Shown one piece after another: positions 1 to 64,000 of a DNA stretch of 64,000 nt. The translations under genes were made by a program, and so were the position numbers. Origin of the DNA: Betaproteobacteria bacterium. GTDB taxonomy: Bacteria; Pseudomonadota; Gammaproteobacteria; Burkholderiales; SG8-41. The stretch lies in assembly GCA_029863175.1 (NCBI GenBank), contig JAOTVX010000005.1, positions 62,001 through 126,000 of the forward strand. The letters are read 5' to 3'. Below the pieces are notes generated by a model that worked only from the letters and a program-made list of their open reading frames with translations, searched no databases and was not told where the DNA came from. Within the stretch, counting starts at the first letter, position 1, and each line of letters begins with the position of its first letter.

Positions 1-1296
1 GATAGTCTGGTTCACCGTCGCATTGTGCTCAACTCTGAACGTGGGGTCCTCGGCCGCGAGCTTGTGCAACGCATCCGAGATCTTCTGCTCGTCCCCGCGG
101 CGCTTGGTCTCGATTGCGAGGCTATGCATCAGCATGGGGAACTCGAGCGGCACCAGATGAATATGGTCCTCGTCGTGCGAATCGTGCAGCACGGAGTCGA
201 ACTGGACTTCGTCTACTTTGGCAACCGCCCCGATATCCCCCGGCACGAGCGCGTCGGTCTCGACCAACTCCTTGCCCTGCGACAGGTAGACGTGCCCGAC
301 TTTGAAAGCCTTCCGACCCTCGCCAACGAAGAGCTGCGTGTCCTTGTTGATGGTGCCCTGGTGCACCCGAAATACGCCGACCTTGCCGATGAAAGGGTCG
401 ATCACCAGCTTGAAGACGTGGGCGAGGACATGCTTCTTAGGATCGGGCTCGGCCTGGACGGGCTGTGCTTGCTCGCCCTTTCCCTTGAGCAGCTGCGGCG
501 AATTGCCCTCCGTCGGATTGGGCATGAGTTTGATAAACACGTCGAGCAACTCTGCGACACCCGCGCCATTGCGTGCCGAGACAAAGCACACCGGGACCAG
601 ATGCCCCTCCCGCAGCGCCTTCTCGAACGGCTCGTGCAGCTCGTCGGGCGCGATCTCCCCTTGCTCGAGATACTTCGCCATCAGCACTTCGTCCACCTCG
701 ACTACCTGGTCGACGAGCGCGCTGTGGGCTTCCTCCACGGACGAGAAATCGGATTCACCGGAGGGGTTGAAGAAGCAGTCGACGACACGTTTACCGCCGC
801 CGGCGGGCAGGTTGATCGGCAAGCACTCCCTGCCGAAGGCGGCCTGTATTTTCGCGAGCAGGCCGGGCAGGTCGATGTTCTCCGCGTCGATCTTGTTCAC
901 GATGATCATGCGGCAGAGGTTGCGCTTTGAGACCCATTGCATCATCCGGCTCGTGATCATCTCAACGCCGTTCTGTGCGTTCACGACGATCGCTGCCGTT
1001 TCGACGGCGGGCAGCGCGCCGATGGCGCGCCCGATGAAATCAGGCAGGCCCGGGGTGTCGACGAGGTGCACGCGCGTGCCGGCATGCTCGAGGTGCACTA
1101 CGGCGGCGTTCAGCGAATGCTGGTACTGCTTCTCGAGGGCATCGGAATCACAAACGGTCGTGCCCTTCTCCACGCTGCCTGCCGTGTTGATCGCGCCAGC
1201 CTTGGCGAGCAAGGCTTCGGTGAGCGTGGTCTTGCCGGCGCCGCCGTGTCCGACGAGCGCAATGGTGCGAATGGCTTCGGGGGAAAACTTGGACAT
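1..1296 (-). CDS. EF-G-like translation GTPase, 5' part
   Basis: Translational GTPase of the elongation factor G family, cut by the window edge after 432 codons; EF-G proteins are about 680-700 residues, so domains III-V lie outside. The G1 loop GHGGAGKT is at residues 16-23, DTPG (G3) at 80-83 and NKID (G4) at 134-137, followed by an EF-Tu-like domain II. The GHGGAGKT loop and shortened switch region resemble the divergent EF-G2-type paralogues rather than the main ribosomal fusA, so a role in translocation is family-based inference. The ATG at 1296 is preceded by a GGAGGAG ribosome binding site. No partner gene is visible on its upstream side. Confidence 0.85.
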   Translation of the reverse strand, partial: MSKFSPEAIRTIALVGHGGAGKTTLTEALLAKAGAINTAGSVEKGTTVCDSDALEKQYQHSLNAAVVHLEHAGTRVHLVDTPGLPDFIGRAIGALPAVETAAIVVNAQNGVEMITSRMMQWVSKRNLCRMIIVNKIDAENIDLPGLLAKIQAAFGRECLPINLPAGGGKRVVDCFFNPSGESDFSSVEEAHSALVDQVVEVDEVLMAKYLEQGEIAPDELHEPFEKALREGHLVPVCFVSARNGAGVAELLDVFIKLMPNPTEGNSPQLLKGKGEQAQPVQAEPDPKKHVLAHVFKLVIDPFIGKVGVFRVHQGTINKDTQLFVGEGRKAFKVGHVYLSQGKELVETDALVPGDIGAVAKVDEVQFDSVLHDSHDEDHIHLVPLEFPMLMHSLAIETKRRGDEQKISDALHKLAAEDPTFRVEHNATVNQTI

Positions 1297-1700
1297 TGAA
1301 CTCCTCCGCCCTCGTATGGAATTGATCTTGCAAGGCCGCGGGTGCGCGCCGCAGGCAACTCCGGGTGCGGCTTCGGGAGCGAGCCGCGCCGCGCGACATT
1401 TCATGCAGTCGGCAAATCGGCGACAACACCCGCCCCGATCGCTCCGTCCCGCCAAAATGCGGCCAGAAAGCGTGTCTGCGTCGCGGGTTGCCCGGCCATA
1501 ACGGCCGACCGCATCGGCTTCCCGTCCGACACCCGGCGCTTTTTGGTTGCAACGCGCTACGCGTGGGCTTGCAGGAGAGATTCGTTGGGGTCAGCCCAGT
1601 ATAACGACGGGTTTGGGGGGGTTCAAGCTAACCCCATTGGCCCGATGGCCACGTTTATGGCAAGAGCATCGTCTGGATGCGTAACCCCAAGGAGAGAATC
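1297..1700. other. Gap without recognised gene
   Basis: About 400 bases between the divergent EF-G-like gene and the secreted protein gene. Open frames here are GC-driven and match nothing I know. It should hold both promoters; no clear -35/-10 pair or repeat stands out. The last ten bases carry the AAGGAGAG ribosome binding site of the next gene. Confidence 0.5.
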
Positions 1701-2600
1701 ATGAACTGGAGAGCAGTCGCGGCAGCAGCCCTGCTGTGGAGTATCGCGGGAACGGCCGCCGCCGTGGGCCGGATGGCCGATGTCACGTTGTATGATCGCG
1801 GCGCGGGACGTTCCCTGCCGGTGTACCGGCACGAGGGCCGCTTCTACGCCGTTGGCAAGCCCGGTAACGAGTATCAGATACGCGTTCGCAATCGCACCGG
1901 CGCGGAGATACTGGCGGTGGTGTCTGTCGACGGCGTCAACGCCGTGAGCGGAAAGACGGCGAACTGGCACCAGACGGGCTACGTGCTCGCGCCACACCAG
2001 ATGCTGGCGGTGAAGGGCTGGCGCAAAAGCCTGCAGCGGGTCGCCGCGTTTTACTTCACCGAGCATGCCAGTTCGTACGCGGCCCGCACGGGGCGCCCGC
2101 AAAACGTCGGCGTGATCGGTGTGGCGCTGTTTCGCAAGCGGGCGCAGCCGGACGCGCGCATGGACCAGCGCCCGCCGCGAGCCCCGAGGTGGGGGCCGGC
2201 GAACGAGAGTCCTTTCCCGGATGATGGGGATGCGGCGCGCGAAGGCCATAGGGGATGGAACGGTTCCACGGAGCGCGCCCCGTTCGACGAATCCAAGCGG
2301 GAAATGGGCGATGCGGCCGCAGGCGCCCTGCCGGGGGCCGCGCGGCAGGATGAGCCCCGGGCGCGTCGCCATGCGCCGGAGCTGTACGCGGCGGAGAAAT
2401 CGTCGTCGCTCGGAACCGGTCATGGCGGCCGTCGGACCTCGCATGCGCGCTACACGTCCTTCGAGCGCGCGACTGACAGCCCGGCGGAAATCGTGGCGAT
2501 CCACTACGACACATACCAGAACCTGGTCAGGCTGGGCGTGATCGGGACGCCGCGGATGGCGACTCCCTTCCCCGGACAGTTTGTCCCGGATCCCAGGTGA
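1701..2600 (+). CDS. Secreted conserved hypothetical protein
   Basis: A 299-residue protein with a signal peptide (residues about 1-22, Ala-rich with an AAA cleavage region). Residues about 24-155 form a conserved domain of unknown function with segments such as VVSVDGVNAVSG, QTGYVLAP and ARTGRPQNVGVIG, which I recall from uncharacterised beta/gammaproteobacterial proteins. The rest is Pro/Arg/Glu-rich and low in complexity, ending in a short conserved-looking tail with IHYDTYQNLVRLGVI. The ATG at 1701 was chosen over an upstream in-frame start because AAGGAGAG precedes it and the signal peptide starts there. It lies 115 bases before the sigma-factor gene, so co-regulation is possible. No function is assigned. 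Confidence 0.75.
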   Translation: MNWRAVAAAALLWSIAGTAAAVGRMADVTLYDRGAGRSLPVYRHEGRFYAVGKPGNEYQIRVRNRTGAEILAVVSVDGVNAVSGKTANWHQTGYVLAPHQMLAVKGWRKSLQRVAAFYFTEHASSYAARTGRPQNVGVIGVALFRKRAQPDARMDQRPPRAPRWGPANESPFPDDGDAAREGHRGWNGSTERAPFDESKREMGDAAAGALPGAARQDEPRARRHAPELYAAEKSSSLGTGHGGRRTSHARYTSFERATDSPAEIVAIHYDTYQNLVRLGVIGTPRMATPFPGQFVPDPR

Positions 2601-2715
2601 GCGGTAAGCGGCGAGCTGGCGCGCTGGGTCGCGGTGAACAGCCTGCCACTCACCTCGTTGCCCTCCAACGTCGGGTTGTCGGTATGCGGACACTGCCGCA
2701 TACTCACAAGCCGTC

Positions 2716-3285
2716 ATGTCTTGGGGCGCAAGTTCGAGCGATGAGGAGCTTATGCTCTGCTATCGCGACGGTGATGCCGGGGCGTTCGACGTCCTCTACG
2801 GGCGCCACCGGGGCGGCGTCTATCGCTACTTCCGGCGCCAGTGCCGCGATGCCGCGGTCGCCGAGGAGCTGTTTCAGGACGTATGGATGAATCTTATCCG
2901 GGCGCGCGCGGCCTATACCGTCCAGGCGAAATTCAGCACCTACCTCTACCGGCTGGCGCATAACCGCCTCGTCGATCACTACCGCCAGCGCCGGCCAACC
3001 GCGATGGGCTATGGAGAGGTAGACGGCGACGTGCTCGAGAGCATTCCGGACGAGCGCGAGCAGTCGGCGGAGGGGTTGATCGATCTCAAGCAGCAGGCAG
3101 CGCGCTTGATGGCGTTAATCGCGGAGCTCCCCGAGTCGCAGCGCGAGGCCTTCCTGCTGCAGCAGGAGGGGGGGCTGAGCATCGAGGACATCGCGAGTGC
3201 GACCAGCGTTACGCGCGAGACGGCGAAAAGCCGCCTGCGTTATGCGCTCGCGAAACTGAGGCAGGGGATGGCCCCATGGCGCTGA
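2716..3285 (+). CDS. ECF-type RNA polymerase sigma factor
   Basis: A 189-residue sigma-70 family factor lacking regions 1 and 3. Region 2 (about residues 20-90) contains AVAEELFQDVWMNLI and the core-binding/-10 recognition stretch. Region 4 (about 128-182) holds the helix-turn-helix with SIEDIASATSVTRETAKSRL. It would direct RNA polymerase to a small regulon. The stop overlaps the start of the next frame (ATGGCGCTGA), a usual sigma/anti-sigma coupling. The start at 2716 gives the normal length for the family. Its target promoters cannot be identified from this window; the secreted protein gene upstream and the downstream genes are candidates. Confidence 0.9.
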   Translation: MSWGASSSDEELMLCYRDGDAGAFDVLYGRHRGGVYRYFRRQCRDAAVAEELFQDVWMNLIRARAAYTVQAKFSTYLYRLAHNRLVDHYRQRRPTAMGYGEVDGDVLESIPDEREQSAEGLIDLKQQAARLMALIAELPESQREAFLLQQEGGLSIEDIASATSVTRETAKSRLRYALAKLRQGMAPWR

Positions 3286-4163
3286 ACGAGCGCAACACGG
3301 ACGGCCTGGAGCGCGACCCGCGGCTCGACCGGCTCTACCCCCAAACGGGCCTTGAAGAGCCCCGGGCTGAGCTCGATGCGACGATTCGCGCGGCGGCGCG
3401 TCGGGAAGTGCAGGCGCGACCTCATGCCCTGGGTGCGCGGCTGCGGAGATGGCGGCTGCCGATTTCGATCGCGGCCATGGTCATGCTGTCGGTAAGCGTG
3501 GTGACCTTGATGCGCGAGGAGGGCGCCGATCGTTTCGAGGAGGGTCTTCCACCGACGATGGTGGAGCCAAGGACCCCCGCTGCCTCCCCGGGCGACGACG
3601 CCGATCTGAAGACCAAGGAGAGCGCCGACTCTGTGGGCCGCGCGCAGGTGCCAGCACCCCAAGCATTGCCAGCGCCAGCCGCGGGGTTGACTGCTCCTTC
3701 TGTTGACGAGGCACGGCGGGCACGGCGGCTTGATGCGCCTGCTGCCGGGCAGCTCAAACCCGTCGAGCCTTCCCCTGCGGAGATCCGGCAGCGGGCCGCT
3801 GGCGCAGCGAACGAATCCGCGTCGCAGCGACCGGCGTCGGCGGCACCTGCGAAAAGACCGGCACGGCGTGCCGCGCGCGTCTTGAGTGCGCCCGCGCCGA
3901 GCACCAAGGAAGCGCTGGTTGAGGCGGAGGAGGACAGTGCAGGGAAGCGGGAACTCAAGAAAAGTGAGCGCTCGCTCACAGAGAGCCGAGTCAATGCGTT
4001 GATCCGAGAACTCGAGGGAGCGTCACCGGAAGTATGGCTGGAGAAAATCGAGCGGCTACGCCGGGAAGGGTGGAACGAAGAGGCGGATGATTTGGTGGTC
4101 GAGTTCAGGCGCCGGTTCCCTGAACACCCCATGCCGGCGCGGGAGGGCGCACGTGGCAACTGA
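3276..4163 (+). CDS. Anti-sigma-factor-like membrane protein
   Basis: A 295-residue protein with an N-terminal cytoplasmic part (LYPQTGLEEPRAELDATIRA, typical of proteins paired with ECF sigma factors), one transmembrane helix at about residues 61-79, a long Pro/Ala/Arg-rich linker, and a helical C-terminal part (about 235-290, ESRVNALIRELEGASPEVW). It overlaps the sigma gene by 10 bases. Position and single-pass topology suggest an anti-sigma factor, but no zinc-binding HxxxCxxC motif is visible. The role is therefore inferred from context. Confidence 0.65.
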   Translation: MALNERNTDGLERDPRLDRLYPQTGLEEPRAELDATIRAAARREVQARPHALGARLRRWRLPISIAAMVMLSVSVVTLMREEGADRFEEGLPPTMVEPRTPAASPGDDADLKTKESADSVGRAQVPAPQALPAPAAGLTAPSVDEARRARRLDAPAAGQLKPVEPSPAEIRQRAAGAANESASQRPASAAPAKRPARRAARVLSAPAPSTKEALVEAEEDSAGKRELKKSERSLTESRVNALIRELEGASPEVWLEKIERLRREGWNEEADDLVVEFRRRFPEHPMPAREGARGN

Positions 4164-4377
4164 CGAACCTGCCGTTCCTCCAAGAGGCGGCGGTCGGCCT
4201 GAGCCGCCAAACGAGCCGGCGCTCGAAGACTGATGCCGTAGCGGCTGTGATCCCTGCGCATTCGATCGCTACTATGAGGCGCAGGAGGGTTGTTGGGAAG
4301 CGCTTCGTCTATGGCAGTTGCAGCATCCTGCGGCAACTGATCGAGTGTTTCGGGATGGCTTGGAATCTGGACATTAA
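4153..4377 (+). pseudogene. Oxidored-like Cys protein frame with in-frame TGA
   Basis: From GTG 4153 the frame reads VATDEPAVPP..EPALED, then TGA (4231-4233), then CRSGCDPCAFDRYYEA.. to TAA at 4375. Apart from the TGA it matches the Oxidored-like family (PF09791; human OXLD1 type), a Pro-rich lead followed by Cys-Cys-x-x-Gly-Cys-x-x-Cys. The TGA sits exactly where the first Cys of the pair is expected. The whole frame would be 74 residues, a normal size. It overlaps the anti-sigma gene by 11 bases, suggesting translational coupling. A point mutation making a pseudogene is the default reading; UGA decoded as selenocysteine is the alternative. No standard SECIS is obvious, although a 7-bp stem (4253-4259 with 4279-4285) lies downstream. 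Confidence 0.6.
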
Positions 4378-4762
4378 GCGTTTATTTTAGAAACTTTTTT
4401 ATGGACATTGAGACCAGAGCGGGCCTGCTGGCATGGTCTCGTAATCGTTTGTTCGCAGAAAATGCTGCATCGCATCACGTCCTGGGCCAACTTGTTCACA
4501 GCTATTGACAAACCGACTGAAAGAAAACATAATTGCATCTATTGCTTTGCAGCATCCTGCATGCTGACCAAGGCAGCGCGGCGGATCTCCGTCAACGGGT
4601 GATTGCCGGCACTGACCCCACCCACTACAATTAGTCAAATCTTCGGTCTAAGCCCCAACCTATTGCGGTTGGGTTTGGGCACTGTAATTGCAGGGGGCTA
4701 CCTGAACGGTAGTGCAGGCTGGCACCAGACCGAGCCGGCACCACAAAAAAGGAGGTTTTGCC
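4378..4762. other. Gap with structured leader of lytic transglycosylase gene
   Basis: No coding region recognised. Near the downstream gene there are three possible hairpins: CCCAACC/GGTTGGG (4654-4660 with 4667-4673), CTACC/GGTAG just after 4698, and a GCTGGC/GCCGGC pair ending before the AAAAAAGGAGG ribosome binding site at about 4745-4755. Their spacing suggests a folded 5' leader, but it does not match any riboswitch consensus I can recall. Confidence 0.4.
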
Positions 4763-5530
4763 ATGATTGCGAAATCGACCCTAAGCATGGACGGTTTCGG
4801 CACGGCAGGGACGGGGCAACGGGGACGCCACCTCGTGTCCACCCTCGTGCTCATCGCGAGTCTGCTGGCACTCTCGTTGATCGTGCACACGCGCTACGGC
4901 CCGCTACAGGTCGGGAATCCGTTTCAGCCCGGGCTGCCGCTGGTCGCCATCCAGGCCGAGCGGCCGGCCCGCCTTGCCCCGCCGGTGGCGGCCTTGTCGC
5001 CCGCCGAGGAGGGTAGCTACCGCGTGCTTTCGGAATATTTGGCCAAGCGCTACCGGGTCTCCCAGCGGGTCACCTTCGAGCTAGTGACACTGGCACATAA
5101 GGTCGGCCGCCAACATAAGCTCGACCCGCTCCTGATCATCGCCGTGGTGGGGATCGAGTCGAGCTTCAATCCCATTGCCGAAAGCAACATGGGCGCCAAA
5201 GGCCTTATGCAGATCATCCCGAAGTATCACGGAGAGAAGTTGCAGCCCTTTGGGGGTGAGAGGGCCGTCTTCGATCGCGCGACCAACGTGGTCGTGGGGA
5301 CCCAAATCCTGAAGGAGTATCTGCGCCGCACGGGTAACCTCGGCATCGCGCTGCAGATGTACGCCGGGGCGCTGAGCGACAGGGAAGATGCGTATACGCG
5401 CCGGGTCCTGACCGAACGCCAGCGCCTGCAGGAAGTGCTGGCCCGCTGGTCTGCCCCTGGCACCCCTGCGAGGAGCACGCCCGCGAGGACTGCCTCGGCA
5501 AAGTCGACGCTGTCGACCCGCTTCCGCTAA
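4763..5530 (+). CDS. Lytic transglycosylase, SLT domain
   Basis: A 255-residue membrane-anchored murein lytic transglycosylase. It would cleave the MurNAc-GlcNAc bond with 1,6-anhydro product formation in the periplasm. A signal anchor spans about residues 24-41. The SLT domain follows (about 105-245) with the catalytic Glu at about 132 in GIESSFNP, then GAKGLMQIIP and the repeated YAGA-type helix. The ATG at 4763 was chosen because GGAGG lies eight bases upstream; an in-frame start at 4712 would put the anchor too far in. The C-terminal tail is Thr/Ala/Ser-rich. Confidence 0.88.
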   Translation: MIAKSTLSMDGFGTAGTGQRGRHLVSTLVLIASLLALSLIVHTRYGPLQVGNPFQPGLPLVAIQAERPARLAPPVAALSPAEEGSYRVLSEYLAKRYRVSQRVTFELVTLAHKVGRQHKLDPLLIIAVVGIESSFNPIAESNMGAKGLMQIIPKYHGEKLQPFGGERAVFDRATNVVVGTQILKEYLRRTGNLGIALQMYAGALSDREDAYTRRVLTERQRLQEVLARWSAPGTPARSTPARTASAKSTLSTRFR

Positions 5531-5549
5531 TCCCGACGCTCTGACGCCC

Positions 5550-5924
5550 GTGGCAAGGATTCGGATTGCCTGGGGCGGCGGGGCCATCACCGCTGAACTG
5601 CGGAACACGCCGACGGTTAAGGCGTTGCTTGCCGCGCTGCCGTGCCAGGCGAGCGCCAGCACCTGGGGAGAAGAGGTCTACTTCGAGTTGCCCGTAAGAA
5701 CGGTGCTCGAACCCGATGCGCAACAGGTGGTGGATCCCGGCACGGCGTGCTTCTGGGTTCAGGGCAGTGCACTCGCCTTGCCCTATGGTCGCACGCCTGC
5801 GTCGAAGGGCGACGAATCCCGTCTCGTTACCCGGTGCAATATCGTGGGCAAGGTCGTGGGCGAACCGCGTCAGCTGCAGAGCATCCAGGACGGGGCCGCG
5901 CTCCGCGTCGAGATCATTCCGTAG
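5550..5924 (+). CDS. Cyclophilin-like fold protein
   Basis: A 124-residue protein resembling the cyclophilin-like (TM1367/DUF369, PF04126) family: RIRIAWGGGAITAELRNTPT at the start, then WGEEVYFELPV and the conserved FWVQGSALALPYGRTP segment. The family has a cyclophilin-like barrel but no proven prolyl isomerase activity. The GTG start at 5550 gives the expected N-terminus. It lies 19 bases after the transglycosylase stop and may be co-transcribed. No cofactor or catalytic residue can be assigned. Confidence 0.75.
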   Translation: MARIRIAWGGGAITAELRNTPTVKALLAALPCQASASTWGEEVYFELPVRTVLEPDAQQVVDPGTACFWVQGSALALPYGRTPASKGDESRLVTRCNIVGKVVGEPRQLQSIQDGAALRVEIIP

Positions 5925-6123
5925 GGCCGATTCCCAGCGGGAGGCCTCCCGCGCCAGCGCAGGCGACCAAGCGCTTAAACACCCGGTGATGTCCTCCGCC
6001 GTTTGATAGGGTGCGAGGCGCACCTGCTCCATCACGAATTGCGTCGCTAAGGCGGTACCAGCCTCTTGAAAGCGCGCGCGGCGTGCGTGGCGAACAATCC
6101 GGCACCGCTGGCGTAACAGGGAA

Positions 6124-6579
6124 TCAAAATTTGTGGCTGCCGATCATGAGGCGCCTGAATACGGAATAGCGCTCACCGACGCCGTCGGGGCTCGGCTCAC
6201 GCTTCACCGTGATCCAGACGTCCGGCGGAAAGCCGGCCGCAAGATCGGCGGTATAAGCGCACTCCTCCTCTGCTGCCGCTTTGGCAGCTTCGGTCGAAGG
6301 CGCGCCTAGCGCTTCGAGAAAGTGCCGTGCGAGAAGCGCCATCACCCGTTCATAGGCAGGCGCATCAATCTCGACGACTTCGCCAATCGTGCAACGCCTT
6401 TGAGAGCCGGCGACGACGAAGGTGGTGTCGCAGTGACAGCGTGGTGCGCGGTGACCCTGGGCGAGGTCGCACACCGCGTACCCGCCTGACACGAGCCACT
6501 CGCCGCCTGCCGCGGCGCCTTCCTCGGCCAGCACGCGCAGGTCCGAGTCGTCCAACCGCACCGCTCGCAGGAATTTCAT
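6124..6579 (-). CDS. DUF6505-like conserved protein
   Basis: A 151-residue protein starting MKFLRAVRLDDSDLRVL with a conserved GEWLVSGGYAVCDL stretch, as I recall for the DUF6505 group. An internal RCHCDTTFVVAG segment and a C-terminal helix follow. The ATG at 6579 has GGAGGAC upstream; a longer frame exists but its extra residues overlap the divergent PhaM-like gene and look non-coding. The function is unknown. It faces away from the PhaM-like gene across a 72-base divergent promoter region. Confidence 0.65.
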   Translation of the reverse strand: MKFLRAVRLDDSDLRVLAEEGAAAGGEWLVSGGYAVCDLAQGHRAPRCHCDTTFVVAGSQRRCTIGEVVEIDAPAYERVMALLARHFLEALGAPSTEAAKAAAEEECAYTADLAAGFPPDVWITVKREPSPDGVGERYSVFRRLMIGSHKF

Positions 6580-6651
6580 TTTGTCCTCCGTTCCGCCTGC
6601 TTCCCGCTCATATAATATGAGGCGTCGGGGACCACGGCATAGGAGGAGGAA

Positions 6652-6918
6652 ATGGCGCAGCAACCTGAGTTGCCGAAGGACATGTTCGAGTTCATGCAAA
6701 AGATGTGGAATCCGCTCAACTTCCCGCTGCCCGGCATGTTCACGCCAACCGTGAACCTCGAGGACATCGAGAAGAAAATCAACGAGATGAAGACGGTGGA
6801 GACCTGGCTCACCATGAACATCGGCTTCATCCAGATGACGATCAAGACGCTGGAGATGCAAAAGGCGGCGCTCGAGTCCCTCGCCGCTGCGGCGCCGAAG
6901 GCCGGCGAGAAAAAGTGA
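6652..6918 (+). CDS. PhaM-like polyhydroxyalkanoate granule protein
   Basis: An 88-residue protein with the pattern FMQKMWNPLNFPLPGMFTPT, then NLEDIEKKINEMKTVETWL and a heptad-like FIQMTIKTLEMQKAALESL. This matches the N-terminal conserved part of PhaM, which in Cupriavidus activates PHA synthase and links granules to the nucleoid. The Lys/Ala-rich DNA-binding tail of the longer PhaM is absent, leaving only a short KAGEKK end, so nucleoid attachment may be missing. A strong AGGAGGAGG ribosome binding site precedes ATG 6652. The bktB thiolase at 28.3 kb fits PHA metabolism. Confidence 0.75.
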   Translation: MAQQPELPKDMFEFMQKMWNPLNFPLPGMFTPTVNLEDIEKKINEMKTVETWLTMNIGFIQMTIKTLEMQKAALESLAAAAPKAGEKK

Positions 6919-7232
6919 ACACGACCCTCCTTCCGTCGCATGTTCGGCTAACGCACCGCTGCGCGGCGCAGTGGCCTACGACACAACCGATGCCGGATGC
7001 TAATGTCACGCTGGCAGGGCGGCAGGTAAGATGCGTTCGGGGCAGCAGCAGCGCATAATTACCCCTAATCCGGCCGCTTCGCGCCGGATGAGCTTCGCCC
7101 GTACGAACCCCACAACGGGGCTGCCGCTCAGCCCACGGGTAAAGACACCCGGACGCGCGGCGCCGGGTGGAATCCGACGGTTCGGGGCGGGTTCTGGGCA
7201 TTCATCAATCGCAACTCCGACGGAGGGCCGCT
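6919..7232. other. Gap without recognised gene
   Basis: About 310 bases between the PhaM-like and ACT-domain genes, both on the plus strand. No frame resembles a protein and no strong terminator hairpin with a T-run is seen. CGGAGGG at 7221-7227 is the ribosome binding site of the ACT gene. Confidence 0.5.
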
Positions 7233-7646
7233 ATGGCTACGAGCATTCGCAAGACTGCCTACTTCAGCATGAAAACGCCGAATCGCGCGGGCCAGGGCGC
7301 GCGGTTGCTCAACGGGCTTGCCGCGCACGGGGTCAATCTGCTGGCATTTACGGGCTTTCCCAATGCCGGACGCGCGCAGGTGGATTTCGTCCCCTACGAC
7401 GTCACCAAGTTTACACGCGCGGCGCGCAAACTGGGGCTGAAAGTGAGCAAGAAGAAGACTGTATTTCTAGCGCAGGGCGCCGACAAGGCTGGCGCAATCG
7501 CAGCCATTTGCGGCAAGCTCTCCAGAGTCGGAATCAATATGGTGGCGATGGGCGCGGTGACCGCTGGCCGTGGCCGCTTTGGGGCGATGTTCTGGGTGAA
7601 GCCGCGTGATGTCGCCAAGGCTTCGCGCGTGCTCCGAGCGCGTTAA
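7233..7646 (+). CDS. ACT-domain protein
   Basis: A 137-residue protein with two ACT-like halves: about residues 8-60 (TAYFSMKTPNRAGQGARLL, ending ..GRAQVDFVP) and about 68-125 (TVFLAQGADKAGAIAAI, then GINMVAMGAV). Stand-alone ACT proteins usually bind amino acids or similar small ligands and regulate enzymes or transport; the ligand is unknown here. ATG 7233 was chosen because CGGAGGG precedes it and ACT similarity begins soon after; an in-frame upstream start adds unrelated residues. Confidence 0.75.
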   Translation: MATSIRKTAYFSMKTPNRAGQGARLLNGLAAHGVNLLAFTGFPNAGRAQVDFVPYDVTKFTRAARKLGLKVSKKKTVFLAQGADKAGAIAAICGKLSRVGINMVAMGAVTAGRGRFGAMFWVKPRDVAKASRVLRAR

Positions 7647-7679
7647 AACTTAACCGCCAAGACGCCAAGAGCGTTAAGA
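7647..7679. repeat. Intergenic word repeat, GCGTC..GCGGTTAA type
   Basis: Directly after the ACT gene stop. On the minus strand it reads CTTGGCGTCTTGGCGGTTAA, the same word family as the TTTGCGTCC..GGCGGTGA array at 28018-28097. It begins at the stop codon of the preceding gene. Confidence 0.6.
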
Positions 7680-7694
7680 AAACGATATCCGGTA

Positions 7695-7731
7695 AAGAAA
7701 TTGGGGGCCAAACCGTGGCCCCCAATTTCTT
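7695..7731. terminator. Bidirectional intrinsic terminator
   Basis: A perfect 16-bp stem (7695-7710 pairing with 7716-7731) around a five-base AACCG loop. The arms are AAGAAATTGGGGGCCA and its complement. A-rich flank on one side and TTTCTT on the other suit a Rho-independent terminator closing the ACT gene. Confidence 0.85.
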
Positions 7732-7790
7732 CGGAAATGTGGTTTAATCACGCGCTCTGATCGTTGTAAGTCGAAACAAGGAGAAAACCC

Positions 7791-8762
7791 ATGCCCCATG
7801 CAATGCGAATTCATGAACACGGCGGAGCCGAAAAAATGCGCTGGGAAGCAGTCGAGGTGGGCGATCCGGGGCCGGGCCAGGTGCGGGTGCGGAACACCGC
7901 GGTTGGACTGAACTTTGTCGACATCTACCAGCGCAACGGCCTCTATCCCATGCAGCTGCCGTTCACGCTGGGCTCCGAGGGCGCCGGTGTCGTCGAAGCC
8001 GTCGGTCCCACGGTCAAGGAGTTGAAGGTGGGAGATCGTGTCGCCTATTCCGGTCCACTCGGCGCCTACGCCGAAGTATTGCTGCGGCCTGCGGATCGCT
8101 TGGTGAAGATTCCGGCAGGTGTGGACGACAAGACGGCGGCCGCGATGATGCTGAAAGGCTTGACCGCGCACTACCTGATCCGGCGCACTTATCGTGTGAA
8201 GAAAGGCGACACAATCCTCATGCACGCGGCTGCAGGCGGCGTCGGCCAGATTCTTTGCCAATGGGCGAAGCACCTGGGAGCGACCGTGATCGGTACCGTG
8301 GGCAGCGATGAAAAGGCCGAGCTCGCGAAGAAGGCCGGTTGCAAGCACGTCATCGTGCTCTCACGCGAGAAATTTTCCGAGCGCGTGAAGGAAATTACCA
8401 AAGGCAAAGGCGTGCCGGTCGTCTACGACGGCATCGGCAAGGACACCTTCATGGATTCGCTCGACTGCCTGCAGCCCATGGGACTCATGGCGAGCTTCGG
8501 CAACGCCTCGGGCGCTGTGCCGCCGTTCAACGCGGGCATCCTGGCGCAGAAGGGATCGCTTTTCCTCACGCGCCCGACGCTGGTGCACTACACGGCATCG
8601 CGCGAGGACCTGGTAAGAGCGGCGCGCGAACTGTTCGCCGTCGTGAGGAGCGGGGCGGTGAAGATCTGCATCAACCAGACCTACCCGCTGCGCGAAGCGG
8701 CGCAGGCGCAGAACGATCTGGAAGCACGCAAGACGACGGGATCAACCGTGTTGATCCTGTAA
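7791..8762 (+). CDS. qorA: NADPH:quinone oxidoreductase
   Basis: A 323-residue zinc-independent medium-chain dehydrogenase of the zeta-crystallin/QOR family. It would reduce quinones with NADPH in the cytoplasm. The N-terminal GroES-like domain has GLNFVDIYQRNGLYP and LGSEGAGVVEAVG. The nucleotide fold has AAAGGVG at residues 146-152 and the QOR-typical YDGIGKDTF segment. The zinc-binding Cys and His residues of true alcohol dehydrogenases are absent. AAGGAG precedes ATG 7791. A terminator lies on each side, so it is probably monocistronic. Confidence 0.9.
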   Translation: MPHAMRIHEHGGAEKMRWEAVEVGDPGPGQVRVRNTAVGLNFVDIYQRNGLYPMQLPFTLGSEGAGVVEAVGPTVKELKVGDRVAYSGPLGAYAEVLLRPADRLVKIPAGVDDKTAAAMMLKGLTAHYLIRRTYRVKKGDTILMHAAAGGVGQILCQWAKHLGATVIGTVGSDEKAELAKKAGCKHVIVLSREKFSERVKEITKGKGVPVVYDGIGKDTFMDSLDCLQPMGLMASFGNASGAVPPFNAGILAQKGSLFLTRPTLVHYTASREDLVRAARELFAVVRSGAVKICINQTYPLREAAQAQNDLEARKTTGSTVLIL

Positions 8763-8787
8763 CGGGCTCAAAGAAAAAAGCCTGACG

Positions 8788-8865
8788 AAGCCGCGGATTA
8801 ACTCGGCTAAGCTTAAAACCAAGAGCACAAGCGTTAATCGGCGTTAATGTTTAACGCCGATTTTT
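8788..8865. repeat. Word repeat of ATCGGCGTTAA type ending in a terminator
   Basis: Contains GCCGCGGATTAACTCGGC and then a hairpin AATCGGCGTTAA (8836-8847)/TTAACGCCGATT (8851-8862) with loop TGT and a T-run to 8865. The same words recur at 19263-19352 and 33848-33967. The right arm encodes, on the minus strand, the last codons and TAA stop of the proline iminopeptidase gene. Confidence 0.75.
8836..8865 (+). terminator. Intrinsic terminator of qorA
   Basis: Twelve-base-pair stem, three-base loop and TTTTT tail downstream of qorA. It overlaps the convergent pip stop codon at 8851-8853. Confidence 0.85.
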
Positions 8866-9819
8866 GAACTGCTCGGTTGCTTTCACCAGTTCCGCGCTGT
8901 TGCCGGGTTCCCACGCCGAGTGCCCGGCGTCGGGGACCGCGATGTATGTCGCCTGCGGCCAGGCGCGGTGCAACTCGTCCGCGGTCACGATCGGACAGAC
9001 GGCATCGTAGCGCCCCTGCACGATGGTGCACGGCAGGTGGCGGATACGCCCGATGTTCTCAAGCAGCGAATTCTCTGGCAGGAAGATGTTGTGGCTGAAG
9101 TAGTGCGCTTCGATGCGCGCGAGCCCCAGCGCCACGCCGTCCGCCGCAAAATAGGACACCGTCTCCGGGCTGGGAAGCAGTGTTGAGCATGCGCCCTCGT
9201 AGGTGCTCCAGGCCCGCGCCGCCGGCACATGCACGTTGGGGTCAGGGTCGGCCAGGCGCTTATAGTAGGCGGCCAGGAGGTTCCCGCGCTCATTCTCGGG
9301 GATCAATGCGGCGAATGCGAGCCAAGGCTCAGGAAAGAGGTTCCGTAGCCCGTAGAGAAACCATTCGATCTCGCTCGTGCGGCAGAGGAAAACGCCGCGC
9401 AGGATGAAGCCCGTGCACGACTCAGGGTGCGCCTCGCCGTACGCAAGCGCCAGCGTGCTGCCCCACGAGCCGCCGAATACCAGCCAGCGCTCGATTCCCA
9501 GGCGGACGCGCAGACGCTCGATATCGGCGACGAGGTGCGGTGTCGTGTTCTCCTTCAGCTCTCCGAGCGGCGTCGAGCGCCCGGCGCCCCGCTGATCAAA
9601 GATGACGATGCAGTAATGCGCGGGATCGAAGAAGCGCCGGTGCGCCGGCGCCGCGCCAGCTCCTGGACCGCCATGCAGGAACACCACGGGGATGCCCTCC
9701 GGATTACCCGATTGTTCCCAGTACATCGTATGCACCGCGTCCAGCTTGAGCATGCCGGTGCGGTATGGCTCGATCTCGGGGTAGAGCTTGGTGCGCGGCG
9801 TGCGGGAAATGTCGGCCAT
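8851..9819 (-). CDS. pip: Proline iminopeptidase
   Basis: A 322-residue alpha/beta hydrolase of peptidase family S33 that releases N-terminal proline from peptides. HGGPGAG (oxyanion region) is at residues 49-55, DQRGAGRS at about 75-82, and the nucleophile Ser118 lies in GGSWGS. The acid Asp (GRYDAVCP) and His (DAGHSAWE) follow near the end. The ATG at 9819 gives the standard N-terminus and length; upstream in-frame codons extend towards 10020 but look non-coding. The last residues (NRR) and stop are encoded inside a repeat-type hairpin shared with the qorA terminator. Confidence 0.9.
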
Positions 9820-10000
9820 AACGGAAACGGGCGCGTGCGACCGCGAGAACATAACACAGCCGCGTGCCCGCGCGGAACTGCGGGGCCATGCCAAATGGGT
9901 ATAATTCCTGCCAATTCGGGCGCTATGCGCCGGTTTGCCTCCGCGCGTCGGAACGGACTCGACAGGCGGTTCAACGCGCGCCTTCATCTGGACGGGCAGA

Positions 10001-10261
10001 TTGGACGAAGAACCGCACAAGACGGCACTGGATTATCACCGCGCCCCCGTCGCGGGCAAGATCGCAATTGCGCCCACCACGGACCTGGTGAATCAGCGCG
10101 ACCTTGCGCTTGCCAACCCGGAGCCCGAAATCCGCCTCGAGGTTGCGCGGGCGGCCCGGCCCGACGTGGTTATTGCTACGGGGCGCTCCGACTACCCGAA
10201 CCAGGTCAACAATGTGTTGTGCTTACCGGTGGAGTCGATATGGCGAAGAACGTTCGCATAG
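10001..10261 (+). pseudogene. maeB: Malic enzyme remnant (maeB), internally deleted
   Basis: The frame begins with the NADP-malic enzyme N-terminus ([20 protein letters not shown], then NQRDLALA). It jumps without frame change to a much later part ([20 protein letters not shown], then [17 protein letters not shown]), where homology stops just before fumC. In intact MaeB these parts lie about 240 residues apart, each next to a Leu-Ala-Leu-Ala segment, so the deletion probably joined repeated coding words. NADP-binding and malate-binding parts are gone. A TTG at 10001 is a possible start; the frame ends at 10261 inside fumC. Confidence 0.8.
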
Positions 10262-11637
10262 AGCACGATACGATGGGCGGTGTCGCGGTGCCCGCCAACC
10301 GGCTGTGGGGCGCCCAAACCGGGCGCAGCCTCATTCATTTCCGGTTTCCCAACGAGCTGATGCCGGTCGAAGTCGTGCACGCCCAAGTGCTGGTGAAGAA
10401 GGCGTCTGCGCTTACCAATATGACGATTGGCGTTCTCGACAGGAGAAAGGGCGGCGCTATCGTCAAGGCCGCGAACGAGGCACTCTCGGGCAAGTTCGAC
10501 GAGCACTTTCCGCTCACGGTGTGGCAGACCGGTTCCGGCACCCAGACCAACATGAATGTGAACGAGGTGCTTGCCAACCGCGCGTCCGAGATCCTCGGCG
10601 GCGAGCGCGGAGAGCGGCGGCTGGTGCATCCCAACGACGACGTCAACAAGAGCCAATCCTCCAACGACACGTTTCCCACCGCGATGCACATCGCGTCTGT
10701 CATCGCGCTCGAGCGCGCCGTCAGGCCCGCCGTGAGAGAGCTCCGCGACACGCTCGAGAAGAAAGCCCGCCGCTTTGCGCGCATCGTCAAGATCGGACGC
10801 ACCCATCTGCAGGACGCGACGCCCCTTACGCTCGGCCAGGAGTTCTCGGGCTACGTTTCACAGCTGGATCACGGCCTGGCGCACCTGGACGCGGTGCTGC
10901 CCCATCTGTGCGAGCTGGCGCTGGGCGGCACGGCGGTCGGCACCGGGTTGAATGCCCACCCCCGTTTCGCGGGGAAGGTCGCGGCCGAACTCGCGCGGCT
11001 GACGCGCTTGCCCTTCATCACGGCGCCCAACAAGTTCGAGGCGCTGGCGTCCTGCGATGCCATGGTGCACGCGCATGGAGCGCTCAAGACCCTCGCAGCG
11101 TCGCTGATGAAGATCGCCAATGACGTGCGCTGGCTCGCGTCCGGGCCGCGCAGCGGCCTCGGCGAGTTGTCCATTCCCGAGAACGAGCCGGGAAGCTCGT
11201 TCATGCCGGGTAAAGTGAACCCGACGCAGTCGGAGTCCATGACCATGGTCTGCTGCCAGGTGTTTGGCAACGACGTCGCCATCAGCTTTGGCGGTGCTTC
11301 CGGAAATTTCGAGATGAACGTGTTCCGGCCACTGGTGATCCGGAATTTTCTGCACAGCGCGAAGCTCCTGGCCTACGCCTGCGAGAACTTCGAGGCGCAT
11401 TGTGCCAGCGGCATCGAGGCCAACCGGGAGCGCATCGGGCAGCTCATGCGCACCTCGCTCATGCTCGTGACAGCATTGAATCCCCACATCGGCTACGAGA
11501 AGGCCGCGGCGATTGCGAAAAAGGCGTACCGGGAAGGCACGACTCTGCGGGAAGCTGCAATCGCGCTTGGTTATGTCACCGGAAAGCAGTTCGATAAATG
11601 GGTCCGTCCCGACGACATGGTCGGAAAAATTCCATGA
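10240..11637 (+). CDS. fumC: Class II fumarate hydratase
   Basis: A 465-residue oxygen-stable class II fumarase interconverting fumarate and malate in the TCA cycle, cytoplasmic homotetramer. It has [20 protein letters not shown] near residue 100, the [14 protein letters not shown] segment, [10 protein letters not shown], and the lyase signature [15 protein letters not shown]. The ATG at 10240 follows GGTGGAG. The 5' region is fused to the broken maeB remnant, so the original promoter context may have changed through that deletion. The stop codon TGA is the first base triplet of a TGAATCGTGAA word array. Confidence 0.95.
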
Positions 11638-11672
11638 ATCGTGAAGGGTGAATCGTGAATCGAGAAGCGATG
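11635..11672. repeat. TGAATCG word array after fumC
   Basis: Imperfect tandem of TGAATCGTGAAGGG, TGAATCG and TGAATCGAGAAG. It starts exactly with the fumC stop codon. A GATTCACGATTTACG word in the opposite sense occurs at 49860. Confidence 0.6.
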
Positions 11673-11754
11673 CAGAAATTCGATCGACTGCGGGAGCAGG
11701 TGAGGGGGACTGCTTTTTTCAATACGATGTTCATCCATCGCCCGGGACCGGGCC

Positions 11755-12474
11755 ATGGCTGACATGCGACCTCAGAGAGTTGCGGTGGTGACGGGCGCCA
11801 ACCGGGGAATTGGACTGGAGATTTGTCGGCAGCTAGGAAGACGCAGCGGAATCCGCGTCTTCCTTACCGCAAGGGATGGGACCAAAGGAAACGCGGCCGC
11901 CCAGAAGCTGCGTGATGAGGGACTCGACATGGAGTTCTATCCTCTCGATGTCACGAACGAACAAAGCGTCACAACGTTTGCAGGTTGGCTGGAAGCCACC
12001 TGCAAACGTTGTGACGTACTGATCAACAATGCGGGCGTGATGGCGGACCCGCGCGGCTCGCGCGTTCTTGATTCCCGCCCGGCGACCTACCGGGAAACGC
12101 TCGAGACGAACCTGCTCGGACCGTTGATGCTTATTCAAGCGCTGGTGCCGCTCATGAGAAAGGGCGGCTACGGACGCATCGTCAATGTATCTAGCGGACA
12201 AGGCCAACTGTCGGATATGGGTGCGGGCACGCCCGCCTACCGCGTCTCCAAGACGGCCCTCAACGCGCTGACACGTACTTGCGCGGCCGAGCTGCGGGGT
12301 AGTGGCGTACTCATAAACTCAATGTGCCCGGGCTGGGTGAAAACAGACATGGGCGGGCCGTCGGCGCCGCGCTCGTTGGCGCAGGGCGCGGATACCGCGG
12401 TTTGGCTTGCGACGCTTCCGGAGGGGGGTCCCAGCGGCGGTTTTTTCCGCGATCGCAAGCCGATTCCGTGGTAA
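11755..12474 (+). CDS. Short-chain dehydrogenase/reductase
   Basis: A 239-residue SDR resembling carbonyl-reductase-type members. TGANRGIG is at residues 13-20, NNAG at 91-94, the catalytic Ser in NVSSG at about 146, and Tyr162/Lys166 in YRVSK. Substrate is unknown. An unusual feature is a perfect long hairpin inside the coding sequence covering residues 71-88; the translated stretch ATCKRCDV is atypical, since SDRs normally have a Gly-x-Leu/Ile-Asp-hydrophobic sequence there. The reading frame is intact. ATG 11755 lacks a strong ribosome binding site. Confidence 0.85.
   Translation: MADMRPQRVAVVTGANRGIGLEICRQLGRRSGIRVFLTARDGTKGNAAAQKLRDEGLDMEFYPLDVTNEQSVTTFAGWLEATCKRCDVLINNAGVMADPRGSRVLDSRPATYRETLETNLLGPLMLIQALVPLMRKGGYGRIVNVSSGQGQLSDMGAGTPAYRVSKTALNALTRTCAAELRGSGVLINSMCPGWVKTDMGGPSAPRSLAQGADTAVWLATLPEGGPSGGFFRDRKPIPW
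11967..12016. repeat. Perfect 19-bp inverted repeat inside SDR gene
   Basis: CGTCACAACGTTTGCAGGT (11967-11985) is exactly complementary to 11998-12016. With one bulged T (11986) the pairing continues GGCT/AGCC around a GGA loop, giving 23 bp. Random occurrence in coding DNA is very unlikely; it looks like a quasipalindrome made perfect by template switching. Confidence 0.9.
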
Positions 12475-12646
12475 GGGCTACGTTGCGGGAACACCGGTGC
12501 GCCACCGCGACAACTTTTTCAAAATGGGGAGCTCTATTCCACAGGGACAAGGCCCGTGGAGAGCCAGGGGCTTAAGTCCGGGTTAAGGCTCCGCGCTTAC
12601 CCTGACCGGGGTCCGTTCTGGAACAACCGATACAATCAATCAAGCG

Positions 12647-13309
12647 ATGCGGTTATTGTTGGTCGAAGACGATCCGATGATCGGCGACAGCATCCAGAAG
12701 GGCTTGCGCCAGGACGGTTTTGCTGTGGACTGGGTGCGCGACGGGCAGGCTGCGGAGCTTGCGCTCGCGAACGACGTCTACGAGCTTGTCGTGCTGGACC
12801 TCGGGTTGCCCCGCAAGAGCGGGCTCGACGTGCTGTCTGGATTGCGGGCAAGGGGGAACGCCGTTCCCGTCCTGATTCTGACGGCGCGTGATGCCGTTCC
12901 CGATCGCGTGAAGGGGCTCGACCGCGGAGCGGACGACTACCTGGTCAAGCCCTTCGATCTGGACGAGCTAGCCGCGCGGGTCCGCGCGCTGTTACGTCGG
13001 CGCGCGGGCCGCGCCGAGCCGCTGATCACGCATGGCGACCTCACGCTCAATCCCGCGACCCGCGAGGCGAGCCTGGCTGGCAAGCCGCTTACGCTGTCGG
13101 CACGCGAATTCGCGCTGCTCGAGGCGCTGCTCGATCGGCCGGGCGCCATTCTCTCGCGGGCGCAGCTTGAGGAGCGCGTCTACGGCTGGGGCGAGGAGGT
13201 CGAGAGCAACACGGTGGAGGTCTACGTCCACGCGCTGCGCAAGAAGCTCGGCACCCGATTCATCCGCAACGTGCGGGGCGTGGGCTACACGATACCGAGG
13301 CTAGAATGA
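12647..13309 (+). CDS. OmpR-family response regulator
   Basis: A 220-residue two-component regulator. The receiver domain has the acidic pair in LVEDDP (7-9), the phospho-acceptor Asp51 in VLDLGLP and Lys in the VKPFDLDEL segment. The C-terminal winged helix (about 125-218) has LSAREFALLEALL and ends ..NVRGVGYTI. It resembles QseB/PmrA/TctD. The stop overlaps the start of the sensor kinase gene (ATGA), so the two proteins are translationally coupled. The adjacent Do-type protease gene suggests an envelope-stress role, which is inference. Confidence 0.92.
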   Translation: MRLLLVEDDPMIGDSIQKGLRQDGFAVDWVRDGQAAELALANDVYELVVLDLGLPRKSGLDVLSGLRARGNAVPVLILTARDAVPDRVKGLDRGADDYLVKPFDLDELAARVRALLRRRAGRAEPLITHGDLTLNPATREASLAGKPLTLSAREFALLEALLDRPGAILSRAQLEERVYGWGEEVESNTVEVYVHALRKKLGTRFIRNVRGVGYTIPRLE

Positions 13310-14619
13310 CTTCGATTCGCAGGCAGCTTCTGGTCGGCCTGTTGGCGGTCGTGCTGATCGCGGGGCTGTTCGCGGCGTGGGGCGTCTACCAGCGCGCTCA
13401 CGAGGAGCTCGACGAACTGTTCGATTACCACCTCAAGCAGATGGCGCTGTCGCTGCGCGCTCAGAGCTTCGAGCCGTTCGCGGGCGGCCCCCCCGGAATC
13501 GAGGACGGTTTCGATTTTGCGATTCAGGTCTGGAGCCGGGACGGCATCCGTATGTATTTCTCGCGGCCCCACGCGGGATTGCCGAACCTCGCACGCCTTG
13601 GCTATGCGACAGTGGAAACCAGCGAGGGCGACTGGCGTGTGTTCAGCATTCAGCAACGCGGGGTGACGCTGCAGGTGGCGCAGCCAATGGCCATCCGCAA
13701 GCGCCTGGCAGCCGCGGCGGCGCTGCGCACGCTCGCCCCGTTTCTGTTTCTGCTGCCGGCCCTCGGCTTGCTGGTCTGGTTCATCGTCGGTCGCGGCTTG
13801 AAGCCGCTCGTCACGGTCGCGGGCGCGGTCAAGGCGCGCACACCCGCTGCGCTGCACCCTTTGCCCGACCGCAGCCTGCCCGAGGAGATCCAGCCGCTCG
13901 TGACGGCCCTCAACGATCTGCTGGCGCGCCTCGAACGTACGCTCGGCGCGCAGCGCGAATTCGTCGCCGACGCCGCGCACGAGTTGCGCACGCCGCTTAC
14001 TGCATTGCGGCTTCAGGTCCAGCTGGCCGAGCGCGCGCGGGAGCCGGACGAGCAGGCGGCCGCCTTTTCAGCGCTCAAGCAGGGCCTCGACCGCGCGACG
14101 CGTCTCGTCGAGCAATTGCTCGCGCTTGCCCGTCAGGAGCCCGAAGCAGCGCGGCAGCCGACAAAGCGCGTCGACGTCGGCGAGCTCGTGCGCGAAGTGG
14201 TGGCCACGCTCGAACCGCTTGCCTCGGCGAAGTCCATCGACCTCGGCGTAACGCGGGACGAAGCCGGAACGATCCAGGCTGACGGGGACGGCCTGCGCAC
14301 GCTGCTCGGAAACCTGGTCGATAACGCGGTCCGTTATACGCCGGCAGGCGGGCGCGTAGACGTAGCGGCGTATCGCGAGAGCGGCGGCGCGGTGCTCGCG
14401 GTCGTTGATACCGGTCCCGGTATTCCGCCAGAAGAGCGTGATAGGGTGCTAGACCGCTTCTACCGGCGCGTCGGCTCGGAGGCGGCGGGCAGTGGGCTGG
14501 GGCTCTCGATCGTCAAGAATATTGCCGTGCGCCACGGCGCGCAGCTGGTGCTCGATGCGGGGCCCGCTGGCAAGGGTTTGGCGGTTCGCGTCGTGTTTCC
14601 ACGAGACCAAGAAAATTAA
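13306..14619 (+). CDS. Sensor histidine kinase
   Basis: A 437-residue membrane kinase. Transmembrane helices lie at about residues 8-27 and 141-161, enclosing a periplasmic sensor of about 115 residues. A HAMP-like linker follows, then the dimerisation/phosphoacceptor domain with His225 in DAAHELRTPL. The ATPase domain has the N box NLVDNAVRYTP, G1 DTGPGIPPEE and G2 GSGLGLSIV. Architecture is QseC/PmrB-like. It overlaps its regulator by four bases and would phosphorylate it in response to an unknown periplasmic signal. Confidence 0.92.
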   Translation: MTSIRRQLLVGLLAVVLIAGLFAAWGVYQRAHEELDELFDYHLKQMALSLRAQSFEPFAGGPPGIEDGFDFAIQVWSRDGIRMYFSRPHAGLPNLARLGYATVETSEGDWRVFSIQQRGVTLQVAQPMAIRKRLAAAAALRTLAPFLFLLPALGLLVWFIVGRGLKPLVTVAGAVKARTPAALHPLPDRSLPEEIQPLVTALNDLLARLERTLGAQREFVADAAHELRTPLTALRLQVQLAERAREPDEQAAAFSALKQGLDRATRLVEQLLALARQEPEAARQPTKRVDVGELVREVVATLEPLASAKSIDLGVTRDEAGTIQADGDGLRTLLGNLVDNAVRYTPAGGRVDVAAYRESGGAVLAVVDTGPGIPPEERDRVLDRFYRRVGSEAAGSGLGLSIVKNIAVRHGAQLVLDAGPAGKGLAVRVVFPRDQEN

Positions 14620-14730
14620 TCAACGCCGTTTTGAAGCGCCTGGCGGTTTAAGACTCCTTTAAGCCGTCCCGTTCAGGATCAGGGGTGTTCGTATCACGTA
14701 GCCCACCCAACGACCTGAATGGAGGATTTT

Positions 14731-16197
14731 ATGAAACGGAAATTGATTGTTAGCAGTCTGATTGCAGCTGGCATCGTAACGGCACTGGCGGCCGGGGGCA
14801 TGAAGCTCTACGAACCGATTGTTCCGCATGCGAACGCCGGCGCACCGGCGGTGCTCAATGCGGCGCCCGCTGCGCCCATTGCGTTGCAGGCCCTGCCTGA
14901 TTTTTCTCCGCTGGTGGACGCGTACGGGCCTGCCGTCGTTAATATCAGCGTGACCCAGACGGTAAAGGCGGGCGCCGAAGGTCCGAATACAGGGGGCTTC
15001 AGCGAAGACGATCCGTTCTACGAATTTTTCCGCCGGTTCCAGATTCCGATGCCGCCGCACGGGGGGACACCGAGGCAAGGACTGGGTTCCGGCTTTATCG
15101 TGAGCGGGGATGGCTACATTCTCACCAATGCTCACGTGGTGCGGGACGCTGCGGACGTAACGGTCAGGCTGACTGACAAGCGCGAGTTCAAGGCCAAGGT
15201 CGTTGGCAGCGATTTGCAGACCGACGTCGCCGTGCTGAAAATCGACGCCGTAAATCTCCCCACGGTCAGGCTCGGAGACTCGAAAGACGTGCGCGTGGGT
15301 GAATGGGTAGTCGCCATCGGGTCGCCTTACGGTTTCGACAATTCGGTGACGGCCGGCATCGTGAGCGCCAAAGGGCGCGCATTGCCCGACGGAACCTACG
15401 TGCCGTTCATTCAGACCGATGTCGCGGTCAACCCCGGAAACTCCGGCGGGCCGCTGTTCAACCTCAAGGGCGAGGTCATCGGCATCAACTCCCAGATCTA
15501 CAGCCGCAGCGGCGGCTACCAGGGCCTCTCGTTCGCGATTCCAATCGATCTCGCGAGCAAGATCCAGGACCAGCTGGTCCGCCACGGTAAGGTTACGCGC
15601 GGACGGATCGGGGTCACGATCCAGGAGGTGAATCAATCGCTCGCCGAGTCCTTCGGTTTGAAGCAACCGACGGGCGCGCTGGTGGGCTCAGTCGATCAGG
15701 ACGGGCCGGCTGCGAAGGCGGGCATTCAGCCCGGCGATGTGATCCTCGAGATCGACGGCAAGCCGATCAACCGCACGATCGACCTCTCGAGCCACGTTGC
15801 GGATCTCAAGCCAGGCTCATCGGCGCAGCTCGAGGTCTGGCGCAAGGGGGCCGCGCGGCAGATCACGGTCACGGTAGGAGAGATGCCCGGCCCGAAGCTG
15901 GCCGCGGCGAGTAGCGGTGATGCGGCCGCACAAAGCCGGCTTGGCGTCGCTGTTCGGCCGCTCTCTGAAGGCGAGCGGCAGGCGGCTGGCGTGAAAGACG
16001 GGCTGCTCGTCGAGCAGACAGCCGGTGCAGCTGCCAAGGCCGGCGTTCAGCCGGGTGACATCATCCTCGCGCTCAACAGCACCCCTGTGAAGAGTGCTGA
16101 GGAGCTGCGCACGATGGTAGGAAAAACCGGGAAGGTCGCAGCGCTCCTGGTTCAGCGCAAGGACGCGAAAATATTCATCCCGGTTGATCTGGGCTGA
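14731..16197 (+). CDS. Do-family periplasmic serine protease
   Basis: A 488-residue DegP/DegQ/MucD-type protease-chaperone. An N-terminal signal/anchor spans about residues 5-24. The trypsin-like domain has His135 (TNAHVVRDA), Asp165 (LQTDVAVLK) and Ser238 (NPGNSGGPLFN). Two PDZ domains follow at about 275-370 and 395-485. It degrades or refolds misfolded envelope proteins. The ATG at 14731 follows GGAGG; an in-frame ATG four codons upstream overlaps that site. It is 111 bases downstream of the sensor kinase and could be a target of that system. Confidence 0.92.
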   Translation: MKRKLIVSSLIAAGIVTALAAGGMKLYEPIVPHANAGAPAVLNAAPAAPIALQALPDFSPLVDAYGPAVVNISVTQTVKAGAEGPNTGGFSEDDPFYEFFRRFQIPMPPHGGTPRQGLGSGFIVSGDGYILTNAHVVRDAADVTVRLTDKREFKAKVVGSDLQTDVAVLKIDAVNLPTVRLGDSKDVRVGEWVVAIGSPYGFDNSVTAGIVSAKGRALPDGTYVPFIQTDVAVNPGNSGGPLFNLKGEVIGINSQIYSRSGGYQGLSFAIPIDLASKIQDQLVRHGKVTRGRIGVTIQEVNQSLAESFGLKQPTGALVGSVDQDGPAAKAGIQPGDVILEIDGKPINRTIDLSSHVADLKPGSSAQLEVWRKGAARQITVTVGEMPGPKLAAASSGDAAAQSRLGVAVRPLSEGERQAAGVKDGLLVEQTAGAAAKAGVQPGDIILALNSTPVKSAEELRTMVGKTGKVAALLVQRKDAKIFIPVDLG

Positions 16198-16240
16198 GCG
16201 CTCGCGCGGGGCCGGAGCCGCCCCCGCCGGCGCGAACGCA

Positions 16241-16272
16241 AAAAAATCCCCGCCTTAAAGGCGGGGATTTCT
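16241..16272. terminator. Bidirectional intrinsic terminator
   Basis: Stem AAATCCCCGCCT (16244-16255)/AGGCGGGGATTT (16259-16270) with a TAA loop, flanked by an A-run on the left and TTTCTTG on the right. It separates the convergent protease gene and small periplasmic protein gene. Confidence 0.9.
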
Positions 16273-16292
16273 TGTGAAATTCCCGATGCGGC

Positions 16293-16538
16293 TCAAATAT
16301 CGAGGATCTTCTTGGCCTTGGCCAGGGTGTCGACCGACTCCTGGTGCTTCTTGGCCTTGTGCAGCGTTTCGCCTTGAGCGCGGTACTTCTTCACATCGGC
16401 CATCTGCGCTTTGGTGAGCTGCGGGTTTTTCGCCAGCGCCGCGTCGATGGCTTTCATGTCCTTCGGGCAATGGAAAGCGAGGGCTGCGCTGCTGGCGAAA
16501 ACGAGGCTGGCTGCGACGAGAATGGTGCTAAGCTTCAT
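16293..16538 (-). CDS. Small periplasmic protein
   Basis: An 81-residue protein with a signal peptide (MKLSTILVAASLVFASSAALA, cleaved before FHCPKDM). The mature 60-residue helical domain is rich in Lys and Ala, with CPKDMKAIDAALAKNPQLT and a single Cys near its N-terminus. I recall similar proteins as uncharacterised betaproteobacterial exports. The ATG at 16538 has GGAGGAGAC upstream, whereas the longer frame has no signal peptide at its start. It ends on the shared terminator with the Do protease gene. No function is assigned. Confidence 0.75.
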   Translation of the reverse strand: MKLSTILVAASLVFASSAALAFHCPKDMKAIDAALAKNPQLTKAQMADVKKYRAQGETLHKAKKHQESVDTLAKAKKILDI

Positions 16539-16696
16539 AGGTGTCTCCTCCGGTTGGATAAGGCGGTTCAGTTCAAGTCCAACGTAAAACCGCGTTGTCT
16601 TGCCCTCGCCCTGAGTTGACCCCAGAGCACAGCATGGCGGGCATCGCGGCCCGCAGGTAAAATCGCGAGCGGGCATAATAACTTAGATCGCAACAC

Positions 16697-17329
16697 GTGG
16701 TTTACGATGAGCTAACAGCCAGCCCGGCCCGGCTATTCCCGCTGACGCGCGAAGGCATCGCGGCGAGGCTGGCCCGTCCTGCGCCGGCCCCGGAGGCGCA
16801 GGATCTCCACGTGATTGCCCTCAAGGAAGACACGCGGGTGACGGAAGCGGCCGTTCTGGTGCCGCTCGTCAGTCGGGAGGGCCGCCTGCATGTGCTCTTC
16901 ACGCAGCGCACGGCGCATCTCGACGATCACGCTGGACAGATCAGTTTTCCTGGCGGCCGGGTGGAGGGGGGCGACGCGAGCCGCGAGGATACGGCCTTGC
17001 GCGAGACGGAAGAAGAGATCGGGCTCGGGCGTGGCGCGGTGACACTGCTCGGGCGGCTACCCGATTACGCGATCCCCTCCGGTTTCCGCATCGTGCCGGT
17101 CGTCGGATGGATCGACGCGCCGTTTGATCTGACGCTCGACCCCTTCGAAGTGGAGTCCGTATTCGAGGCGCCGCTGGCGCATTTTCTCGACGCGGCCAAT
17201 TACCAGCGCCGTGAATATCACTTTCGCGGCCGGCACCGTCACTACATGGCGATCCCGTACGACGGCCGCTACATCTGGGGCGCGACGGCGGGCATGCTCT
17301 ACGCCCTGTGCCGCATGTTGGGGCTTTGA
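16697..17329 (+). CDS. Nudix hydrolase, CoA pyrophosphatase type
   Basis: A 210-residue NudL-like Nudix protein, expected to cleave CoA and acyl-CoA to 3',5'-ADP and phosphopantetheine. The UPF0035/NuCoA signature LFTQRTAHLDDHAGQISFPG precedes a complete Nudix box at about residues 86-108 (GGRVEGGDAS, then RETEEEIGL), with all catalytic glutamates. GTG 16697 is the start giving normal length. The patatin-like lipase gene starts 12 bases after its stop, suggesting an operon linked to acyl-group turnover. Confidence 0.88.
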   Translation: MVYDELTASPARLFPLTREGIAARLARPAPAPEAQDLHVIALKEDTRVTEAAVLVPLVSREGRLHVLFTQRTAHLDDHAGQISFPGGRVEGGDASREDTALRETEEEIGLGRGAVTLLGRLPDYAIPSGFRIVPVVGWIDAPFDLTLDPFEVESVFEAPLAHFLDAANYQRREYHFRGRHRHYMAIPYDGRYIWGATAGMLYALCRMLGL

Positions 17330-17341
17330 CACGTCTCGGCG

Positions 17342-18499
17342 ATGGCGAGCACCCGGCCAAAAGTCGCCCTGATCCTGACGGGCGGGGGCGCGCGTGCCGC
17401 GTACCAGGTCGGCGTGCTGCGGGGGCTCGCAGAGCTCATCCCGGAGGGTGAGAGCAATCCCTTTCCCATCATCTGTGGAACATCGGCTGGCGCAATTAAC
17501 GCTGCCGCGCTGGCGGCTGACGCAGCCGATTTCCGCCGCGCGGTGCGGCGGCTGATGGTGGTTTGGAAGCATTTCCAGGTGCAGCACATCTACCGCGCCG
17601 ACCCGTGGGGCGCCTTCTCGAACAGTGCGCGCTGGATCCTGGATGTCGCCACCGGCGGGGCGTTCTCGCACCGGCCGGTGTCGCTGCTCGACAACTCGCC
17701 TCTCGTCGGGCTGCTGCGGCGTTATATCGATTTCTCGGCGATCCAGCGCAGCATTGACGACGGGCACCTCGCCGCCTTGAGCATCACCTGCTCCGGATAT
17801 TCATCCGGGCAGTCGGTGACTTTCTTCCAGGGCACGGCCGGGCTGCAGCCATGGCAGCGCGCGCGTCGCATCGGCGTGCCGATGACCATCACGCTGGAGC
17901 ATCTGCTCGCCTCGAGCGCGCTCCCGTTCATTTTTCCGCCGGTGCATATCAACCGGGAATACTTCGGCGATGGCTCCATGCGGCAGATCGCGCCGGTGAG
18001 CCCGGCGTTGCACCTGGGGGCGGACCGGCTGCTGGTAATCGGCACGGGTCGCGAGCTGCCCCCGGGCCAGGAGCGCGTGAGGACCGAGGTCTTTCCCTCG
18101 CTTGCGCAGATCGCGGGGCACGCGCTCAACAGCATTTTCCTCGACAGCCTCGAAGTGGACCTCGAGCGGCTGCAGCGCATCAACCGCACAATCGAGCTCA
18201 TCTCGCCCGAAGTGCTGCAGAAGACCCGCTACCCGCTTCATCAAGTCGATTCCCGGATGCTTGCGCCGAGCGAGGAGTTGGAGCGGATCGCCGTGGCCAA
18301 CGCCCATGAGCTGCCCCGAACGATCCGTCTCCTGCTCAACTCCGTTGGTGCGCTGAGGCGCAGCGGTGCGAACGTGCTTTCGTATCTTTTGTTCGAGAAA
18401 TCGTACTGCCGGGCGCTGATCCGGCTCGGCTACGAGGATACGATGCAGCGCGAGGAAGATCTGGCCACGTTTCTCGGCTGGCACGATTCCGGAGTCTAG
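17342..18499 (+). CDS. Patatin-like phospholipase
   Basis: A 385-residue patatin-family hydrolase acting on phospholipid or acyl esters. The glycine-rich oxyanion motif GGGARAAYQVGVL is near residue 14, the nucleophile Ser48 lies in GTSAG, and the dyad Asp is in the FGDGSM motif at about residue 207. The C-terminal third is helical and unassigned. There is no signal peptide, so it is probably cytoplasmic or membrane-associated. It follows the Nudix gene by 12 bases. Confidence 0.88.
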   Translation: MASTRPKVALILTGGGARAAYQVGVLRGLAELIPEGESNPFPIICGTSAGAINAAALAADAADFRRAVRRLMVVWKHFQVQHIYRADPWGAFSNSARWILDVATGGAFSHRPVSLLDNSPLVGLLRRYIDFSAIQRSIDDGHLAALSITCSGYSSGQSVTFFQGTAGLQPWQRARRIGVPMTITLEHLLASSALPFIFPPVHINREYFGDGSMRQIAPVSPALHLGADRLLVIGTGRELPPGQERVRTEVFPSLAQIAGHALNSIFLDSLEVDLERLQRINRTIELISPEVLQKTRYPLHQVDSRMLAPSEELERIAVANAHELPRTIRLLLNSVGALRRSGANVLSYLLFEKSYCRALIRLGYEDTMQREEDLATFLGWHDSGV

Positions 18500-18532
18500 T
18501 TGCCTTGGGCGGCGTTCGCCGGTATAACTAGC

Positions 18533-18605
18533 GTTAACCGGGACGTGCCGCGCCCGGTTAACCCGCCGAATTGCACCGGACGTCGATCGGGACGCCGGTG
18601 AATTC
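18533..18605. repeat. Two tandem hairpins before greB
   Basis: First hairpin GTTAACCGGG (18533-18542)/CCCGGTTAAC (18553-18562). Second: GAATT-G-CACCGG (18568-18579)/CCGGTGAATTC (18595-18605) with one bulge. No T-run follows, so it could be a Rho-type or processing structure rather than an intrinsic terminator. Confidence 0.6.
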
Positions 18606-18635
18606 GGCATCTTCCCCTAGTATTCAGGTGATCGC

Positions 18636-19160
18636 GTGAGCCGGGCTTTTGTCAAAGACAGCGATGATGATCTGGTGGCCGGCGACTTGCCTGAGCGTCC
18701 GCTTTCTCCGCACGCAAACTATGTGACGCCCCTCGGGCTGGAACAACTCCAGGCACGGGTGCGGGAACTGCACGAGAAACACGAGCAACTCTCGCCTCAA
18801 TCGGCCGATGACTCCCAGGCTAAGCAGAAACTGCGAGAGGTCGAGCGTGACCAGCGTTACTTCAACGCGCAACTGGAACGCGCCATTGTGGTGGATCCGG
18901 GCGGGCAGCCACGGGACCAGGTGCATTTCGGTGCCGAGGTCAAGATTAGCAACGAGGAGCACAAGATGCACCAGTTCAGCATTGTCGGTGACGATGAGGC
19001 AGACGTCACTGCCGGCAAGATCAGCTGGGCCTCGCCTCTGGCAAAAGCGATGATGGGCTCGCGTGTCGGGGACACGGTCGTATGGCACCGCCCCGCCGGG
19101 GACGCGCAGGTGGAGATCGTTGAGATCACTTACCCTAAAAGCGTGACTGAGAAGGCGTGA
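18636..19160 (+). CDS. greB: Transcript elongation factor GreB
   Basis: A 174-residue Gre factor that rescues backtracked RNA polymerase by stimulating transcript cleavage. The N-terminal coiled coil contains NYVTPLGLEQLQARVRELH and the acidic loop region around QSADDSQAKQKLREVE; the C-terminal FKBP-like domain has KISWASPLAKAMMG and ends in ..VEIVEITY. Length and N-terminus (SRAFVKDSD) fit GreB rather than GreA. GTG 18636 is the start. The final Lys-Ala-stop (AAGGCGTGA) coincides with the left end of an intergenic repeat element. Confidence 0.92.
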   Translation: MSRAFVKDSDDDLVAGDLPERPLSPHANYVTPLGLEQLQARVRELHEKHEQLSPQSADDSQAKQKLREVERDQRYFNAQLERAIVVDPGGQPRDQVHFGAEVKISNEEHKMHQFSIVGDDEADVTAGKISWASPLAKAMMGSRVGDTVVWHRPAGDAQVEIVEITYPKSVTEKA

Positions 19161-19223
19161 CCGATGGCTCGTGACTGATGAACCGTAACTCGCAAGGCGG
19201 CTTGCCGGTTCGTGTAATCAGTC
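19152..19223. repeat. Repeat end and nested hairpin at greB stop
   Basis: Begins with AAGGCGTGA (19152-19160), which contains the greB stop. A nested inverted repeat follows: GACTGAT (19173)/ATCAGTC (19217-19223), GAACCG/CGGTTC, and GCAAG/CTTGC around GCGG. It may act as the greB terminator. Confidence 0.65.
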
Positions 19224-19239
19224 ATGGGGTACTAGAAGT

Positions 19240-19378
19240 TATCTCAAAACCCAAAATGCAGCCGCCGATGAACGCCGATAGACGCCGATGAGTAAGGAGT
19301 GTGTTGATTTACGAAGGTTTTCTGTCCGCGTTTATCTGTGTTTATCTGCGGCTAATAAGTTTTTCGATTTTTGAGATA
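19240..19378. repeat. Palindromic word element, GCCGATGAACGCC type
   Basis: Outer inverted ends TATCTCAAAA (19240-19249)/TTTTGAGATA (19369-19378). Inside, the left arm repeats GCCGATGAAC/GCCGATAGAC/GCCGATGAG (19263-19292). The right arm CCGCGTTTATCTGTG TTTATCTGCGGC (19326-19352) is roughly its complement. It lies between greB and the CobD-like gene. Confidence 0.75.
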
Positions 19379-19409
19379 CGTTCTAGTCACGCATCAACAG
19401 TCGCGCATC

Positions 19410-20330
19410 ATGAAATTTCTGGCATTGTTGGCGGTGTTGTTGCTCGAGCAGGTACGCCCGCTACACGAGGACAACCGCGCCCATCGCTGGCTTGGCCAGT
19501 ACGCGGCGGTCACTGACCGCTACTTCAACGCCGGAGAGTACCGGCACGGGCTAGTTGCCTGGATCGTGTTTGTCGGTTCCATCGTCGCCGTCACCGCGCT
19601 CGTCTTCCACGCCCTGCACGCGGTGAGCGCGCTGCTCGGACTGCTCTGGGGTGTCGCGGTCCTCTACCTCACGATGGGCTTCCGCCGGTTCAGCCATCAT
19701 TACACCGAAATCCAGCAGGCACTCCGGGCGGCCGATGTTTCAGGTGCGCGCGAGTGGCTTGGCAAATGGCGCGGCGAGAGTGCCAGCGAATTCGGCGCCA
19801 CCGAGGTTGCCAGTGTCGCGATCGAACAGGGACTGCTCGCGTCTCACCGCCAGGTTTTCGGGACGATGGCATGGTTCGTTGTGCTCGGGCCGGCTGGCGC
19901 CATACTTTATCGGCTCGCTGCAATGCTTGAGGAGAAATGGGGTCGTCGCACCGACGGCGAGGTGAGCGCGTTCGGCCGCTTCGCCACGCAGGCGTTTTAC
20001 TGGATTGACTGGGTTCCGGCGCACTTGACGGCCGCAAGCCTCGCCGTCGTCGGCAATTTCGAGGACGCCGCGTACTGCTGGCGCATGCAGGCGCACACCT
20101 GGAGCCCGCACGGGGACGGAATCATCCTGGCGAGCGGGGCCGGGGCGCTCGGAGTTCGGCTCGGCCGTGCGGTTCATGGCAGCGGTGGGCTGGAGCCCGG
20201 GCCGGAGCTTGGCACGGGCGCGGAAGCTGACGTGGATCACATGCAGAGCGCAGTGGGCCTCATCTGGCGCGCGCTCGTGCTGTGGATGTTCCTCGTGCTC
20301 GTGGTCAGCGTTGCTCACGCGCTGGGCTGA
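19410..20330 (+). CDS. CobD/CbiB-family membrane protein
   Basis: A 306-residue integral membrane protein of the CobD/CbiB family, which in cobalamin synthesis attaches aminopropanol phosphate to cobyrinic acid. It starts MKFLALLAVLLLEQVRPLHE, keeps the FNAGEYRHG and HHYTEIQQALRAAD segments, and has about five hydrophobic helices, the last near the C-terminus. This divergent form is common in betaproteobacteria, often away from other cob genes, as here, so its true substrate is uncertain. ATG 19410 was chosen over an upstream frame that runs through repeat DNA. Confidence 0.8.
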   Translation: MKFLALLAVLLLEQVRPLHEDNRAHRWLGQYAAVTDRYFNAGEYRHGLVAWIVFVGSIVAVTALVFHALHAVSALLGLLWGVAVLYLTMGFRRFSHHYTEIQQALRAADVSGAREWLGKWRGESASEFGATEVASVAIEQGLLASHRQVFGTMAWFVVLGPAGAILYRLAAMLEEKWGRRTDGEVSAFGRFATQAFYWIDWVPAHLTAASLAVVGNFEDAAYCWRMQAHTWSPHGDGIILASGAGALGVRLGRAVHGSGGLEPGPELGTGAEADVDHMQSAVGLIWRALVLWMFLVLVVSVAHALG

Positions 20331-20332
20331 AA

Positions 20333-20498
20333 GTAGTGATGAGTACTGGTGACGAGTAGTGATGATGGGAACTGGTGATGGGCCCAACAAAGCGCCCTTA
20401 AATCACGATTTTTCATCACCATTAATCATCACCATCATTCATCACCATCTGCGAGTGACGGAAGTTCGGGTCCATTCGTGACTCACCAATCACGCTTG
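20333..20498. repeat. Palindromic GGTGATGA/TCATCACC element
   Basis: Left arm (20335-20390) carries GTGATGAGTACTGGTGACGA and ACTGGTGATGG words. After a spacer containing GCGCCC, the right arm (20412-20449) repeats TCATCACCATTAA, TCATCACCATCA and TCATCACCATC. It finishes with TCACGCTTG at 20490-20498, which is the rsgA stop on the minus strand. Located between convergent genes. Confidence 0.8.
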
Positions 20499-21389
20499 TC
20501 GTTCCTTGATCAGGTCGCGGTAGGACTTAAGCCGGCGTTCGCTGATCGTTCCCGCCGCGCAGGCCGCTCCTACTGCGCAGCCGGGCTCGCTCAGGTGGAG
20601 GCAATCCCGGAAGCGGCAGTGCCCGAGCCAGGGCCGGAACTCGACAAACGCTTCGGCAATCTCCGCTGAATCGAGATGGTGCAGTCTGAACGCCTGCAGG
20701 CCGGGCGAATCGATGATGTGGGTGTCGTGGTCGAGATGGTAAAGCCGCGCGTGCGTAGTGGTGTGGCGGCCGGAATCGAGCGCGGCGGATACCTCTGCGA
20801 TCCGTACCGCCGCTGCAGGTGCCAGCGCGTTGATGATCGTCGACTTGCCCATGCCGGATTGGCCGACCAGCACGCTCGTCTCGCCGCGGAGGAACACCAG
20901 CAGGGGGCTGACATCGCGCTTTGCTGAAAGCGCCACCACCCGGTAGCCAAGCTGCTGATAGAGCGCCAGTGAATTGCGCGCGCGTGCCGCCTCTGGCAAG
21001 TCTATCTTGTTCAGGACAACGAGGCCCGACATGCCGCCATGCTCAGCGGCGGCGAGACAACGGTTGATGAGGTCTTCGTGGAATGTCGGGACGGGAGCCG
21101 CCACCACGACAATCTGGGTGACGTTGGCCGCAATCAGCTTCTGGCGCGCGCGGTCCGAGCGGTAGAGCAACGTATCGCGCGCCCCGAGCTCCTCAATCAC
21201 GCCCTGGCCGGGACCGCTGTGCATCACACTGACGCGATCACCGCACGCGAGCGCCCCACGCCGTCCCCGCGTCACGCAGTCGAGCGTCGTGGCGTCGTGC
21301 AGTTCGACCAGGTAGCGGCGCCCGAAACTGGCGACGATCTGTCCGTCACACAGGGCGGGCGACGTTTTCTGCTTCCCGCCCGGCATCAA
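20490..21389 (-). CDS. rsgA: Ribosome small-subunit GTPase RsgA
   Basis: A 299-residue circularly permuted GTPase that assists late 30S maturation. The OB domain (about 15-75) is followed by G4 NKID at 127-130, G1 GQSGMGKS at 176-183 and G3 DSPG at 227-230, the permuted order typical of RsgA. The C-terminal zinc knuckle uses Cys258, Cys263, His265 and Cys271. The gene ends Arg-Gln-Ala-stop with the sequence CAAGCGTGA, shared with the repeat element. The phhB gene lies upstream on the same strand. Confidence 0.95.
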   Translation of the reverse strand: MMPGGKQKTSPALCDGQIVASFGRRYLVELHDATTLDCVTRGRRGALACGDRVSVMHSGPGQGVIEELGARDTLLYRSDRARQKLIAANVTQIVVVAAPVPTFHEDLINRCLAAAEHGGMSGLVVLNKIDLPEAARARNSLALYQQLGYRVVALSAKRDVSPLLVFLRGETSVLVGQSGMGKSTIINALAPAAAVRIAEVSAALDSGRHTTTHARLYHLDHDTHIIDSPGLQAFRLHHLDSAEIAEAFVEFRPWLGHCRFRDCLHLSEPGCAVGAACAAGTISERRLKSYRDLIKERQA

Positions 21390-21497
21390 TAATCAAGCCG
21401 CGGATGAAGTCAATGTGGCCGCGGCCGCGCGCTCAGCATTGGTTGCGACAATGTTAGCCTGAGCCGAAACGACTTCATAAAATCAACCACGCACTGT

Positions 21498-21833
21498 TCA
21501 AAGATTAAACAGTGCTTCCAGCTTCGCTGCACAGATGAAGTCATTTTCACTCAAGCCGTTGATGGCGTGCGTCGTGTACTCGACCCGGCACCGGTTATAG
21601 CCCAGGCTGATGTCCGGGTGGTGGTCTTCACGGTGCGAGATCCACGCGGTCGCATTTACAAAGGCCAGCGCCTGGTAATAGTCCTTGAATGCGTAGGTCT
21701 TGGCAATCCGGGCGTCCGAGTACTCCCATCCTTCGAGCTGCTTCACGAGGTTACGGATTTCATCCTCTTTGAGCGGCGCGACACCGCCTTCGCACGGCTT
21801 GCACTTTTTCGCAGCGAGATCGGGTGCGGTCAT
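21498..21833 (-). CDS. phhB: Pterin-4a-carbinolamine dehydratase
   Basis: A 111-residue PCD/DCoH family protein that dehydrates 4a-hydroxytetrahydrobiopterin. It has the catalytic His cluster in ISHREDHHPDISLGYNRCRV, followed by HAINGLSENDFICAAKLE. An N-terminal CKPC lead precedes the domain, as is common in proteobacterial members. No phenylalanine hydroxylase gene is nearby, so in this organism it may serve another pterin enzyme. The downstream gene on the same strand is rsgA, about 108 bases away. Confidence 0.92.
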   Translation of the reverse strand: MTAPDLAAKKCKPCEGGVAPLKEDEIRNLVKQLEGWEYSDARIAKTYAFKDYYQALAFVNATAWISHREDHHPDISLGYNRCRVEYTTHAINGLSENDFICAAKLEALFNL

Positions 21834-21845
21834 GGTCTCAGCACG

Positions 21846-21955
21846 TCAAATTCAGGAATGGGGAATCGGACAAGGGCAATGGGAAATAGGAAACCGCCAT
21901 GCGGCTGCGGGCAGGAAACGTTAATTTCCCATTCCCTATTCCCCATCTACGCCTT
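21846..21955. repeat. Palindromic GGGAATGGGGAAT element
   Basis: Left arm has GGAATGGGGAATCGG and GGGCAATGGGAAATAGG; right arm has TTTCCCATTCCCTATTCCCC (21925-21944). It ends with CTACGCCTT (21947-21955), which is the stop and last codons (Lys-Ala-TAG) of the M48 protease gene on the minus strand. Confidence 0.75.
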
Positions 21956-23185
21956 CTGCAAACGGGCAATACGCACAACGGCAGGCGGATGGGAGTCGTA
22001 AAACGCCGAATGCAGCGGATCCGGCGTCAGGGTCGAGGCATTGTCCTTGTAGAGCTTGATCAATGCGGCGACGAGATCCCGCGCGGACGCGTTCTTGATG
22101 GCGTACTGATCAGCCTCGAATTCGTGTTTGCGCGAGTACATTGCCGCGAGTGGCTGCAGCACAAAGGAGAAATGGGGCACGACGATGAAGAACAGGATCA
22201 GCGCGATCGCGGTCGATGGCGTCGACACGTTAAGGCCGCTGTAGAACCAGGCTTCCTGGATGACATATCCGAGCAAGGCCAGGAGCCCCAGGCTCGTGAG
22301 AAACAGCCAGATCATGCGCTTGAGCACGTGGCGCAGTCTGAAATGCCCCAGCTCGTGCGCCAGGACGGCCTCCACTTCAGGCGGGTCGAGGACGGTTAGC
22401 AGAGTATCGAAAAACACGATGCGCCTGCTTGCCCCGAAACCCGTGAAATACGCATTGCCGTGCGCGCTGCGGCGCGAGCCATCCATTACTACCAGCCCCT
22501 TCACCTTGAAGCCGCAACGCGCGAGCAGGCGCTCGACGCGCTCGCGGATCTCCGGGTCTTGCATTGGGGAGAACTTGTTGAACAGCGGGGCGATCCAGGT
22601 CGGATAAATCATGAGCAGGAAAACATTGAACGCCACCCAGATGACCCAAACGTAGATCCACCAGTAGGCGCCGGAACGCTCCATCAGCCACAGCACGGTC
22701 GCGACGAGTGGCAGCCCAAAAAGCGCGGCCACGAGCGCGCTCTTGACCATGTCCGCGAAGAACAAGGTGCGCGTCATCTTGTTGAAACCGAAACGCTCCT
22801 CGATCCTGAACACCCGATAGTAGCTGAACGGTGTCTCGATCACGGTCAGGCAGACCATAAGGAGCACGATCAGCAGGAGGCCGCGGAGGATGGCGTCGGG
22901 CACCCACGCCGCGGGAATGGTGTACAACAGCTGAAGTCCGCCGCCGAACGTGAGCGTTAGAACGATCGCCGCGTCAACCGCGATGCTGGCCATGCGCAGC
23001 CGCGTCTTGGCGCAGGTGTAGTCGGCCGCTTTCTGGTGGACGGACAGGCTGATTCGTTCGGAGAATTCCGCGGGTACGCCTTCGCGGTTGGCGATGACAT
23101 GGTTCAGGTGTCGCCGCTCGAGCCACAGGCGCGTCGCGGTGGTCAGCGCAACCGCCGCGAGAAATACGATTCCAAAAGTGGTCAT
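21947..23185 (-). CDS. M48 family CAAX-protease-like metallopeptidase
   Basis: A 412-residue Ste24-type membrane zinc protease with about seven hydrophobic helices. HELGH is at residues 277-281 and the third ligand Glu lies in EFEADQYA. Conserved MDGSRRSAHGNAYFTGFG precedes the site. In eukaryotes the family processes CAAX proteins; in bacteria it serves envelope quality control. The gene ends Gln-Lys-Ala-TAG through the AAGGCGTAG end of a repeat element. It diverges from orn across about 110 bases. Confidence 0.92.
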   Translation of the reverse strand: MTTFGIVFLAAVALTTATRLWLERRHLNHVIANREGVPAEFSERISLSVHQKAADYTCAKTRLRMASIAVDAAIVLTLTFGGGLQLLYTIPAAWVPDAILRGLLLIVLLMVCLTVIETPFSYYRVFRIEERFGFNKMTRTLFFADMVKSALVAALFGLPLVATVLWLMERSGAYWWIYVWVIWVAFNVFLLMIYPTWIAPLFNKFSPMQDPEIRERVERLLARCGFKVKGLVVMDGSRRSAHGNAYFTGFGASRRIVFFDTLLTVLDPPEVEAVLAHELGHFRLRHVLKRMIWLFLTSLGLLALLGYVIQEAWFYSGLNVSTPSTAIALILFFIVVPHFSFVLQPLAAMYSRKHEFEADQYAIKNASARDLVAALIKLYKDNASTLTPDPLHSAFYDSHPPAVVRIARLQKA

Positions 23186-23296
23186 TGGGTGAGGTTAACC
23201 TAACAGGCCGGCACGTTCTGTGACAAAATAGCACCGGAAAATTCCGGCGCCGGAAAAAGCGTTGAACGGCGCGCCGTGTCCTCCCGAACAAGAATT

Positions 23297-23842
23297 ATGG
23301 CACAAGACCCCAACAACCTCATATGGATCGACATGGAGATGAGCGGGCTCAATCCCGAAACCGACCGCGTTCTCGAAGTTGCGCTGGTGGTTACGGACTC
23401 GCGGCTCGACACCGTGGCCGAGGCGCCGGTCCTGGTCGTCCGCCAGTCTGCTGCGGTGCTGGATGCGATGGACGAGTGGAACAAGTCCACGCATGCGCGG
23501 TCGGGCCTCATCGAGCGGGTAAAAGCCTCGACAATGTCTGAAGCCGAGGCCGAGGCGCAGCTGCTCGCCTTTCTCGTCGAGCAGGTACCGCCCAACGTCT
23601 CGCCGATGTGCGGCAATTCGGTGCACCAGGACCGGCGCTTCCTTTCCCGCTACATGCCGCGGCTGGAGGCCCACTTTCTCTATCGCAATCTGGATGTAAG
23701 CACGCTGAAGGAGCTGGCCAAGCGCTGGAAACCGGACATCATGGCCGGGCTGAGCAAGCATGGCAAGCACGAAGCGCTTGCCGACATCTACGAGTCGATC
23801 GAAGAGCTCAAGTATTACCGCGAACATTTTCTCAAGCTTTGA
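23297..23842 (+). CDS. orn: Oligoribonuclease
   Basis: A 181-residue DEDDh 3'-to-5' exoribonuclease degrading RNA dinucleotides such as pGpG, the last step of c-di-GMP and RNA turnover. It has [15 protein letters not shown] (first Asp and Glu), the HQDRRFL Asp, and [10 protein letters not shown] with the catalytic His and Asp. The ATG at 23297 gives the canonical short N-terminus; the frame is open upstream. A small CAAGCTT/AAGCTTG hairpin overlaps the stop. Confidence 0.95.
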
Positions 23843-23942
23843 TCAAGCTTGCGAAAATGTAAAACAATCAGTCCGCCTCGTAATGCCGGTGAATCCCGAA
23901 TCGCGAGAGCGTTCTTCATGAGCTGCCGTCGCAACACCGGGA

Positions 23943-24149
23943 TCACTCGAGGCGGATTTCGCCGTCGAACTTGATGTCGACGCTGAGCTTGCCGACGGAG
24001 AGCGTCATTGTTGCGGGAAACACCTCGTTTCCCTTCAGCCGGCCATCGGCGAGTGCCTTGTTCACGGCTTTCTCGACCGCGAGCTGGGAGTTCACGCCCA
24101 CCGTCTTGAGGAACTTTCGGATGCTCATGTTGAGTGCTTCGTCGTTCAT
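23943..24149 (-). CDS. DUF6494-like small protein
   Basis: A 68-residue protein with SIRKFLKTVGVNSQLAVEKA, then LADGRLKGNEVFPATMTL and a terminal two-strand segment SVDIKFDGEIRLE. This agrees with my memory of the DUF6494 family, a small protein widespread in proteobacteria with unknown function. ATG 24149 has a GGAG-type site upstream. It is flanked on its 5' side by a GGTGATGA repeat element. Confidence 0.8.
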   Translation of the reverse strand: MNDEALNMSIRKFLKTVGVNSQLAVEKAVNKALADGRLKGNEVFPATMTLSVGKLSVDIKFDGEIRLE

Positions 24150-24192
24150 TTTTCTCCTCCATTAAAGAACCGTGACCATTGACCCGCTGGAA

Positions 24193-24338
24193 ACCTGGTG
24201 ACGAGTACTGGTGATGAGAACTGGTGATGAATACTGGTGATGAAAACCGCGCTGCACATCACCATTTCTTCATCACCATTAATCATCACTATTTCTAGCT
24301 TCGACTCATCACCCATCACTCATCGCTCATCACGCTTT
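24193..24338. repeat. Palindromic GGTGATGA/TCATCACC element
   Basis: Left arm (24195-24246) has four ACTGGTGATGA-type words. After CGCGCTGCA the right arm (24256-24335) has TCACCATTTCTTCATCACC, TCATCACTATT and TCATCACCCATCACTCATCG words. It ends in TCACGCTTT (24330-24338), the Lys-Ala-stop of pgi on the minus strand. Confidence 0.8.
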
Positions 24339-25982
24339 CCGCCCACTGCGGCGAGCCTTGTAGTAGTTGATCAAGCCCAGGGTAGACGCGTCATGGGCCG
24401 CGACCGGCGCGGCGGCTTCCAGCTCCGGCAGGATGCGATTCGCGAGCTGCTTGCCGAGTTCCACGCCCCATTGGTCGAATGCGTTGATGTTCCAGATGAC
24501 GCTTTGCACGAAGACCTTGTGCTCGTAGAGCGCGATCAGTGCGCCGAGCGTCCGTGGACCGAGCTCATCGAGCAGGATCGAGGTCGTCGGCCGGTTCCCT
24601 GGGAACACCCGGTGTGGCATCAGCCTCTCGATCTCGGCTTCGGCCATCCCCTGCCTGCGCATGGCGGCCGCAGCCTCGTCCGCAGTCATGCCGCGTGCCA
24701 GGGCCTCGGTCTGCGCAAAGAAGTTGGCGAGCAGCATGTCATGGTGCCGGCGCAAACGGTGGTGAGGGCGGCAGCACGCGATGAAATCCGCCGGTACAGG
24801 AGTCGTGCCCTGGTGCAGCATCTGAAAATAGGCGTGCTGTCCGTCAGTGCCCGGCGTGCCCCAGGTGACGGGCGCGGTGTCGTAAACCGCCGTGCTGCCG
24901 TCGAGGGTCGCGCTTTTTCCGCAGGATTCCATCTCGAGTTGTTGCAGGTACGACGGCAGCAGGCGCAGGCGCTCATCGTACGGCAGCACCGCCCGCGCCG
25001 CTGCGCCGCGGAAGTTGACGTTCCACACCTCGAGCAGGCCGAGCAGGGCCGGCAGATTACGCGCGAGCGGTGTGCCGGCAAAATGCTCGTCGATCGCGCG
25101 CCCCCCGGCGCGCAGGTCGTCGAATCGGGCCATGCCGAGCGCCAGGGCAATAGGTAAACCCACGGCTGACCACAGCGAGTAGCGGCCGCCCACCCAGTCC
25201 CACATCCGGAATACGCGGTCAGCGGGCACCCCGAACTCGGCCGCGCGCGCGGGAGCGCTGGTCACTGCGCACAGATGCTTGGCGATCGCCGTCTTCCCGC
25301 GAAGATTGCGCTCGAGCCAGGACCGTGCGGTGAGTCCATTGGTCAGCGTTTCGGCGGTGGTGAACGTTTTGGAAGCGACGATCACGAGCGTGGTGGCGGG
25401 CGAGAGCGCATCGAGCACGGACGTGATGGACGCGCCGTCGACGTTCGAGACGAAGTGCACGCGCAAGCGGCTCCGTGAATCGCGCGCAAGCGCATCGCAC
25501 ACGAGCCGCGGGCCGAGGTCCGATCCACCGATGCCGATATTGACGACGTCGGTGAACGTGCGGCCAGTCGCGCCGCGCGCACGGCCGGTGCGTACGGCCG
25601 TGACCAGGCGTTTCATCTGGCCAAGCACCTCCGCGACTTCGCGCGTGACGTCGCTGCCGTCGAGCATCATCGGTTTTGCCGCGCGTAGCGCCATGTGCAG
25701 TGCCGCGCGATTCTCGGTCGTGTTGACGCGCTCAGCAGAGAATAGGCCTTGGATCGACTTTTCGAGATCGCATTCGCGTGCGAGCGCCAAGAGCAGGCGC
25801 ATAGTGTCAGACGTGACGACCTGCTTCGAGTAGTCGAGCAGAACGCCGCCGCCTGCGATTGAGAAACGTTCAAACCGCCGCGAGTCCTCTTCGAACAGGT
25901 GGCGCAAGTGCGCCTCCGCCAGATTGGCGTGATGCTGCTCGAGAGCCTGCCACGCAGGCAACTGGGTGCGAGATGTCGTCAA
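24330..25982 (-). CDS. pgi: Glucose-6-phosphate isomerase
   Basis: About 550 residues, interconverting glucose-6-phosphate and fructose-6-phosphate. NIGIGGSDLGPRLV, then SKTFTTAETLTN, and the family signature GGRYSLWSAVGLPIAL are all present, with the second signature region GVELGKQLANRI near the end. No ATG fits the family N-terminus (TQLPAWQALEQHH), so TTG at 25982 was chosen; longer frames reach 26156 but look non-coding. Its last codons, AAAGCGTGA, are shared with a repeat element. It is adjacent to a broken lrgB. Transaldolase and glucan phosphorylases lie 30 kb away. Confidence 0.9.
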   Translation of the reverse strand: MTTSRTQLPAWQALEQHHANLAEAHLRHLFEEDSRRFERFSIAGGGVLLDYSKQVVTSDTMRLLLALARECDLEKSIQGLFSAERVNTTENRAALHMALRAAKPMMLDGSDVTREVAEVLGQMKRLVTAVRTGRARGATGRTFTDVVNIGIGGSDLGPRLVCDALARDSRSRLRVHFVSNVDGASITSVLDALSPATTLVIVASKTFTTAETLTNGLTARSWLERNLRGKTAIAKHLCAVTSAPARAAEFGVPADRVFRMWDWVGGRYSLWSAVGLPIALALGMARFDDLRAGGRAIDEHFAGTPLARNLPALLGLLEVWNVNFRGAAARAVLPYDERLRLLPSYLQQLEMESCGKSATLDGSTAVYDTAPVTWGTPGTDGQHAYFQMLHQGTTPVPADFIACCRPHHRLRRHHDMLLANFFAQTEALARGMTADEAAAAMRRQGMAEAEIERLMPHRVFPGNRPTTSILLDELGPRTLGALIALYEHKVFVQSVIWNINAFDQWGVELGKQLANRILPELEAAAPVAAHDASTLGLINYYKARRSGRKA

Positions 25983-26173
25983 GACGGTGTTAAGCGCCGA
26001 ATGATGGCGCGAGCCGGAGATTTCGGCCCAATTGTACCTGTTTTCCCGTCGTGGGCCCCCGTAGAATTGCAATGAAACCCGGACGCGCAGTGCCGGCTTG
26101 ACTCCGCGCCTTGGGGCGGATGTCCCGCAGCCGCTCAATGCGCGGCCCGCATCCAACTGAGCGGAGCGCGCCG

Positions 26174-26440
26174 ATGCTCGGAGCCATTACGACGTTGCTG
26201 GTGATCCTGACCGGCATCAGCGGCGCGGTCATGGCAAAATTCGTCCTCGACGCCCTGCGCATCAAGGACTTCAGCGTGCGCGGGTTTGCGATTGGCATCG
26301 CCGCGCACGGTATCAGAACTGCCCGTGCCTTTCAGGTAAGCGAGGAAGCCGGCGCATTCGCCGGACTTGGAATGGGGTTGAACGGCTTGCTCACCGCCGT
26401 ATTGGTGCCGGTAGTCGTCGGCTTGATCAGGAACTTCTGA
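26174..26440 (+). pseudogene. lrgB: LrgB-family remnant, 5' truncated
   Basis: An 88-residue frame matching only the C-terminal third of LrgB/CidB murein-hydrolase export regulators: ILTGISGAVMAKFVLDAL, then AAHGIRTARAFQVSEEAGAF and GLGMGLNGLLTAVLVPVV. Intact LrgB is about 230 residues with more helices; the first two thirds are missing and the sequence upstream is the pgi leader. No lrgA partner is seen. It may still be translated from ATG 26174, but is best regarded as a fragment. Confidence 0.8.
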
Positions 26441-26451
26441 GGATGCATTAA

Positions 26452-27171
26452 ATGAACCGTGTCATCACTGCGTTTCTCGGTGCCGTGCGCGATCTGCGCG
26501 AAGCGCGCATCCTGGCGCTGGTGCTTGTGCCGCCGGTCGGAGCATTCGTGCTCTGGACTGTTCTCGCCTGGGCGTTCTGGAGCGACTGGATCGCATGGGC
26601 CGACACGATGCTCGCCGCGACGGCGTTCGGCCAGTGGGTGCAGTCGTTCGATCCCGGCTGGCTGGTGAGTTCTGTGGCCACGCTCGTGCTGATCGCGATC
26701 GTCGTACCGCTGATGCTGATCACGGTCGTGGTCATCACCGAGCTCGCTGCCATGCCGGTTATCGTAAAACTGGTAGGCCATCGCCATTTCGGCGCGCTCG
26801 AGCTGCGCCGCGGGGGCACCGTGATGGGCAGCGTGTGGAACGCCGTGCGCGGGATTCTGTGGTTCGCAGCGCTCTGGCTTTTGACGCTGCCGTTATGGTT
26901 GACCGGGATTGGCGCGCTGGTGCTGCCGCCTCTGTTGTCGGCGTGGTTCACCCAGCGCATGTTCCGCTACGACGCGCTGGCAGAGCATGCGAGCGTTGCC
27001 GAGTACCGGAGGGTCGTGCAGGGCAGCAGCGGCCGGCTCATCCTGATGGGCCTGCTGCTGGCGCTACTCTATTACGTTCCCGTGCTGAACCTCGTGGTGC
27101 CGGTGCTCTCGGGGCTTGCGTTCACGCATCTTTGCCTTGGCGAGCTGGCGCGCATCAGGCAGAAGGCGTGA
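26452..27171 (+). CDS. EI24-domain membrane protein
   Basis: A 239-residue membrane protein of the EI24/CysZ-like family (PF07264) with about five hydrophobic helices, including WLVSSVATLVLIAIVVPLML and a C-terminal VPVLNLVVPVLSGLAFTHL. CysZ members carry sulfate, but this group in betaproteobacteria is uncharacterised, so the substrate is unknown. ATG 26452 follows the lrgB remnant by 11 bases. The end Gln-Lys-Ala-stop is encoded by AAGGCGTGA, the same string that ends greB. Confidence 0.82.
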   Translation: MNRVITAFLGAVRDLREARILALVLVPPVGAFVLWTVLAWAFWSDWIAWADTMLAATAFGQWVQSFDPGWLVSSVATLVLIAIVVPLMLITVVVITELAAMPVIVKLVGHRHFGALELRRGGTVMGSVWNAVRGILWFAALWLLTLPLWLTGIGALVLPPLLSAWFTQRMFRYDALAEHASVAEYRRVVQGSSGRLILMGLLLALLYYVPVLNLVVPVLSGLAFTHLCLGELARIRQKA

Positions 27172-27205
27172 CGGCTGATGACTGACGACTCGTCAAGAGC
27201 TTCAC
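27163..27205. repeat. Repeat end at EI24 gene stop
   Basis: AAGGCGTGA (27163-27171) with the stop codon, followed by CGGCTGATGACTGACGACTC. The mirror-image end CCGTCAGTCATCACGCCTTG occurs at 28103-28122. The two bracket the hydrolase gene and its downstream word array. Confidence 0.65.
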
Positions 27206-27266
27206 TGCCAAGGACGTGGAGAAGCTTTAGCTATAATGTCACCGCCGCCGCAGCACGAGGTGCACC

Positions 27267-27848
27267 TTGCATGACCTGAAAGATCTTACGGTCTTTATCC
27301 TTCCCGGCCTGGGCGGCGCGGGGCCCGAGCACTGGCAAACCGCGTGGGGAAAGGCCTTTCCGAGCTTCAGCCGCGTGGAACAGGCCGATTGGGATCGGCC
27401 GGTTTATGAAGAATGGGCGGTCAGGCTCAGCGAGGCGGTGAAGGCAAGCACGCGCCCGGCCCTGCTGGTCGCACACAGCCTGGGCACTTCGCTCACCATG
27501 CGCTGGTCGTTCGATCAACCTGCCCTTGCGCAAAAGGTGGCCGGCGCCTTTCTGGTGGCGCCGACCGACCGGGACCGCTTCGACGCCGCGCCGGATTCGC
27601 CATTGCGCAACTTCGGACCCATGATTCTCAGGAAGTTGCGGTTTCCATCGTTGGTGGTAGCAAGCCGCGATGACGACCGCGTGTCGTTCGAGCGCGCCCA
27701 GGCCTTTGCCGCTGCCTGGGGCTCGACGCTGATCGATGCCGGCAATCTAGGGCATATGGGGTCGGCAGCACAACTGGGCGTCTGGCCTTTCGGCCTGTTC
27801 TGGTTCGGGCAGTTCGTCGCGTCACTCGATCGGCGGCTCGGGACTTAA
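27267..27848 (+). CDS. RBBP9/YdeN-family serine hydrolase
   Basis: A 193-residue small alpha/beta hydrolase. The nucleophile Ser71 lies in AHSLG, preceded by FILPGLGGAGPEHWQ; the acid Asp is in ASRDDDRVS and the His in GNLGHMGS. Family members hydrolyse small esters in vitro but natural substrates are not settled. No ATG is in frame, so TTG 27267 after an AGG motif is used; the ATG overlapping it is out of frame. Confidence 0.82.
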   Translation: MHDLKDLTVFILPGLGGAGPEHWQTAWGKAFPSFSRVEQADWDRPVYEEWAVRLSEAVKASTRPALLVAHSLGTSLTMRWSFDQPALAQKVAGAFLVAPTDRDRFDAAPDSPLRNFGPMILRKLRFPSLVVASRDDDRVSFERAQAFAAAWGSTLIDAGNLGHMGSAAQLGVWPFGLFWFGQFVASLDRRLGT

Positions 27849-28122
27849 CCGACCCGCCTGGGTGATGCGTGACGGGTGATAGGTCATGGGTACCTTAGCC
27901 CAGCAATTCCGAATCTCTATCCATATCTTCACTGGGCGTTGTCTTAGCGTCCTTCCAAAAGCGGTGACTGGTGACTCGTGACTGGACCTGCTGAGGCTCT
28001 TGGTTTTCGTTCGTAAACCTTCGCGTCCTCGGCCTCCTTTGCGGTGAGGCCTTTATCTTCCTTTGCGTCCTCCGCGACCTTGGCGGTGAAGCTTTTGACT
28101 AGCCGTCAGTCATCACGCCTTG
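27849..28122. repeat. Composite word-repeat region
   Basis: Starts after the hydrolase stop with GGGTGATGCGTGACGGGTGA, then ACTGGTGACTCGTGACTGG (27964-27982). Next come CTTCGCGTCCTCGGCCTCC, TTTGCGGTGAGG, TTCCTTTGCGTCCTCCGCG and CCTTGGCGGTGAAGC (28018-28092). It ends in TCACGCCTTG at 28113-28122. Several word families are joined in one gap. Confidence 0.75.
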
Positions 28123-28210
28123 TGCCTGAGCGCTTAAGGCAAAAAGCAGGACGCGTTGCGCCTGACGCAGTCACGTAATCATGCAGAGATGCGTGGTGGC
28201 AGAAAAGAAA

Positions 28211-28235
28211 ACGCCGCGCGGATCTCGCGCGGCGC
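28211..28235 (-). terminator. Intrinsic terminator of bktB
   Basis: Stem CGCCGCGCG (28212-28220)/CGCGCGGCG (28226-28234) with GATCT loop. On the minus strand it is followed by TTTTCTTTTC, as expected for termination of the thiolase gene. Confidence 0.8.
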
Positions 28236-28281
28236 GTCGATCATCGGTGCGGTGCCTACCGGTCACCGGTTACAGGGCTTA

Positions 28282-29469
28282 CTACATGCGCTCGAATATC
28301 GCCGCGATGCCCTGGCCGCCGCCGATGCACATCGTTACCAGCGCGTACTTGCCGCCGATGCGTTGCAGCTCGTAGAGGGCCTTGACCGTCAGGACCGCCC
28401 CGGTCGCGCCGATCGGGTGGCCGAGCGCGACGGCGCCTCCGTTGGGATTCGTCTTTTTCGGATCGAGCTTCAGGTCGCCTGACACGGCGAGCGCCTGCAC
28501 GGCAAAGGCCTCGTTCGATTCGATCACGTCCATCTGCTCGAGCTTCAGGCCGGCCTTGGCGAGCGCGTTCGTTGATGCCGGCACCGGGCCAATGCCCATG
28601 ATCTTGTGGTCAACACCGGCGAGTCCATACGACACGAGCCGGGCCAAGGGCTTGAGGCCCCGTTTCTCGGCCGCCGTGCGTTCCATGAGAACGACGGCCG
28701 CCGCGCCGTCGTTGATGCCCGAGGCGTTGCCCGCGGTGACCGTACCCTCTTTCTTGAAGACAGCGCGCAGCTTGGCCATGCCCTCGCGCGAGGCATCGGC
28801 GCGCGGATGCTCGTCCTTGTCGAAGACCACGGTGCCTTTGCGCGTTTTCAGCTCGATGGGAAGGATCTGGTCCTTGAAGTAGCCCTTTTCGATAGCATTC
28901 ACGGCGCGGCGGTGGCTCTCGACGGCGAATTCGTCCTGCTGCTCGCGCGTTATCTTCCATTGTTCCGCTATGTTCTCGGCGGTGATGCCCATGTGAACGG
29001 TATCGAACGGGTCGGTGAGCGCGCCCACCATCATGTCCACGACGCCGCCGTCGTTCATGCGCTGGCCCCAGCGCAGCGTCGGCATGAGGTAGCCGCCGCG
29101 GCTCATCGATTCCGTGCCACCCGCGACGGCGATGTCGTTGTCACCGAGCATGATCGATTGCGAAGCTGAAACGATCGCCTGCAGACCGCTGCCGCACAAG
29201 CGATTCACGGTCAGCGCGGTGGAGTCGTCCGGCAGGCCGCCCTTCAGGCAGGCCACGCGCGAGAGATACATGTCCTTGGCCTCGGTGTGGATGACGTTGC
29301 CAACGACGCAGGCGCCCACCTCCTTGGCCTCGACCTTGGCGCGCTTGACCGCTTCGCGGATCACCTGACCGGCGAGCTCAGTAGGGGCGAGATCTTTCAA
29401 TCCGCCGCCATATTCGCCGATTGCCGTCCGTACACCCGAGAGCACAACCACTTCGCGCTCGCTGCTCAT
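28282..29469 (-). CDS. bktB: Beta-ketothiolase, BktB type
   Basis: A 395-residue thiolase. The acylated Cys92 lies in NRLCGSG, the His in GHPIGATGA, and the second catalytic Cys in CIGGGQGIAAIFE. Segments such as SGVRTAIGEYGGGLKD, LSRVACLKGGLPD and MGIGPVPAS follow the BktB pattern of Cupriavidus, which makes or cleaves C4-C6 3-ketoacyl-CoA for PHA synthesis. A plain acetyl-CoA acetyltransferase cannot be excluded. ATG 29469 follows AAGGAGAAGGAC. With the PhaM-like gene it indicates PHA metabolism. Confidence 0.9.
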   Translation of the reverse strand: MSSEREVVVLSGVRTAIGEYGGGLKDLAPTELAGQVIREAVKRAKVEAKEVGACVVGNVIHTEAKDMYLSRVACLKGGLPDDSTALTVNRLCGSGLQAIVSASQSIMLGDNDIAVAGGTESMSRGGYLMPTLRWGQRMNDGGVVDMMVGALTDPFDTVHMGITAENIAEQWKITREQQDEFAVESHRRAVNAIEKGYFKDQILPIELKTRKGTVVFDKDEHPRADASREGMAKLRAVFKKEGTVTAGNASGINDGAAAVVLMERTAAEKRGLKPLARLVSYGLAGVDHKIMGIGPVPASTNALAKAGLKLEQMDVIESNEAFAVQALAVSGDLKLDPKKTNPNGGAVALGHPIGATGAVLTVKALYELQRIGGKYALVTMCIGGGQGIAAIFERM

Positions 29470-29588
29470 GTCCTTCTCCTTAACTGACTGATTAGAAAGG
29501 AAGTTCTTTGAAGATTCCTTGCCCCGGGGCCGGGGCTGGAGATGCGAAGTTTACGCCCCCGGTGCAGCACTGTCGAGAAAATTGTGCG

Positions 29589-29789
29589 CCACAGCATGCG
29601 CAACATGGCGGCGACGCGCTCGTGCGAGCAGGAACAGCGAAAGGCGAGCGGACGCGGCTCGAACAGTCGCACGTCCTCGTGGTAGTAGTCGTGGCGCTCG
29701 AAAACGGCCTGGCAGGTAGCCTCGAGGTGCGCGATCTCGCCGTGAATGGGCGCGCGCGCGAAGAGAAAGCGCCGGAGTTAGTCGGACAT
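29589..29789 (-). pseudogene. hslO: Hsp33 (hslO) remnant, internally deleted
   Basis: From ATG 29789 the minus strand reads Met-Ser-Asp, TAA, then LRRFLFARAPIHGEIAHLEA and QAVFERHDY: the N-terminus of redox chaperone Hsp33. It continues in frame with HEDVRLFEPRPLAFRCSCS, then HERVAAMLRML: the beginning of the Hsp33 redox-switch domain, normally about 185 residues later. The second Cys pair and C-terminus are absent. A stop at codon 4, a large internal deletion and a lost tail make it clearly non-functional. It lies behind the bktB promoter. Confidence 0.85.
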
Positions 29790-29812
29790 TAACTTCGGTG
29801 ACGAGTGATGGG

Positions 29813-29941
29813 TGACGAAGAAACCGTTTCAAGTTCCACGTTCCACGTTCAAAGTTCCAGGTTCCAAGTTCAATGTCAAAGCGGGGAACTTCGCGTGCGA
29901 CGTTCGTCCAACCTTGAACCTTGAACCTTGAACCTTGAACG
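29813..29941. repeat. Palindromic GTTCCAGGTTCC/GAACCTTGAAC element
   Basis: Left arm: GTTCCACGTTCCACGTTC, AAAGTTCCAGGTTCCAAG (29826-29872). A spacer with GCGGGGAACTTCGCG follows. Right arm: four tandem copies of AACCTTG (29911-29939), roughly complementary. It abuts the end of the GT39 gene. Confidence 0.8.
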
Positions 29942-29949
29942 CTCGCCCG

Positions 29950-31578
29950 TCAGCGTTTAGATGGCGGGACTTCCCGCTGGTAAAGCCGGTAGCGCTCGTC
30001 CTTGTCCCCCGGGCGCGCGCCCTCCCATAGCTTGCGCCATGCTCCCCGCGGAATGACTTCGTATTGTGGTGAGCCCTGGATGAGCAGCAGCTGGCAGCGC
30101 CGATGCCGCCCGGGAACTTCCTCGCGATACGTGATGATGCCCGCAAAATAGTGCAGCATCGCGCGCGGCGCCTCGGCCAGGTCGCGGCTGGCGATGCAGT
30201 CATAGTGCTTAGGTAGCGCCTGCTGCATGGACACGATCATGGACCGGTAGCTCTTCGAGGTGTCGGCCCAGCCCACGAACAGCGTGGCAAGCAACGCCCA
30301 CATTGCGGTGATGCCCGCCGCCCATGTCAGTAGTGGGCGCTCGGTGCTACGTTTCAGACGCACCAGAATGGCGCACCACGCCAGCGTGAACGCGAGCCCC
30401 AGAACGAAGGGAAGCCAGCGGAACCCTGGCGTGTAGCCGGGGCGGATGCGGTGCAAGTGTGCATGCAGGCGAGCCGGCACGCCCAGCTCAAGCCCACTCC
30501 AGTAAAACCAGAAGACCGCGATGGAAAAGAAAAAGGCCATGGCGCCAAACCAGTACCATGCATTGGACGCACCGCGACGTAGCGAATCGGGGCCCGGCAC
30601 CGCGAGCAGCGCGAGCGGTAGCAACAGCGGCAGCGCCAGCAGCTCGCGCGCGTTGGCCGAGCCGGACAGGAGCGCAAGCGTGACGGCAAAGCCCACAAGC
30701 GGCAGCACGACGACGGCCTGCGCCAGGCCGGTCCCGCGCGCCCGCCAGAGCACCCAGAGCGCGAGAATCCACGTGGGAAAAGCGTGCCAGGGCAGGATTT
30801 CAAAGTAGCGCGCGCTGCCGGCGCTCATCCCCGGCGCGTAGCCCAGATAGGTGGCGATGTTCTCATCCCAGAGCCAGCTGTAGAACAACGCTGGCGCCTG
30901 CCGGTAGAGCAGTGCCGGCCAGATGACGAGCCACGGCGCCGCGGCGAGCGCCACAACCAGGAGCGCTGCGCCGTAGCCGCGGCTGCGCCAATGGCGCGAG
31001 ATCGCGGGCAACAAGAGTGCGATGCAGCTCGAGATGACGAGCGGCAGCAGGCCGTTGGCGAGGAAAGCGATCCCGATTCCTGTGCCCGTCCAGAATCCGC
31101 CGACCGCGGGACGGCGCAGGGTGAGCGCCCAGCCGTAGTAGGCCATGGCAAACCCGGCCAGCATCGCTACGTCAGTGATGAGCTGATGTGAACGCACAAC
31201 GAGACCGAAGCAGCCGAGCAGCAGCAGCACGGCAATCGCGCCGCGCCCTTCGCCGTGGAGCTCACGCGCCGCCGCGCCGATAAAAATGAAAGTGAGGGCC
31301 ATCCAGAGGCCGGTCACCAGGCGCGCCGCGTCATGCAACGGTAACAGCGCCGAGAACGCCTGTGCGGCCGCGGCGGCGCTAAGGTAAAAGAGCGGGGGCT
31401 TGTCGAGGAATGGCTCGCTGGCGAGATGCGGTACCACCCACGAGCCGCTTTCGAGAATCGAGTAAACCACCCCGAACGTGTACGCTTCGTCCGGTTTCCA
31501 CGGATCGTGACCCACGAGGCCCGGGAGTATCCAGGCGACACACAGCAAGGTGACGAAGGCGGTGCGGGATGACGTCAT
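29950..31578 (-). CDS. GT39/ArnT-like glycosyltransferase
   Basis: A 542-residue polytopic membrane protein with about eleven to twelve hydrophobic helices. The N-terminal luminal motif HDPWKPDEAYTFG has the acidic residues typical of the PMT/ArnT (GT39, GT-C fold) family, followed by FLDKPPLFYLSA. Such enzymes transfer sugars from polyprenyl phosphate donors to lipid A, proteins or lipids; acceptor and donor are unknown here. No lipid-A arabinose genes are nearby. The stop overlaps a GCTGACGGGC segment adjoining the GTTCAAGG repeat. Confidence 0.85.
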   Translation of the reverse strand: MTSSRTAFVTLLCVAWILPGLVGHDPWKPDEAYTFGVVYSILESGSWVVPHLASEPFLDKPPLFYLSAAAAAQAFSALLPLHDAARLVTGLWMALTFIFIGAAARELHGEGRGAIAVLLLLGCFGLVVRSHQLITDVAMLAGFAMAYYGWALTLRRPAVGGFWTGTGIGIAFLANGLLPLVISSCIALLLPAISRHWRSRGYGAALLVVALAAAPWLVIWPALLYRQAPALFYSWLWDENIATYLGYAPGMSAGSARYFEILPWHAFPTWILALWVLWRARGTGLAQAVVVLPLVGFAVTLALLSGSANARELLALPLLLPLALLAVPGPDSLRRGASNAWYWFGAMAFFFSIAVFWFYWSGLELGVPARLHAHLHRIRPGYTPGFRWLPFVLGLAFTLAWCAILVRLKRSTERPLLTWAAGITAMWALLATLFVGWADTSKSYRSMIVSMQQALPKHYDCIASRDLAEAPRAMLHYFAGIITYREEVPGRHRRCQLLLIQGSPQYEVIPRGAWRKLWEGARPGDKDERYRLYQREVPPSKR

Positions 31579-31683
31579 CGGCGGTGACGGCTCCTTACCG
31601 GCCTGGTTCGCCGCCGTACCGGTACAGTGCTTCTCATTTTATGCATGGTGGCACCGATATTATCGCACCCCTCCGGCCAGAAG

Positions 31684-31764
31684 CGTGAGTAGTGAGTAGT
31701 GAGTGGGTGGTGGGATCGCTTTTGGGCACTAGGTTCAGTCGACTCACCACTCACTATTCATACG
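31684..31764. repeat. Palindromic GTGAGTAGTGAGTAG element
   Basis: Left arm GTGAGTAGTGAGTAGTGAGT (31685-31704) with GGGTGGTGGG. Spacer, then right arm GACTCACCACTCACTATTCA (31741-31760). The longest gap of the region, between divergent genes; here it is not next to an intact gene end but to a possible gene remnant. Confidence 0.75.
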
Positions 31765-31765
31765 T

Positions 31766-31906
31766 TCAGTCAATTTCTTTCAGCGTTTGCCCGGCAATCG
31801 GCTCGCCGGATAAATACATTCCATTGATGACTCTCAGGTAAAGCTCGGCAAAGCGGTCTAACGACAACCGTCGCGTGAGCTCGGAGAACGGAAACCCCCG
31901 CGCGCG
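31766..31906 (-). pseudogene. Possible glycosyltransferase C-terminal remnant
   Basis: On the minus strand an open stretch ends with ELTRRLSLDRFAELYLRVIN and SGEPIAGQTLKEID then TGA at 31766-31768. The LSLDRFAELYL pattern resembles the last helix of GT4 glycosyltransferases. A stop codon lies just upstream, so at most about 45 codons remain. Very tentative; it could be chance. Confidence 0.3.
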
Positions 31907-32184
31907 CCGTGATCACATGCAGTCGCTCAATGTTGCCGCGGCGAGCAGCAGGATGAGGCGAGTAAATTTGCTTGGCGTCAAGTTGATGTTCGACTTGGGG
32001 ATGGTTAAAGGCGGGGCCCGGTGACTCTGAACGGCGTGCTCGTGGCTCGCGTCACAAGCCACGGAGTGCACTGCCGCCATTTTACTGCCGGCGCGGCGGA
32101 CCCGAGGCAGGGGAGTCAACCCAGTTTTGGAAGGCCCGGGCGTCGTCGCGTACAATCGCGGCGTCAACACGCCCCGGATTTCCC
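31907..32184. other. Gap without recognised gene
   Basis: Upstream region of the gamma-glutamyltransferase gene. A minus-strand frame (31913-32170) shows no recognisable domain. A promoter for 32185 is expected; TTGGAAG..TACAAT near 32130-32155 is a weak -35/-10 candidate. Confidence 0.4.
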
Positions 32185-33783
32185 ATGATGCATGCCATCT
32201 CCGCCACTCGCGGCATGTCGGTCGCGCCGCATGCGCTTGCCGCCCAGTCCGCTCAGCATGTGCTGCGCGAAGGGGGCAATGCGCTCGAGGCGATGATTTC
32301 CGCCGCCGCGACGATCGCGGTTGTCTATCCGCACATGAACGGCATTGGCGGCGATTCGTTCTGGCTGCTTCACGTGCCGCGACGCGCGCCCCGTGGCATC
32401 GATGCCAGCGGGGCAGCGGCTCAGGCCGCCTCGCGCGAATGGTACGCGGGGCGCGGCATCACGGCGGCGATTCCGTTTCGGGGCGGCGTGGCGGCGAACA
32501 CGGTCGCCGGTACGATCAACGGCTGGAGGGCCGCATTCAAGTTGAGCCGCGAGTGGGGCGGGCGGCTGCCCCTGGGGCGACTGCTGGCCGACGCCATTTA
32601 CTACGCCGATCACGGCAGCGCGGTGACGAAGAGCCAGTCCGACAATACGGCGAGGAAGCAGGGCGAGCTCGAGGCACAAGCGGGTTTCCGGGACGCATTC
32701 CTGCAGGGAGGATCCGCGCCGGCGCCGGGGAGTCTGCAAAAACAGCCACGCATGGCGGCGACCCTGAAGCGGCTCGCGCGCGCGGGGCTGGAGGATTTCT
32801 ACCACGGGCGGCTGGCGCGGGCGATCGCATCGGATCTTGCCGCGGTCGGCAGCCCGCTCACCCTCAAGGACCTCGAGCGCGACCGGGCAAAGCTCGTCAC
32901 GCCGCTCGCTCTCACGCACAGTCTCGGCACCGTATACAACATGCCGCCACCGACGCAGGGGGTGATTTCGCTGCTCATCCTCGGGGTGCTCGACGCGCTC
33001 GAGGTGGGCAGGACCACACCGCATGGCGCCGATTATGTGCACCTGACGGTGGAAGCGACCAAGTGCGCATTCGCGATCCGGGATCGTTGTGTCACAGACC
33101 CGGCGTACATGACGGTGCCAGGGCGGGATCTGCTCGCGCCGGCGCACATCCGGGCAGTCGCGGCCGAGGTTGATCGTACCAGAGCGGCGCCGTGGGGCGC
33201 CGGCATACCGCCCGCGGACACGGTCTGGATGGGTGTGATCGATGGTGCCGGGCGCGCGGTCAGTACGATCCAGAGCATCTATCATGAGTTCGGCAGCGGG
33301 GTGGTGCTCGAGGAGACAGGGATCAATTGGCAGAACCGCGGCTGCAGTTTTTCGCTCGACGAGCGGGCGCTCAATTTCCTGCGGCCTGGGCGCAAGCCGT
33401 TTCACACCCTCAATCCCGCCCTGGCGGTTTTTCGCGACGGGCGCATCATGGTCTACGGAACCATGGGGGGAGATGGGCAGCCGCAGACGCAGGCAGCGGT
33501 ATTCACCCGGATCGCCGTCTTTGGCATGGATCCCCAGACCGCGGTTGCTGCACCTCGCTGGCTGCTGGGGCGCACCTGGGGACAGACGAGCGACACGCTC
33601 AAGCTCGAATCGCGTTTCCCGGCGGCCGTACCTGCGACGCTGGGCGCCTATGGCCACGAGATCGAGATTCTGGCCGACTACGATGAGGCGATGGGACACG
33701 CGGGCGCCATCGTACGGCATCCGAACGGTGTGCTCGAAGGGGGTGCCGATCCGCGCAGCGACGGCGCAGTCGCGGCTTACTGA
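32185..33783 (+). CDS. Gamma-glutamyltransferase family protein
   Basis: A 532-residue Ntn-hydrolase precursor of the gamma-glutamyltranspeptidase family, self-cleaved before a Thr that becomes the catalytic N-terminus. Thr346 in ADTVWMGVIDG is the likely cleavage residue, although the usual His-Thr-Thr is replaced by Ala-Asp-Thr. The GGT fold is seen in NALEAMISAAATIAVVYPHM, GGDSFWL and TMGGDGQPQTQ. No signal peptide is present, so unlike E. coli Ggt it should be cytoplasmic and resembles YwrD-type members. The substrate is uncertain. Confidence 0.88.
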   Translation: MMHAISATRGMSVAPHALAAQSAQHVLREGGNALEAMISAAATIAVVYPHMNGIGGDSFWLLHVPRRAPRGIDASGAAAQAASREWYAGRGITAAIPFRGGVAANTVAGTINGWRAAFKLSREWGGRLPLGRLLADAIYYADHGSAVTKSQSDNTARKQGELEAQAGFRDAFLQGGSAPAPGSLQKQPRMAATLKRLARAGLEDFYHGRLARAIASDLAAVGSPLTLKDLERDRAKLVTPLALTHSLGTVYNMPPPTQGVISLLILGVLDALEVGRTTPHGADYVHLTVEATKCAFAIRDRCVTDPAYMTVPGRDLLAPAHIRAVAAEVDRTRAAPWGAGIPPADTVWMGVIDGAGRAVSTIQSIYHEFGSGVVLEETGINWQNRGCSFSLDERALNFLRPGRKPFHTLNPALAVFRDGRIMVYGTMGGDGQPQTQAAVFTRIAVFGMDPQTAVAAPRWLLGRTWGQTSDTLKLESRFPAAVPATLGAYGHEIEILADYDEAMGHAGAIVRHPNGVLEGGADPRSDGAVAAY

Positions 33784-33847
33784 GAAACCGTGACCCGTGA
33801 GGCATGATTAACTTCCATTCATGAAACAACCATTACGGTAGTTAGAT

Positions 33848-33980
33848 CGCCGCTGATGGACGCCGATGACTACCGGGAACAGGAAATTGGAAATTGGGAT
33901 TGGAGGCACGTGACGCTCTGTTTTTTCCATGCACCATTCACCCGCTTCCATCGGCGTTTATCCGCGCTTATTTGAGGCTA
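33848..33980. repeat. Palindromic ATCGGCGTTTATC element
   Basis: Left arm CGCCGCTGATGGACGCCGAT (33848-33867); right arm CATCGGCGTTTATCCGCGC (33949-33967). Between them GGAAATTGGAAATTGGGATT (33882-33901) and GCACCATTCACC words from other families. It fills the gap before the GDT1 gene. Confidence 0.7.
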
Positions 33981-33997
33981 GTCTCTTCGTTCTTTTC

Positions 33998-34567
33998 ATG
34001 GCGGCATCCTTTCTCGTCTCCACCGCAGTCGTCGCGCTCGCTGAAATAGGCGACAAGACGCAGTTGCTCGCGTTGCTTCTCACCACGCGCTTTCGCCGTC
34101 CGCTGCCGATCATCGCCGGAATCCTGTTCGCTACGCTGGCCAATCACGCGGCGGCCGGTTTAGCGGGCGAATGGCTAGCAGGGCGCATGGAGGCGCAAAC
34201 GCTGCGCTGGCTGATCGGGGGCTCGTTGCTCGCTATTGCAGCCTGGACGTTGCGGCCGGATACGCTCAACGAGACGCGCGCGCGGGCCGGCCGTTACGGC
34301 GTATTCATTGTCACGCTGGTTGCGTTCTTCCTGGTCGAGATGGGCGACAAGACACAGATCGCCACTGTGGTTCTCGCGGCACAGTATCAGGCGCTTGTCG
34401 CAGTGGTGCTCGGAACGACACTGGGGATGATGATCGCGAATGTGCCGGTCGTGCTCGTCGGTAATGCGCTCGCTGAGCACATACCGCTGCGCGCGGTGCG
34501 TATCATCGCCGCGCTCCTGTTCACCGTGCTGGGAGTGCTGGCGCTCTCAGGCGTCGGCACGATCTGA
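33998..34567 (+). CDS. GDT1/UPF0016 family cation transporter
   Basis: A 189-residue, six-helix membrane protein of the TMEM165/GDT1 family with the two signature motifs EIGDKT (16-21) and EMGDKT (about 111-116). Bacterial members export Mn2+ and related ions. The ATG at 33998 starts directly with the first helix; the frame is open to 33929 through repeat DNA. No Mn2+ riboswitch is visible upstream. It converges on rpmE with a hairpin between. Confidence 0.9.
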   Translation: MAASFLVSTAVVALAEIGDKTQLLALLLTTRFRRPLPIIAGILFATLANHAAAGLAGEWLAGRMEAQTLRWLIGGSLLAIAAWTLRPDTLNETRARAGRYGVFIVTLVAFFLVEMGDKTQIATVVLAAQYQALVAVVLGTTLGMMIANVPVVLVGNALAEHIPLRAVRIIAALLFTVLGVLALSGVGTI

Positions 34568-34576
34568 AAACGCAAA

Positions 34577-34596
34577 AGGCAGCCCGGAGGCTGCCT
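34577..34596 (-). terminator. Intrinsic terminator of rpmE
   Basis: Stem AGGCAGCC (34577-34584)/GGCTGCCT (34589-34596) with CGGA loop. On the minus strand it is followed by TTTTGCGTTTTC, so it terminates rpmE; it may also serve the convergent GDT1 gene. Confidence 0.8.
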
Positions 34597-34619
34597 CGGA
34601 TCTGCCAGAACCGGCTGAC

Positions 34620-34847
34620 TTACGCGGTGGTCGGCTTGGCGGGCGTTTTGCTCGCGTACTTCTGGCGGAATTTCTCGACGCGACCGGCGGTGTCCAGGAG
34701 TTTCTGCTTGCCGGTGTAGAAGGGGTGGCACTGCGAGCACACTTCGACTTGCAGATCACGGCCCAGCGTCGAGCGCGTATCCCAGCTGTGCCCGCAGCCG
34801 CAAGTGACGGTGATGGTCGTGTATTCGGGGTGGATCTTCGGTTTCAT
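34620..34847 (-). CDS. rpmE: 50S ribosomal protein L31
   Basis: A 75-residue zinc-containing (C+) L31: [19 protein letters not shown], then [14 protein letters not shown] and the C-terminal [11 protein letters not shown]. The four Cys ligands are intact, so it is the zinc-replete paralogue. ATG 34847 matches the universal N-terminus and is preceded by GGAGGCC; the frame extends upstream without homology. Confidence 0.95.
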
Positions 34848-34945
34848 ACGGCCTCCGCGCCGCTGGTCTCCGACAGAGAGGGGCGCATTATCCACGATTT
34901 GGTCGCGGGTGACAACCTCGCCCAAATCGTCGGAAATGGTGATGA

Positions 34946-35008
34946 AACAGGGTGATGGAAGAGCGCCCTATTCAGCCCGTCACCAGCTCTCATCACCAGT
35001 TTCCATCA
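34946..35008. repeat. Short GGTGATGG/TCATCACC element
   Basis: GGTGATGGAAGAGCGCCC (34951-34968), then CCGTCACCAGCTCTCATCACC and AGTTTCCATCAG. A small version of the GGTGATGA family, including the GCGCCC spacer seen at 20393. Confidence 0.6.
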
Positions 35009-35132
35009 GAACGCCAAAACCCGGCGGAAGACCGCGGCTGCCGCGCATAACCGATGGGCGCTGGCATCGGCCCATGGGCTGGCACGCCCGACCGCCGCGG
35101 CGTACTCCCTCGGCTGCGGGCGCAAGCACTCG

Positions 35133-35561
35133 TCAGGACACGTTACAGCATAGTGTGCCGCTCGTTACCAACTCGCGTCCGTCGCGCGCACTTATCTCCC
35201 GCAGACTGGCATCGGTCGTGCTGCCACGGATGCCGGTGACATAGTGCTGCACGTAGTAGATTTTCCCGGCCTCGACCTGCAGGCTGATAAACGCGCTCAG
35301 ATTGCCTTCGCTGCTCTTGATCGTGTGCGTGCCGGGGATGGTTACCCAGCGGTAAAAGGTGCCCGGCCACGTGGTGATCTGGGTGCCGTCGTCAAACGTA
35401 AGCCCGGCGTCGTAGTCGCCAAACGGATTTTGCACAATGTAGACAACCGCTTTGCCCGCCACGGGCTCCATTTTCTGGTCCTCGATCTGCTGCGGGCTCG
35501 GTGGAATCTGGGCGCAGCCGGCGATCATCAACGCGAATGCAAGCGATAGTGCTTTCCACAT
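35133..35561 (-). CDS. DUF2846-like lipoprotein
   Basis: A 142-residue predicted lipoprotein with lipobox LMIAGC (Cys16). The mature part resembles DUF2846: AVVYIVQNPFGDYDAGLTFD, then FYRWVTIPGTHTIKSSEG and the beta-rich GKIYYVQHYV. It should be anchored to the inner or outer membrane facing the periplasm. The function is unknown. GGAGGTC precedes ATG 35561. Confidence 0.8.
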   Translation of the reverse strand: MWKALSLAFALMIAGCAQIPPSPQQIEDQKMEPVAGKAVVYIVQNPFGDYDAGLTFDDGTQITTWPGTFYRWVTIPGTHTIKSSEGNLSAFISLQVEAGKIYYVQHYVTGIRGSTTDASLREISARDGRELVTSGTLCCNVS

Positions 35562-35896
35562 ACGACCTCCTCTAGACAGTTACTGATTAAAGCCCCCACG
35601 CCCGAACGGAGCGCTTCACGCGTAAACAACTATTATACGAGGCTTATTCCGTAGGGGTGGTCGAACGCGAAGCCGGGGAACCCGCGACGAGCGCTCCGAA
35701 AATGTTTGGGGATGCAATCCAAGGGGAGCACGTTGAAGCGCGGAGCAGGTGCTCGCTTGCGGGGGCGACCGCAAAGGCGTGCAGGGGAGCCCACACACTT
35801 AACACGGATATTTGCGCTGAAGACGCGGAAGCTGCAGGCGGGATTTCGGACCGGGAATCGAAACGATCGAGCGTCTGGTGCGTTTCGCGAGAGGGT
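35562..35896. other. Gap without recognised gene
   Basis: About 335 bases between two minus-strand genes. No protein-like frame. It contains the promoter of the lipoprotein gene and the 3' region of rho. A small GAGGG/CCCTC hairpin (35891-35904) overlaps the rho stop, without a T-run. Confidence 0.5.
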
Positions 35897-37156
35897 TTAC
35901 CCTCGACGCATGGAATCAAAGAAATCGGCGTTACTCTTCGTTGCCCGTATCTTGTCCAGAAGAAACTCGGTCGCTTCCAGCTCGTCCATCGGGTAGAGGA
36001 GCTTTCGCAGCACCCAGATCTTCTGCAAAACCTCCTGCTTGATCAACAGTTCCTCGCGGCGCGTCCCGGAACGGTTCACGTTGATCGCCGGGAAGATGCG
36101 CTTTTCGTACATGCGGCGGTCGAGGTGAATCTCCATGTTGCCGGTGCCCTTGAATTCCTCGTAGATCACGTCGTCCATGCGGCTGCCGGTGTCGATGAGC
36201 GCCGTCGCGAGTATGGTGAGCGATCCGCCTTCCTCGACATTGCGCGCCGCCCCGAAAAAGCGCTTGGGACGCTGCAGCGCGTTGGCGTCCACGCCGCCGG
36301 TCAGCACCTTGCCGGAAGCGGGCACTACCGTGTTGTATGCACGTGCAAGCCGCGTGATCGAGTCGAGCAGGATCACCACGTCCTTCTTGTGCTCGACCAG
36401 CCGCTTTGCTTTCTCGATCACCATCTCGGCGACCTGGACGTGGCGCGATGCGGGCTCGTCGAACGTCGACGACACGACCTCGCCCTTCACCGAGCGGGTC
36501 ATCTCCGTCACCTCCTCGGGGCGCTCGTCGATCAGCAGTACGATCAGCACCACCCCGGGATGGTTTGCCGTGATGGCGTGCGCGATGTGCTGCATGAGTA
36601 CCGTCTTCCCGGCCTTGGGCGGGGAGACGATGAGACCGCGCTGGCCTTTCCCGGTCGGCGCGATGATATCGATGATACGGCCGGTGATGTTCTCTTCGGC
36701 CTTGATGTCGCGCTCTAGCTTGAGGGGCTCGGTAGGGTGGTAGGGGGTGAGGTTTTCGAAGAGGATCTTGTGCTTGGAATTCTCCGGCGGCTCGTCGTTG
36801 ACCTTGTCCACCTTGACCAGGGCGAAGTAGCGCTCGCCATCCTTGGGGGTGCGGATCTCGCCCTCGATGGTGTCTCCCGTGTGCAGATTGAAACGGCGGA
36901 TTTGCGAGGGCGACACGTAGATGTCATCGGTGCCGGCGAGGTAGGACGTGTCCGGGGAGCGCAGGAAACCAAAACCGTCGGGCAGGACCTCGAGCGTGCC
37001 CCCGCCGTAGATGCTCTCGCCCTTTTTCGCCTGGTTTTTTAGCAGCGCGAAGATGAGCTCCTGCTTACGCATGCGGTTGGCGCCGTCGACCTCGTTCTTG
37101 ACGGACATTTCGAGCAGCTCGCCGACGTGGAGGTTTTTGAGATCGGATAAATGCAT
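35897..37156 (-). CDS. rho: Transcription termination factor Rho
   Basis: A 419-residue hexameric RNA-dependent ATPase, the same length as E. coli Rho. The N-terminal helical and cold-shock-type RNA-binding domain includes [15 protein letters not shown] sequence ([20 protein letters not shown]). The ATPase core has Walker A PPKAGKT, Walker [17 protein letters not shown] and the R-loop region. Start ATG 37156 gives the standard MHLSDLKNL end. It lies 128 bases downstream of trxA, the usual betaproteobacterial arrangement. Confidence 0.97.
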
Positions 37157-37284
37157 AAACTGCGACCCTCTATGGGTGGAAGCGGGAAAAGAAGGGGGAA
37201 GAGAGGACTTCAGCGCCCGGACCACTCTGGTCTCGGGGAGCCGAGCGGATACCGCTCGGGCGCTTGCGGAAAACGTTGGAAGCT

Positions 37285-37611
37285 TTAGATGTGGCTGTCA
37301 ATAAAAGCGGTCAGTTGTGATTTCGATACTGCACCCACCTTGGTCGCCTCCACGGCCCCGTTCTTGAACAGCATGAGGGTGGGGATGCCGCGAATGCCGT
37401 ACTTCGGCGGCGTGGCCTGGTTCTCGTCGATGTTGATCTTCGCGACCTTGAGCCGCCCCGAGTATTCCTTCGCGACTTGGTCCAGGATCGGGGCGATCAT
37501 CTTGCACGGTCCGCACCATTCCGCCCAATAGTCCACCAGCACCGGGGTCGAAGACTGTAAAACCTCCGGGTCAAACGTATCGTCCGTCACGTAATGAATG
37601 TGCTCGCTCAT
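37285..37611 (-). CDS. trxA: Thioredoxin
   Basis: A 108-residue thioredoxin, the cytosolic disulfide reductant. The active site WCGPC is at residues 32-36 in [11 protein letters not shown], with the cis-Pro motif [11 protein letters not shown]. The ATG 37611 start gives the usual size. It diverges from fdxA and precedes rho. Confidence 0.97.
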
Positions 37612-37812
37612 GCCTTGCTGCCTTGGGAATCAATAGGAAAACGCCACGGAACGGGGTGGCTAGGGAACTTGCCGAGCTATGCTATCGAAAAACCCGTGGT
37701 TTGCATAGTGCCCGCCCCAAAGGCCTGTCGCGCCGGCCCCAGTCGGGCGCTGTCTGGTACAATAAGGCCGTTTTCCCCAACTCCAAGCTAGGCGAAATCC
37801 CAAGGGAATACT

Positions 37813-38136
37813 ATGACTTACGTTGTCGTCGAGTCATGCATAAAGTGCAAGTACACCGATTGCGTTGATGTCTGCCCGGTCGATTGTTTCCGCGAGGGGC
37901 CGAACATGCTTGTCATCGACCCCGATGAATGTATCGATTGCACGCTGTGCGTCGCGGAGTGCCCGGTCGAGGCCATCTTTGCCGAGGACGACGTGCCTGA
38001 CGATCAGCGCCACTGGACCGAGAAAAACGCCGAGCTGGCAAAAAGCTGGCCCGCGATTATCGAGAAGAAGGACGCTCCTGCGGACGCTGACGAGTGGGCA
38101 AAAGTGAAAGAGAAAGAGCATCTCTTAGAGAAATGA
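37813..38136 (+). CDS. fdxA: 7Fe ferredoxin FdxA
   Basis: A 107-residue seven-iron ferredoxin with [3Fe-4S] ligands Cys9, Cys17 and Cys50 and [4Fe-4S] ligands Cys21, Cys40, Cys43 and Cys46 ([19 protein letters not shown], then [14 protein letters not shown]). The Cys12-Lys substitution context matches the FdxA group. The C-terminal helix ends [14 protein letters not shown]. The last 14 residues of this helix are duplicated 420 bases downstream. Confidence 0.95.
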
Positions 38137-38512
38137 CTCATGGGTTTTCAATCCGCGTCCGCGGCGCGCTCCGGGGTCGCATCCCCTTAACATCCAGGGG
38201 CGTGTCGATGGGTGGAAGAGGGACCGCCGGAGAGCGGAAGAGGGGCCCCGAAGTTTTTTCGGGATCTGACCTCGGAGGCGGTCGAGGGCGGCGGGCGGTC
38301 CCTATGCGTCTATCTCGGGTCGCATCCCCAACTTGAGGTTGGGGCCCCTGCTTCACCTCGATAGCCGCCCCTCTGAAATCTGACCCCGGAGACGCGCATG
38401 GAATCGTCGGTGGACGACGCGCCATCAATCGGCTCCACGGTCGCATCCCCAAATGGGGCCCCTGCTCCGCGCGCCGCCGATTCCTGCTCAACCCTCCGCG
38501 CGCCACGCCTCC
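38137..38512. repeat. Mosaic of GGGTCGCATCCCC hairpin repeats
   Basis: Three copies of a GGTCGCATCCCC unit (38173-38186, 38317-38329, 38439-38450). Two continue into a hairpin with GGGGCCCCTGCTYC: CCCCAAC/GTTGGGG (38326-38344) and CCCC/GGGG (38447-38458). Interleaved are two copies of ATCTGACCYCGGAG and a CCCGAA/TTCGGG hairpin. A degenerate relative (ATCCCAAGTTGGGGCATCC) occurs near 53400. Confidence 0.75.
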
Positions 38513-38557
38513 GAGTGGGCGAAGGTAAAAGAGACGGAGCACCTGCTCGAGAAGTGA
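38513..38557 (+). pseudogene. fdxA: Duplicated fdxA 3' end
   Basis: Encodes EWAKVKETEHLLEK-stop, differing from the real FdxA tail ([14 protein letters not shown]) by one residue. The rest of fdxA is absent. It is a remnant of a tandem duplication now separated by repeat mosaic DNA, or the old end displaced by an insertion followed by repair. Confidence 0.85.
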
Positions 38558-38638
38558 CTGGCCTGACGGGAACCCCGGTTCGGTACAGCTTGCGCCAGCA
38601 CCGTCAGACTGCGCACGGCCTCCTCACGATGTAATCAT

Positions 38639-41314
38639 ATGCACCCGGATCTCGCGCAGCGGATCGAACCCGGGTGCGTGGTCGTCACCCCCAACCGCCG
38701 GCTCGCCGCGTACCTCAAGCGCGAGTACGACGCGCGGCAAGTCAAGGCCGGAAAATCGGTCTGGCCCACCGCCGACATCCTGCCGTTTTCGGCCTTCGTC
38801 GAGCGCGCCTACGGGGACGCGCTCTATTCCAGCCATGCCGCCGGGTTCCCGATCCTGCTTTCCCCCGCCCAGGAGCAGGCGCTCTGGGAAAGCATCATCC
38901 GCGATTCGGAGATGGGCAAGGCACTGCTCGCCGTCCCGGAGACGGCCGCGCTCGCGCGTAAAGCGTGGCAGCTCGCGCACGCATGGCGTCTCATGCCCCG
39001 GCTCGGCGAGTTTCCCCTCAATGAGGACGGCAGGGCGTTTCAGCAATGGGCGCGGCGCTACGAGAGCATTACCCGGCGCGAGCGACACACGGACAGCGCG
39101 CGCCTTGCCGACGTGACCTCATCGTTGCTCACGCGGGCGGAGATCAGAAAACCGAAGGCCCTCTTCCATTATGGTTTCGATCTCGTCATGTTGCAGCAAG
39201 CGGCGTTGTTTGAGGCGCTGGCGGCAGCCGGGTGCGAAGTCATCAGCACCGGGCCGGAGCCGCGTAGCGGCGACCGCCGGCGCGTGGCCCATGCTGACAG
39301 CGGGGAGGAAATACGCCGTGCGGCGGCATGGGCGCGGGCCCGTCTCGAGTCCAACGGCGCGGCGCGCATCGGTATCGTCGTGCCCGAGCTGGCCAAGCAC
39401 CGCAAGGCGGTCCAGCGTATCTTCAGTGCGGTCATGGAGCCGGACTACGCGCTGCCGGGCAGCCGGCCCCCGGTGTTCCCGTTCAATATATCTCTCGGCG
39501 AGGCGCTGTCCTCGTATCCACTCGTCAACGCTGCGTTCCTTGTGCTCGAGCTGGCAGGGCGCGAAATCGACTTTGAGCGCGCGAGCCGCTTGATCCGCTC
39601 CCCGTTCCTCGCCGGCGCCCATGTCGAGCAGGATCGGCGCGCGCGGCTGGATGCGTGGCTGAGAAAGCGCGCCGAGCCGGTCATCACGCTGGATCGCCTG
39701 CTCGCGCTGGTTGCCCATGAAGATTCGGGCTGTCCGGTCCTTGCCCAGCGCCTGTCCGCGCTTTCCGAATTTCGCAAAGCGCGCCTGTTCGGCGGGCAGC
39801 CGCCCTCCGCGTGGGCGAGGGGGATCTCCGAGGCGCTGGCCCTCGTCGGCTTTCCCGGAGAGCGCAGCCTCGATTCAAACGAATTCCAGACTCTGGCGAA
39901 ATGGCACGAGGCCGTCGCCGACCTCGCCGCGCTCGACCTAGTCCTCTTGCGAACCGGATATACCGATGCGGTGTCGCAACTGCGGCGGACGGCGGCGGAC
40001 GCGCTGTTCTTGCCGGAGACGCCCGAGGTGCCGATTCAGATTCTCGGCGAGCTCGAAGCCACTGGCATGGAATTCGATCACCTGTGGGTGATGGGTTTGT
40101 CGGATGACGCGTGGCCGCACGGCCCACGCCCGAACGCGTTCCTGCCCGTCGAATTGCAGCGCGCGGCCGGAATACCGCAGGGATCGGCCGCCGAGTCGCT
40201 CGAGCTCGCGCGCCGGCTTACGGGGGAATGGCTGTCCTGCGCCGGAGAAGTGGTATTGAGCTACCCGCTGCGTGAGGATGACCGCGAGTTCAAACCGAGC
40301 CCGCTCATCGTCACCGTGCCCGAACAGCCGCTGCCGCTGCCCGTTTACGCGAGCTATCGCGACGCGGTCCATGGCTTACGCAAGCTCGAGCGTGGCGAGG
40401 ATGCCAGGGCGCCGGCGCTGGGCGCGGTGCCGACGGTGGGCGGCGGCACGGTGGTTATCCGCGATCACGCGGCGTGCCCGTTCCGCGCGCTTGCGCGGCA
40501 CCGGCTGGGCGCGGAAAGCCTGGAGGCTCCGCACGCCGGGCTCGACGCGATGGAGCGTGGCACGTTGGTGCACCGCGTGTTGGCACAGGCGTGGGCGCAG
40601 TTGAAAACCAGAAGCGCGCTCGATAAGACAGCGGAGGCCGACATCTGCGCACTGCTCGCGCGGGCGGCGGAGGAGGCGGTCGCGCGTATCAGGCGCGAGC
40701 GCCCGACCGTGTTGTCGGGACGCTTCGCGGAAATCGAGAAGCAACGCCTCGCGCGGCGCGCGCGCGCGTGGCTCGAAGTGGAGAAGCAGCGGGGCGGCTT
40801 CACGGTCCTCGCAACCGAGGACAAGCGCCGCATCGAGATCGGCGGGCTTGCCTTGAACGCGCGCCTCGACCGCGTGGACCAGACCGACGACGGGCGTCGC
40901 GTCGTAATCGACTACAAGACCGGCGCGGCGTCACCCGGAGCCATGCTCGGCGAGCGGCCGGACGAGCCGCAGCTGCCGCTTTACGTGGTCGGTGCCGAAC
41001 CGGATGTGGCGGCGGTGGCGTTTGCGCAGGTGAAGGCGGGCGAGATGCGCTTTGCCGCGCTCGCGCGTGACGACGACCTGCTGCCCGATACCAAGGCCTA
41101 CTCCGAAACGCGCTACCGTGACCGCTACGGCTCGTGGCAGGAAATGCTTGTCGCCTGGCGCGCCGACCTGGCGAGCCTGGCCTCCGGATTTGCGGCAGGG
41201 GATGCCAGGGTCGATCCGAAGCACTATCCAGAAACGTGCCGTTATTGCGACGTGAAGCCCTTCTGCCGCGTCTACGAGCGGCTTGAGAACGCGCTCGACG
41301 AGGAAGCGGAATGA
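38639..41314 (+). CDS. AddB-like PD-(D/E)XK nuclease
   Basis: An 891-residue protein of the AddB-like probable-DNA-repair family (TIGR03623 type). An inactivated helicase-like N-terminal part includes VVTPNRRLAAYLKREYDARQ and DHLWVMGLSDDAWP. The C-terminal RecB-type nuclease has RRVVIDYKTG, and an iron-sulfur cluster is suggested by Cys in HAACPFRALARHRLG plus CRYCDVKPFC. It would process double-strand DNA ends with the partner encoded next. Stop and partner start overlap (ATGA). The duplicated fdxA tail lies 80 bases upstream. Confidence 0.88.
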   Translation: MHPDLAQRIEPGCVVVTPNRRLAAYLKREYDARQVKAGKSVWPTADILPFSAFVERAYGDALYSSHAAGFPILLSPAQEQALWESIIRDSEMGKALLAVPETAALARKAWQLAHAWRLMPRLGEFPLNEDGRAFQQWARRYESITRRERHTDSARLADVTSSLLTRAEIRKPKALFHYGFDLVMLQQAALFEALAAAGCEVISTGPEPRSGDRRRVAHADSGEEIRRAAAWARARLESNGAARIGIVVPELAKHRKAVQRIFSAVMEPDYALPGSRPPVFPFNISLGEALSSYPLVNAAFLVLELAGREIDFERASRLIRSPFLAGAHVEQDRRARLDAWLRKRAEPVITLDRLLALVAHEDSGCPVLAQRLSALSEFRKARLFGGQPPSAWARGISEALALVGFPGERSLDSNEFQTLAKWHEAVADLAALDLVLLRTGYTDAVSQLRRTAADALFLPETPEVPIQILGELEATGMEFDHLWVMGLSDDAWPHGPRPNAFLPVELQRAAGIPQGSAAESLELARRLTGEWLSCAGEVVLSYPLREDDREFKPSPLIVTVPEQPLPLPVYASYRDAVHGLRKLERGEDARAPALGAVPTVGGGTVVIRDHAACPFRALARHRLGAESLEAPHAGLDAMERGTLVHRVLAQAWAQLKTRSALDKTAEADICALLARAAEEAVARIRRERPTVLSGRFAEIEKQRLARRARAWLEVEKQRGGFTVLATEDKRRIEIGGLALNARLDRVDQTDDGRRVVIDYKTGAASPGAMLGERPDEPQLPLYVVGAEPDVAAVAFAQVKAGEMRFAALARDDDLLPDTKAYSETRYRDRYGSWQEMLVAWRADLASLASGFAAGDARVDPKHYPETCRYCDVKPFCRVYERLENALDEEAE

Positions 41315-44300
41315 ACGCAGCGGCCGAGTCCGATCTCGATGCGCGCCGCAGCGCGCTCGACCCCGCGCGCTCGTTCATCGTGCAGGCCCCGGCGGGCTCG
41401 GGCAAGACGGAGCTCCTGATCCAGCGTTACCTGCGGTTGCTGGCGCGCGTCGATCATCCCGAGGAGATCGTCGCGATCACGTTTACCCGCAAGGCGGCCG
41501 GCGAAATGCGCGAGCGCGTGCTAAGGGCCTTTGACGACGCGCGGGCCGGCAAAGCGCCCGCGAGCGACCACGAGAAAACGACGCTCGCGCTCGCGGCCGA
41601 AGCGCTCGCCCGCGATTCGGAGGCCCGGTGGGGCGTCACCGAGAACCCGGTGCGGCTGCGTATCCAGACCATCGACTCGTTGTGCTCGGCGCTCACGCGC
41701 CAGATGCCGATGCTGTCGCGGTTCGGCTCGCAGCCGGACAGCATCGAGGACGCATCCGAACTGTATCTCGACGCGGCGCGCGCGACCGTCGAGCTCGTCG
41801 AGGGCGACGAAGCCGTCGCGCAGGACATCGAGCGGCTGCTCGCGCATCTCGACAATGATGCCGGGCACATCGAGACGCTGCTCGCCGACATGCTGAGGCG
41901 CCGCGATCACTGGCTGCGCCACGTGCACGGCAAGGAGCGCGCGGAATTGGAGGCGGCGCTGCAGAACATGAGGCGCAACGCGCTCGAACGCGTGCGCGAA
42001 CGGCTGCCGGCGGAAGCGCGGGTGGAGTGGACGTTGCTGGCCGACTATGTCCTCGGCAACCTCGGTCACGGGAAATTCACGGACAGCATCGAGGGCTGGA
42101 CCCCGCTTGCCCGCGGTTTTCTGACCGGCAATGGCGATTGGCGGCAGAGGCTCACGAAGAATGAAGGGTTCCCCGCCGGAAAGCCGGCGCAGCCCTGGAA
42201 GGACCGCGCGCTGGCACTGTTTCAAGCGCTCAACTCACACGACAGCTTCCTCGCCGCTCTGGCCGACATGCGCAAGCTTCCCCCGGAAAAATACAGTGAA
42301 GAGCAGTGGGAAGTGCTCGGCGCCATCATGCGGCTGCTGCCGCGAGCAGCCGCTCAGTTGAAGCTCGTGTTCCAGGCGCGCGGCTGTGTCGATTTCACCG
42401 AGGTTGCGCAGGGCGCGCTGCTGGCGCTGGGCGGCGTGGAAGCGCCGAGCGACCTCGCGCTCGCGCTCGATTACCGGATACGCCACCTGTTGGTCGACGA
42501 GTTCCAGGACACCTCAATCAGCCAGTACGAGTTGATCGCGAAGCTCACCGCCGGATGGGATCCCGGGGACGGGCGCACCGTGTTCGCGGTCGGCGACCCG
42601 ATGCAGTCGATCTATCGCTTCCGCGAGGCTGAGGTCGGGCTATTTTTGCGCGCGCGCGCCGCGGGCATCGCTGGCGTCGAGGTGAATGCGATCAGCCTTT
42701 CAGCCAATTTCCGCTCGCAGGCGGGCATCGTCGAGTGGGTCAACGATACGTTCGCGCGGGTAATGCCGGAGCGGGAGGACGTCGCCATCGCCTCGGTGCC
42801 GTACACGGCGTCGGTTGCAACGCGCGCGGCGTTGCCCGAGGCGGCGGTCAGCGTGTACCCGTTCTTCAATAACGATCGCGTGGCGGAAGCGGCAAGCGTG
42901 GTCGAGATCGTCTCCCAGGCGCGGCGCGAGAACGCGGATGCGGACATCGCGATCTTGGTGCGCAACCGCGGCCACCTGAGTGAGATCGTGCCGCAGCTCA
43001 AGGACGCGGGGCTGCGCTTCCGTGCGATCGAGATCGAGCCGCTCGGCCACCGCCCCGTCGTGCAGGACCTGCTGGCACTGACGCGGGCGCTCTCGCACCC
43101 GGCCGACCGGCTGGCCTGGCTCGCGATTCTGCGCGCGCCGTGGTGCGGGTTGACGCTCGCCGATCTCAGTGCGCTGGCCGGCGGCGACGTGAAGCGCACG
43201 GTATGGGAGCTGATGAACGACGGCGCTCGCGTCGCGGCGTTGTGCGCCGATGGCCGCGCTCGGTTGCAACGGGTGCATGCCGTATTGCAGGCGGGCCTGG
43301 ATGACCGCTGCCGCGGCTCGCTGCGCGGCCGCACGGCCGGGGTCTGGTTCGCGCTCTCCGGCCCCGCCTGCGTCGAGGACGCGACCGATCTCGAGGACGC
43401 CGAGATCTACTTTGACTATCTCGAATCGCATGAAGAAGCGGGTGAGATTGCTGATCCCGTGGCGTTCGAGGAAGGGATCGCCGATCTCTACGCGTTGCCG
43501 GACCTGCAGGCGGACGAGCGGCTCCAGATCATGACCATACACAAGGCGAAGGGCCTTCAATTCGACACGGTGATCGTGCCTGGCCTGGGTCGTGCGCCGC
43601 GTGGCGACGAAAGCAGATTGTTCCTGTGGATGGAGCAGCCGAGCAGGAACGGGGACGGCGCCGCCGACTTGCTGCTCGCGCCGATCCACGAGACCGGCGC
43701 GGACGACGATCCAATCTACCGCTGGCTGCGGACGCTCGAGGCCGAGAAAGAACGTCTCGAAAGCGGCCGTCTGCTCTATGTTGCCGCCACGCGCGCGAGG
43801 CAGCGGCTGCACCTGCTCGGCGATGCGCGCCTGGTTGTCGGCGATGACGGCGTGCCCGGCGTGAAGGCGCCGGGCGAGAGAACGCTCCTCAACCAGCTCT
43901 GGCCGATGGTCGAGCCGGTCTATGCCGAGGCGGCGCGGCGCGTGGCTGAATCTTCGCCGCCCCCGGCGGCGGAGGGCGCTGCAGGAAATGATATCGATCA
44001 ATCCCTGCGCCGCATCGCTTCCGGCTGGCAACCGCCTTCTCCACCGGCGCGTGTCGAGTGGGCGCCGCCCCGGGATCGGGTGCGCGCCCGGGACCAAATC
44101 GAGTTCTCGTGGGTAGGCGAGACCGCACGGCACATCGGCAGCGTCGTGCATCGCTGGCTGCAGCGGATCGCCGCCGACGGCCTTGCGAGCTGGGACGCGG
44201 CCCGGGTCAATGCGCTGCGGAAAACGTTCAGGGACGAGCTGGTCGTGTGCGGCTTACAGACCGGCGCGGTGGAAGTTGCAAGCGAGCGCGTGGCGGCGAC

Positions 44301-44640
44301 GCTTGCGCAAACGCTGGCGGACCTGCGCGGGCGCTGGGTGCTAGGCGCGCATGCGCACGCGCAATCGGAACTGCGGCTCACCGGAGCGGCCGCCGGCGAG
44401 GTCGTGAGCGTTGTGATCGACCGTACCTTCGTGGATGAGAGCGGCACGCGCTGGATCGTGGACTACAAGACCGGCGTGCACGAAGGCGCCGATGTCGAAG
44501 CCTTCCTCGACCGGGAACGGGAGCGCTACCGGCCGCAACTTGAGCGCTATGCGATGCTCATGCGCGGCCTAGGCGACCGCCCGATCCGTCTCGGGCTCTA
44601 TTTCCCGCTGCTGGGCGGCTGGCGCGAGTGGGAAGGATAA
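41311..44640 (+). CDS. AddA-like UvrD-family helicase-nuclease
   Basis: A 1109-residue superfamily 1 helicase with C-terminal nuclease. Walker A APAGSGKT is at residues 26-33, motif Ia ITFTRKAAGEM, motif II LLVDEFQDTS, motif III VGDPMQSIYRFR, motif V IMTIHKAKGLQFD and motif VI YVAATRARQRLHLLG. The nuclease motif WIVDYKTG lies near the end. With the overlapping AddB-like gene it forms an end-resection complex comparable to AddAB or RecBCD. No recC or recD gene is adjacent. Confidence 0.9.
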   Translation: MNAAAESDLDARRSALDPARSFIVQAPAGSGKTELLIQRYLRLLARVDHPEEIVAITFTRKAAGEMRERVLRAFDDARAGKAPASDHEKTTLALAAEALARDSEARWGVTENPVRLRIQTIDSLCSALTRQMPMLSRFGSQPDSIEDASELYLDAARATVELVEGDEAVAQDIERLLAHLDNDAGHIETLLADMLRRRDHWLRHVHGKERAELEAALQNMRRNALERVRERLPAEARVEWTLLADYVLGNLGHGKFTDSIEGWTPLARGFLTGNGDWRQRLTKNEGFPAGKPAQPWKDRALALFQALNSHDSFLAALADMRKLPPEKYSEEQWEVLGAIMRLLPRAAAQLKLVFQARGCVDFTEVAQGALLALGGVEAPSDLALALDYRIRHLLVDEFQDTSISQYELIAKLTAGWDPGDGRTVFAVGDPMQSIYRFREAEVGLFLRARAAGIAGVEVNAISLSANFRSQAGIVEWVNDTFARVMPEREDVAIASVPYTASVATRAALPEAAVSVYPFFNNDRVAEAASVVEIVSQARRENADADIAILVRNRGHLSEIVPQLKDAGLRFRAIEIEPLGHRPVVQDLLALTRALSHPADRLAWLAILRAPWCGLTLADLSALAGGDVKRTVWELMNDGARVAALCADGRARLQRVHAVLQAGLDDRCRGSLRGRTAGVWFALSGPACVEDATDLEDAEIYFDYLESHEEAGEIADPVAFEEGIADLYALPDLQADERLQIMTIHKAKGLQFDTVIVPGLGRAPRGDESRLFLWMEQPSRNGDGAADLLLAPIHETGADDDPIYRWLRTLEAEKERLESGRLLYVAATRARQRLHLLGDARLVVGDDGVPGVKAPGERTLLNQLWPMVEPVYAEAARRVAESSPPPAAEGAAGNDIDQSLRRIASGWQPPSPPARVEWAPPRDRVRARDQIEFSWVGETARHIGSVVHRWLQRIAADGLASWDAARVNALRKTFRDELVVCGLQTGAVEVASERVAATLAQTLADLRGRWVLGAHAHAQSELRLTGAAAGEVVSVVIDRTFVDESGTRWIVDYKTGVHEGADVEAFLDRERERYRPQLERYAMLMRGLGDRPIRLGLYFPLLGGWREWEG

Positions 44641-44774
44641 GGCGGAAGGCAGAAAGCAGAAAGAAGTCAAACTACTCATCTGGCGTAGCTCTGACTTAAT
44701 TCGACAGACAGCGAACGAAGCTGAACATCTGGAAACGACCCAAAGTTATGCCAGGGGTTCGGCTCCACAACGGC

Positions 44775-45752
44775 TCAATTTATTGGTTTCAGTCCGAGCT
44801 CCTTGATCAGTTTCGCCCACTTGGCCGTCTCGGCGCGCAATAACGCTTCGAACTCCTCCGGTGAACTCGCCACGGGCTCGTTTCCCAAAATCCGCAGCTT
44901 CTCCTTCGCCTCCGGGCTAAACAGGCCGCGCTTCGTCTCAATAGACAGCCGGCGTATGATATCAGCCGGCGTTCCGGCCGGTGCATAGAAGCCGTACCAG
45001 CCATTCACGACGAAACCGGGAACGCCCGCTTCGCTGATTCTAGGCAACTTTGGGAACGCCGGGGCCCGCTTCGCCCCGGTCACGCCCAAGGCGCGGACCC
45101 GGCCAGCTTTCACATGGGGGCCCACCGAGTTGGTGCTGCCGATGGTGCAATCGATCTCGCCGGCAATGACCGCGGTAATAGAGGCAGCCGAACCTTTGAA
45201 CGGTACATGCACCCACTTGATGCCAGCCATCGCCGAGAAAAGTTCGACTGTGAGATGATTGCCGCCGCCGGTGCCCGAGGAACCGTAGTTGAGTACGCCC
45301 GGCCGGGCCTTGGCCAGCGCGATAAGCTCCTTGACCGTTTTCACCGGCACCGAGCGGTGGCAAGCGAGAATATAATTTGCGTGAGCAAGATCCGAGATCA
45401 AGATAAAGTCCTTGAACGGATCGTATTTCAATTTGGAGCGCATGGTGGGGTTGATGGACATTTCGAACGCCGACACCAAAAACGTGTAGCCGTTTGGCGC
45501 CGCATGTGCTGCAAGCTCGGCGCCGATAGTGCCGGCAGCCCCCGTTCTGTTATCGACCACGAACTTGCTGGCAATGTTTTTATTGAATTGTTCGGCAAGA
45601 ACGCGCGCTACGGTGTCGGCGCCGCCACCCGGCGCAAACGGTACAATTATGCGCACCGTTCGCTCAGGCCAGGTCTGTGCCCCAGCAGGTGCAGCGAGTA
45701 TGCAGGCAGCCGCCATCGCCAGCGCACGCGCGATTCCGAGTTCGGATTTCAT
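44775..45752 (-). CDS. Bug-family TTT substrate-binding protein
   Basis: A 325-residue periplasmic receptor of the Bug/TctC family, which binds carboxylates for tripartite tricarboxylate transport or sensing. It has a signal peptide (about 1-24), then WPERTVRIIVPFAPGGGADT and the conserved VDNRTGAAGTIGAELAAHAA. ATG 45752 follows GGAGGAAAA; a longer frame starts in non-coding DNA. No tctA/tctB membrane genes are nearby, as is common for Bug orphans. The TauD-type dioxygenase gene upstream suggests a catabolic context. Confidence 0.92.
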   Translation of the reverse strand: MKSELGIARALAMAAACILAAPAGAQTWPERTVRIIVPFAPGGGADTVARVLAEQFNKNIASKFVVDNRTGAAGTIGAELAAHAAPNGYTFLVSAFEMSINPTMRSKLKYDPFKDFILISDLAHANYILACHRSVPVKTVKELIALAKARPGVLNYGSSGTGGGNHLTVELFSAMAGIKWVHVPFKGSAASITAVIAGEIDCTIGSTNSVGPHVKAGRVRALGVTGAKRAPAFPKLPRISEAGVPGFVVNGWYGFYAPAGTPADIIRRLSIETKRGLFSPEAKEKLRILGNEPVASSPEEFEALLRAETAKWAKLIKELGLKPIN

Positions 45753-45921
45753 ATTTTCCTCCGTCGATGGTGAATTTCTAATCGCGCCAGCAGATGCCCA
45801 TTGAGCTCTGGTGCGCCTATGGAAAACTAGTCCAGATTCACGAAAACGCAGCAATACTCTACAACAACCGACAGCAAGTGTTTATAGGGAAAAACATACC
45901 AAGAGTAGCTGCCAGCACTCA

Positions 45922-46896
45922 TCACCTGGGGGCAACCACCGGTTCCCCCTTGATAGTCGTGCGATGCATGATGCGCCGCTGGGCGTGATCGATCTCCGTG
46001 CGGTAGTGCATGCAGCAACGGTTGTCCCACAGCACGATATCGCCGACCCGCCAGATATGCGTCCACGCATATTTGGGCTGCGTTGCGTGTGCCCAGAGCT
46101 TGTCCAGCAATGTTTCGCTCTCTTCGTTCGGCAGACCGATGATGTAGTTCGAGGGCCAGACGCGCCGGCGGCCGAGGTAAAGCGCGCGTTTCCCCGTCAC
46201 CGGGTGGACGCGAACCAGCGGATGCTTCGGCCCCGGCACTTCCTCCGGCCGGGTGGGCAGTGTCACTCCGGGCCGCAGTACGCCGGCACTGTTGCGCGTC
46301 GCATCGTGCACCTGATATTTGCCTTCGATTGCGCGCTTGAGCTCGGCAGGAAGCTCGTCGTACGCAAGGTACTGGTTGTTGAACGAGGTGTCGCCGCCGC
46401 CGTTGGTCGGCACTTCGAGCGAGTACAGCATGCTCCCGGCGGGCGGGACCTCCACGTAGGAATTGTCGCTGTGCCACACGACCTCGAGACTGCCCAGGCC
46501 CGAGTTCTCGCGCACCGGGTTGCCGTGCTTATCGACGTTGGCAATGATGCTGACGCTCGCATGCCGCGACAGCGTGTGTGCGTTGTCGACTTTCGTGCCG
46601 ACGTCCAGATAGTATTTGCGCGCGGCGGCCTCGTGCGGTGGGCCGAAAATGCCCGAGGTGGCGAGCAGCTGCTCATCGTCGATATGTTGGTCGCGAAAGA
46701 GCAGCACCATGTGATCGGCCCACGCTTTGCGCAACGCTTCCTTCACCTCTTCCGGTACGGGCCGCGAGAGATCGAGGCCGCGTATCTCCGCGCCGAGCGC
46801 GGCACCGGTCGGGATGACGTCAAGAGTATCCAGCGTGTTGAGGCGCTCACGCGAGGAAGCGCGAGCGGCCGCGGTATCGGTGTTCAACATTTTCAT
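45922..46896 (-). CDS. TauD/TfdA-family dioxygenase
   Basis: A 324-residue Fe(II)/2-oxoglutarate dioxygenase. The iron ligands appear as WHSDNSY (His and Asp) and the distal His in RRIMHRTTI, with an Arg nearby for 2-oxoglutarate. Family members oxidise taurine, 2,4-D or alkyl sulfates; the substrate is unknown. It lies between a Bug receptor gene and a broken SDR, on the same strand, which suggests degradation of an organic acid or xenobiotic. Confidence 0.9.
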   Translation of the reverse strand: MKMLNTDTAAARASSRERLNTLDTLDVIPTGAALGAEIRGLDLSRPVPEEVKEALRKAWADHMVLLFRDQHIDDEQLLATSGIFGPPHEAAARKYYLDVGTKVDNAHTLSRHASVSIIANVDKHGNPVRENSGLGSLEVVWHSDNSYVEVPPAGSMLYSLEVPTNGGGDTSFNNQYLAYDELPAELKRAIEGKYQVHDATRNSAGVLRPGVTLPTRPEEVPGPKHPLVRVHPVTGKRALYLGRRRVWPSNYIIGLPNEESETLLDKLWAHATQPKYAWTHIWRVGDIVLWDNRCCMHYRTEIDHAQRRIMHRTTIKGEPVVAPR

Positions 46897-46957
46897 TCAG
46901 TGTGTCCTTTGCGCAAGTGATTCTCTTCCTGTGCGTGTCGAGCGTATCACAACTTTT

Positions 46958-47703
46958 TTAATGAACGACATAGCCGCCGTCGACCACCAGTGCGTGTCCT
47001 GCCACGTAGGCCGCGTCTTTCGAGACCAGGAAAGCCACCACTCCGGCCACCTCCTCGACGGTCCCGAATCGCCCGATCGGGACGTCGCGCGCGCGCTGCT
47101 CGAGTTCGCCCGGGTTGCGGCCCGCGAGGAAGCCTTCGGTGGAGATCGGGCCGGGGCACACGGCGTTGACGTGGATGTTCTTGGCGGAGAGCTCGAGCGC
47201 CATCGAGCGCGTCAGCTGGATGAGCCCCGCCTTCGTAAGGTTGTAGACCGCGCCGTAGCGCGAGGCGACGATACCGAGCTGGCTAGCCATGTGGATCACG
47301 TGACCGCCGCCCTGCGCAAGCATGATGGCACCACCGCCTGGCTCGCAAAAAACGGCGCGCGCAGATTCACAGTGACGAGCCGGTCGAACTCCTCGTGTGA
47401 AAACTCACCGAAGGCCTTGCGTACGCGCAGGCCCGCGTTGTTCACCAGGATGTCAATGCGCTTCATCCGCTGGTGGCAGGCGGCGATCATCTTCTCGGGT
47501 TCGTCGAGGCGCGTGAGATCGTGGATGCCCCACGCGGGGTCCGGCGCGCCGGCCTTGCGGCAGGTGGCGGCGGTTTCCTCGAGCTCGGCCTCGGTACCGT
47601 CGGCCGCAAGGTAGATCGCGGCGCCTTCGGAGGCAAGCCGCAGGGCGACTGCGCGGCCGATGCCGCGCGAGGCGCCCGTGACTGCCGCTCCGGCGAGCCC
47701 CCT
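46958..47703 (-). pseudogene. Frameshifted SDR gene
   Basis: Two overlapping minus-strand frames together make one SDR. The first has GLAGAAVTGASRGIGRAVAL, RIDILVNNAGLRVRKAFGEF and VNLRAPFFASQAVVP; the second has IMLAQGGGHVIHMASQLG, YNLTKAG and ends VDGGYVVH. A missing base near 47326-47330 shifts the frame after QAVVP. No start codon lies between the upstream TAG (47704-47706) and the Rossmann strand, so the N-terminus is also damaged. A sequencing error could explain the shift but not the lost start. Confidence 0.8.
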
Positions 47704-47755
47704 CTACCCGCCGTGCGGGAAGAAGGGACTGCCCGCGGATTCAATGAAGCGCGGC

Positions 47756-48730
47756 TTAGTTGACCGTCAAGCCGGAGTCGCGGATGACCTTGCCCCAGGA
47801 CTTCACTTCATCCAGCACGTGCTGCTTGAACTGGGCCTGGGTGAAGGTGGATGACTCTGCCGCGTTCTGCGTGAGCACGGCCTTGAAACGCGGGTTCTGT
47901 GTCGCCTTCATGACCTCATTGTGCAGCCGCGCCGTGATCTGCTTGGGCACGCGCGCCGGCGAGAAGAATCCGGTGTTACAGCCCATCACGAATCCGGGGA
48001 TGACTTCCGCGACCGCCGGGACATCGGGCCACAGCGGCGAGCGCTTGGGCAGCGTGATGCCGAGGAGCTTCAACCGCTTGGCCTTGATGTGGGGGATGGC
48101 AGCGGAAATGCACGAGAAGTACGCCTGCGCCTCCCCCGAGACCATCGCCGCGGTGGCCGGGCTGCCGCCCTTGTAGGGCACGAGCAGAGCCTGGATGCCG
48201 GTCTCGATCTTGAAGCGCTCGTAGGTGAGGTGCGTGATCGAGCCCGGGCCCGAGGACGCGAACGGCAGCTTGCCGGGGTTTGCCTTCGCGTACTTGATGA
48301 GCTCCTGGATCGAGTTCACGGGGAGCTTGGGATAGACCACGAGCACGGTCGGCGAGCGCGACGGCAGCGCGATTGGCTCGATGGCCTTCACCGGATCGTA
48401 GTTCAGCGTTTTCTTGTGCAGCGTCGCGCTGATCGCCATGCTCGGCACGTCGGTCATGAGGAGCGTGTAGCCATCCGGGTTCGCATGTGCGGCGATTCCA
48501 ACACCGAGCGTGCCGGCGGCGCCGGGACGGTTGTCCGCGACGATCTGCTGGCCAAGCGAAGCGGAAAGGATCTGGCCGAGCGTGCGCGAGATGACGTCGG
48601 TGATGCCGCCGGGGGGCCAGGGAACGATGAGACGCATGGGGCGCGTCGGATATTGCTGTGCGCTTGCCGGCACGAAAACGGGCAATAAAACGATCGCGAG
48701 CAGCAGGCTTGCAGCTTTAGCGGCTTTCAT
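47756..48730 (-). CDS. Bug-family TTT substrate-binding protein
   Basis: A 324-residue TctC-like periplasmic receptor, paralogous to that at 44.8 kb. A signal peptide (about 1-25) precedes YPTRPMRLIVPWPPGGITDV and VADNRPGAAGTLGVGIAAHA. ATG 48730 is preferred over 48736 because AGGAGG lies seven bases before it but only one base before the other. It diverges from the SDR at 49.0 kb and lies upstream of the broken SDR on the same strand. Confidence 0.92.
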   Translation of the reverse strand: MKAAKAASLLLAIVLLPVFVPASAQQYPTRPMRLIVPWPPGGITDVISRTLGQILSASLGQQIVADNRPGAAGTLGVGIAAHANPDGYTLLMTDVPSMAISATLHKKTLNYDPVKAIEPIALPSRSPTVLVVYPKLPVNSIQELIKYAKANPGKLPFASSGPGSITHLTYERFKIETGIQALLVPYKGGSPATAAMVSGEAQAYFSCISAAIPHIKAKRLKLLGITLPKRSPLWPDVPAVAEVIPGFVMGCNTGFFSPARVPKQITARLHNEVMKATQNPRFKAVLTQNAAESSTFTQAQFKQHVLDEVKSWGKVIRDSGLTVN

Positions 48731-49005
48731 GGTCATACCTCCTGATTTGCGGTGTCGGGGTGCGGCCTTTCGTGACCGCGTCTTCCTGTGCTGGTTCGAT
48801 CGGCGCAGTCATCGGCTGCCCGACGCGCTCTCTTGCGGAAGCCACACATGTTCGGCGTACGAAAGCGGAAACCATGTTAGAACTCCGCCAGATTGCATGT
48901 CAACAAGATCAACAGCGATGTGCCCGTCCGTGATCCCGCCCTCTGACATGGCCCGCGTTATACTGAACGGCCCTGAACGAATTTTCCGCGAGAGAAGAGG
49001 AGCGC

Positions 49006-49737
49006 ATGAAACTGCTGGAAGGAAAAACCGCCGTAATAACGGGCGGCGGAGGAGGCTTGAGCCGCTGTTACGGGCGCGCTCTCGCCCGAGCCGGTGCGGC
49101 CCTAGCGGTATCCGATATCAACGTCGAGGCCGCCAAGGCCACGAGCGATGCCATCATCAAGGAGGGCGGCCGGGCGATCACGGTGCAGGCCGATGTCACC
49201 AAGGCGGCCGAGGTCGAGCGCCTGCTCGATCGCGCCGAGGCCGAGCTAGGACCGCTCGACATCATGCTTAACGTCGCAGGGATATTTCCGCGCGTGCCGC
49301 TAGTGGATATGACGGAGGAGGTCTGGGACCAGGTCATCGCGATCAACCTAAGGAGCGTCTACCTCTGCTCCCGCGCGGCGATCAGGCGCATGCTTCCCCG
49401 CAAACGGGGGGTGGTCGTGAGCGCGTCCTCCGGAACCGGGATCCGCGGCCAGCCGAGAGGGTCAGCCTACGCTGCTTCCAAGGCCGGAATCATCGGCTTC
49501 ACGCGCGCGGTCTCGCTCGAGTTGAAGGATACGGGCGTGCGCATCAATTGCTTCGGACCCGGTGCAACCGACACGCCGCTGTGGCGGGTTGGCAAGAGCG
49601 AGGAAGAGATCAAGCGCCTGCTCGCGGCCGGCTACGTCTATCAGCCGGATGATTTTTCGAACGTCGTCGTCTTTCTGGCTAGTGATCTTTCCTGGCCGCT
49701 CAACGGCGAATTCATCAGCCGCGATCTCCATCGCTAG
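49006..49737 (+). CDS. Short-chain dehydrogenase/reductase
   Basis: A 243-residue NAD(P)-dependent SDR. TGGGGGLS replaces the usual TGxxxGIG, followed by VAGIFPRVPL in place of the standard NNAG loop (NVAG). The catalytic Ser is in VSASSGTG and Tyr/Lys in YAASKAG. The C-terminus, ..NGEFISRDLHR, lacks the common VDGG end. ATG 49006 has GAGGAG upstream. Diverges from a Bug receptor gene, so it may act on the same compound. Confidence 0.85.
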   Translation: MKLLEGKTAVITGGGGGLSRCYGRALARAGAALAVSDINVEAAKATSDAIIKEGGRAITVQADVTKAAEVERLLDRAEAELGPLDIMLNVAGIFPRVPLVDMTEEVWDQVIAINLRSVYLCSRAAIRRMLPRKRGVVVSASSGTGIRGQPRGSAYAASKAGIIGFTRAVSLELKDTGVRINCFGPGATDTPLWRVGKSEEEIKRLLAAGYVYQPDDFSNVVVFLASDLSWPLNGEFISRDLHR

Positions 49738-49757
49738 CTTTGCGCGGACAGGCGGGA

Positions 49758-49912
49758 ACTGGTGATGGGTGGTGGTGATGAGGCCCGCCCGAAGCCAGGA
49801 GGATGAAGGTCCTACCCGGGTGATGGGTGATGGGTGATGCATGATGCGTGACGATGTCCGATTCACGATTTACGGCAGTTCCGATCTACTCGCCACTCAC
49901 CATTCACGCTTT
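49758..49912. repeat. GGTGATGG word array with TCACGCTTT end
   Basis: ACTGGTGATGGGTGGTGGTG, then GGGTGATGGGTGATGGGTGA (49819-49838), CGATTTACGGCAGTTC (49866-49881) and CCACTCACCATTCACGCTTT to 49912. It lies between convergent SDR genes. CGATTTAYGGCAGTTC recurs at 50804-50819 on the other side of the next gene. Confidence 0.75.
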
Positions 49913-49923
49913 ATCAGACGTGG

Positions 49924-50661
49924 TCAGTTGAAGTGATATCCCCCATTCACATGCACCGTCTGCCCAGTCATGTAGGGATTGCTCGCCACCATTATGACTG
50001 CTGCCGCGACTTCCTCGACCGTACCGAGGCGCCCGAGGGGCACCTTCGCCGCGATTTCATCCCGCTGCGAGGCGATCATCTCGGTGTCGATGAGCGAGGG
50101 CGCCACCGCGTTGACCGTGATGCCATGCTTCACCAGGCGTGACGCGTAGCCGCGCGTCAAGCCTTCCATCCCGGCCTTCGAAGCATTGTAGTGCACGCCG
50201 AACACGCCGGCGCCGCGCGCTGCGCCGGAGGAAATGTTGACGATGCGCCCCCAGCCACGCGCGCGCATGCCGGGCCATACGGCCTGCGTGCAGAGGAAGG
50301 CGGACTTGAGGTTGGTCGCGATCGTGTGATCGAAGTCGGCCTCGGTGATCTCTTCGATGGGGTGGAGGAGCGCGACGCCTGCGTTGTTCACGAGAATGTC
50401 GATCGGGCCGAGCGTCTTCTCGATGGTCGAGATCAGGGTCGCGACAGCCTTTGCGTCGGACACGTCGGCCCCGAGGGCCGTGGCCTTGCGGCCCATCTGC
50501 CCGACGGCGGCAACGGTCGCTTCGGCGTCGCTCTTACGCTCGCGGTAGTTGACGGCGATATTGACGCCCGCTTCGGCGAGCGCAATCGCGATCGCCTTGC
50601 CGATGCCGCGGGAGGCGCCGGTGACGAGGGCGGTGCGGGAGTTGAGGGATGGCGTGGGCAT
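49924..50661 (-). CDS. Short-chain dehydrogenase, FabG-like
   Basis: A 245-residue SDR resembling 3-ketoacyl reductases. TGASRGIG is near residues 15-22, NNAG at about 91-94, NISSGAARG with the catalytic Ser, YNASKAG with Tyr/Lys, and the C-terminal VHVNGGYHFN. Substrate is unknown; phaB- or fabG-like activity is possible. Both flanks carry related repeat arrays. Confidence 0.88.
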   Translation of the reverse strand: MPTPSLNSRTALVTGASRGIGKAIAIALAEAGVNIAVNYRERKSDAEATVAAVGQMGRKATALGADVSDAKAVATLISTIEKTLGPIDILVNNAGVALLHPIEEITEADFDHTIATNLKSAFLCTQAVWPGMRARGWGRIVNISSGAARGAGVFGVHYNASKAGMEGLTRGYASRLVKHGITVNAVAPSLIDTEMIASQRDEIAAKVPLGRLGTVEEVAAAVIMVASNPYMTGQTVHVNGGYHFN

Positions 50662-50689
50662 TATCTATCTTCTATGCGTGAGGGGGCCG

Positions 50690-50850
50690 GCCCGAAGGCA
50701 GACGGCAGAAGGATGAAGGATGAAGAATGAAGAATGAAGAATGAAGAATGAAGAATGAAGGTCATAGCCGGGTATTGGGTATTGGGTATTGGGTGATGAT
50801 TTCCGATTTATGGCAGTTCAGGACGATTCGCCATTTGCGCTTTTGAGAGA
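50690..50850. repeat. GAAGAATGAAGAATG and GGGTATTGGGTATTG arrays
   Basis: GGCAGACGGCAGAAGGATGA then at least five GAAGAAT units (50714-50760). Next come three GGGTATT units (50770-50790), then CGATTTATGGCAGTTC (50804-50819), shared with 49866-49881. One-armed relative to other elements. Confidence 0.75.
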
Positions 50851-50860
50851 TAGTTGTGGG

Positions 50861-51361
50861 TCACGGCGATTTCCGCCATGACGGCCTCGCTTCCGGCGCG
50901 AGCTGTGCGCGAACACTCGGGCGCAGCCCGTCGGCGGCGATTACGAGGTCGGCCCGTGCAACGGTGCCATTGGAAAACTGGACCGCGATAGCATGGCCAT
51001 CAGTTTCGAGGCGCCGGAACGAGTGGCCAAGGTGATAGCGGCTGGCCGGAAACGCGCCCAGCAACAGCTCGTGGAGCCGGCCCCACGTCGTGAGAAGTTG
51101 CGGCAGCGCCAGGGTGCCGAGGACGGTGCCGCCGCGATCGAAGGTGACACGCTCCGGGTTGTTGACACCGAAAGTCTCGTCGATGTCGATGCCGATGCGG
51201 CGCAGACACCCAAACAGCTCCGGGTGCGGGATGATGCCTGCGCCGCGCCCGGAGAGGGCCTCGCGCGAGTGCTCGTAGACCTCGACGTCCCAGTCTTGCC
51301 GCAGCAGAAGGTTGGCGATGAAGAGCCCGCCGAGTGATCCGCCGATTACTAGCGCGCGCAT
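50861..51361 (-). pseudogene. FAD-dependent monooxygenase, 3' truncated
   Basis: A 166-residue frame with the FAD-binding N-terminus of a PHBH-type aromatic/heterocyclic hydroxylase. It has VIGGSLGGLFIANLLLRQ (GxGxxG variant), the SGRGAGIIPHP segment, an HLGHSFRRLE stretch and the DG motif in DLVIAADGLRPSVRAQL. Homology ends at ..EARP followed by WRKSP-stop; the C-terminal 200 or so residues, including the second FAD motif GDAA, are missing. It cannot be an active monooxygenase. The break adjoins a repeat array. Confidence 0.8.
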
Positions 51362-51375
51362 GCGAGGCGTGCCCG

Positions 51376-51490
51376 TCTAAAGTTCAAAGTTCCAGGTTCA
51401 AAGTTCAAAGCGCAAACCATCGAATCCCTTCGCTCTCCAACCTGGAACCTGGAACCTGGAACCTGGAACCTGGAACATTGAACATTAAAC
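51376..51490. repeat. Palindromic GTTCAAAGTTCCAG/CCTGGAACCTGGAA element
   Basis: Left arm AAAGTTCAAAGTTCCAGG and TTCAAAGTTCAAAG (51379-51410). Spacer, then five tandem CCTGGAA units (51440-51475) and ATTGAACATTAAAC. Same family as 29813-29941. It precedes the end of the VOC gene. Confidence 0.8.
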
Positions 51491-51500
51491 GGGACGCGCG

Positions 51501-51944
51501 TCAGCGCGTCGCGGCCTCGGCGGCGGGGAAGTTGAGCTCGATCGTGACCCCGCTCGGGTCCTCGAAGAACACCTGGTGCAGTCCCAGCGTGGGAACCGTG
51601 CGCTCGCGGTACGCGACGTCATGGCGCGCAAGGCGCTCGCGCATGTCGGCAAGCCCGGTGGCGCTGAAAGCCATGTGGTCCACCGTGCCCGTGCCCTGCA
51701 AGGACTCGAGATCCCGGTCGCCGAGATATTCCTTCAGGCCCTCGGGGTCATTCAGGTCGACGCCGATGATATGCACGACCCCGAATGATTCCGGGTGGGG
51801 CGCCCCGTTGTAGAGCCACAGGCCGGGAAACTTGAATGGCGGACGGAAGCCGACCTGAAAGCCCATCACCCCCGTGTAGAAACGGTGCGAGGCCTCGATA
51901 TCAACGGTCCGGATCGAGTAGTGGTCCAGTCGTCCGATCGGCAT
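51501..51944 (-). CDS. VOC-family (glyoxalase/dioxygenase fold) protein
   Basis: A 147-residue vicinal-oxygen-chelate protein with two beta-alpha-beta-beta-beta halves. The metal-ligand candidates are His in LDHYSIRTVD, His in TVDHMAFSATG and Glu in SGVTIELNFP. Possible activities include ring cleavage or epimerase-type chemistry; the substrate is unknown. Its neighbours, a broken flavin monooxygenase and a TRAP receptor, suggest catabolism of a small acid. Confidence 0.85.
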   Translation of the reverse strand: MPIGRLDHYSIRTVDIEASHRFYTGVMGFQVGFRPPFKFPGLWLYNGAPHPESFGVVHIIGVDLNDPEGLKEYLGDRDLESLQGTGTVDHMAFSATGLADMRERLARHDVAYRERTVPTLGLHQVFFEDPSGVTIELNFPAAEAATR

Positions 51945-52155
51945 TTCACTGCTCCGCCTCGGAAAATAGAATTACTTGCGCTTTCATGCTGTTCCCCGCT
52001 ATTACCGGCCGCGCACCTCGCGCCACCGTACCGAAGGAATTCTAGCACCCCGGGACCCACCGTCACGGCGCGCTATTGACACCGCTCGCGAGAATCGGGA
52101 ATATCGTTCAGCAGCAGCAACAAATCCCTGTCTGAGTGTTCTTCTGGAGGAAATT

Positions 52156-53226
52156 ATGAAACGCATCCTGCTAGCAGTTAGCGCCTGCGCGCTGGTTTTG
52201 GCCTTCGGGGTCAACGCGCCGCTACGCGCCGAGACCATCAAGTTGCGTATCGCCTCGGGCCATCCGCCAGGCGTGGTCTACGCGGGCCTGATGAAAGACT
52301 TCTTTCAGCCGGAGCTGAAGAAACAGGTCGAAGCCAAAACCAAGCACAAGATCGAATGGGTCGAAGGCTACAGCGGCTCCATCGTCAAGGTGACCGAGAC
52401 CTTCGAGGGCGTGCAGAACGGCATCGTCGACATCGGCGGTTTCTGCTTCTGTTTCGAAGCGTCCAAACTGCCGCTGCATGCTTTCCAGGTGATGCTGCCC
52501 TTCGGCACCATGGACCCGACGGTGAGTCTCGCGATAGCACAAGACGTCTACAAGGCGGTCCCGTTTCTCACAGAGGTGTTCGAGAAGAAGTACAACCAGA
52601 AGCTGCTGGCGCGCATCGCCGACGGCGGCTACAACCTGGGCACATCGTTCGACTGGAACAAGGTCTCGGACTTGAAGGGCGTCAAGATCGCCGGTGCGGG
52701 GCTCAACCTCAACTGGCTGCGCTACGCGGGCGTCACACCGGTGCAGGGCTCGCTGCCCGAGGCCTATACGGGCATGAAGACCCACGTTTATGAAGGCTGG
52801 ATCATGTTCCCGAGCGCGTGGGTGAACCTGAAGCTCTATGAGCCGGGCCCGTTCTACACGCTGATCGGATTCGGCTCGATCACCTGGCATGGCCTGACCA
52901 TCAACAAGAGGAAGTGGGACAGTTTGCCCAAGGACGTCAAGCCGATCCTCCTGGAGGTCGCTCGCGCCTATGAGCAGAAGACCGGCAGCAACAATAAGGA
53001 ACGCTATGGCCAGGACATCGCGAAGCTCAAGACGGGCCTTGCCAAGGTCAAGGAGCTCGGCGACAGCGTGCGCAAGGAGTGGGCGGTTTCGCTCAAGGAC
53101 TGGCCGCAATCCCACGCGAACACGCTGAAAAAGCAGGGTCTGCCGGTGGTCAAGGTCCTCAACACGGTCCTGAAATCGGCCGAGAAGCGCGGCTACACCT
53201 GGCCAGTTCGCTACGTCGTCAAGTAA
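52156..53226 (+). CDS. TRAP transporter substrate-binding protein
   Basis: A 356-residue DctP-family periplasmic receptor. A signal peptide (about 1-25) precedes TIKLRIASGHPPGVVYAG. It contains the conserved TETFEGVQNGIVDIGGF, the DLKGVKIAGAG hinge region and QGSLPEAYTGMKT before the usual ligand-contact area. ATG 52156 follows CTGGAGGAA; the frame upstream is open but non-coding. It is followed by a double hairpin and then the two membrane genes, giving higher receptor dosage if the hairpins attenuate transcription. Confidence 0.92.
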   Translation: MKRILLAVSACALVLAFGVNAPLRAETIKLRIASGHPPGVVYAGLMKDFFQPELKKQVEAKTKHKIEWVEGYSGSIVKVTETFEGVQNGIVDIGGFCFCFEASKLPLHAFQVMLPFGTMDPTVSLAIAQDVYKAVPFLTEVFEKKYNQKLLARIADGGYNLGTSFDWNKVSDLKGVKIAGAGLNLNWLRYAGVTPVQGSLPEAYTGMKTHVYEGWIMFPSAWVNLKLYEPGPFYTLIGFGSITWHGLTINKRKWDSLPKDVKPILLEVARAYEQKTGSNNKERYGQDIAKLKTGLAKVKELGDSVRKEWAVSLKDWPQSHANTLKKQGLPVVKVLNTVLKSAEKRGYTWPVRYVVK

Positions 53227-53251
53227 GGCGCATTGACGTTCAAGACGGTCT

Positions 53252-53341
53252 CATCCGCCGGCGGAACGCCGAAATCGGCCCGTTCCGTCCGGCGGATGCC
53301 CGCCGGCGGGTCCGAGAGCGAGCTCGGCGTTTTCTTTTCTT
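53252..53341 (+). terminator. Double hairpin between TRAP receptor and permease genes
   Basis: First, a long hairpin CATCCGCCGG (53252-53261)/CCGGCGGATG (53289-53298) extended by GGAACG/CGTTCC and CCGA/TCGG. Second, CCGAG (53312-53316)/CTCGG (53323-53327) followed by a TTTTCTTTTCTTT tract, a regular intrinsic terminator. Confidence 0.85.
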
Positions 53342-53425
53342 TCGTGAGTCTTGAGTCGTGAATCCTAGGTTCGTCACCCGTGACTCGTTGTTACCTCGGA
53401 TCCCAAGTTGGGGCATCCGCGCCTC
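53342..53425. repeat. GTGAGTCTTGAGTCGTGAATCC words and GTTGGGGCATCC relic
   Basis: CGTGAGTCTTGAGTCGTGAA and TCGTCACCCGTGACTCG (53343-53387) belong to the TGAATCGTGAA/GTGACTCG words. ATCCCAAGTTGGGGCATCC (53400-53418) is a degenerate copy of the repeats at 38.2-38.5 kb. Confidence 0.5.
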
Positions 53426-53440
53426 TGGTAGCGGGGGTAT

Positions 53441-53983
53441 ATGTCATTCCGGGTAATCAGCGATAAGGTCGCCAAGTTCATGATGGTGATGGCCGCGACC
53501 TGGGCCTTCATCCTGACTTTCATCATCATGGCGGACATCATCGGACGCGGCGTGTTCAACGATCCGGTGCAGGGCGTGCGTGAGATCGTTGCCAACTCCA
53601 TCGTGATCATCGTGTTCCTGCAGGCCGGCTACGCCATCCGTAGTCGATCGATGCTGTCGGCCGATTTCCTGATCGACCACTTTCCGCCCTGGGCCCGGCG
53701 CACCACGCTGGCGCTCGGATACCTTCTCGGCGTGGCATTCTTTGTATTGATCATCTGGGGCGGATGGCAACTGGCCATCGATTCCTGGGTCGGCGGCGAG
53801 TTCGAGGGCGAGGGCGCGCTGCGTGTGCCGTCCTGGCCGACGCGCTTCATGATTCTGTTCGGCAGCGCCCTTGCCATCGTCAACTATGTCGTCATGGCGT
53901 ATCTCGACGTGGTACGGCCCGGCGATGCGAACGGGGCTGCGGACACGAGAGACGCGTGGTTCCGCCCCGCGCCCAAACCTTAG
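53441..53983 (+). CDS. TRAP transporter small permease
   Basis: A 180-residue DctQ-family protein with four hydrophobic helices (about residues 14-34, 50-66, 85-107 and 133-155), including IMADIIGRGVFNDPVQGVRE, typical of the family. It would form the membrane complex with the large permease and accept substrate from the receptor at 52.2 kb. ATG 53441 follows GGGGGTAT. The C-terminal tail is short and charged. Confidence 0.88.
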   Translation: MSFRVISDKVAKFMMVMAATWAFILTFIIMADIIGRGVFNDPVQGVREIVANSIVIIVFLQAGYAIRSRSMLSADFLIDHFPPWARRTTLALGYLLGVAFFVLIIWGGWQLAIDSWVGGEFEGEGALRVPSWPTRFMILFGSALAIVNYVVMAYLDVVRPGDANGAADTRDAWFRPAPKP

Positions 53984-54041
53984 CGCTGGTTCCCGGGCCC
54001 TTCCCGAAAAAACGCAAGGTTCACGCCAGGGACTAGACGCC

Positions 54042-55376
54042 GTGTTCGACGCTACTACCGCCCTCGCGCTGATCGTAAGCCTGTTGATCCTGGTCGCGCT
54101 GGGCGTGCATATCGCGATCGCGCTTGGCATGACCAGCGCGTTTGGCATTTATCTCGTGACCGGCGATATAGAGGTGGTCGCGAGCATGCTCGGCAGCACG
54201 GCGTACGAGGCTTTGCGCGATTACGTTTTCGCGGTCATCCCGCTGTTCATGCTGATGGGCGAATTCATCGGGAAATCGGGCGCGGTCACCGATGTGTACC
54301 GGGGCCTCAACCGCGGCCTCAAACGCCTTCCCGGGCGCCTCGCCATCGCAACCGTGCTGGGGAACGCGCTGTTCTCATTTGTCACGGGTGTGTCCATCGC
54401 CTCGGCGGCGGCGTTCTCGCGCATCGCTTATCCCGAGATGAGCCGCTATGGCTACGACAAGGGCTTCGCGCTCGGCACGGTGGCGGGCTCGAGCTGCCTG
54501 GGCATGCTGATTCCGCCGAGCGTGCTGATGATTGTGTGGGGCATCCTGACGGAAAAGTCGATTGGCCAAATCTTTCTCGCGGGTGTGCTGCCGGGCCTGC
54601 TCCTGACGATAATGTTCGTCGCCTATATTCTCTTAACGGCGCTGTTCCGCCCGGCCTTGGTTGGCGGCGGCGTCGACAGCCAGGTGGAGGAAAGCAGTGG
54701 CGACGAGGTATCACTCTCGGCATTCCTGATCAGCATGGCCGGCATTCTCTTGGTCATCGTCGCCGTGCTGGGAGGCATCTGGAGAGGCTATTTCACCCCG
54801 ACCGAGGGCGCCGGTGCCGGCGCGTTCATCGGGCTCGTGCTCGGCGTCGTGAAGGGCATGCGCTATCGGGGGATCATCGAATCGATCCTGTCGGTCGGGC
54901 GCACCTCGGCACCCATCCTCCTGCTGCTCGTGGCCGCATCGTTGTACTCGCGCACCCTTGCCATGACGGGCATGGCCAACGCCATCCAGGACCTGTTCCT
55001 GGGTACCGGCCTCACGCCGTTCCTCATCATCGTCGTGATGGTCGTTGTCTGGTTCCTGCTGGGAATGGTGATCGACTCGATCTCCATCATGCTGCTGACG
55101 GTCCCGATCTTCGCGCCGATCGCCGAGCAGCTCGGCTATGATCCAATCGCATTCGCGATTATCGGCATTCTTGCCATCGAGGCCGGGCTGCTCACGCCGC
55201 CGTTCGGGCTGCTCGTCTACACGGTCAAGGCGGCGGTGCAGGACGAGGACCCCAGTGTTTCCATCGTGCAGATTTTCAAGAGTTCATTGCCCTACTGGTG
55301 CATCATCCTCATCGCCGCAACACTGATTATCAACTTTCCGAAGATCGCGACTTTCCTGCCCAGCCTGGTCTTCTAA
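54042..55376 (+). CDS. TRAP transporter large permease
   Basis: A 444-residue DctM-family permease with about twelve helices, driving sodium-coupled uptake with the small subunit. Typical segments include FAVIPLFMLMGEFIGKSG, GSSCLGMLIPPSVLMIVWGI and a mirrored EAGLLTPPFGLLVYTVKA. GTG 54042 gives the standard start (FDATTALALIVSLLILVALG); the longer frame runs through the small subunit gene. A repeat array begins right after its stop. Confidence 0.92.
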   Translation: MFDATTALALIVSLLILVALGVHIAIALGMTSAFGIYLVTGDIEVVASMLGSTAYEALRDYVFAVIPLFMLMGEFIGKSGAVTDVYRGLNRGLKRLPGRLAIATVLGNALFSFVTGVSIASAAAFSRIAYPEMSRYGYDKGFALGTVAGSSCLGMLIPPSVLMIVWGILTEKSIGQIFLAGVLPGLLLTIMFVAYILLTALFRPALVGGGVDSQVEESSGDEVSLSAFLISMAGILLVIVAVLGGIWRGYFTPTEGAGAGAFIGLVLGVVKGMRYRGIIESILSVGRTSAPILLLLVAASLYSRTLAMTGMANAIQDLFLGTGLTPFLIIVVMVVVWFLLGMVIDSISIMLLTVPIFAPIAEQLGYDPIAFAIIGILAIEAGLLTPPFGLLVYTVKAAVQDEDPSVSIVQIFKSSLPYWCIILIAATLIINFPKIATFLPSLVF

Positions 55377-55378
55377 GT

Positions 55379-55460
55379 ATGGTGATGTGGTACTGGTGAT
55401 GGGAACTGGTGATGAGTACTGGTGATGAGCCAGAATCCTTCATCACCATTATTCATCACC
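55379..55460. repeat. Palindromic GGTGATGA/TCATCACC element
   Basis: Left arm ATGGTGATGTGGTACTGGTG, GGAACTGGTGATGAGTACTG and GTGATGAG (55379-55428). Spacer CCAGAATCC. Right arm TTCATCACCATTATTCATCA (55438-55457). Simplest, best-preserved example of the family. Confidence 0.8.
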
Positions 55461-55539
55461 TCTTCCGGTGACCGGCAGCCGGGATGAGGGCATGAACGGT
55501 GTCCCCGTGGTCTGTTTCCGTGCCGGGGAAGGAGGAAGT

Positions 55540-56664
55540 GTGAACAGGTTGAGGCAGCTCGAGCAGTTTGGACAGTCCGTTTGGCTCGATTACGTGCGCC
55601 GGGAACTTCTGACCGGCGGGGGGTTGAAGGCGCTCATCGCCGACGATGGCGTGAAAGGGGTTACGTCCAATCCCGCGATTTTTGAAAAGGCGATCGCGGA
55701 AGGGGCGGAGTACCGGGACGCGCTCGAGATGGCAACGCGATCCGGCGAGACGGACCCCGAGCGGATTTACGAGCGGCTTGCCATCGAGGATATCGCGATG
55801 GCAGCCGATCAGATGGCGGGTGTTCATGCCGCGACCGGCGGGCGCGATGGTTTCGTCAGCCTGGAGGTTTCGCCGCGGCTTGCTCACGATACCGAAGCGA
55901 CGGTGACGGAGGGGCGGCGGCTGTGGCGCGCAGTTGATCGCCCTAATCTCATGATCAAGGTGCCCGCGACGCCTGCCGGCCTGCCGGCTGTCGAGCGACT
56001 CATTGCCGAGGGCATTAACGTGAACGTGACGCTACTCTTCGCGGTTGGAGTCTACCGCGAAGTCGCGCACGCGTACCGACGCGGGCTGGAGCAACGTGTG
56101 CGCGCGGGACAACCAGTCGATCACATCTCGAGCGTCGCGAGCTTCTTCGTGAGTCGCATCGATACTGAGGTGGACGCGATACTCGAGCGCCGTATGGGCG
56201 AGGCGGCGAGCACGGATGAACGTTGTCTGCTCGAGGCGCTGCGCGGCAAGGCCGCAATCGCCAACGCGCGGCTTGCCTATGCCGCGTATCTCGAGCTTAC
56301 TGCAAGCGAGCACTGGCGCGTCCTGGAGGCGAGCGGGGCGCGGACCCAGCGCGTGCTCTGGGCGAGCACCGGCACCAAGAATCGCGCGTACCCCGATACG
56401 CTTTACGTGGACGAACTGATCGGGCCGGACACCGTGAATACCATGCCGCCTGCGACGCTGGAGGCGTTCCGCCACCATGGCATGCCGCAGGAGCGGCTCA
56501 TGGGGAATCCGGAGGAAGCGCGTGAGGTCATGGCGCGTCTTGCCGCCGCCGGCATCGACATGGAAGCCGTCACCGCGCGGCTTCTCGAGGACGGGGTACG
56601 CCTGTTCGACGAGGCTTACGGCCGGCTTCTCGGGGCGATCCAGCGCGCGCGCCGCGCTGCGTGA
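55540..56664 (+). CDS. tal: Transaldolase
   Basis: A 374-residue transaldolase of the long (TalA2-like) type, transferring a dihydroxyacetone unit in the pentose phosphate pathway. The Schiff-base Lys140 lies in NLMIKVPATPAGL; GVTSNPAIFEKAI and VLWASTGTKNRAYPDTLYVD are family hallmarks. GTG 55540 was chosen because GGAGGAA precedes it and the frame upstream is unrelated. It converges on the GH65 gene, forming a carbohydrate cluster with the next genes. Confidence 0.92.
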   Translation: MNRLRQLEQFGQSVWLDYVRRELLTGGGLKALIADDGVKGVTSNPAIFEKAIAEGAEYRDALEMATRSGETDPERIYERLAIEDIAMAADQMAGVHAATGGRDGFVSLEVSPRLAHDTEATVTEGRRLWRAVDRPNLMIKVPATPAGLPAVERLIAEGINVNVTLLFAVGVYREVAHAYRRGLEQRVRAGQPVDHISSVASFFVSRIDTEVDAILERRMGEAASTDERCLLEALRGKAAIANARLAYAAYLELTASEHWRVLEASGARTQRVLWASTGTKNRAYPDTLYVDELIGPDTVNTMPPATLEAFRHHGMPQERLMGNPEEAREVMARLAAAGIDMEAVTARLLEDGVRLFDEAYGRLLGAIQRARRAA

Positions 56665-56681
56665 AGCGTCCCAGCAGGAAC

Positions 56682-59087
56682 CTATAGCGAAAATTCCCGC
56701 GTCTCGCCGGCCTGCAGGAGATAGCGGTTATCGACAATGCCGAGCTGGATGGGCGCTGCATTCGACTCGTGCGCGTGCAACGTGATGGACGACTGGGTGA
56801 TGGTCAGGTCGAGCGCGTGGCCGCGATAGCGAACCGTCATACGCAGGCGGCGCAGCTCGCGCGGCAGGCAGGGGTTGAGCCAGAGAACATCCCCAGCCGT
56901 GACAATGCCGGCGTAGCCGCGCTGCAGCAGGTCCACGTTCCCGGCCATCGCGCCCAGGTGAATCCCCTCGGGGGTCGTCCCGCCCTGGATGTCGGCGATG
57001 TCGCTCTCGAGCGCTTCCTTGAAGAGCTGCCACGAGCGCGGCCGGTCGCTGCGCGATAGCACCCAGGAGTGCACCACGCGGCTCAGCGTCGAGCCATGGG
57101 ACGTTCGTTGTGAATAGTAGTCCACGTTGCGCGGGATGGTCTCGTATTCGAACGGGTAGCCGAGCCGATCGAAGAGCTCTTTCAACTCTTCCGAGGAAAA
57201 CAGGTAAAACAGCATCAAGACGTCAGCCTGTTTCGAGGCCTTGTAGCGGTTCGGCGTATCGCCCTCGGCTTCCAGCAGGCGATCGAGACGCTGGATGTTG
57301 CTGTAGCGGCGCCGGTAGCGCTCCCAGTCCAACTCTTTGAGCGCCTCGTAGCCCTCGAACTGGCTGATGATGCCCTCGCCGTGAAAGACGATGCGCATCC
57401 GGCGGCTTACATCCTCCCAGCGCGCGAGCTCCTCGTCCCCCAGGCCGAGCTCCTCGCGCAGTTCGCGGCGGCGCTCCTCGGGCAATATGTCGAGCAGCTC
57501 GAGCCCGCGGCACAGCACCCACACCGCCATTATGTTGGTGTAGGCGTGGTTATCGAGGCCCGGTTCGCTCGCATCCGGATAGGTGGTCTGAAATTCGTCC
57601 GGACCGGTGACGCCCCGAATCTCGTAGCGCCCAAGTTGTTCGTTGAAAGTGGCGATGCTCGACCAGAAACGCGCAATCTCGAGGATCATCTCAGCGCCGT
57701 AGAACGAGAAAAATTCCATGTCGCGGGTGACCTGGTAGTACTGCCACACGTTGTGTGCAATGGCGGCATTGATATGGCGTTGCAGGTATGTGTGGTCCGG
57801 CAGCCAGCGGCCCGACTCGGGGTTAAGATGCAGCGGCTGCGTTTCCTCGCGTCCGCTGCTGCCGCTTTGCCAGGGATACATGGCGCCGCGGTAGCCCGCC
57901 GCGCGCGCGTTAGCGCGGGCTTCATTCAAGCGGCGGTAGCGATACATGAGCAGCGCCCGCGTGATCTCGGGCAGCCGCCAGTTGAGCAACGGGAAGATGA
58001 AGAGCTCGTCCCAGAAGATGTGACCGCGATACGCTTCGCCGTGCCAGCCGCGCGCCGGCACCCCGACGTCGAGATCGATGGTGTGGGTGGAAGCGGTCTG
58101 CAGCAGGTGAAAGATATGCAGGCGCAGCGTGAGTGCGGTGCGCTCGGTCCCGGCCGCCGCGTGCTCCTCGATGCCGATATCGAAACGCTGCCATAACTGG
58201 TTCCAGCGCCGCAGGTGCGTTGCCTGCAGCTGCTCGAAACTACCGGCGCGGGCGACGCCCTCGCGCGCTGCGAGCCCGCATTCCGAGATCGCACGATCGC
58301 GCGAGGAGTAGAGCGCAATCACCTTCTCGATGCGCGACGTCTCGCCTTGCGCGAGCGGCACCGCGAATGCCTGCCCGATGTAAGCGGCGTCGCGCTCGAG
58401 CCGGGGGGACGGCCAGATGCGCACGTCGCCCTGATAGATCCGGGTGCGCGCCGATTGCGCAATCTCGAGACGGGATTGCAGGGTACGCACTTTCAGGTAA
58501 ACGGTCTCGTCATCGACATCGTCCACCTCAAGGGCCTCAAGATGCCGGTTGCTGAGGGCGCGATAACGCGCGACGCCCGAGTTGACGACGCGGCCATCGA
58601 GCGCGCTCAACACCTCGAGCGTGCCGGACCAGTTCTCGGCGGTGACTTCGAGGTCGATCGCCGCGAGGTGGGGATAATGCATGTGCACGAGGCGCCGTTC
58701 CCGAAAGCGCGTGCGGCGTCCATTGCTCTCCCGGAATACGACCCGCCGCGTGAGCAGACCCTGCTTGAGATCCAGCGTCCGATGATAACTCTCGATCTCC
58801 GCGGAGGCCGGCTCCAGCCACGAGCTGCCCTCGACGCGGCACTTGAGCGGCAGCCAGTTGGGCAGGTTCACGAGGTCCTCGTTCTCGACCACGTGCGCGT
58901 TGATCTCGGTCGCCAGCCGGTTGTAGCCGCCGGCGAGGTAGGTACCCGGGTAGTGCACGTCGTCCGCCCGCGCGTAGGCCGCGGCGCCCCGGGTGGCAAA
59001 GTAACCGTTGCCCAGCGTGCAAAGCGCCTCGCGCAACCGCTCCTGGCGCGGCTCGAAGCCCTCATAGACGAGCGCCCAGCCTTTCAT
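56682..59087 (-). CDS. GH65 disaccharide phosphorylase
   Basis: An 801-residue glycoside hydrolase family 65 enzyme, phosphorolysing an alpha-glucoside (maltose, trehalose, kojibiose or nigerose) to glucose and beta-glucose 1-phosphate. The N-terminal beta-sandwich is followed by the (alpha/alpha)6 barrel with GVTGPDEF, giving the catalytic acid Glu498, and the phosphate site region SHGSTLSRVVHSW and GTTPEGIHLGAMAGN. Substrate choice cannot be read from sequence by eye. The glucan phosphorylase gene lies 262 bases upstream on the same strand. Confidence 0.9.
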   Translation of the reverse strand: MKGWALVYEGFEPRQERLREALCTLGNGYFATRGAAAYARADDVHYPGTYLAGGYNRLATEINAHVVENEDLVNLPNWLPLKCRVEGSSWLEPASAEIESYHRTLDLKQGLLTRRVVFRESNGRRTRFRERRLVHMHYPHLAAIDLEVTAENWSGTLEVLSALDGRVVNSGVARYRALSNRHLEALEVDDVDDETVYLKVRTLQSRLEIAQSARTRIYQGDVRIWPSPRLERDAAYIGQAFAVPLAQGETSRIEKVIALYSSRDRAISECGLAAREGVARAGSFEQLQATHLRRWNQLWQRFDIGIEEHAAAGTERTALTLRLHIFHLLQTASTHTIDLDVGVPARGWHGEAYRGHIFWDELFIFPLLNWRLPEITRALLMYRYRRLNEARANARAAGYRGAMYPWQSGSSGREETQPLHLNPESGRWLPDHTYLQRHINAAIAHNVWQYYQVTRDMEFFSFYGAEMILEIARFWSSIATFNEQLGRYEIRGVTGPDEFQTTYPDASEPGLDNHAYTNIMAVWVLCRGLELLDILPEERRRELREELGLGDEELARWEDVSRRMRIVFHGEGIISQFEGYEALKELDWERYRRRYSNIQRLDRLLEAEGDTPNRYKASKQADVLMLFYLFSSEELKELFDRLGYPFEYETIPRNVDYYSQRTSHGSTLSRVVHSWVLSRSDRPRSWQLFKEALESDIADIQGGTTPEGIHLGAMAGNVDLLQRGYAGIVTAGDVLWLNPCLPRELRRLRMTVRYRGHALDLTITQSSITLHAHESNAAPIQLGIVDNRYLLQAGETREFSL

Positions 59088-59349
59088 CGCGAGTGCTCCG
59101 GGACGATCGAAACAGCGTTACCGAACGCACACTCTCGATCGTGTGCGCGAGGAGACGCCGCGGCCGAGCGCGCCCGCGGGCGCGGGGGGTTTGACGCTGG
59201 GAAAGACGCTCGCATCGATAATCGTGACGGGCCGTCAGTATAGTCAGTGTACCGTGTGAGGATCACGCGCGACGCGTGGCCGGTCAAGATGGCCGCGCCG
59301 GCGCAGGTGATCGGACGGGACTAAGCGACCACGATGCCCGCGAGACAGG

Positions 59350-61038
59350 CTAACGCAGGTAGGCGTCGATCGCGTAGCGCCGCAGCATGCGGTGGCTGGT
59401 GAAGAACGCTGCGTTTTTCGAGATGACGCTTTTCATCAGCGCGATCCACTTTGGGCGATCGCCGTGCCACAGCGGCAGCACCGTGTTCTCGAGCTTGTGG
59501 TAAAGCGATTCGGCGTCCTCGCCATTCGCGCTCTCGTGGTCATTGCCGATCGCCCAGCCGGTGACGCCCTCAAGGCAGCCCTCCACCCACCAGCCATCAA
59601 GCACGGAGAGTTGGGGGACGCCGTTGAACGCCGCCTTCATTCCGCTCGTGCCCGAGGCTTCGAGCGGCCGCAGCGGCGTGTTGAGCCACACGTCCGCGCC
59701 GGCGACGAGATCGCCGGCCACCGACATGTCGTAGTTCGGCACGTAAGCCGCGCGCACATCGGTGCGCAGGGTCTGGATGTGGCGGTGAAGGTCCTCGATC
59801 GCGCGCTTGCCGGCTTCATCGCGCGGGTGCGCTTTGCCAGCGAGCACCAGCTGGAAGGGGTAGCGCCGGGCGATCGTGCGCAGGCGCTCGATGTCGGAGA
59901 AGAGCAGGTCCGGACGCTTGTACGCCGTCATGCGGCGCGCGAAGCCGATGATGGGCACCTCGGGATCGAGTGTCACATTGCAGTGCTGCCGCACGCGCTC
60001 GATGAGCCGCACCTTTGCCGCGGTATGGGCCGACCAGATCTCCTCGTCCGCAATCTGGTCGGCGCGGTTCAAGAGCAGAGTCTCGTGGCACCAGCCCGAA
60101 ATGTGCCGGTCATAGAGCACGGCGAACGCGGGCGCGGCCCAGGTGCGCGGGTGGACGCCGTTGGTGACGGCGTGCACCTCGTAGCCGGGGAACATCTTGC
60201 GCGAAGTCTCCGCGTGCCGGAGGGCGACCCCGTTCACGAAGCCGCTGAGGTTCAGCGCGAGCCGCGTCATGTTGAGGTGGTCCTGGCCGGCATGTTGTTT
60301 CAGCACCTCGAGATCGACGAAGCCGTCGAGCAGCTCGTGCACGAGGTCCCACTCGTACTGGTCGTGCCCGGCTTTCACCGGCGTGTGGGTGGTGAACCGG
60401 CACAGCGCACGCACGCCCGGGGCGTTGTAGTTGGGCTCGTCGGCGCGGCGTCGGTCGTAATAGCGGAAACGGTGCATCAGCTCGACCGCCAGCAACGCCG
60501 AGTGCCCCTCGTTCATGTGGTAGTAACGCACGTTGATGTCGAGGGCCTGCAGTATGCGCAGACCCCCGATACCGAGCACAATCTCCTGCTTCAGTCGATA
60601 GGCCTGGTCGCCGCCGTAGAGATAATGCGTGATGTCACGGTCGCGCTCGTCGTTTTCCGGCAGATCCGTGTCGAGCAGGATGACGGGTACCGTTCCGCCG
60701 GTGTGGCTTTGCAGGATGTAGAGCCAGCCGCCCACCCAGACCTTGCGGCCGTTTACCTTGACCGCGATCTTGGCTTCGAGCGGCTCTGCGTGCTGCGCCG
60801 GATCCCAGGGAAGTGCATGCTCGATCTGGCGCCCGGCGCTGTCGATTTCCTGGCGGAAGTAGCCTCTGCGGCTTGCCAGCGTCACGCCGATCAGGGGAAT
60901 CCGCAGGTCTGCCGCCGAGCGCAGGGTGTCACCTGCCAGGATGCCAAGGCCACCACTGTAGGTCGGAATCCCAGCCGCAAGCGCGATCTCCATCGAGAAG
61001 TAGGCGATCCGCGGCCGGTCGAGAAACGGCGTGATCAA
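59350..61038 (-). CDS. glgP: Alpha-glucan phosphorylase, short type
   Basis: A 562-residue GT35 phosphorylase of the short (AgpA/archaeal-like) group, releasing glucose-1-phosphate from glycogen or maltodextrin. The PLP Lys is in LEASGTSGMKAAFNG; AYFSMEIALAAGIPTYSGGL and FARRMTAYKRPDLLFSD are typical. Regulatory extensions of classical GlgP (about 800 residues) are absent. It shares a strand with the GH65 gene; together they would convert alpha-glucans to sugar phosphates that feed transaldolase and pgi. Confidence 0.92.
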   Translation of the reverse strand: MITPFLDRPRIAYFSMEIALAAGIPTYSGGLGILAGDTLRSAADLRIPLIGVTLASRRGYFRQEIDSAGRQIEHALPWDPAQHAEPLEAKIAVKVNGRKVWVGGWLYILQSHTGGTVPVILLDTDLPENDERDRDITHYLYGGDQAYRLKQEIVLGIGGLRILQALDINVRYYHMNEGHSALLAVELMHRFRYYDRRRADEPNYNAPGVRALCRFTTHTPVKAGHDQYEWDLVHELLDGFVDLEVLKQHAGQDHLNMTRLALNLSGFVNGVALRHAETSRKMFPGYEVHAVTNGVHPRTWAAPAFAVLYDRHISGWCHETLLLNRADQIADEEIWSAHTAAKVRLIERVRQHCNVTLDPEVPIIGFARRMTAYKRPDLLFSDIERLRTIARRYPFQLVLAGKAHPRDEAGKRAIEDLHRHIQTLRTDVRAAYVPNYDMSVAGDLVAGADVWLNTPLRPLEASGTSGMKAAFNGVPQLSVLDGWWVEGCLEGVTGWAIGNDHESANGEDAESLYHKLENTVLPLWHGDRPKWIALMKSVISKNAAFFTSHRMLRRYAIDAYLR

Positions 61039-61619
61039 TATTGCAACTCCATTACAGCGCGTAGCTTACCAGCATTGGCCGCAAAGTACTAATTACTCCC
61101 TTGCCGGTTTCGCAATGCGAAATTGTGGCCGGGCGGCGTGACACGAGCGCCGCTGCGTCGCGCATGGGCACGGTATTGAAGTTGAGCAGGAACCCCCCTG
61201 CGGTAATCCATCGCAGTCATTCAACCAGGCACCGCTATCCATCAAGCGAAGTGCGCCGCTCAGTCCCGCGAGCTGGCTCCGGGACGCAGATCTGCCACTG
61301 ACCTATCACTCGGTTCCCGATATCGCCCGACCTACCGTACGGGAAAAAGACCCTAACAAAAAGCCAGGGTCGGGGAAAGCGCTTGCCGCGCTCTCGCGGT
61401 TGGAATAGATTGCTCGGTAATCGACCGCCGATCCAGTTTGCGACCTGCCCGGATCGCGGTCGTGTGCTGGGGAGGGAGAAGCCAGCGTGAACATAGGGTC
61501 TGTTATGCGCAGTCCGGGGGCTCTTTCGCACTTACTCCCGGCGCCTCGGCTTGGCCCAACGAGGACACGGGCGGATTGAATTTCGTATCGCTCAACGTCG
61601 GCCAAGGGAGGCGAAAACG
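61039..61619. other. Gap without recognised gene
   Basis: A 580-base divergent region. A GACCCT (61350-61355)/AGGGTC hairpin with a T-rich tail on the minus strand lies near 61340-61372, but no gene end is seen upstream of it. Short frames here do not resemble proteins. The GGGAGG before 61620 serves the next gene. Confidence 0.5.
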
Positions 61620-62696
61620 ATGGAAACGAAGAAACTTGGCGTTGGGGTGATCGGTTCGGGGCGGATCGGATCGCTCAGGGCGAAAATGGCGGCGGGCCAT
61701 CCCGCGGTGCGCTTCCTCGCGGTGGCCGACCTCGAAGTCGAACGAGCGAAGCGTCTGGCCGATTCAACCGGCGCCCAGTTCCACTCGGACAACAACTGGG
61801 ACTTGATCTCGCACCCGGATGTGAACACGGTTGTCGTTGCGACCTTCGAGCACGACCATGCCGAGGCGGTCTGTCAGGCGCTGGAGCTCGGTAAACCGGT
61901 GCTTTGCGAGAAACCGATCGCGCTCTCCCTCGAGGACGCCGACCGGATCATCGACAAGGCCGAGGAGACAGGCACGCCGCTTCGCATCGGTTATGCTCAG
62001 CGCTTCAAGCGGCGCTATCTCTCGGGCAAGGACCAGATCACCGCTGGACGGCTCGGCAATGTGTTGGCGTTTACCGCGCGGGCCTGCAACACGCGCGCGC
62101 AAGGGATCGAGATCCTCAAGCGCTCGCCGAACGCGACCCCGGTTGTCGATGTTCTGACCTACTGGGTCGACGTCGCGGGCTGGTATCTGGAGGGCATCAA
62201 ACCGGTCGAGGTCACCGCCCGCGGCACCGGGGTTGTTTTTCGCGAGGCCGGCTTCGACGTCAATGACACCACCTGGGCGCTCGTCACCTTTGAGAACGGT
62301 GCTGTCGCCAATCTTGGCGTCTTCTTCGCGCTGCCGACACATGCCCCGCAGCTCGGCATGGGCGTGCGCATCGAGGTCTATGGCTCGGAAGGCGCCCTTC
62401 TCCTCAATGACGACCATTTCGACGAATTTCTGGTCACCAACAAGGGCATTCCGCACGCCTATATCCCGGACCTCGAGTTCCAGACCGCGCTGCTCTCGTC
62501 CTCGACGCCCGGCAACTGGCATCTCGACGACTATTGGGGTCCGGTGGCCGACGAAAGCCGGGTCTGGTTCGATCACCTGTCGCGCGGCCGCCCCTGCCCG
62601 ATGGCAACGCCGCGTGAAGCCCGTCAGACGCTGGAAATCACGCTCGCGATCGAGGAATCGGCCCGTACCGGCCAGCCGGTCTGGCTGCGCAATTAG
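61620..62696 (+). CDS. Gfo/Idh/MocA-family oxidoreductase
   Basis: A 358-residue NAD(P)-dependent sugar/polyol dehydrogenase-like enzyme. The Rossmann motif GVIGSGRIG is at residues 9-17, with VLCEKPIALS (catalytic Lys) at about 98-107 and the C-terminal beta-sheet domain containing VVDVLTYWVDVAGWYL. Inositol or glucose-fructose type substrates are possible. ATG 61620 follows GGGAGG. It diverges from the glucan phosphorylase gene. Confidence 0.9.
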   Translation: METKKLGVGVIGSGRIGSLRAKMAAGHPAVRFLAVADLEVERAKRLADSTGAQFHSDNNWDLISHPDVNTVVVATFEHDHAEAVCQALELGKPVLCEKPIALSLEDADRIIDKAEETGTPLRIGYAQRFKRRYLSGKDQITAGRLGNVLAFTARACNTRAQGIEILKRSPNATPVVDVLTYWVDVAGWYLEGIKPVEVTARGTGVVFREAGFDVNDTTWALVTFENGAVANLGVFFALPTHAPQLGMGVRIEVYGSEGALLLNDDHFDEFLVTNKGIPHAYIPDLEFQTALLSSSTPGNWHLDDYWGPVADESRVWFDHLSRGRPCPMATPREARQTLEITLAIEESARTGQPVWLRN

Positions 62697-63000
62697 GGAG
62701 TCCCCCCAAGGTTACGATTCCGCTCTCAGCGTAATCGCGTGCCGCGCCGATACGTAACGCTGCCGAGGGTCTTGAGGCACTTCGATCTGGTGGGGTGAGG
62801 GTCCGGTTTTGGGCGTTAGCGGATAATGTCCGTCAGGTTTGGTCACGATCAATACGTCTTAAGCAAAGGTGACCAAGCACCTGCCTTCCCTTTTCGCGCA
62901 CTTTGCTTCTCCGCCCCGGAAGAAAAGGTGTCTCACACTTTCCTTCCGGGGACAGGCCAATGCGGGAATCGACCTGCGGTCGCAACAGGCGCGCGTTTCC
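62697..63000. other. Gap without recognised gene
   Basis: About 300 bases between convergent genes. It contains no coding region or repeat words that I recognise; no strong terminator hairpin is apparent. Confidence 0.5.
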
Positions 63001-63870
63001 CTACAGCGTCTCCGGCCAGTAGAGACGAGTGGGGTTGTCCACGAGGATGCAGTGGCGCAGCTCGTCCGGGCAGAATGCCGCGAAGAGGTCCACCAGCTCG
63101 CCGTCGTTGGGCATCGGGTTCGCGTTCGGGTGCGGAAAATCGGTGCCCCACAGCACGCGGTCCGGCGCGACCTCGATCAGCGCGCGAGCGAACGGGAGGG
63201 CGTCGTGGAACGGTTTGCTGGTGAACGAGACGCGATCGGCGCCGCTCACTTTTACCCACGCGCGCTCGTTCGATTTTACGAGCTCGAGCAGCTGGCGGAA
63301 AGGCTTCTGCTCGAGGCCGCGCCCGGCCTCGACGCGGCCCATGTGGTCGATGATGAACGGCACCGGCAGCCGGTCGAGAAAACGGCTGTAGGCCGCGATG
63401 TCCTCAGCGTCGAGGTGAACCTGCAGGTGCCACCCCAATGGCCGGATGCGCGCCACCACGTGCTCGATCACCTGGAGATCAGGCGCCCCGCCGAGATGAC
63501 GCACAAAGTTGAACCGCACCCCGCGCGTGCCCCCGGCGTGCAAGCGCTCGAGCTCGCGCTCCGTGACGTCGTCGCCGAGCATCGCCACGCCGCGCCACGC
63601 GCCTTTCGACCAGGACATGGCGTCCAGCATGGCGCTGTTGTCGTGGCCGTGGCAGCTCGCCTGGACCAGCACCGCGCGCGTGAAGCCGAGGTGCCGGTGC
63701 AGCGCTGCGAGCTTCTCCTTCGGCGCGTCTGGAGGCGTGTAGCGGCGCTCCGGCGCGTAGGGAAAGCGCGCGCCCGGACCGAAAACATGGCAATGCGCGT
63801 CGCACGCGCCCGGCGGCGGCACGTATTTCGGCGTGACCGGATTCGGGTCTGGCGCGGCGATGGTCTTCAT
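63001..63870 (-). CDS. LigI-like amidohydrolase
   Basis: A 289-residue TIM-barrel hydrolase of the amidohydrolase-2 group, close to 2-pyrone-4,6-dicarboxylate lactonase LigI of lignin aromatics catabolism. It begins VPPGACDAHCHVFGPGARFP, then VLVQASCHGHDNSAMLDAMS. The conserved VPFIIDHMGRV and LWGTDFPHPN segments are present. LigI works without a metal, and the substrate here may be a related lactone. ATG 63870. No other aromatic-ring genes are adjacent in the window. Confidence 0.85.
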   Translation of the reverse strand: MKTIAAPDPNPVTPKYVPPPGACDAHCHVFGPGARFPYAPERRYTPPDAPKEKLAALHRHLGFTRAVLVQASCHGHDNSAMLDAMSWSKGAWRGVAMLGDDVTERELERLHAGGTRGVRFNFVRHLGGAPDLQVIEHVVARIRPLGWHLQVHLDAEDIAAYSRFLDRLPVPFIIDHMGRVEAGRGLEQKPFRQLLELVKSNERAWVKVSGADRVSFTSKPFHDALPFARALIEVAPDRVLWGTDFPHPNANPMPNDGELVDLFAAFCPDELRHCILVDNPTRLYWPETL

Positions 63871-63965
63871 GAGGAATGGGAATGCGCGGCTGCGAAATGA
63901 AAAGCGATCAGGAGCTGTTCCATCGGGCGATTATAAAAGCTTCACCGCTGCGGCCTCCGGAGAGA

Positions 63966-64000
63966 AAATGGTGATGAAAAATGGTGATGAAAGATGGTGA
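63966..64000. repeat. GGTGATGA array at window edge
   Basis: AAAATGGTGATGAAAAATGG, TGATGAAAGATGGTGA: start of another GGTGATGA-type element, cut by the window end. Confidence 0.65.

Follow-up and report, generated by a model that had tools for sequence, protein, structure and literature searches.

Stop codons as apparent anchors of intergenic heptamer arrays in uncultured betaproteobacteria

How do five unrelated genes in one stretch of betaproteobacterial DNA come to end in nearly the same nine bases, joined directly to intergenic repeats? The stretch (hereafter the window) comprises 64,000 nucleotides, positions 62,001 to 126,000 of contig JAOTVX010000005.1, and a sequence-only reading of it had proposed that repeat elements with fixed ends, read as Ala-stop, supply the stop codons of neighboring genes. 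The nine-base ends, which we checked in the sequence, are present: greB (19152-19160, plus strand) and EI24 (27163-27171, plus) both read AAGGCGTGA, and the minus-strand genes for the M48 protease (21947-21955), pgi (24330-24338) and rsgA (20490-20498) end in AAGGCGTAG, AAAGCGTGA and CAAGCGTGA, respectively. Two further ends that had been listed without a gene stop were also found, both on the minus strand, as CAAGGCGTGA at 28113-28122 and AAAGCGTGA at 49904-49912. Pfam hits confirm the GreA_GreB, RsgA, M48, PGI, EI24, and fumarase C identities. The fumC stop does open a TGAATCG array, as had been claimed, and the gene labeled pip does end (8851, minus) within ATCGGCGTTAA and its inverted copy, although it encodes an alpha/beta hydrolase. 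The elements of the window are as follows.

8837-8861, minus: short palindrome at the hydrolase gene end, made up of ATCGGCGTTAA and an inverted copy
11635-11662, plus: fumC stop as unit one, read in sevens as TGAATCG TGAAGGG TGAATCG TGAATCG
19140-19193, plus: greB 3' end and array; stop at 19158-19160, former GCGTGA out of frame, units after the stop read in sevens as TGACCGA TGGCTCG TGACTGA TGAACCG
20331-20498, minus: rsgA 3' end CAAGCGTGA, in-register units TGATTGG TGAGTCA, then a hairpin
21834-21955, minus: M48 3' end AAGGCGTAG and a GGGAATR array with an inverted partner, off register
24180-24338, minus: pgi 3' end AAAGCGTGA, units TGATGAG CGATGAG TGATGGG TGATGAG, then a hairpin
27163-27189, plus: EI24 3' end AAGGCGTGA and in-register units TGACGGC TGATGAC TGACGAC
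29805-29949, minus: GGTTCAA array with an inverted partner, beginning 9 nt past a gene stop, without register
49888-49912, minus: heptamer units starting AAAGCGTGA, downstream of the stop of a short-chain dehydrogenase gene (49924) and not its own stop
50689-50770, plus: TGAAGAA/TGAAGGA array
51362-51500, minus: GGTTCCA array with an inverted partner

To place these elements in context, we pooled 1457 gene stops from the window and its relatives, 183 of them adjacent to arrays and 1274 others. The host group consists of uncultured betaproteobacteria, and the genomes are apparently mostly draft MAGs. Genes were called with a custom script trained per genome (one pooled model served for pieces of 14 family genomes), and genes scoring under the cut-offs or ending too near the end of a stretch were dropped before counting.

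In this sample, a fixed nine-base end hardly exceeds chance. GCGTGA closes five window genes, greB, EI24, pgi, rsgA, and the transaldolase gene (55468-56664), the last of which has no array and whose orthologue in G055, the closest relative, likewise ends in GCGTGA without one. This count (5 of 48 window genes) compares with a pooled rate of 46/1457 (p=0.017, for a motif chosen after the fact). In the pooled sample, GCGTGA ends 10 of 183 array-adjacent genes and 36 of the other 1274 (p=0.07); in G055, the figures are 0/27 and 10/276. Enrichment was seen solely at arrays in register with the stop (5/40 vs 41/1417, p=0.007). The Lys-Ala-stop of the M48 gene, which had been read as repeat-derived, also closes the array-free orthologues in G055 (with TAA) and G009 (with TGA). 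Given these GCGTGA counts, and words that vary among elements, we rejected the fixed nine-base end as a rule; the coordinates, the fumC array, and the hydrolase palindrome stand. The core common to the gene ends is (G)TGA.

The arrays are intergenic heptamer repeats, often hairpins with one word inverted in both arms, and each element has its own word. In 400 kb of G002, we detected 135 arrays at lag 7 and 96 at lag 14, with at most 16 at any other lag; thus, period 7, with its multiple 14, is the only one that stands out. Most G002 arrays (124/146) have less than half of their length in called genes. An inverted copy of the word lies within 200 nt at 51 of the 183 array-adjacent genes, compared with 8.8 in permutations. 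In the window, the rsgA hairpin (GGTGATG/CATCACC) lies between convergent genes, and the pgi array word holds a TGA in each of two phases, of which one matches the register of the stop. Of eight window stretches folded, five have z scores below -2.5: greB 19161-19240 (-3.7), rsgA 20331-20480 (-4.9), pgi (-4.8), and the GGTTCAA (-2.9) and GGTTCCA (-6.4) arrays. The others score -1.9 (M48), 0.3 (fumC 11638-11787, with no unusual folding), and 0.3. The hydrolase palindrome ATCGGCGTTAA is missing at the G055 end of the same gene. Arrays occupy 56 of 166 convergent, 139 of 708 tandem, and 19 of 188 divergent gaps. The G002 sample contains 69 canonical words, the commonest of which accounts for 12 arrays. 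In a comparison of 1576 orthologue pairs, 327 had an array at only one member and 31 at both members, and in 3 of these 31 the two arrays have a word in common (2.3 at random); conserved array sites among relatives were therefore rejected. REP and BIME palindromes and MITEs are likewise short, dispersed, intergenic, foldable elements, and their definition rests on fixed ends or a conserved sequence. Neither was found here, as GCGTGA is not general and the words differ; what our elements share is the 7-bp design.

What the arrays do have in common with the gene ends is register. Read in sevens, the TGA stop is the first heptamer unit in greB, EI24, pgi, rsgA, and fumC and not in M48. In the relatives, TGA recurs 7, 14, and 21 nt past the stop at rates of 5.3, 5.0, and 3.8%, compared with 1.0, 2.2, and 1.8% at array-poor controls, and a profile of TGA offsets that involves no array detection peaks at +4, +11, and +18. 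Thus, an excess of gene-end arrays starts at the TGA stop and repeats TGA at 7, 14, and 21 nt. Behind TGA stops in the relatives, 181 of 627 TGAs are in register (p=4e-21), compared with 58 of 367 behind TAA or TAG stops and 42 of 250 at control loci. The pooled sample over-represents the M48 neighborhood, and the test repeated without it gave 96/377 for TGA stops and 29/235 for TAA/TAG stops. Among arrays with a repeated stop triplet, 40 of 110 have it in phase with the gene stop, where 15.7 are expected (p=7e-9); the share in phase is 31/46 for arrays starting 0-2 nt past the stop and 2/34 for those starting 7-30 nt away, and across eight detection settings it stays at 28-36%. Array phase relative to start codons is uniform (n=56, p=0.78). 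The register is thus beyond chance in the relatives and specific to genes with TGA stops, being absent for TAA/TAG stops and start codons. Taken singly, G055 (37/203, p=0.07) and G001 (22/128, p=0.21) are not significant. The signal in the window alone is weak: a stop triplet follows 7 of its 50 stops at position +4 or +11, and in seven shifted registers this number ranges from 2 to 7; we rejected the window as proof by itself, its gene number being too small. Of the 183 adjacent arrays, 70 are off register and 73 lack a repeated stop triplet, and in 8 of the 40 in-register cases the gene stop differs from the array triplet.

In-register arrays also break off sharply at the gene stop. Self-match falls from 0.75 at -4 to 0.47 at -5 and is near background at -6, with a bump of 0.45 at -8 in the in-register profile. 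Of the 40 in-register arrays, 31 run no further than 3 nt upstream of the stop, a figure that becomes 35 when extensions with a score below 3 are left out of account. Some arrays do cross this boundary: of 175 detected on uncut sequence, 27 start within the gene, by more than 5 nt. At 13 of 183 genes, the adjoining array contains a copy of the gene's final six bases (5.1 permuted, p=0.0003); outside in-register arrays, such copying is weak, for six bases (6/143 vs 2.8, p=0.047) as for the last four (21 vs 19.6, p=0.41), all p values in these sets of 15 and 10 copy tests being uncorrected.

Orthologues bear on which came first. Array-free orthologues are available for 18 in-register genes; 17 of these genes have the same stop residue as at least one such orthologue, and 12 as at least half of them; therefore, the stop usually predates the array. 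Because 348 of 440 array-free genes also match the stop residue of an array-free orthologue, this sharing indicates that the stop is old but does not make it the seed. Long unaligned tails occur in 0.8% of 121 comparisons of in-register genes with array-free orthologues (from 18 genes, each pair counted by direction), against 18.3% of 2371 comparisons between array-free genes. Together with the rarity of clear array extension into the gene (5/183 array-adjacent genes vs 14/1274 others by the same criterion), these observations make it improbable that, as a rule, the stop comes from a repeat that has inserted into the gene end or grown across it. On the other hand, some cases fit that proposal, as do the arrays that begin inside genes. 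In G002, G001, G005, and G003, EI24 ends in array-like sequence, with tails of 10 to 23 residues beyond the alignment, and its end there is array-coded. In the window and G055, the GCGTGA that ends greB in relatives is read through, and a TGA follows exactly 14 nt (two units) later, as seen by eye; the greB end is probably array-coded as well, and the gene may be a rescued frameshift. The idea that repeats supply neighboring stops thus holds in part: the stop is a repeat unit in several genes, and arrays supply stops in a minority of cases.

Stops seem to anchor repeats, rather than repeats donating stops, because in most cases the gene had its stop before the array arose. We lean towards an account in which a TGA gene end older than the array anchors or seeds a 7-bp array built outward. 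The (G)TGA would be the anchor or seed; 7-bp copying, by slippage or template switching, would build the array away from the gene; and selection on the C-terminus would hinder growth into the gene. The stop codon would thereby become unit one, and in a minority of cases the array would overrun the gene end or catch a frameshift and then supply the stop.

A selective filter without seeding, in which arrays arise anywhere in intergenic DNA and spread and only a TGA matching in phase overwrites a stop harmlessly, strikes us as doubtful. It accommodates the sharp drop of in-register arrays at the stop, the arrays found apart from stops and in divergent gaps, and the turnover of words between orthologues; yet, to yield the observed phase excess, off-phase arrays near stops would have to be depleted about threefold, and tolerant C-termini should be open to in-phase overwriting, whereas most in-register arrays reach no more than 3 nt upstream. 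A mobile element with a TGA target site, inserting at stops with a ready-made word, would suit dispersed elements with a TGA-specific boundary, but these elements have no sequence in common beyond the 7-bp design, as the 69 words of the G002 sample show, and we regard it as very improbable. Selection favoring backup stops beyond the gene end is scarcely credible. A TGA-bearing heptamer does close all three frames within 21 nt, and greB might be a case of rescue, but neither the 7-nt nor the 14-nt peak lies in the gene's frame. In-frame backup stops were rejected, as offsets 0-15 past the stop show no in-frame excess of stops. Furthermore, stop words, read outward from the gene, are as frequent in arrays beside start codons (56/94) as beside stops (110/183), and this equal strand bias led us to reject stop-word content as selection for stops.

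Contrary to the sequence-only reading, which knew of no such element class, heptamer repeats overlapping stops have been published. Rehm et al. 2015 (PMC4692102), in its accessible text, describes GGGAATC heptamers in Xanthomonas and GGGGA(C/T)T in Nostoc that are mainly intergenic, show the G-rich strand in sense orientation within 50 bp of stop codons, in some cases overlap the stop, in many cases form inverted pairs (70 and 75 in two Xanthomonas genomes), and are fewer between divergent genes. Our arrays are similar in all of these respects: 7-bp unit, intergenic location, stop overlap, inverted pairs, and scarcity between divergent genes. However, those repeats have one consensus word per genome, whereas here there are many, one per hairpin; GGGAATC holds no stop triplet, and the accessible text makes no mention of register with stops (PMC4692102). 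In marine Beggiatoaceae, the TAACTGA repeats (MacGregor 2015, PMC4679880), as described in the accessible text, carry stops in all frames, and most of them closely precede start codons; in 13 sets, the repeat overlaps the upstream gene's stop, which was ascribed to tolerated insertion or position. They resemble our arrays as stop-bearing heptamers overlapping gene stops and differ as a single word beside starts, whereas here the words are others and convergent gaps are often occupied; that text mentions no register or orthologue test. According to PMC4679880, the survey by Mrazek et al. 2007 found heptanucleotides to be the commonest long simple repeats of 5-11 nt in many bacterial genomes and proposed polymerase slippage; this account concerns abundance only, with no link to stop codons. 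The TGA register and element-specific words appear to be new, as no report of either was found in the literature searched, with subscription papers mostly outside its coverage.

That literature also yielded no account of where heptamer repeats originate. TGA-specific anchoring at gene ends would offer a testable origin and would explain their overlap with stop codons; the arrays would then be a natural record of the birth and turnover of 7-bp arrays and matching hairpin arms, with an occasional change of C-terminus. A stronger version, which we consider possible rather than probable, makes stop codons the birthplaces of tandem repeats: 7-nt copying would begin at (G)TGA, the word would be inherited from the stop, and both arms would co-evolve and drift into element-specific words. 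If so, an array with TGA in every frame could catch frameshifted ends and might later rewrite C-termini. The hairpins may have a role at transcript ends. In the inverted pairs, the G-rich strand points away from the flanking gene, a feature that we tested and found here.

The stop codon of a gene in the window can serve as unit one of the tandem 7-bp array that follows it, an arrangement that we call in register. Pfam upheld the identities of greB, rsgA, the M48 protease, pgi, EI24 and fumC, and the seven short sequences quoted in the sequence-only reading are present where it placed them. That the fumC stop opens a TGAATCG array was borne out, TGAATCG being the first seven bases from the stop. 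The array behind the window M48 gene (TAG stop) is not in register.

Window genes read in sevens from the stop codon
greB: TGACCGA TGGCTCG TGACTGA TGAACCG
EI24: TGACGGC TGATGAC TGACGAC
fumC: TGAATCG TGAAGGG TGAATCG TGAATCG
pgi: TGATGAG CGATGAG TGATGGG TGATGAG (TGA also occurs in this word in another phase)
rsgA: TGATTGG TGAGTCA

The gene read as pip does end inside a hairpin, but it encodes an alpha/beta hydrolase. The palindrome, ATCGGCGTTAA at 8837-8861, does not qualify as a heptamer array, and the same gene end lacks it in G055, the closest relative of the window.

Tests beyond the window were done on relatives' genomes. Judged on its M48 protease, the window looks betaproteobacterial: identity is 73% to the protease of L053 (a Lake MAG) and 87% to that of G055, the best among 74 genomes of L053's family. 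Window and G055 DNA are 67-95% identical in the ten best matches for each of two 20-kb pieces. Most long matches lie at 75-90%; the 95% match of 47663-49737 to G055 contig C55 possibly reflects transfer or strong conservation.

Among arrays of the pooled sample that were detected automatically and have a repeated stop triplet, 40 of 110 share the register of the gene's stop (15.7 expected, p=7e-9), and this share falls with distance, from 31/46 for arrays starting 0-2 nt after the stop to 7/30 at 3-6 nt and 2/34 at 7-30 nt. It was 28-36% under eight detection settings. The phase of arrays relative to start codons is uniform (n=56, p=0.78). TGAs were also counted, with no array detection, offset by offset downstream of the stop codon. 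In 1466 genes of relatives this gave peaks at +4 (5.3%), +11 (5.0%) and +18 (3.8%), against 0.8-3.3% elsewhere between 0 and 31; in 31 control loci (600 genes) chosen from other, array-poor genomes, the same positions gave 1.0, 2.2 and 1.8%. The signal belongs to TGA stops: at offsets 4-31, 181 of 627 TGAs behind them are in register (p=4e-21), compared with 58/367 behind TAA or TAG (p=0.22) and 42/250 in the control loci (p=0.15). Three sources are each significant at p < 1e-5 (the relatives G002, 61/238, and G059, 58/195, and a mixed family set, 61/230), while G055 (37/203, p=0.07) and the relative G001 (22/128, p=0.21) fall short singly. With the M48 neighbourhood left out, the counts are 96/377 behind TGA stops (p=8e-9) and 29/235 behind TAA/TAG. 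In the window alone, a stop triplet stands at +4 or +11 for 7 of 50 stops, versus 2-7 at shifted registers.

In the 40 in-register arrays, the high self-match at 7 nt on the stop itself arises partly by construction; upstream of it, the values are 0.75 at the adjacent base, 0.47 at the next and 0.28 at -6, with a rise to 0.45 at -8. Of these arrays, 31 reach no more than 3 nt upstream of the stop, a number that becomes 35 when extensions scoring below 3 are ignored. Extension clearly reached into the gene for 5 of 183 adjacent arrays and, at the same score, for 14 of 1274 non-adjacent genes. When the sequence was left uncut, arrays most often began between -5 and -2 (30/120 TGA-stop genes, 7/55 others); starts further inside the gene occur in 19/120 and 8/55.

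Which came earlier, stop or array, was judged on orthologues. In-register genes and array-free orthologues share the aligned stop position in 62% of 121 comparisons, versus 52% of 2371 between array-free genes, and unaligned tails of at least 5 residues occur in 0.8% and 18.3%, respectively. The stop residue is common to the gene and at least one array-free orthologue for 17 of 18 in-register genes (array-free genes, 348/440), and to at least half of them for 12 of 18. The clearest example is M48, which ends in Lys-Ala-stop without any array in G055 and the relative G009, and is followed in G002, G059 and G011 by in-register units whose words differ (two to three units in G011). The stop thus usually predates the array. 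There are exceptions: in four relatives (G002, G001, G005 and G003) EI24 extends 10-23 residues beyond the alignment, its tail being array-like, and, by eye, the GCGTGA ending greB in G006, G059 and G062 is read through in the window and G055, where the stop lies 14 nt beyond it.

The M48 example also speaks against the proposal that the repeats supply Lys-Ala-stop. Nor does GCGTGA behave as a general, fixed element end. A gene was classed as adjacent to an array if one was detected using only the sequence downstream of its stop and began no more than 30 nt away (183 of 1457 stops). On this basis, GCGTGA ends 10/183 adjacent genes and 36/1274 others (p=0.07), GTGA 50/183 and 202/1274 (p=0.0003), and TGA 124/183 and 704/1274 (p=0.001). 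GCGTGA is enriched only at in-register arrays (5/40 versus 41/1417, p=0.007); in G055 it ends 0/27 adjacent genes and 10/276 others. The window transaldolase and its G055 orthologue both end in GCGTGA, both without an array.

These data fit an array anchored on a pre-existing TGA and growing away from the gene. We infer that the stop is the array's seed. Alternatively, it may just be the only site at which an array can touch a gene safely. The TGA specificity and one-sided boundary favour a seed, as does recurrence of the gene's last six bases in its own array (13/183; permuted 5.1, p=0.0003). Against it, this copying is weak outside in-register arrays (6/143 versus 2.8, p=0.047), of 183 arrays, 70 are off register and 73 lack a repeated stop triplet, and in 8 of 40 the array triplet is not that of the gene stop. 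When arrays are read in the direction leading away from the gene, stop words are equally frequent beside starts (56/94) and stops (110/183); thus, the mere presence of stop words is a property of the strand.

The suggestion that no such element class had been described does not hold: heptamers near or over stops, also in inverted pairs as here, are published for Xanthomonas (PMC4692102), and 13 TAACTGA sets overlap the stop of the upstream gene in a Beggiatoaceae genome (PMC4679880), an overlap likewise seen here. Many words in one genome, a TGA-only register and an orthologue test of order were not found in the portions of the literature searched, parts of these two papers included.

Among the lags tested, 7 is exceptional, along with its multiple 14. 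In 400 kb of G002 there are 135 lag-7 and 96 lag-14 arrays, and at most 16 at any other lag; G001 has 22 lag-7 arrays (279 kb) and the window 11, with none in shuffled versions of these three sets. G055 has 37 in 381 kb, G059 64 in 348 kb, and 14 further family genomes 29 in 353 kb. Among 75 M48 loci with a minimum length of 8 kb, 8 carry such an array (L053, L001, L011, L004, L019, L035, L005 and L009). The MAG records L004, L005 and L006 are titled Bordetella parapertussis, yet sit in the same family list as environmental MAGs; the titles look wrong.

Of the 146 arrays in G002, 124 lie mainly between genes, and the canonical words number 69. For 51 of 183 stop-adjacent arrays, the word recurs in inverted form no more than 200 nt downstream (permuted 8.8, maximum 19); therefore, many elements are hairpins. 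Arrays occupy 56/166 convergent, 139/708 tandem and 19/188 divergent gaps of 30-600 bp. Folding of eight window stretches gave z < -2.5 in five, -1.9 for M48, and 0.3 for both fumC and 27849-27998. Hairpins at 24195-24297 and 29826-29940 match many G055 places, so words are common to elements within the genus. Across the wider family, unlike this, orthologous sites do not share words (3 of 31 array pairs, no more often than the 2.3 for random arrays): array words turn over between orthologous sites. Two other dispersed families were seen: GCCGATGAACGCCGATAGACGCCGATGAG at 19231-19384, with 13-bp-like spacing and matches on several other G055 contigs, and CTTCGCGTCCTCGGCC... at 28018-28096, matching several G055 places.
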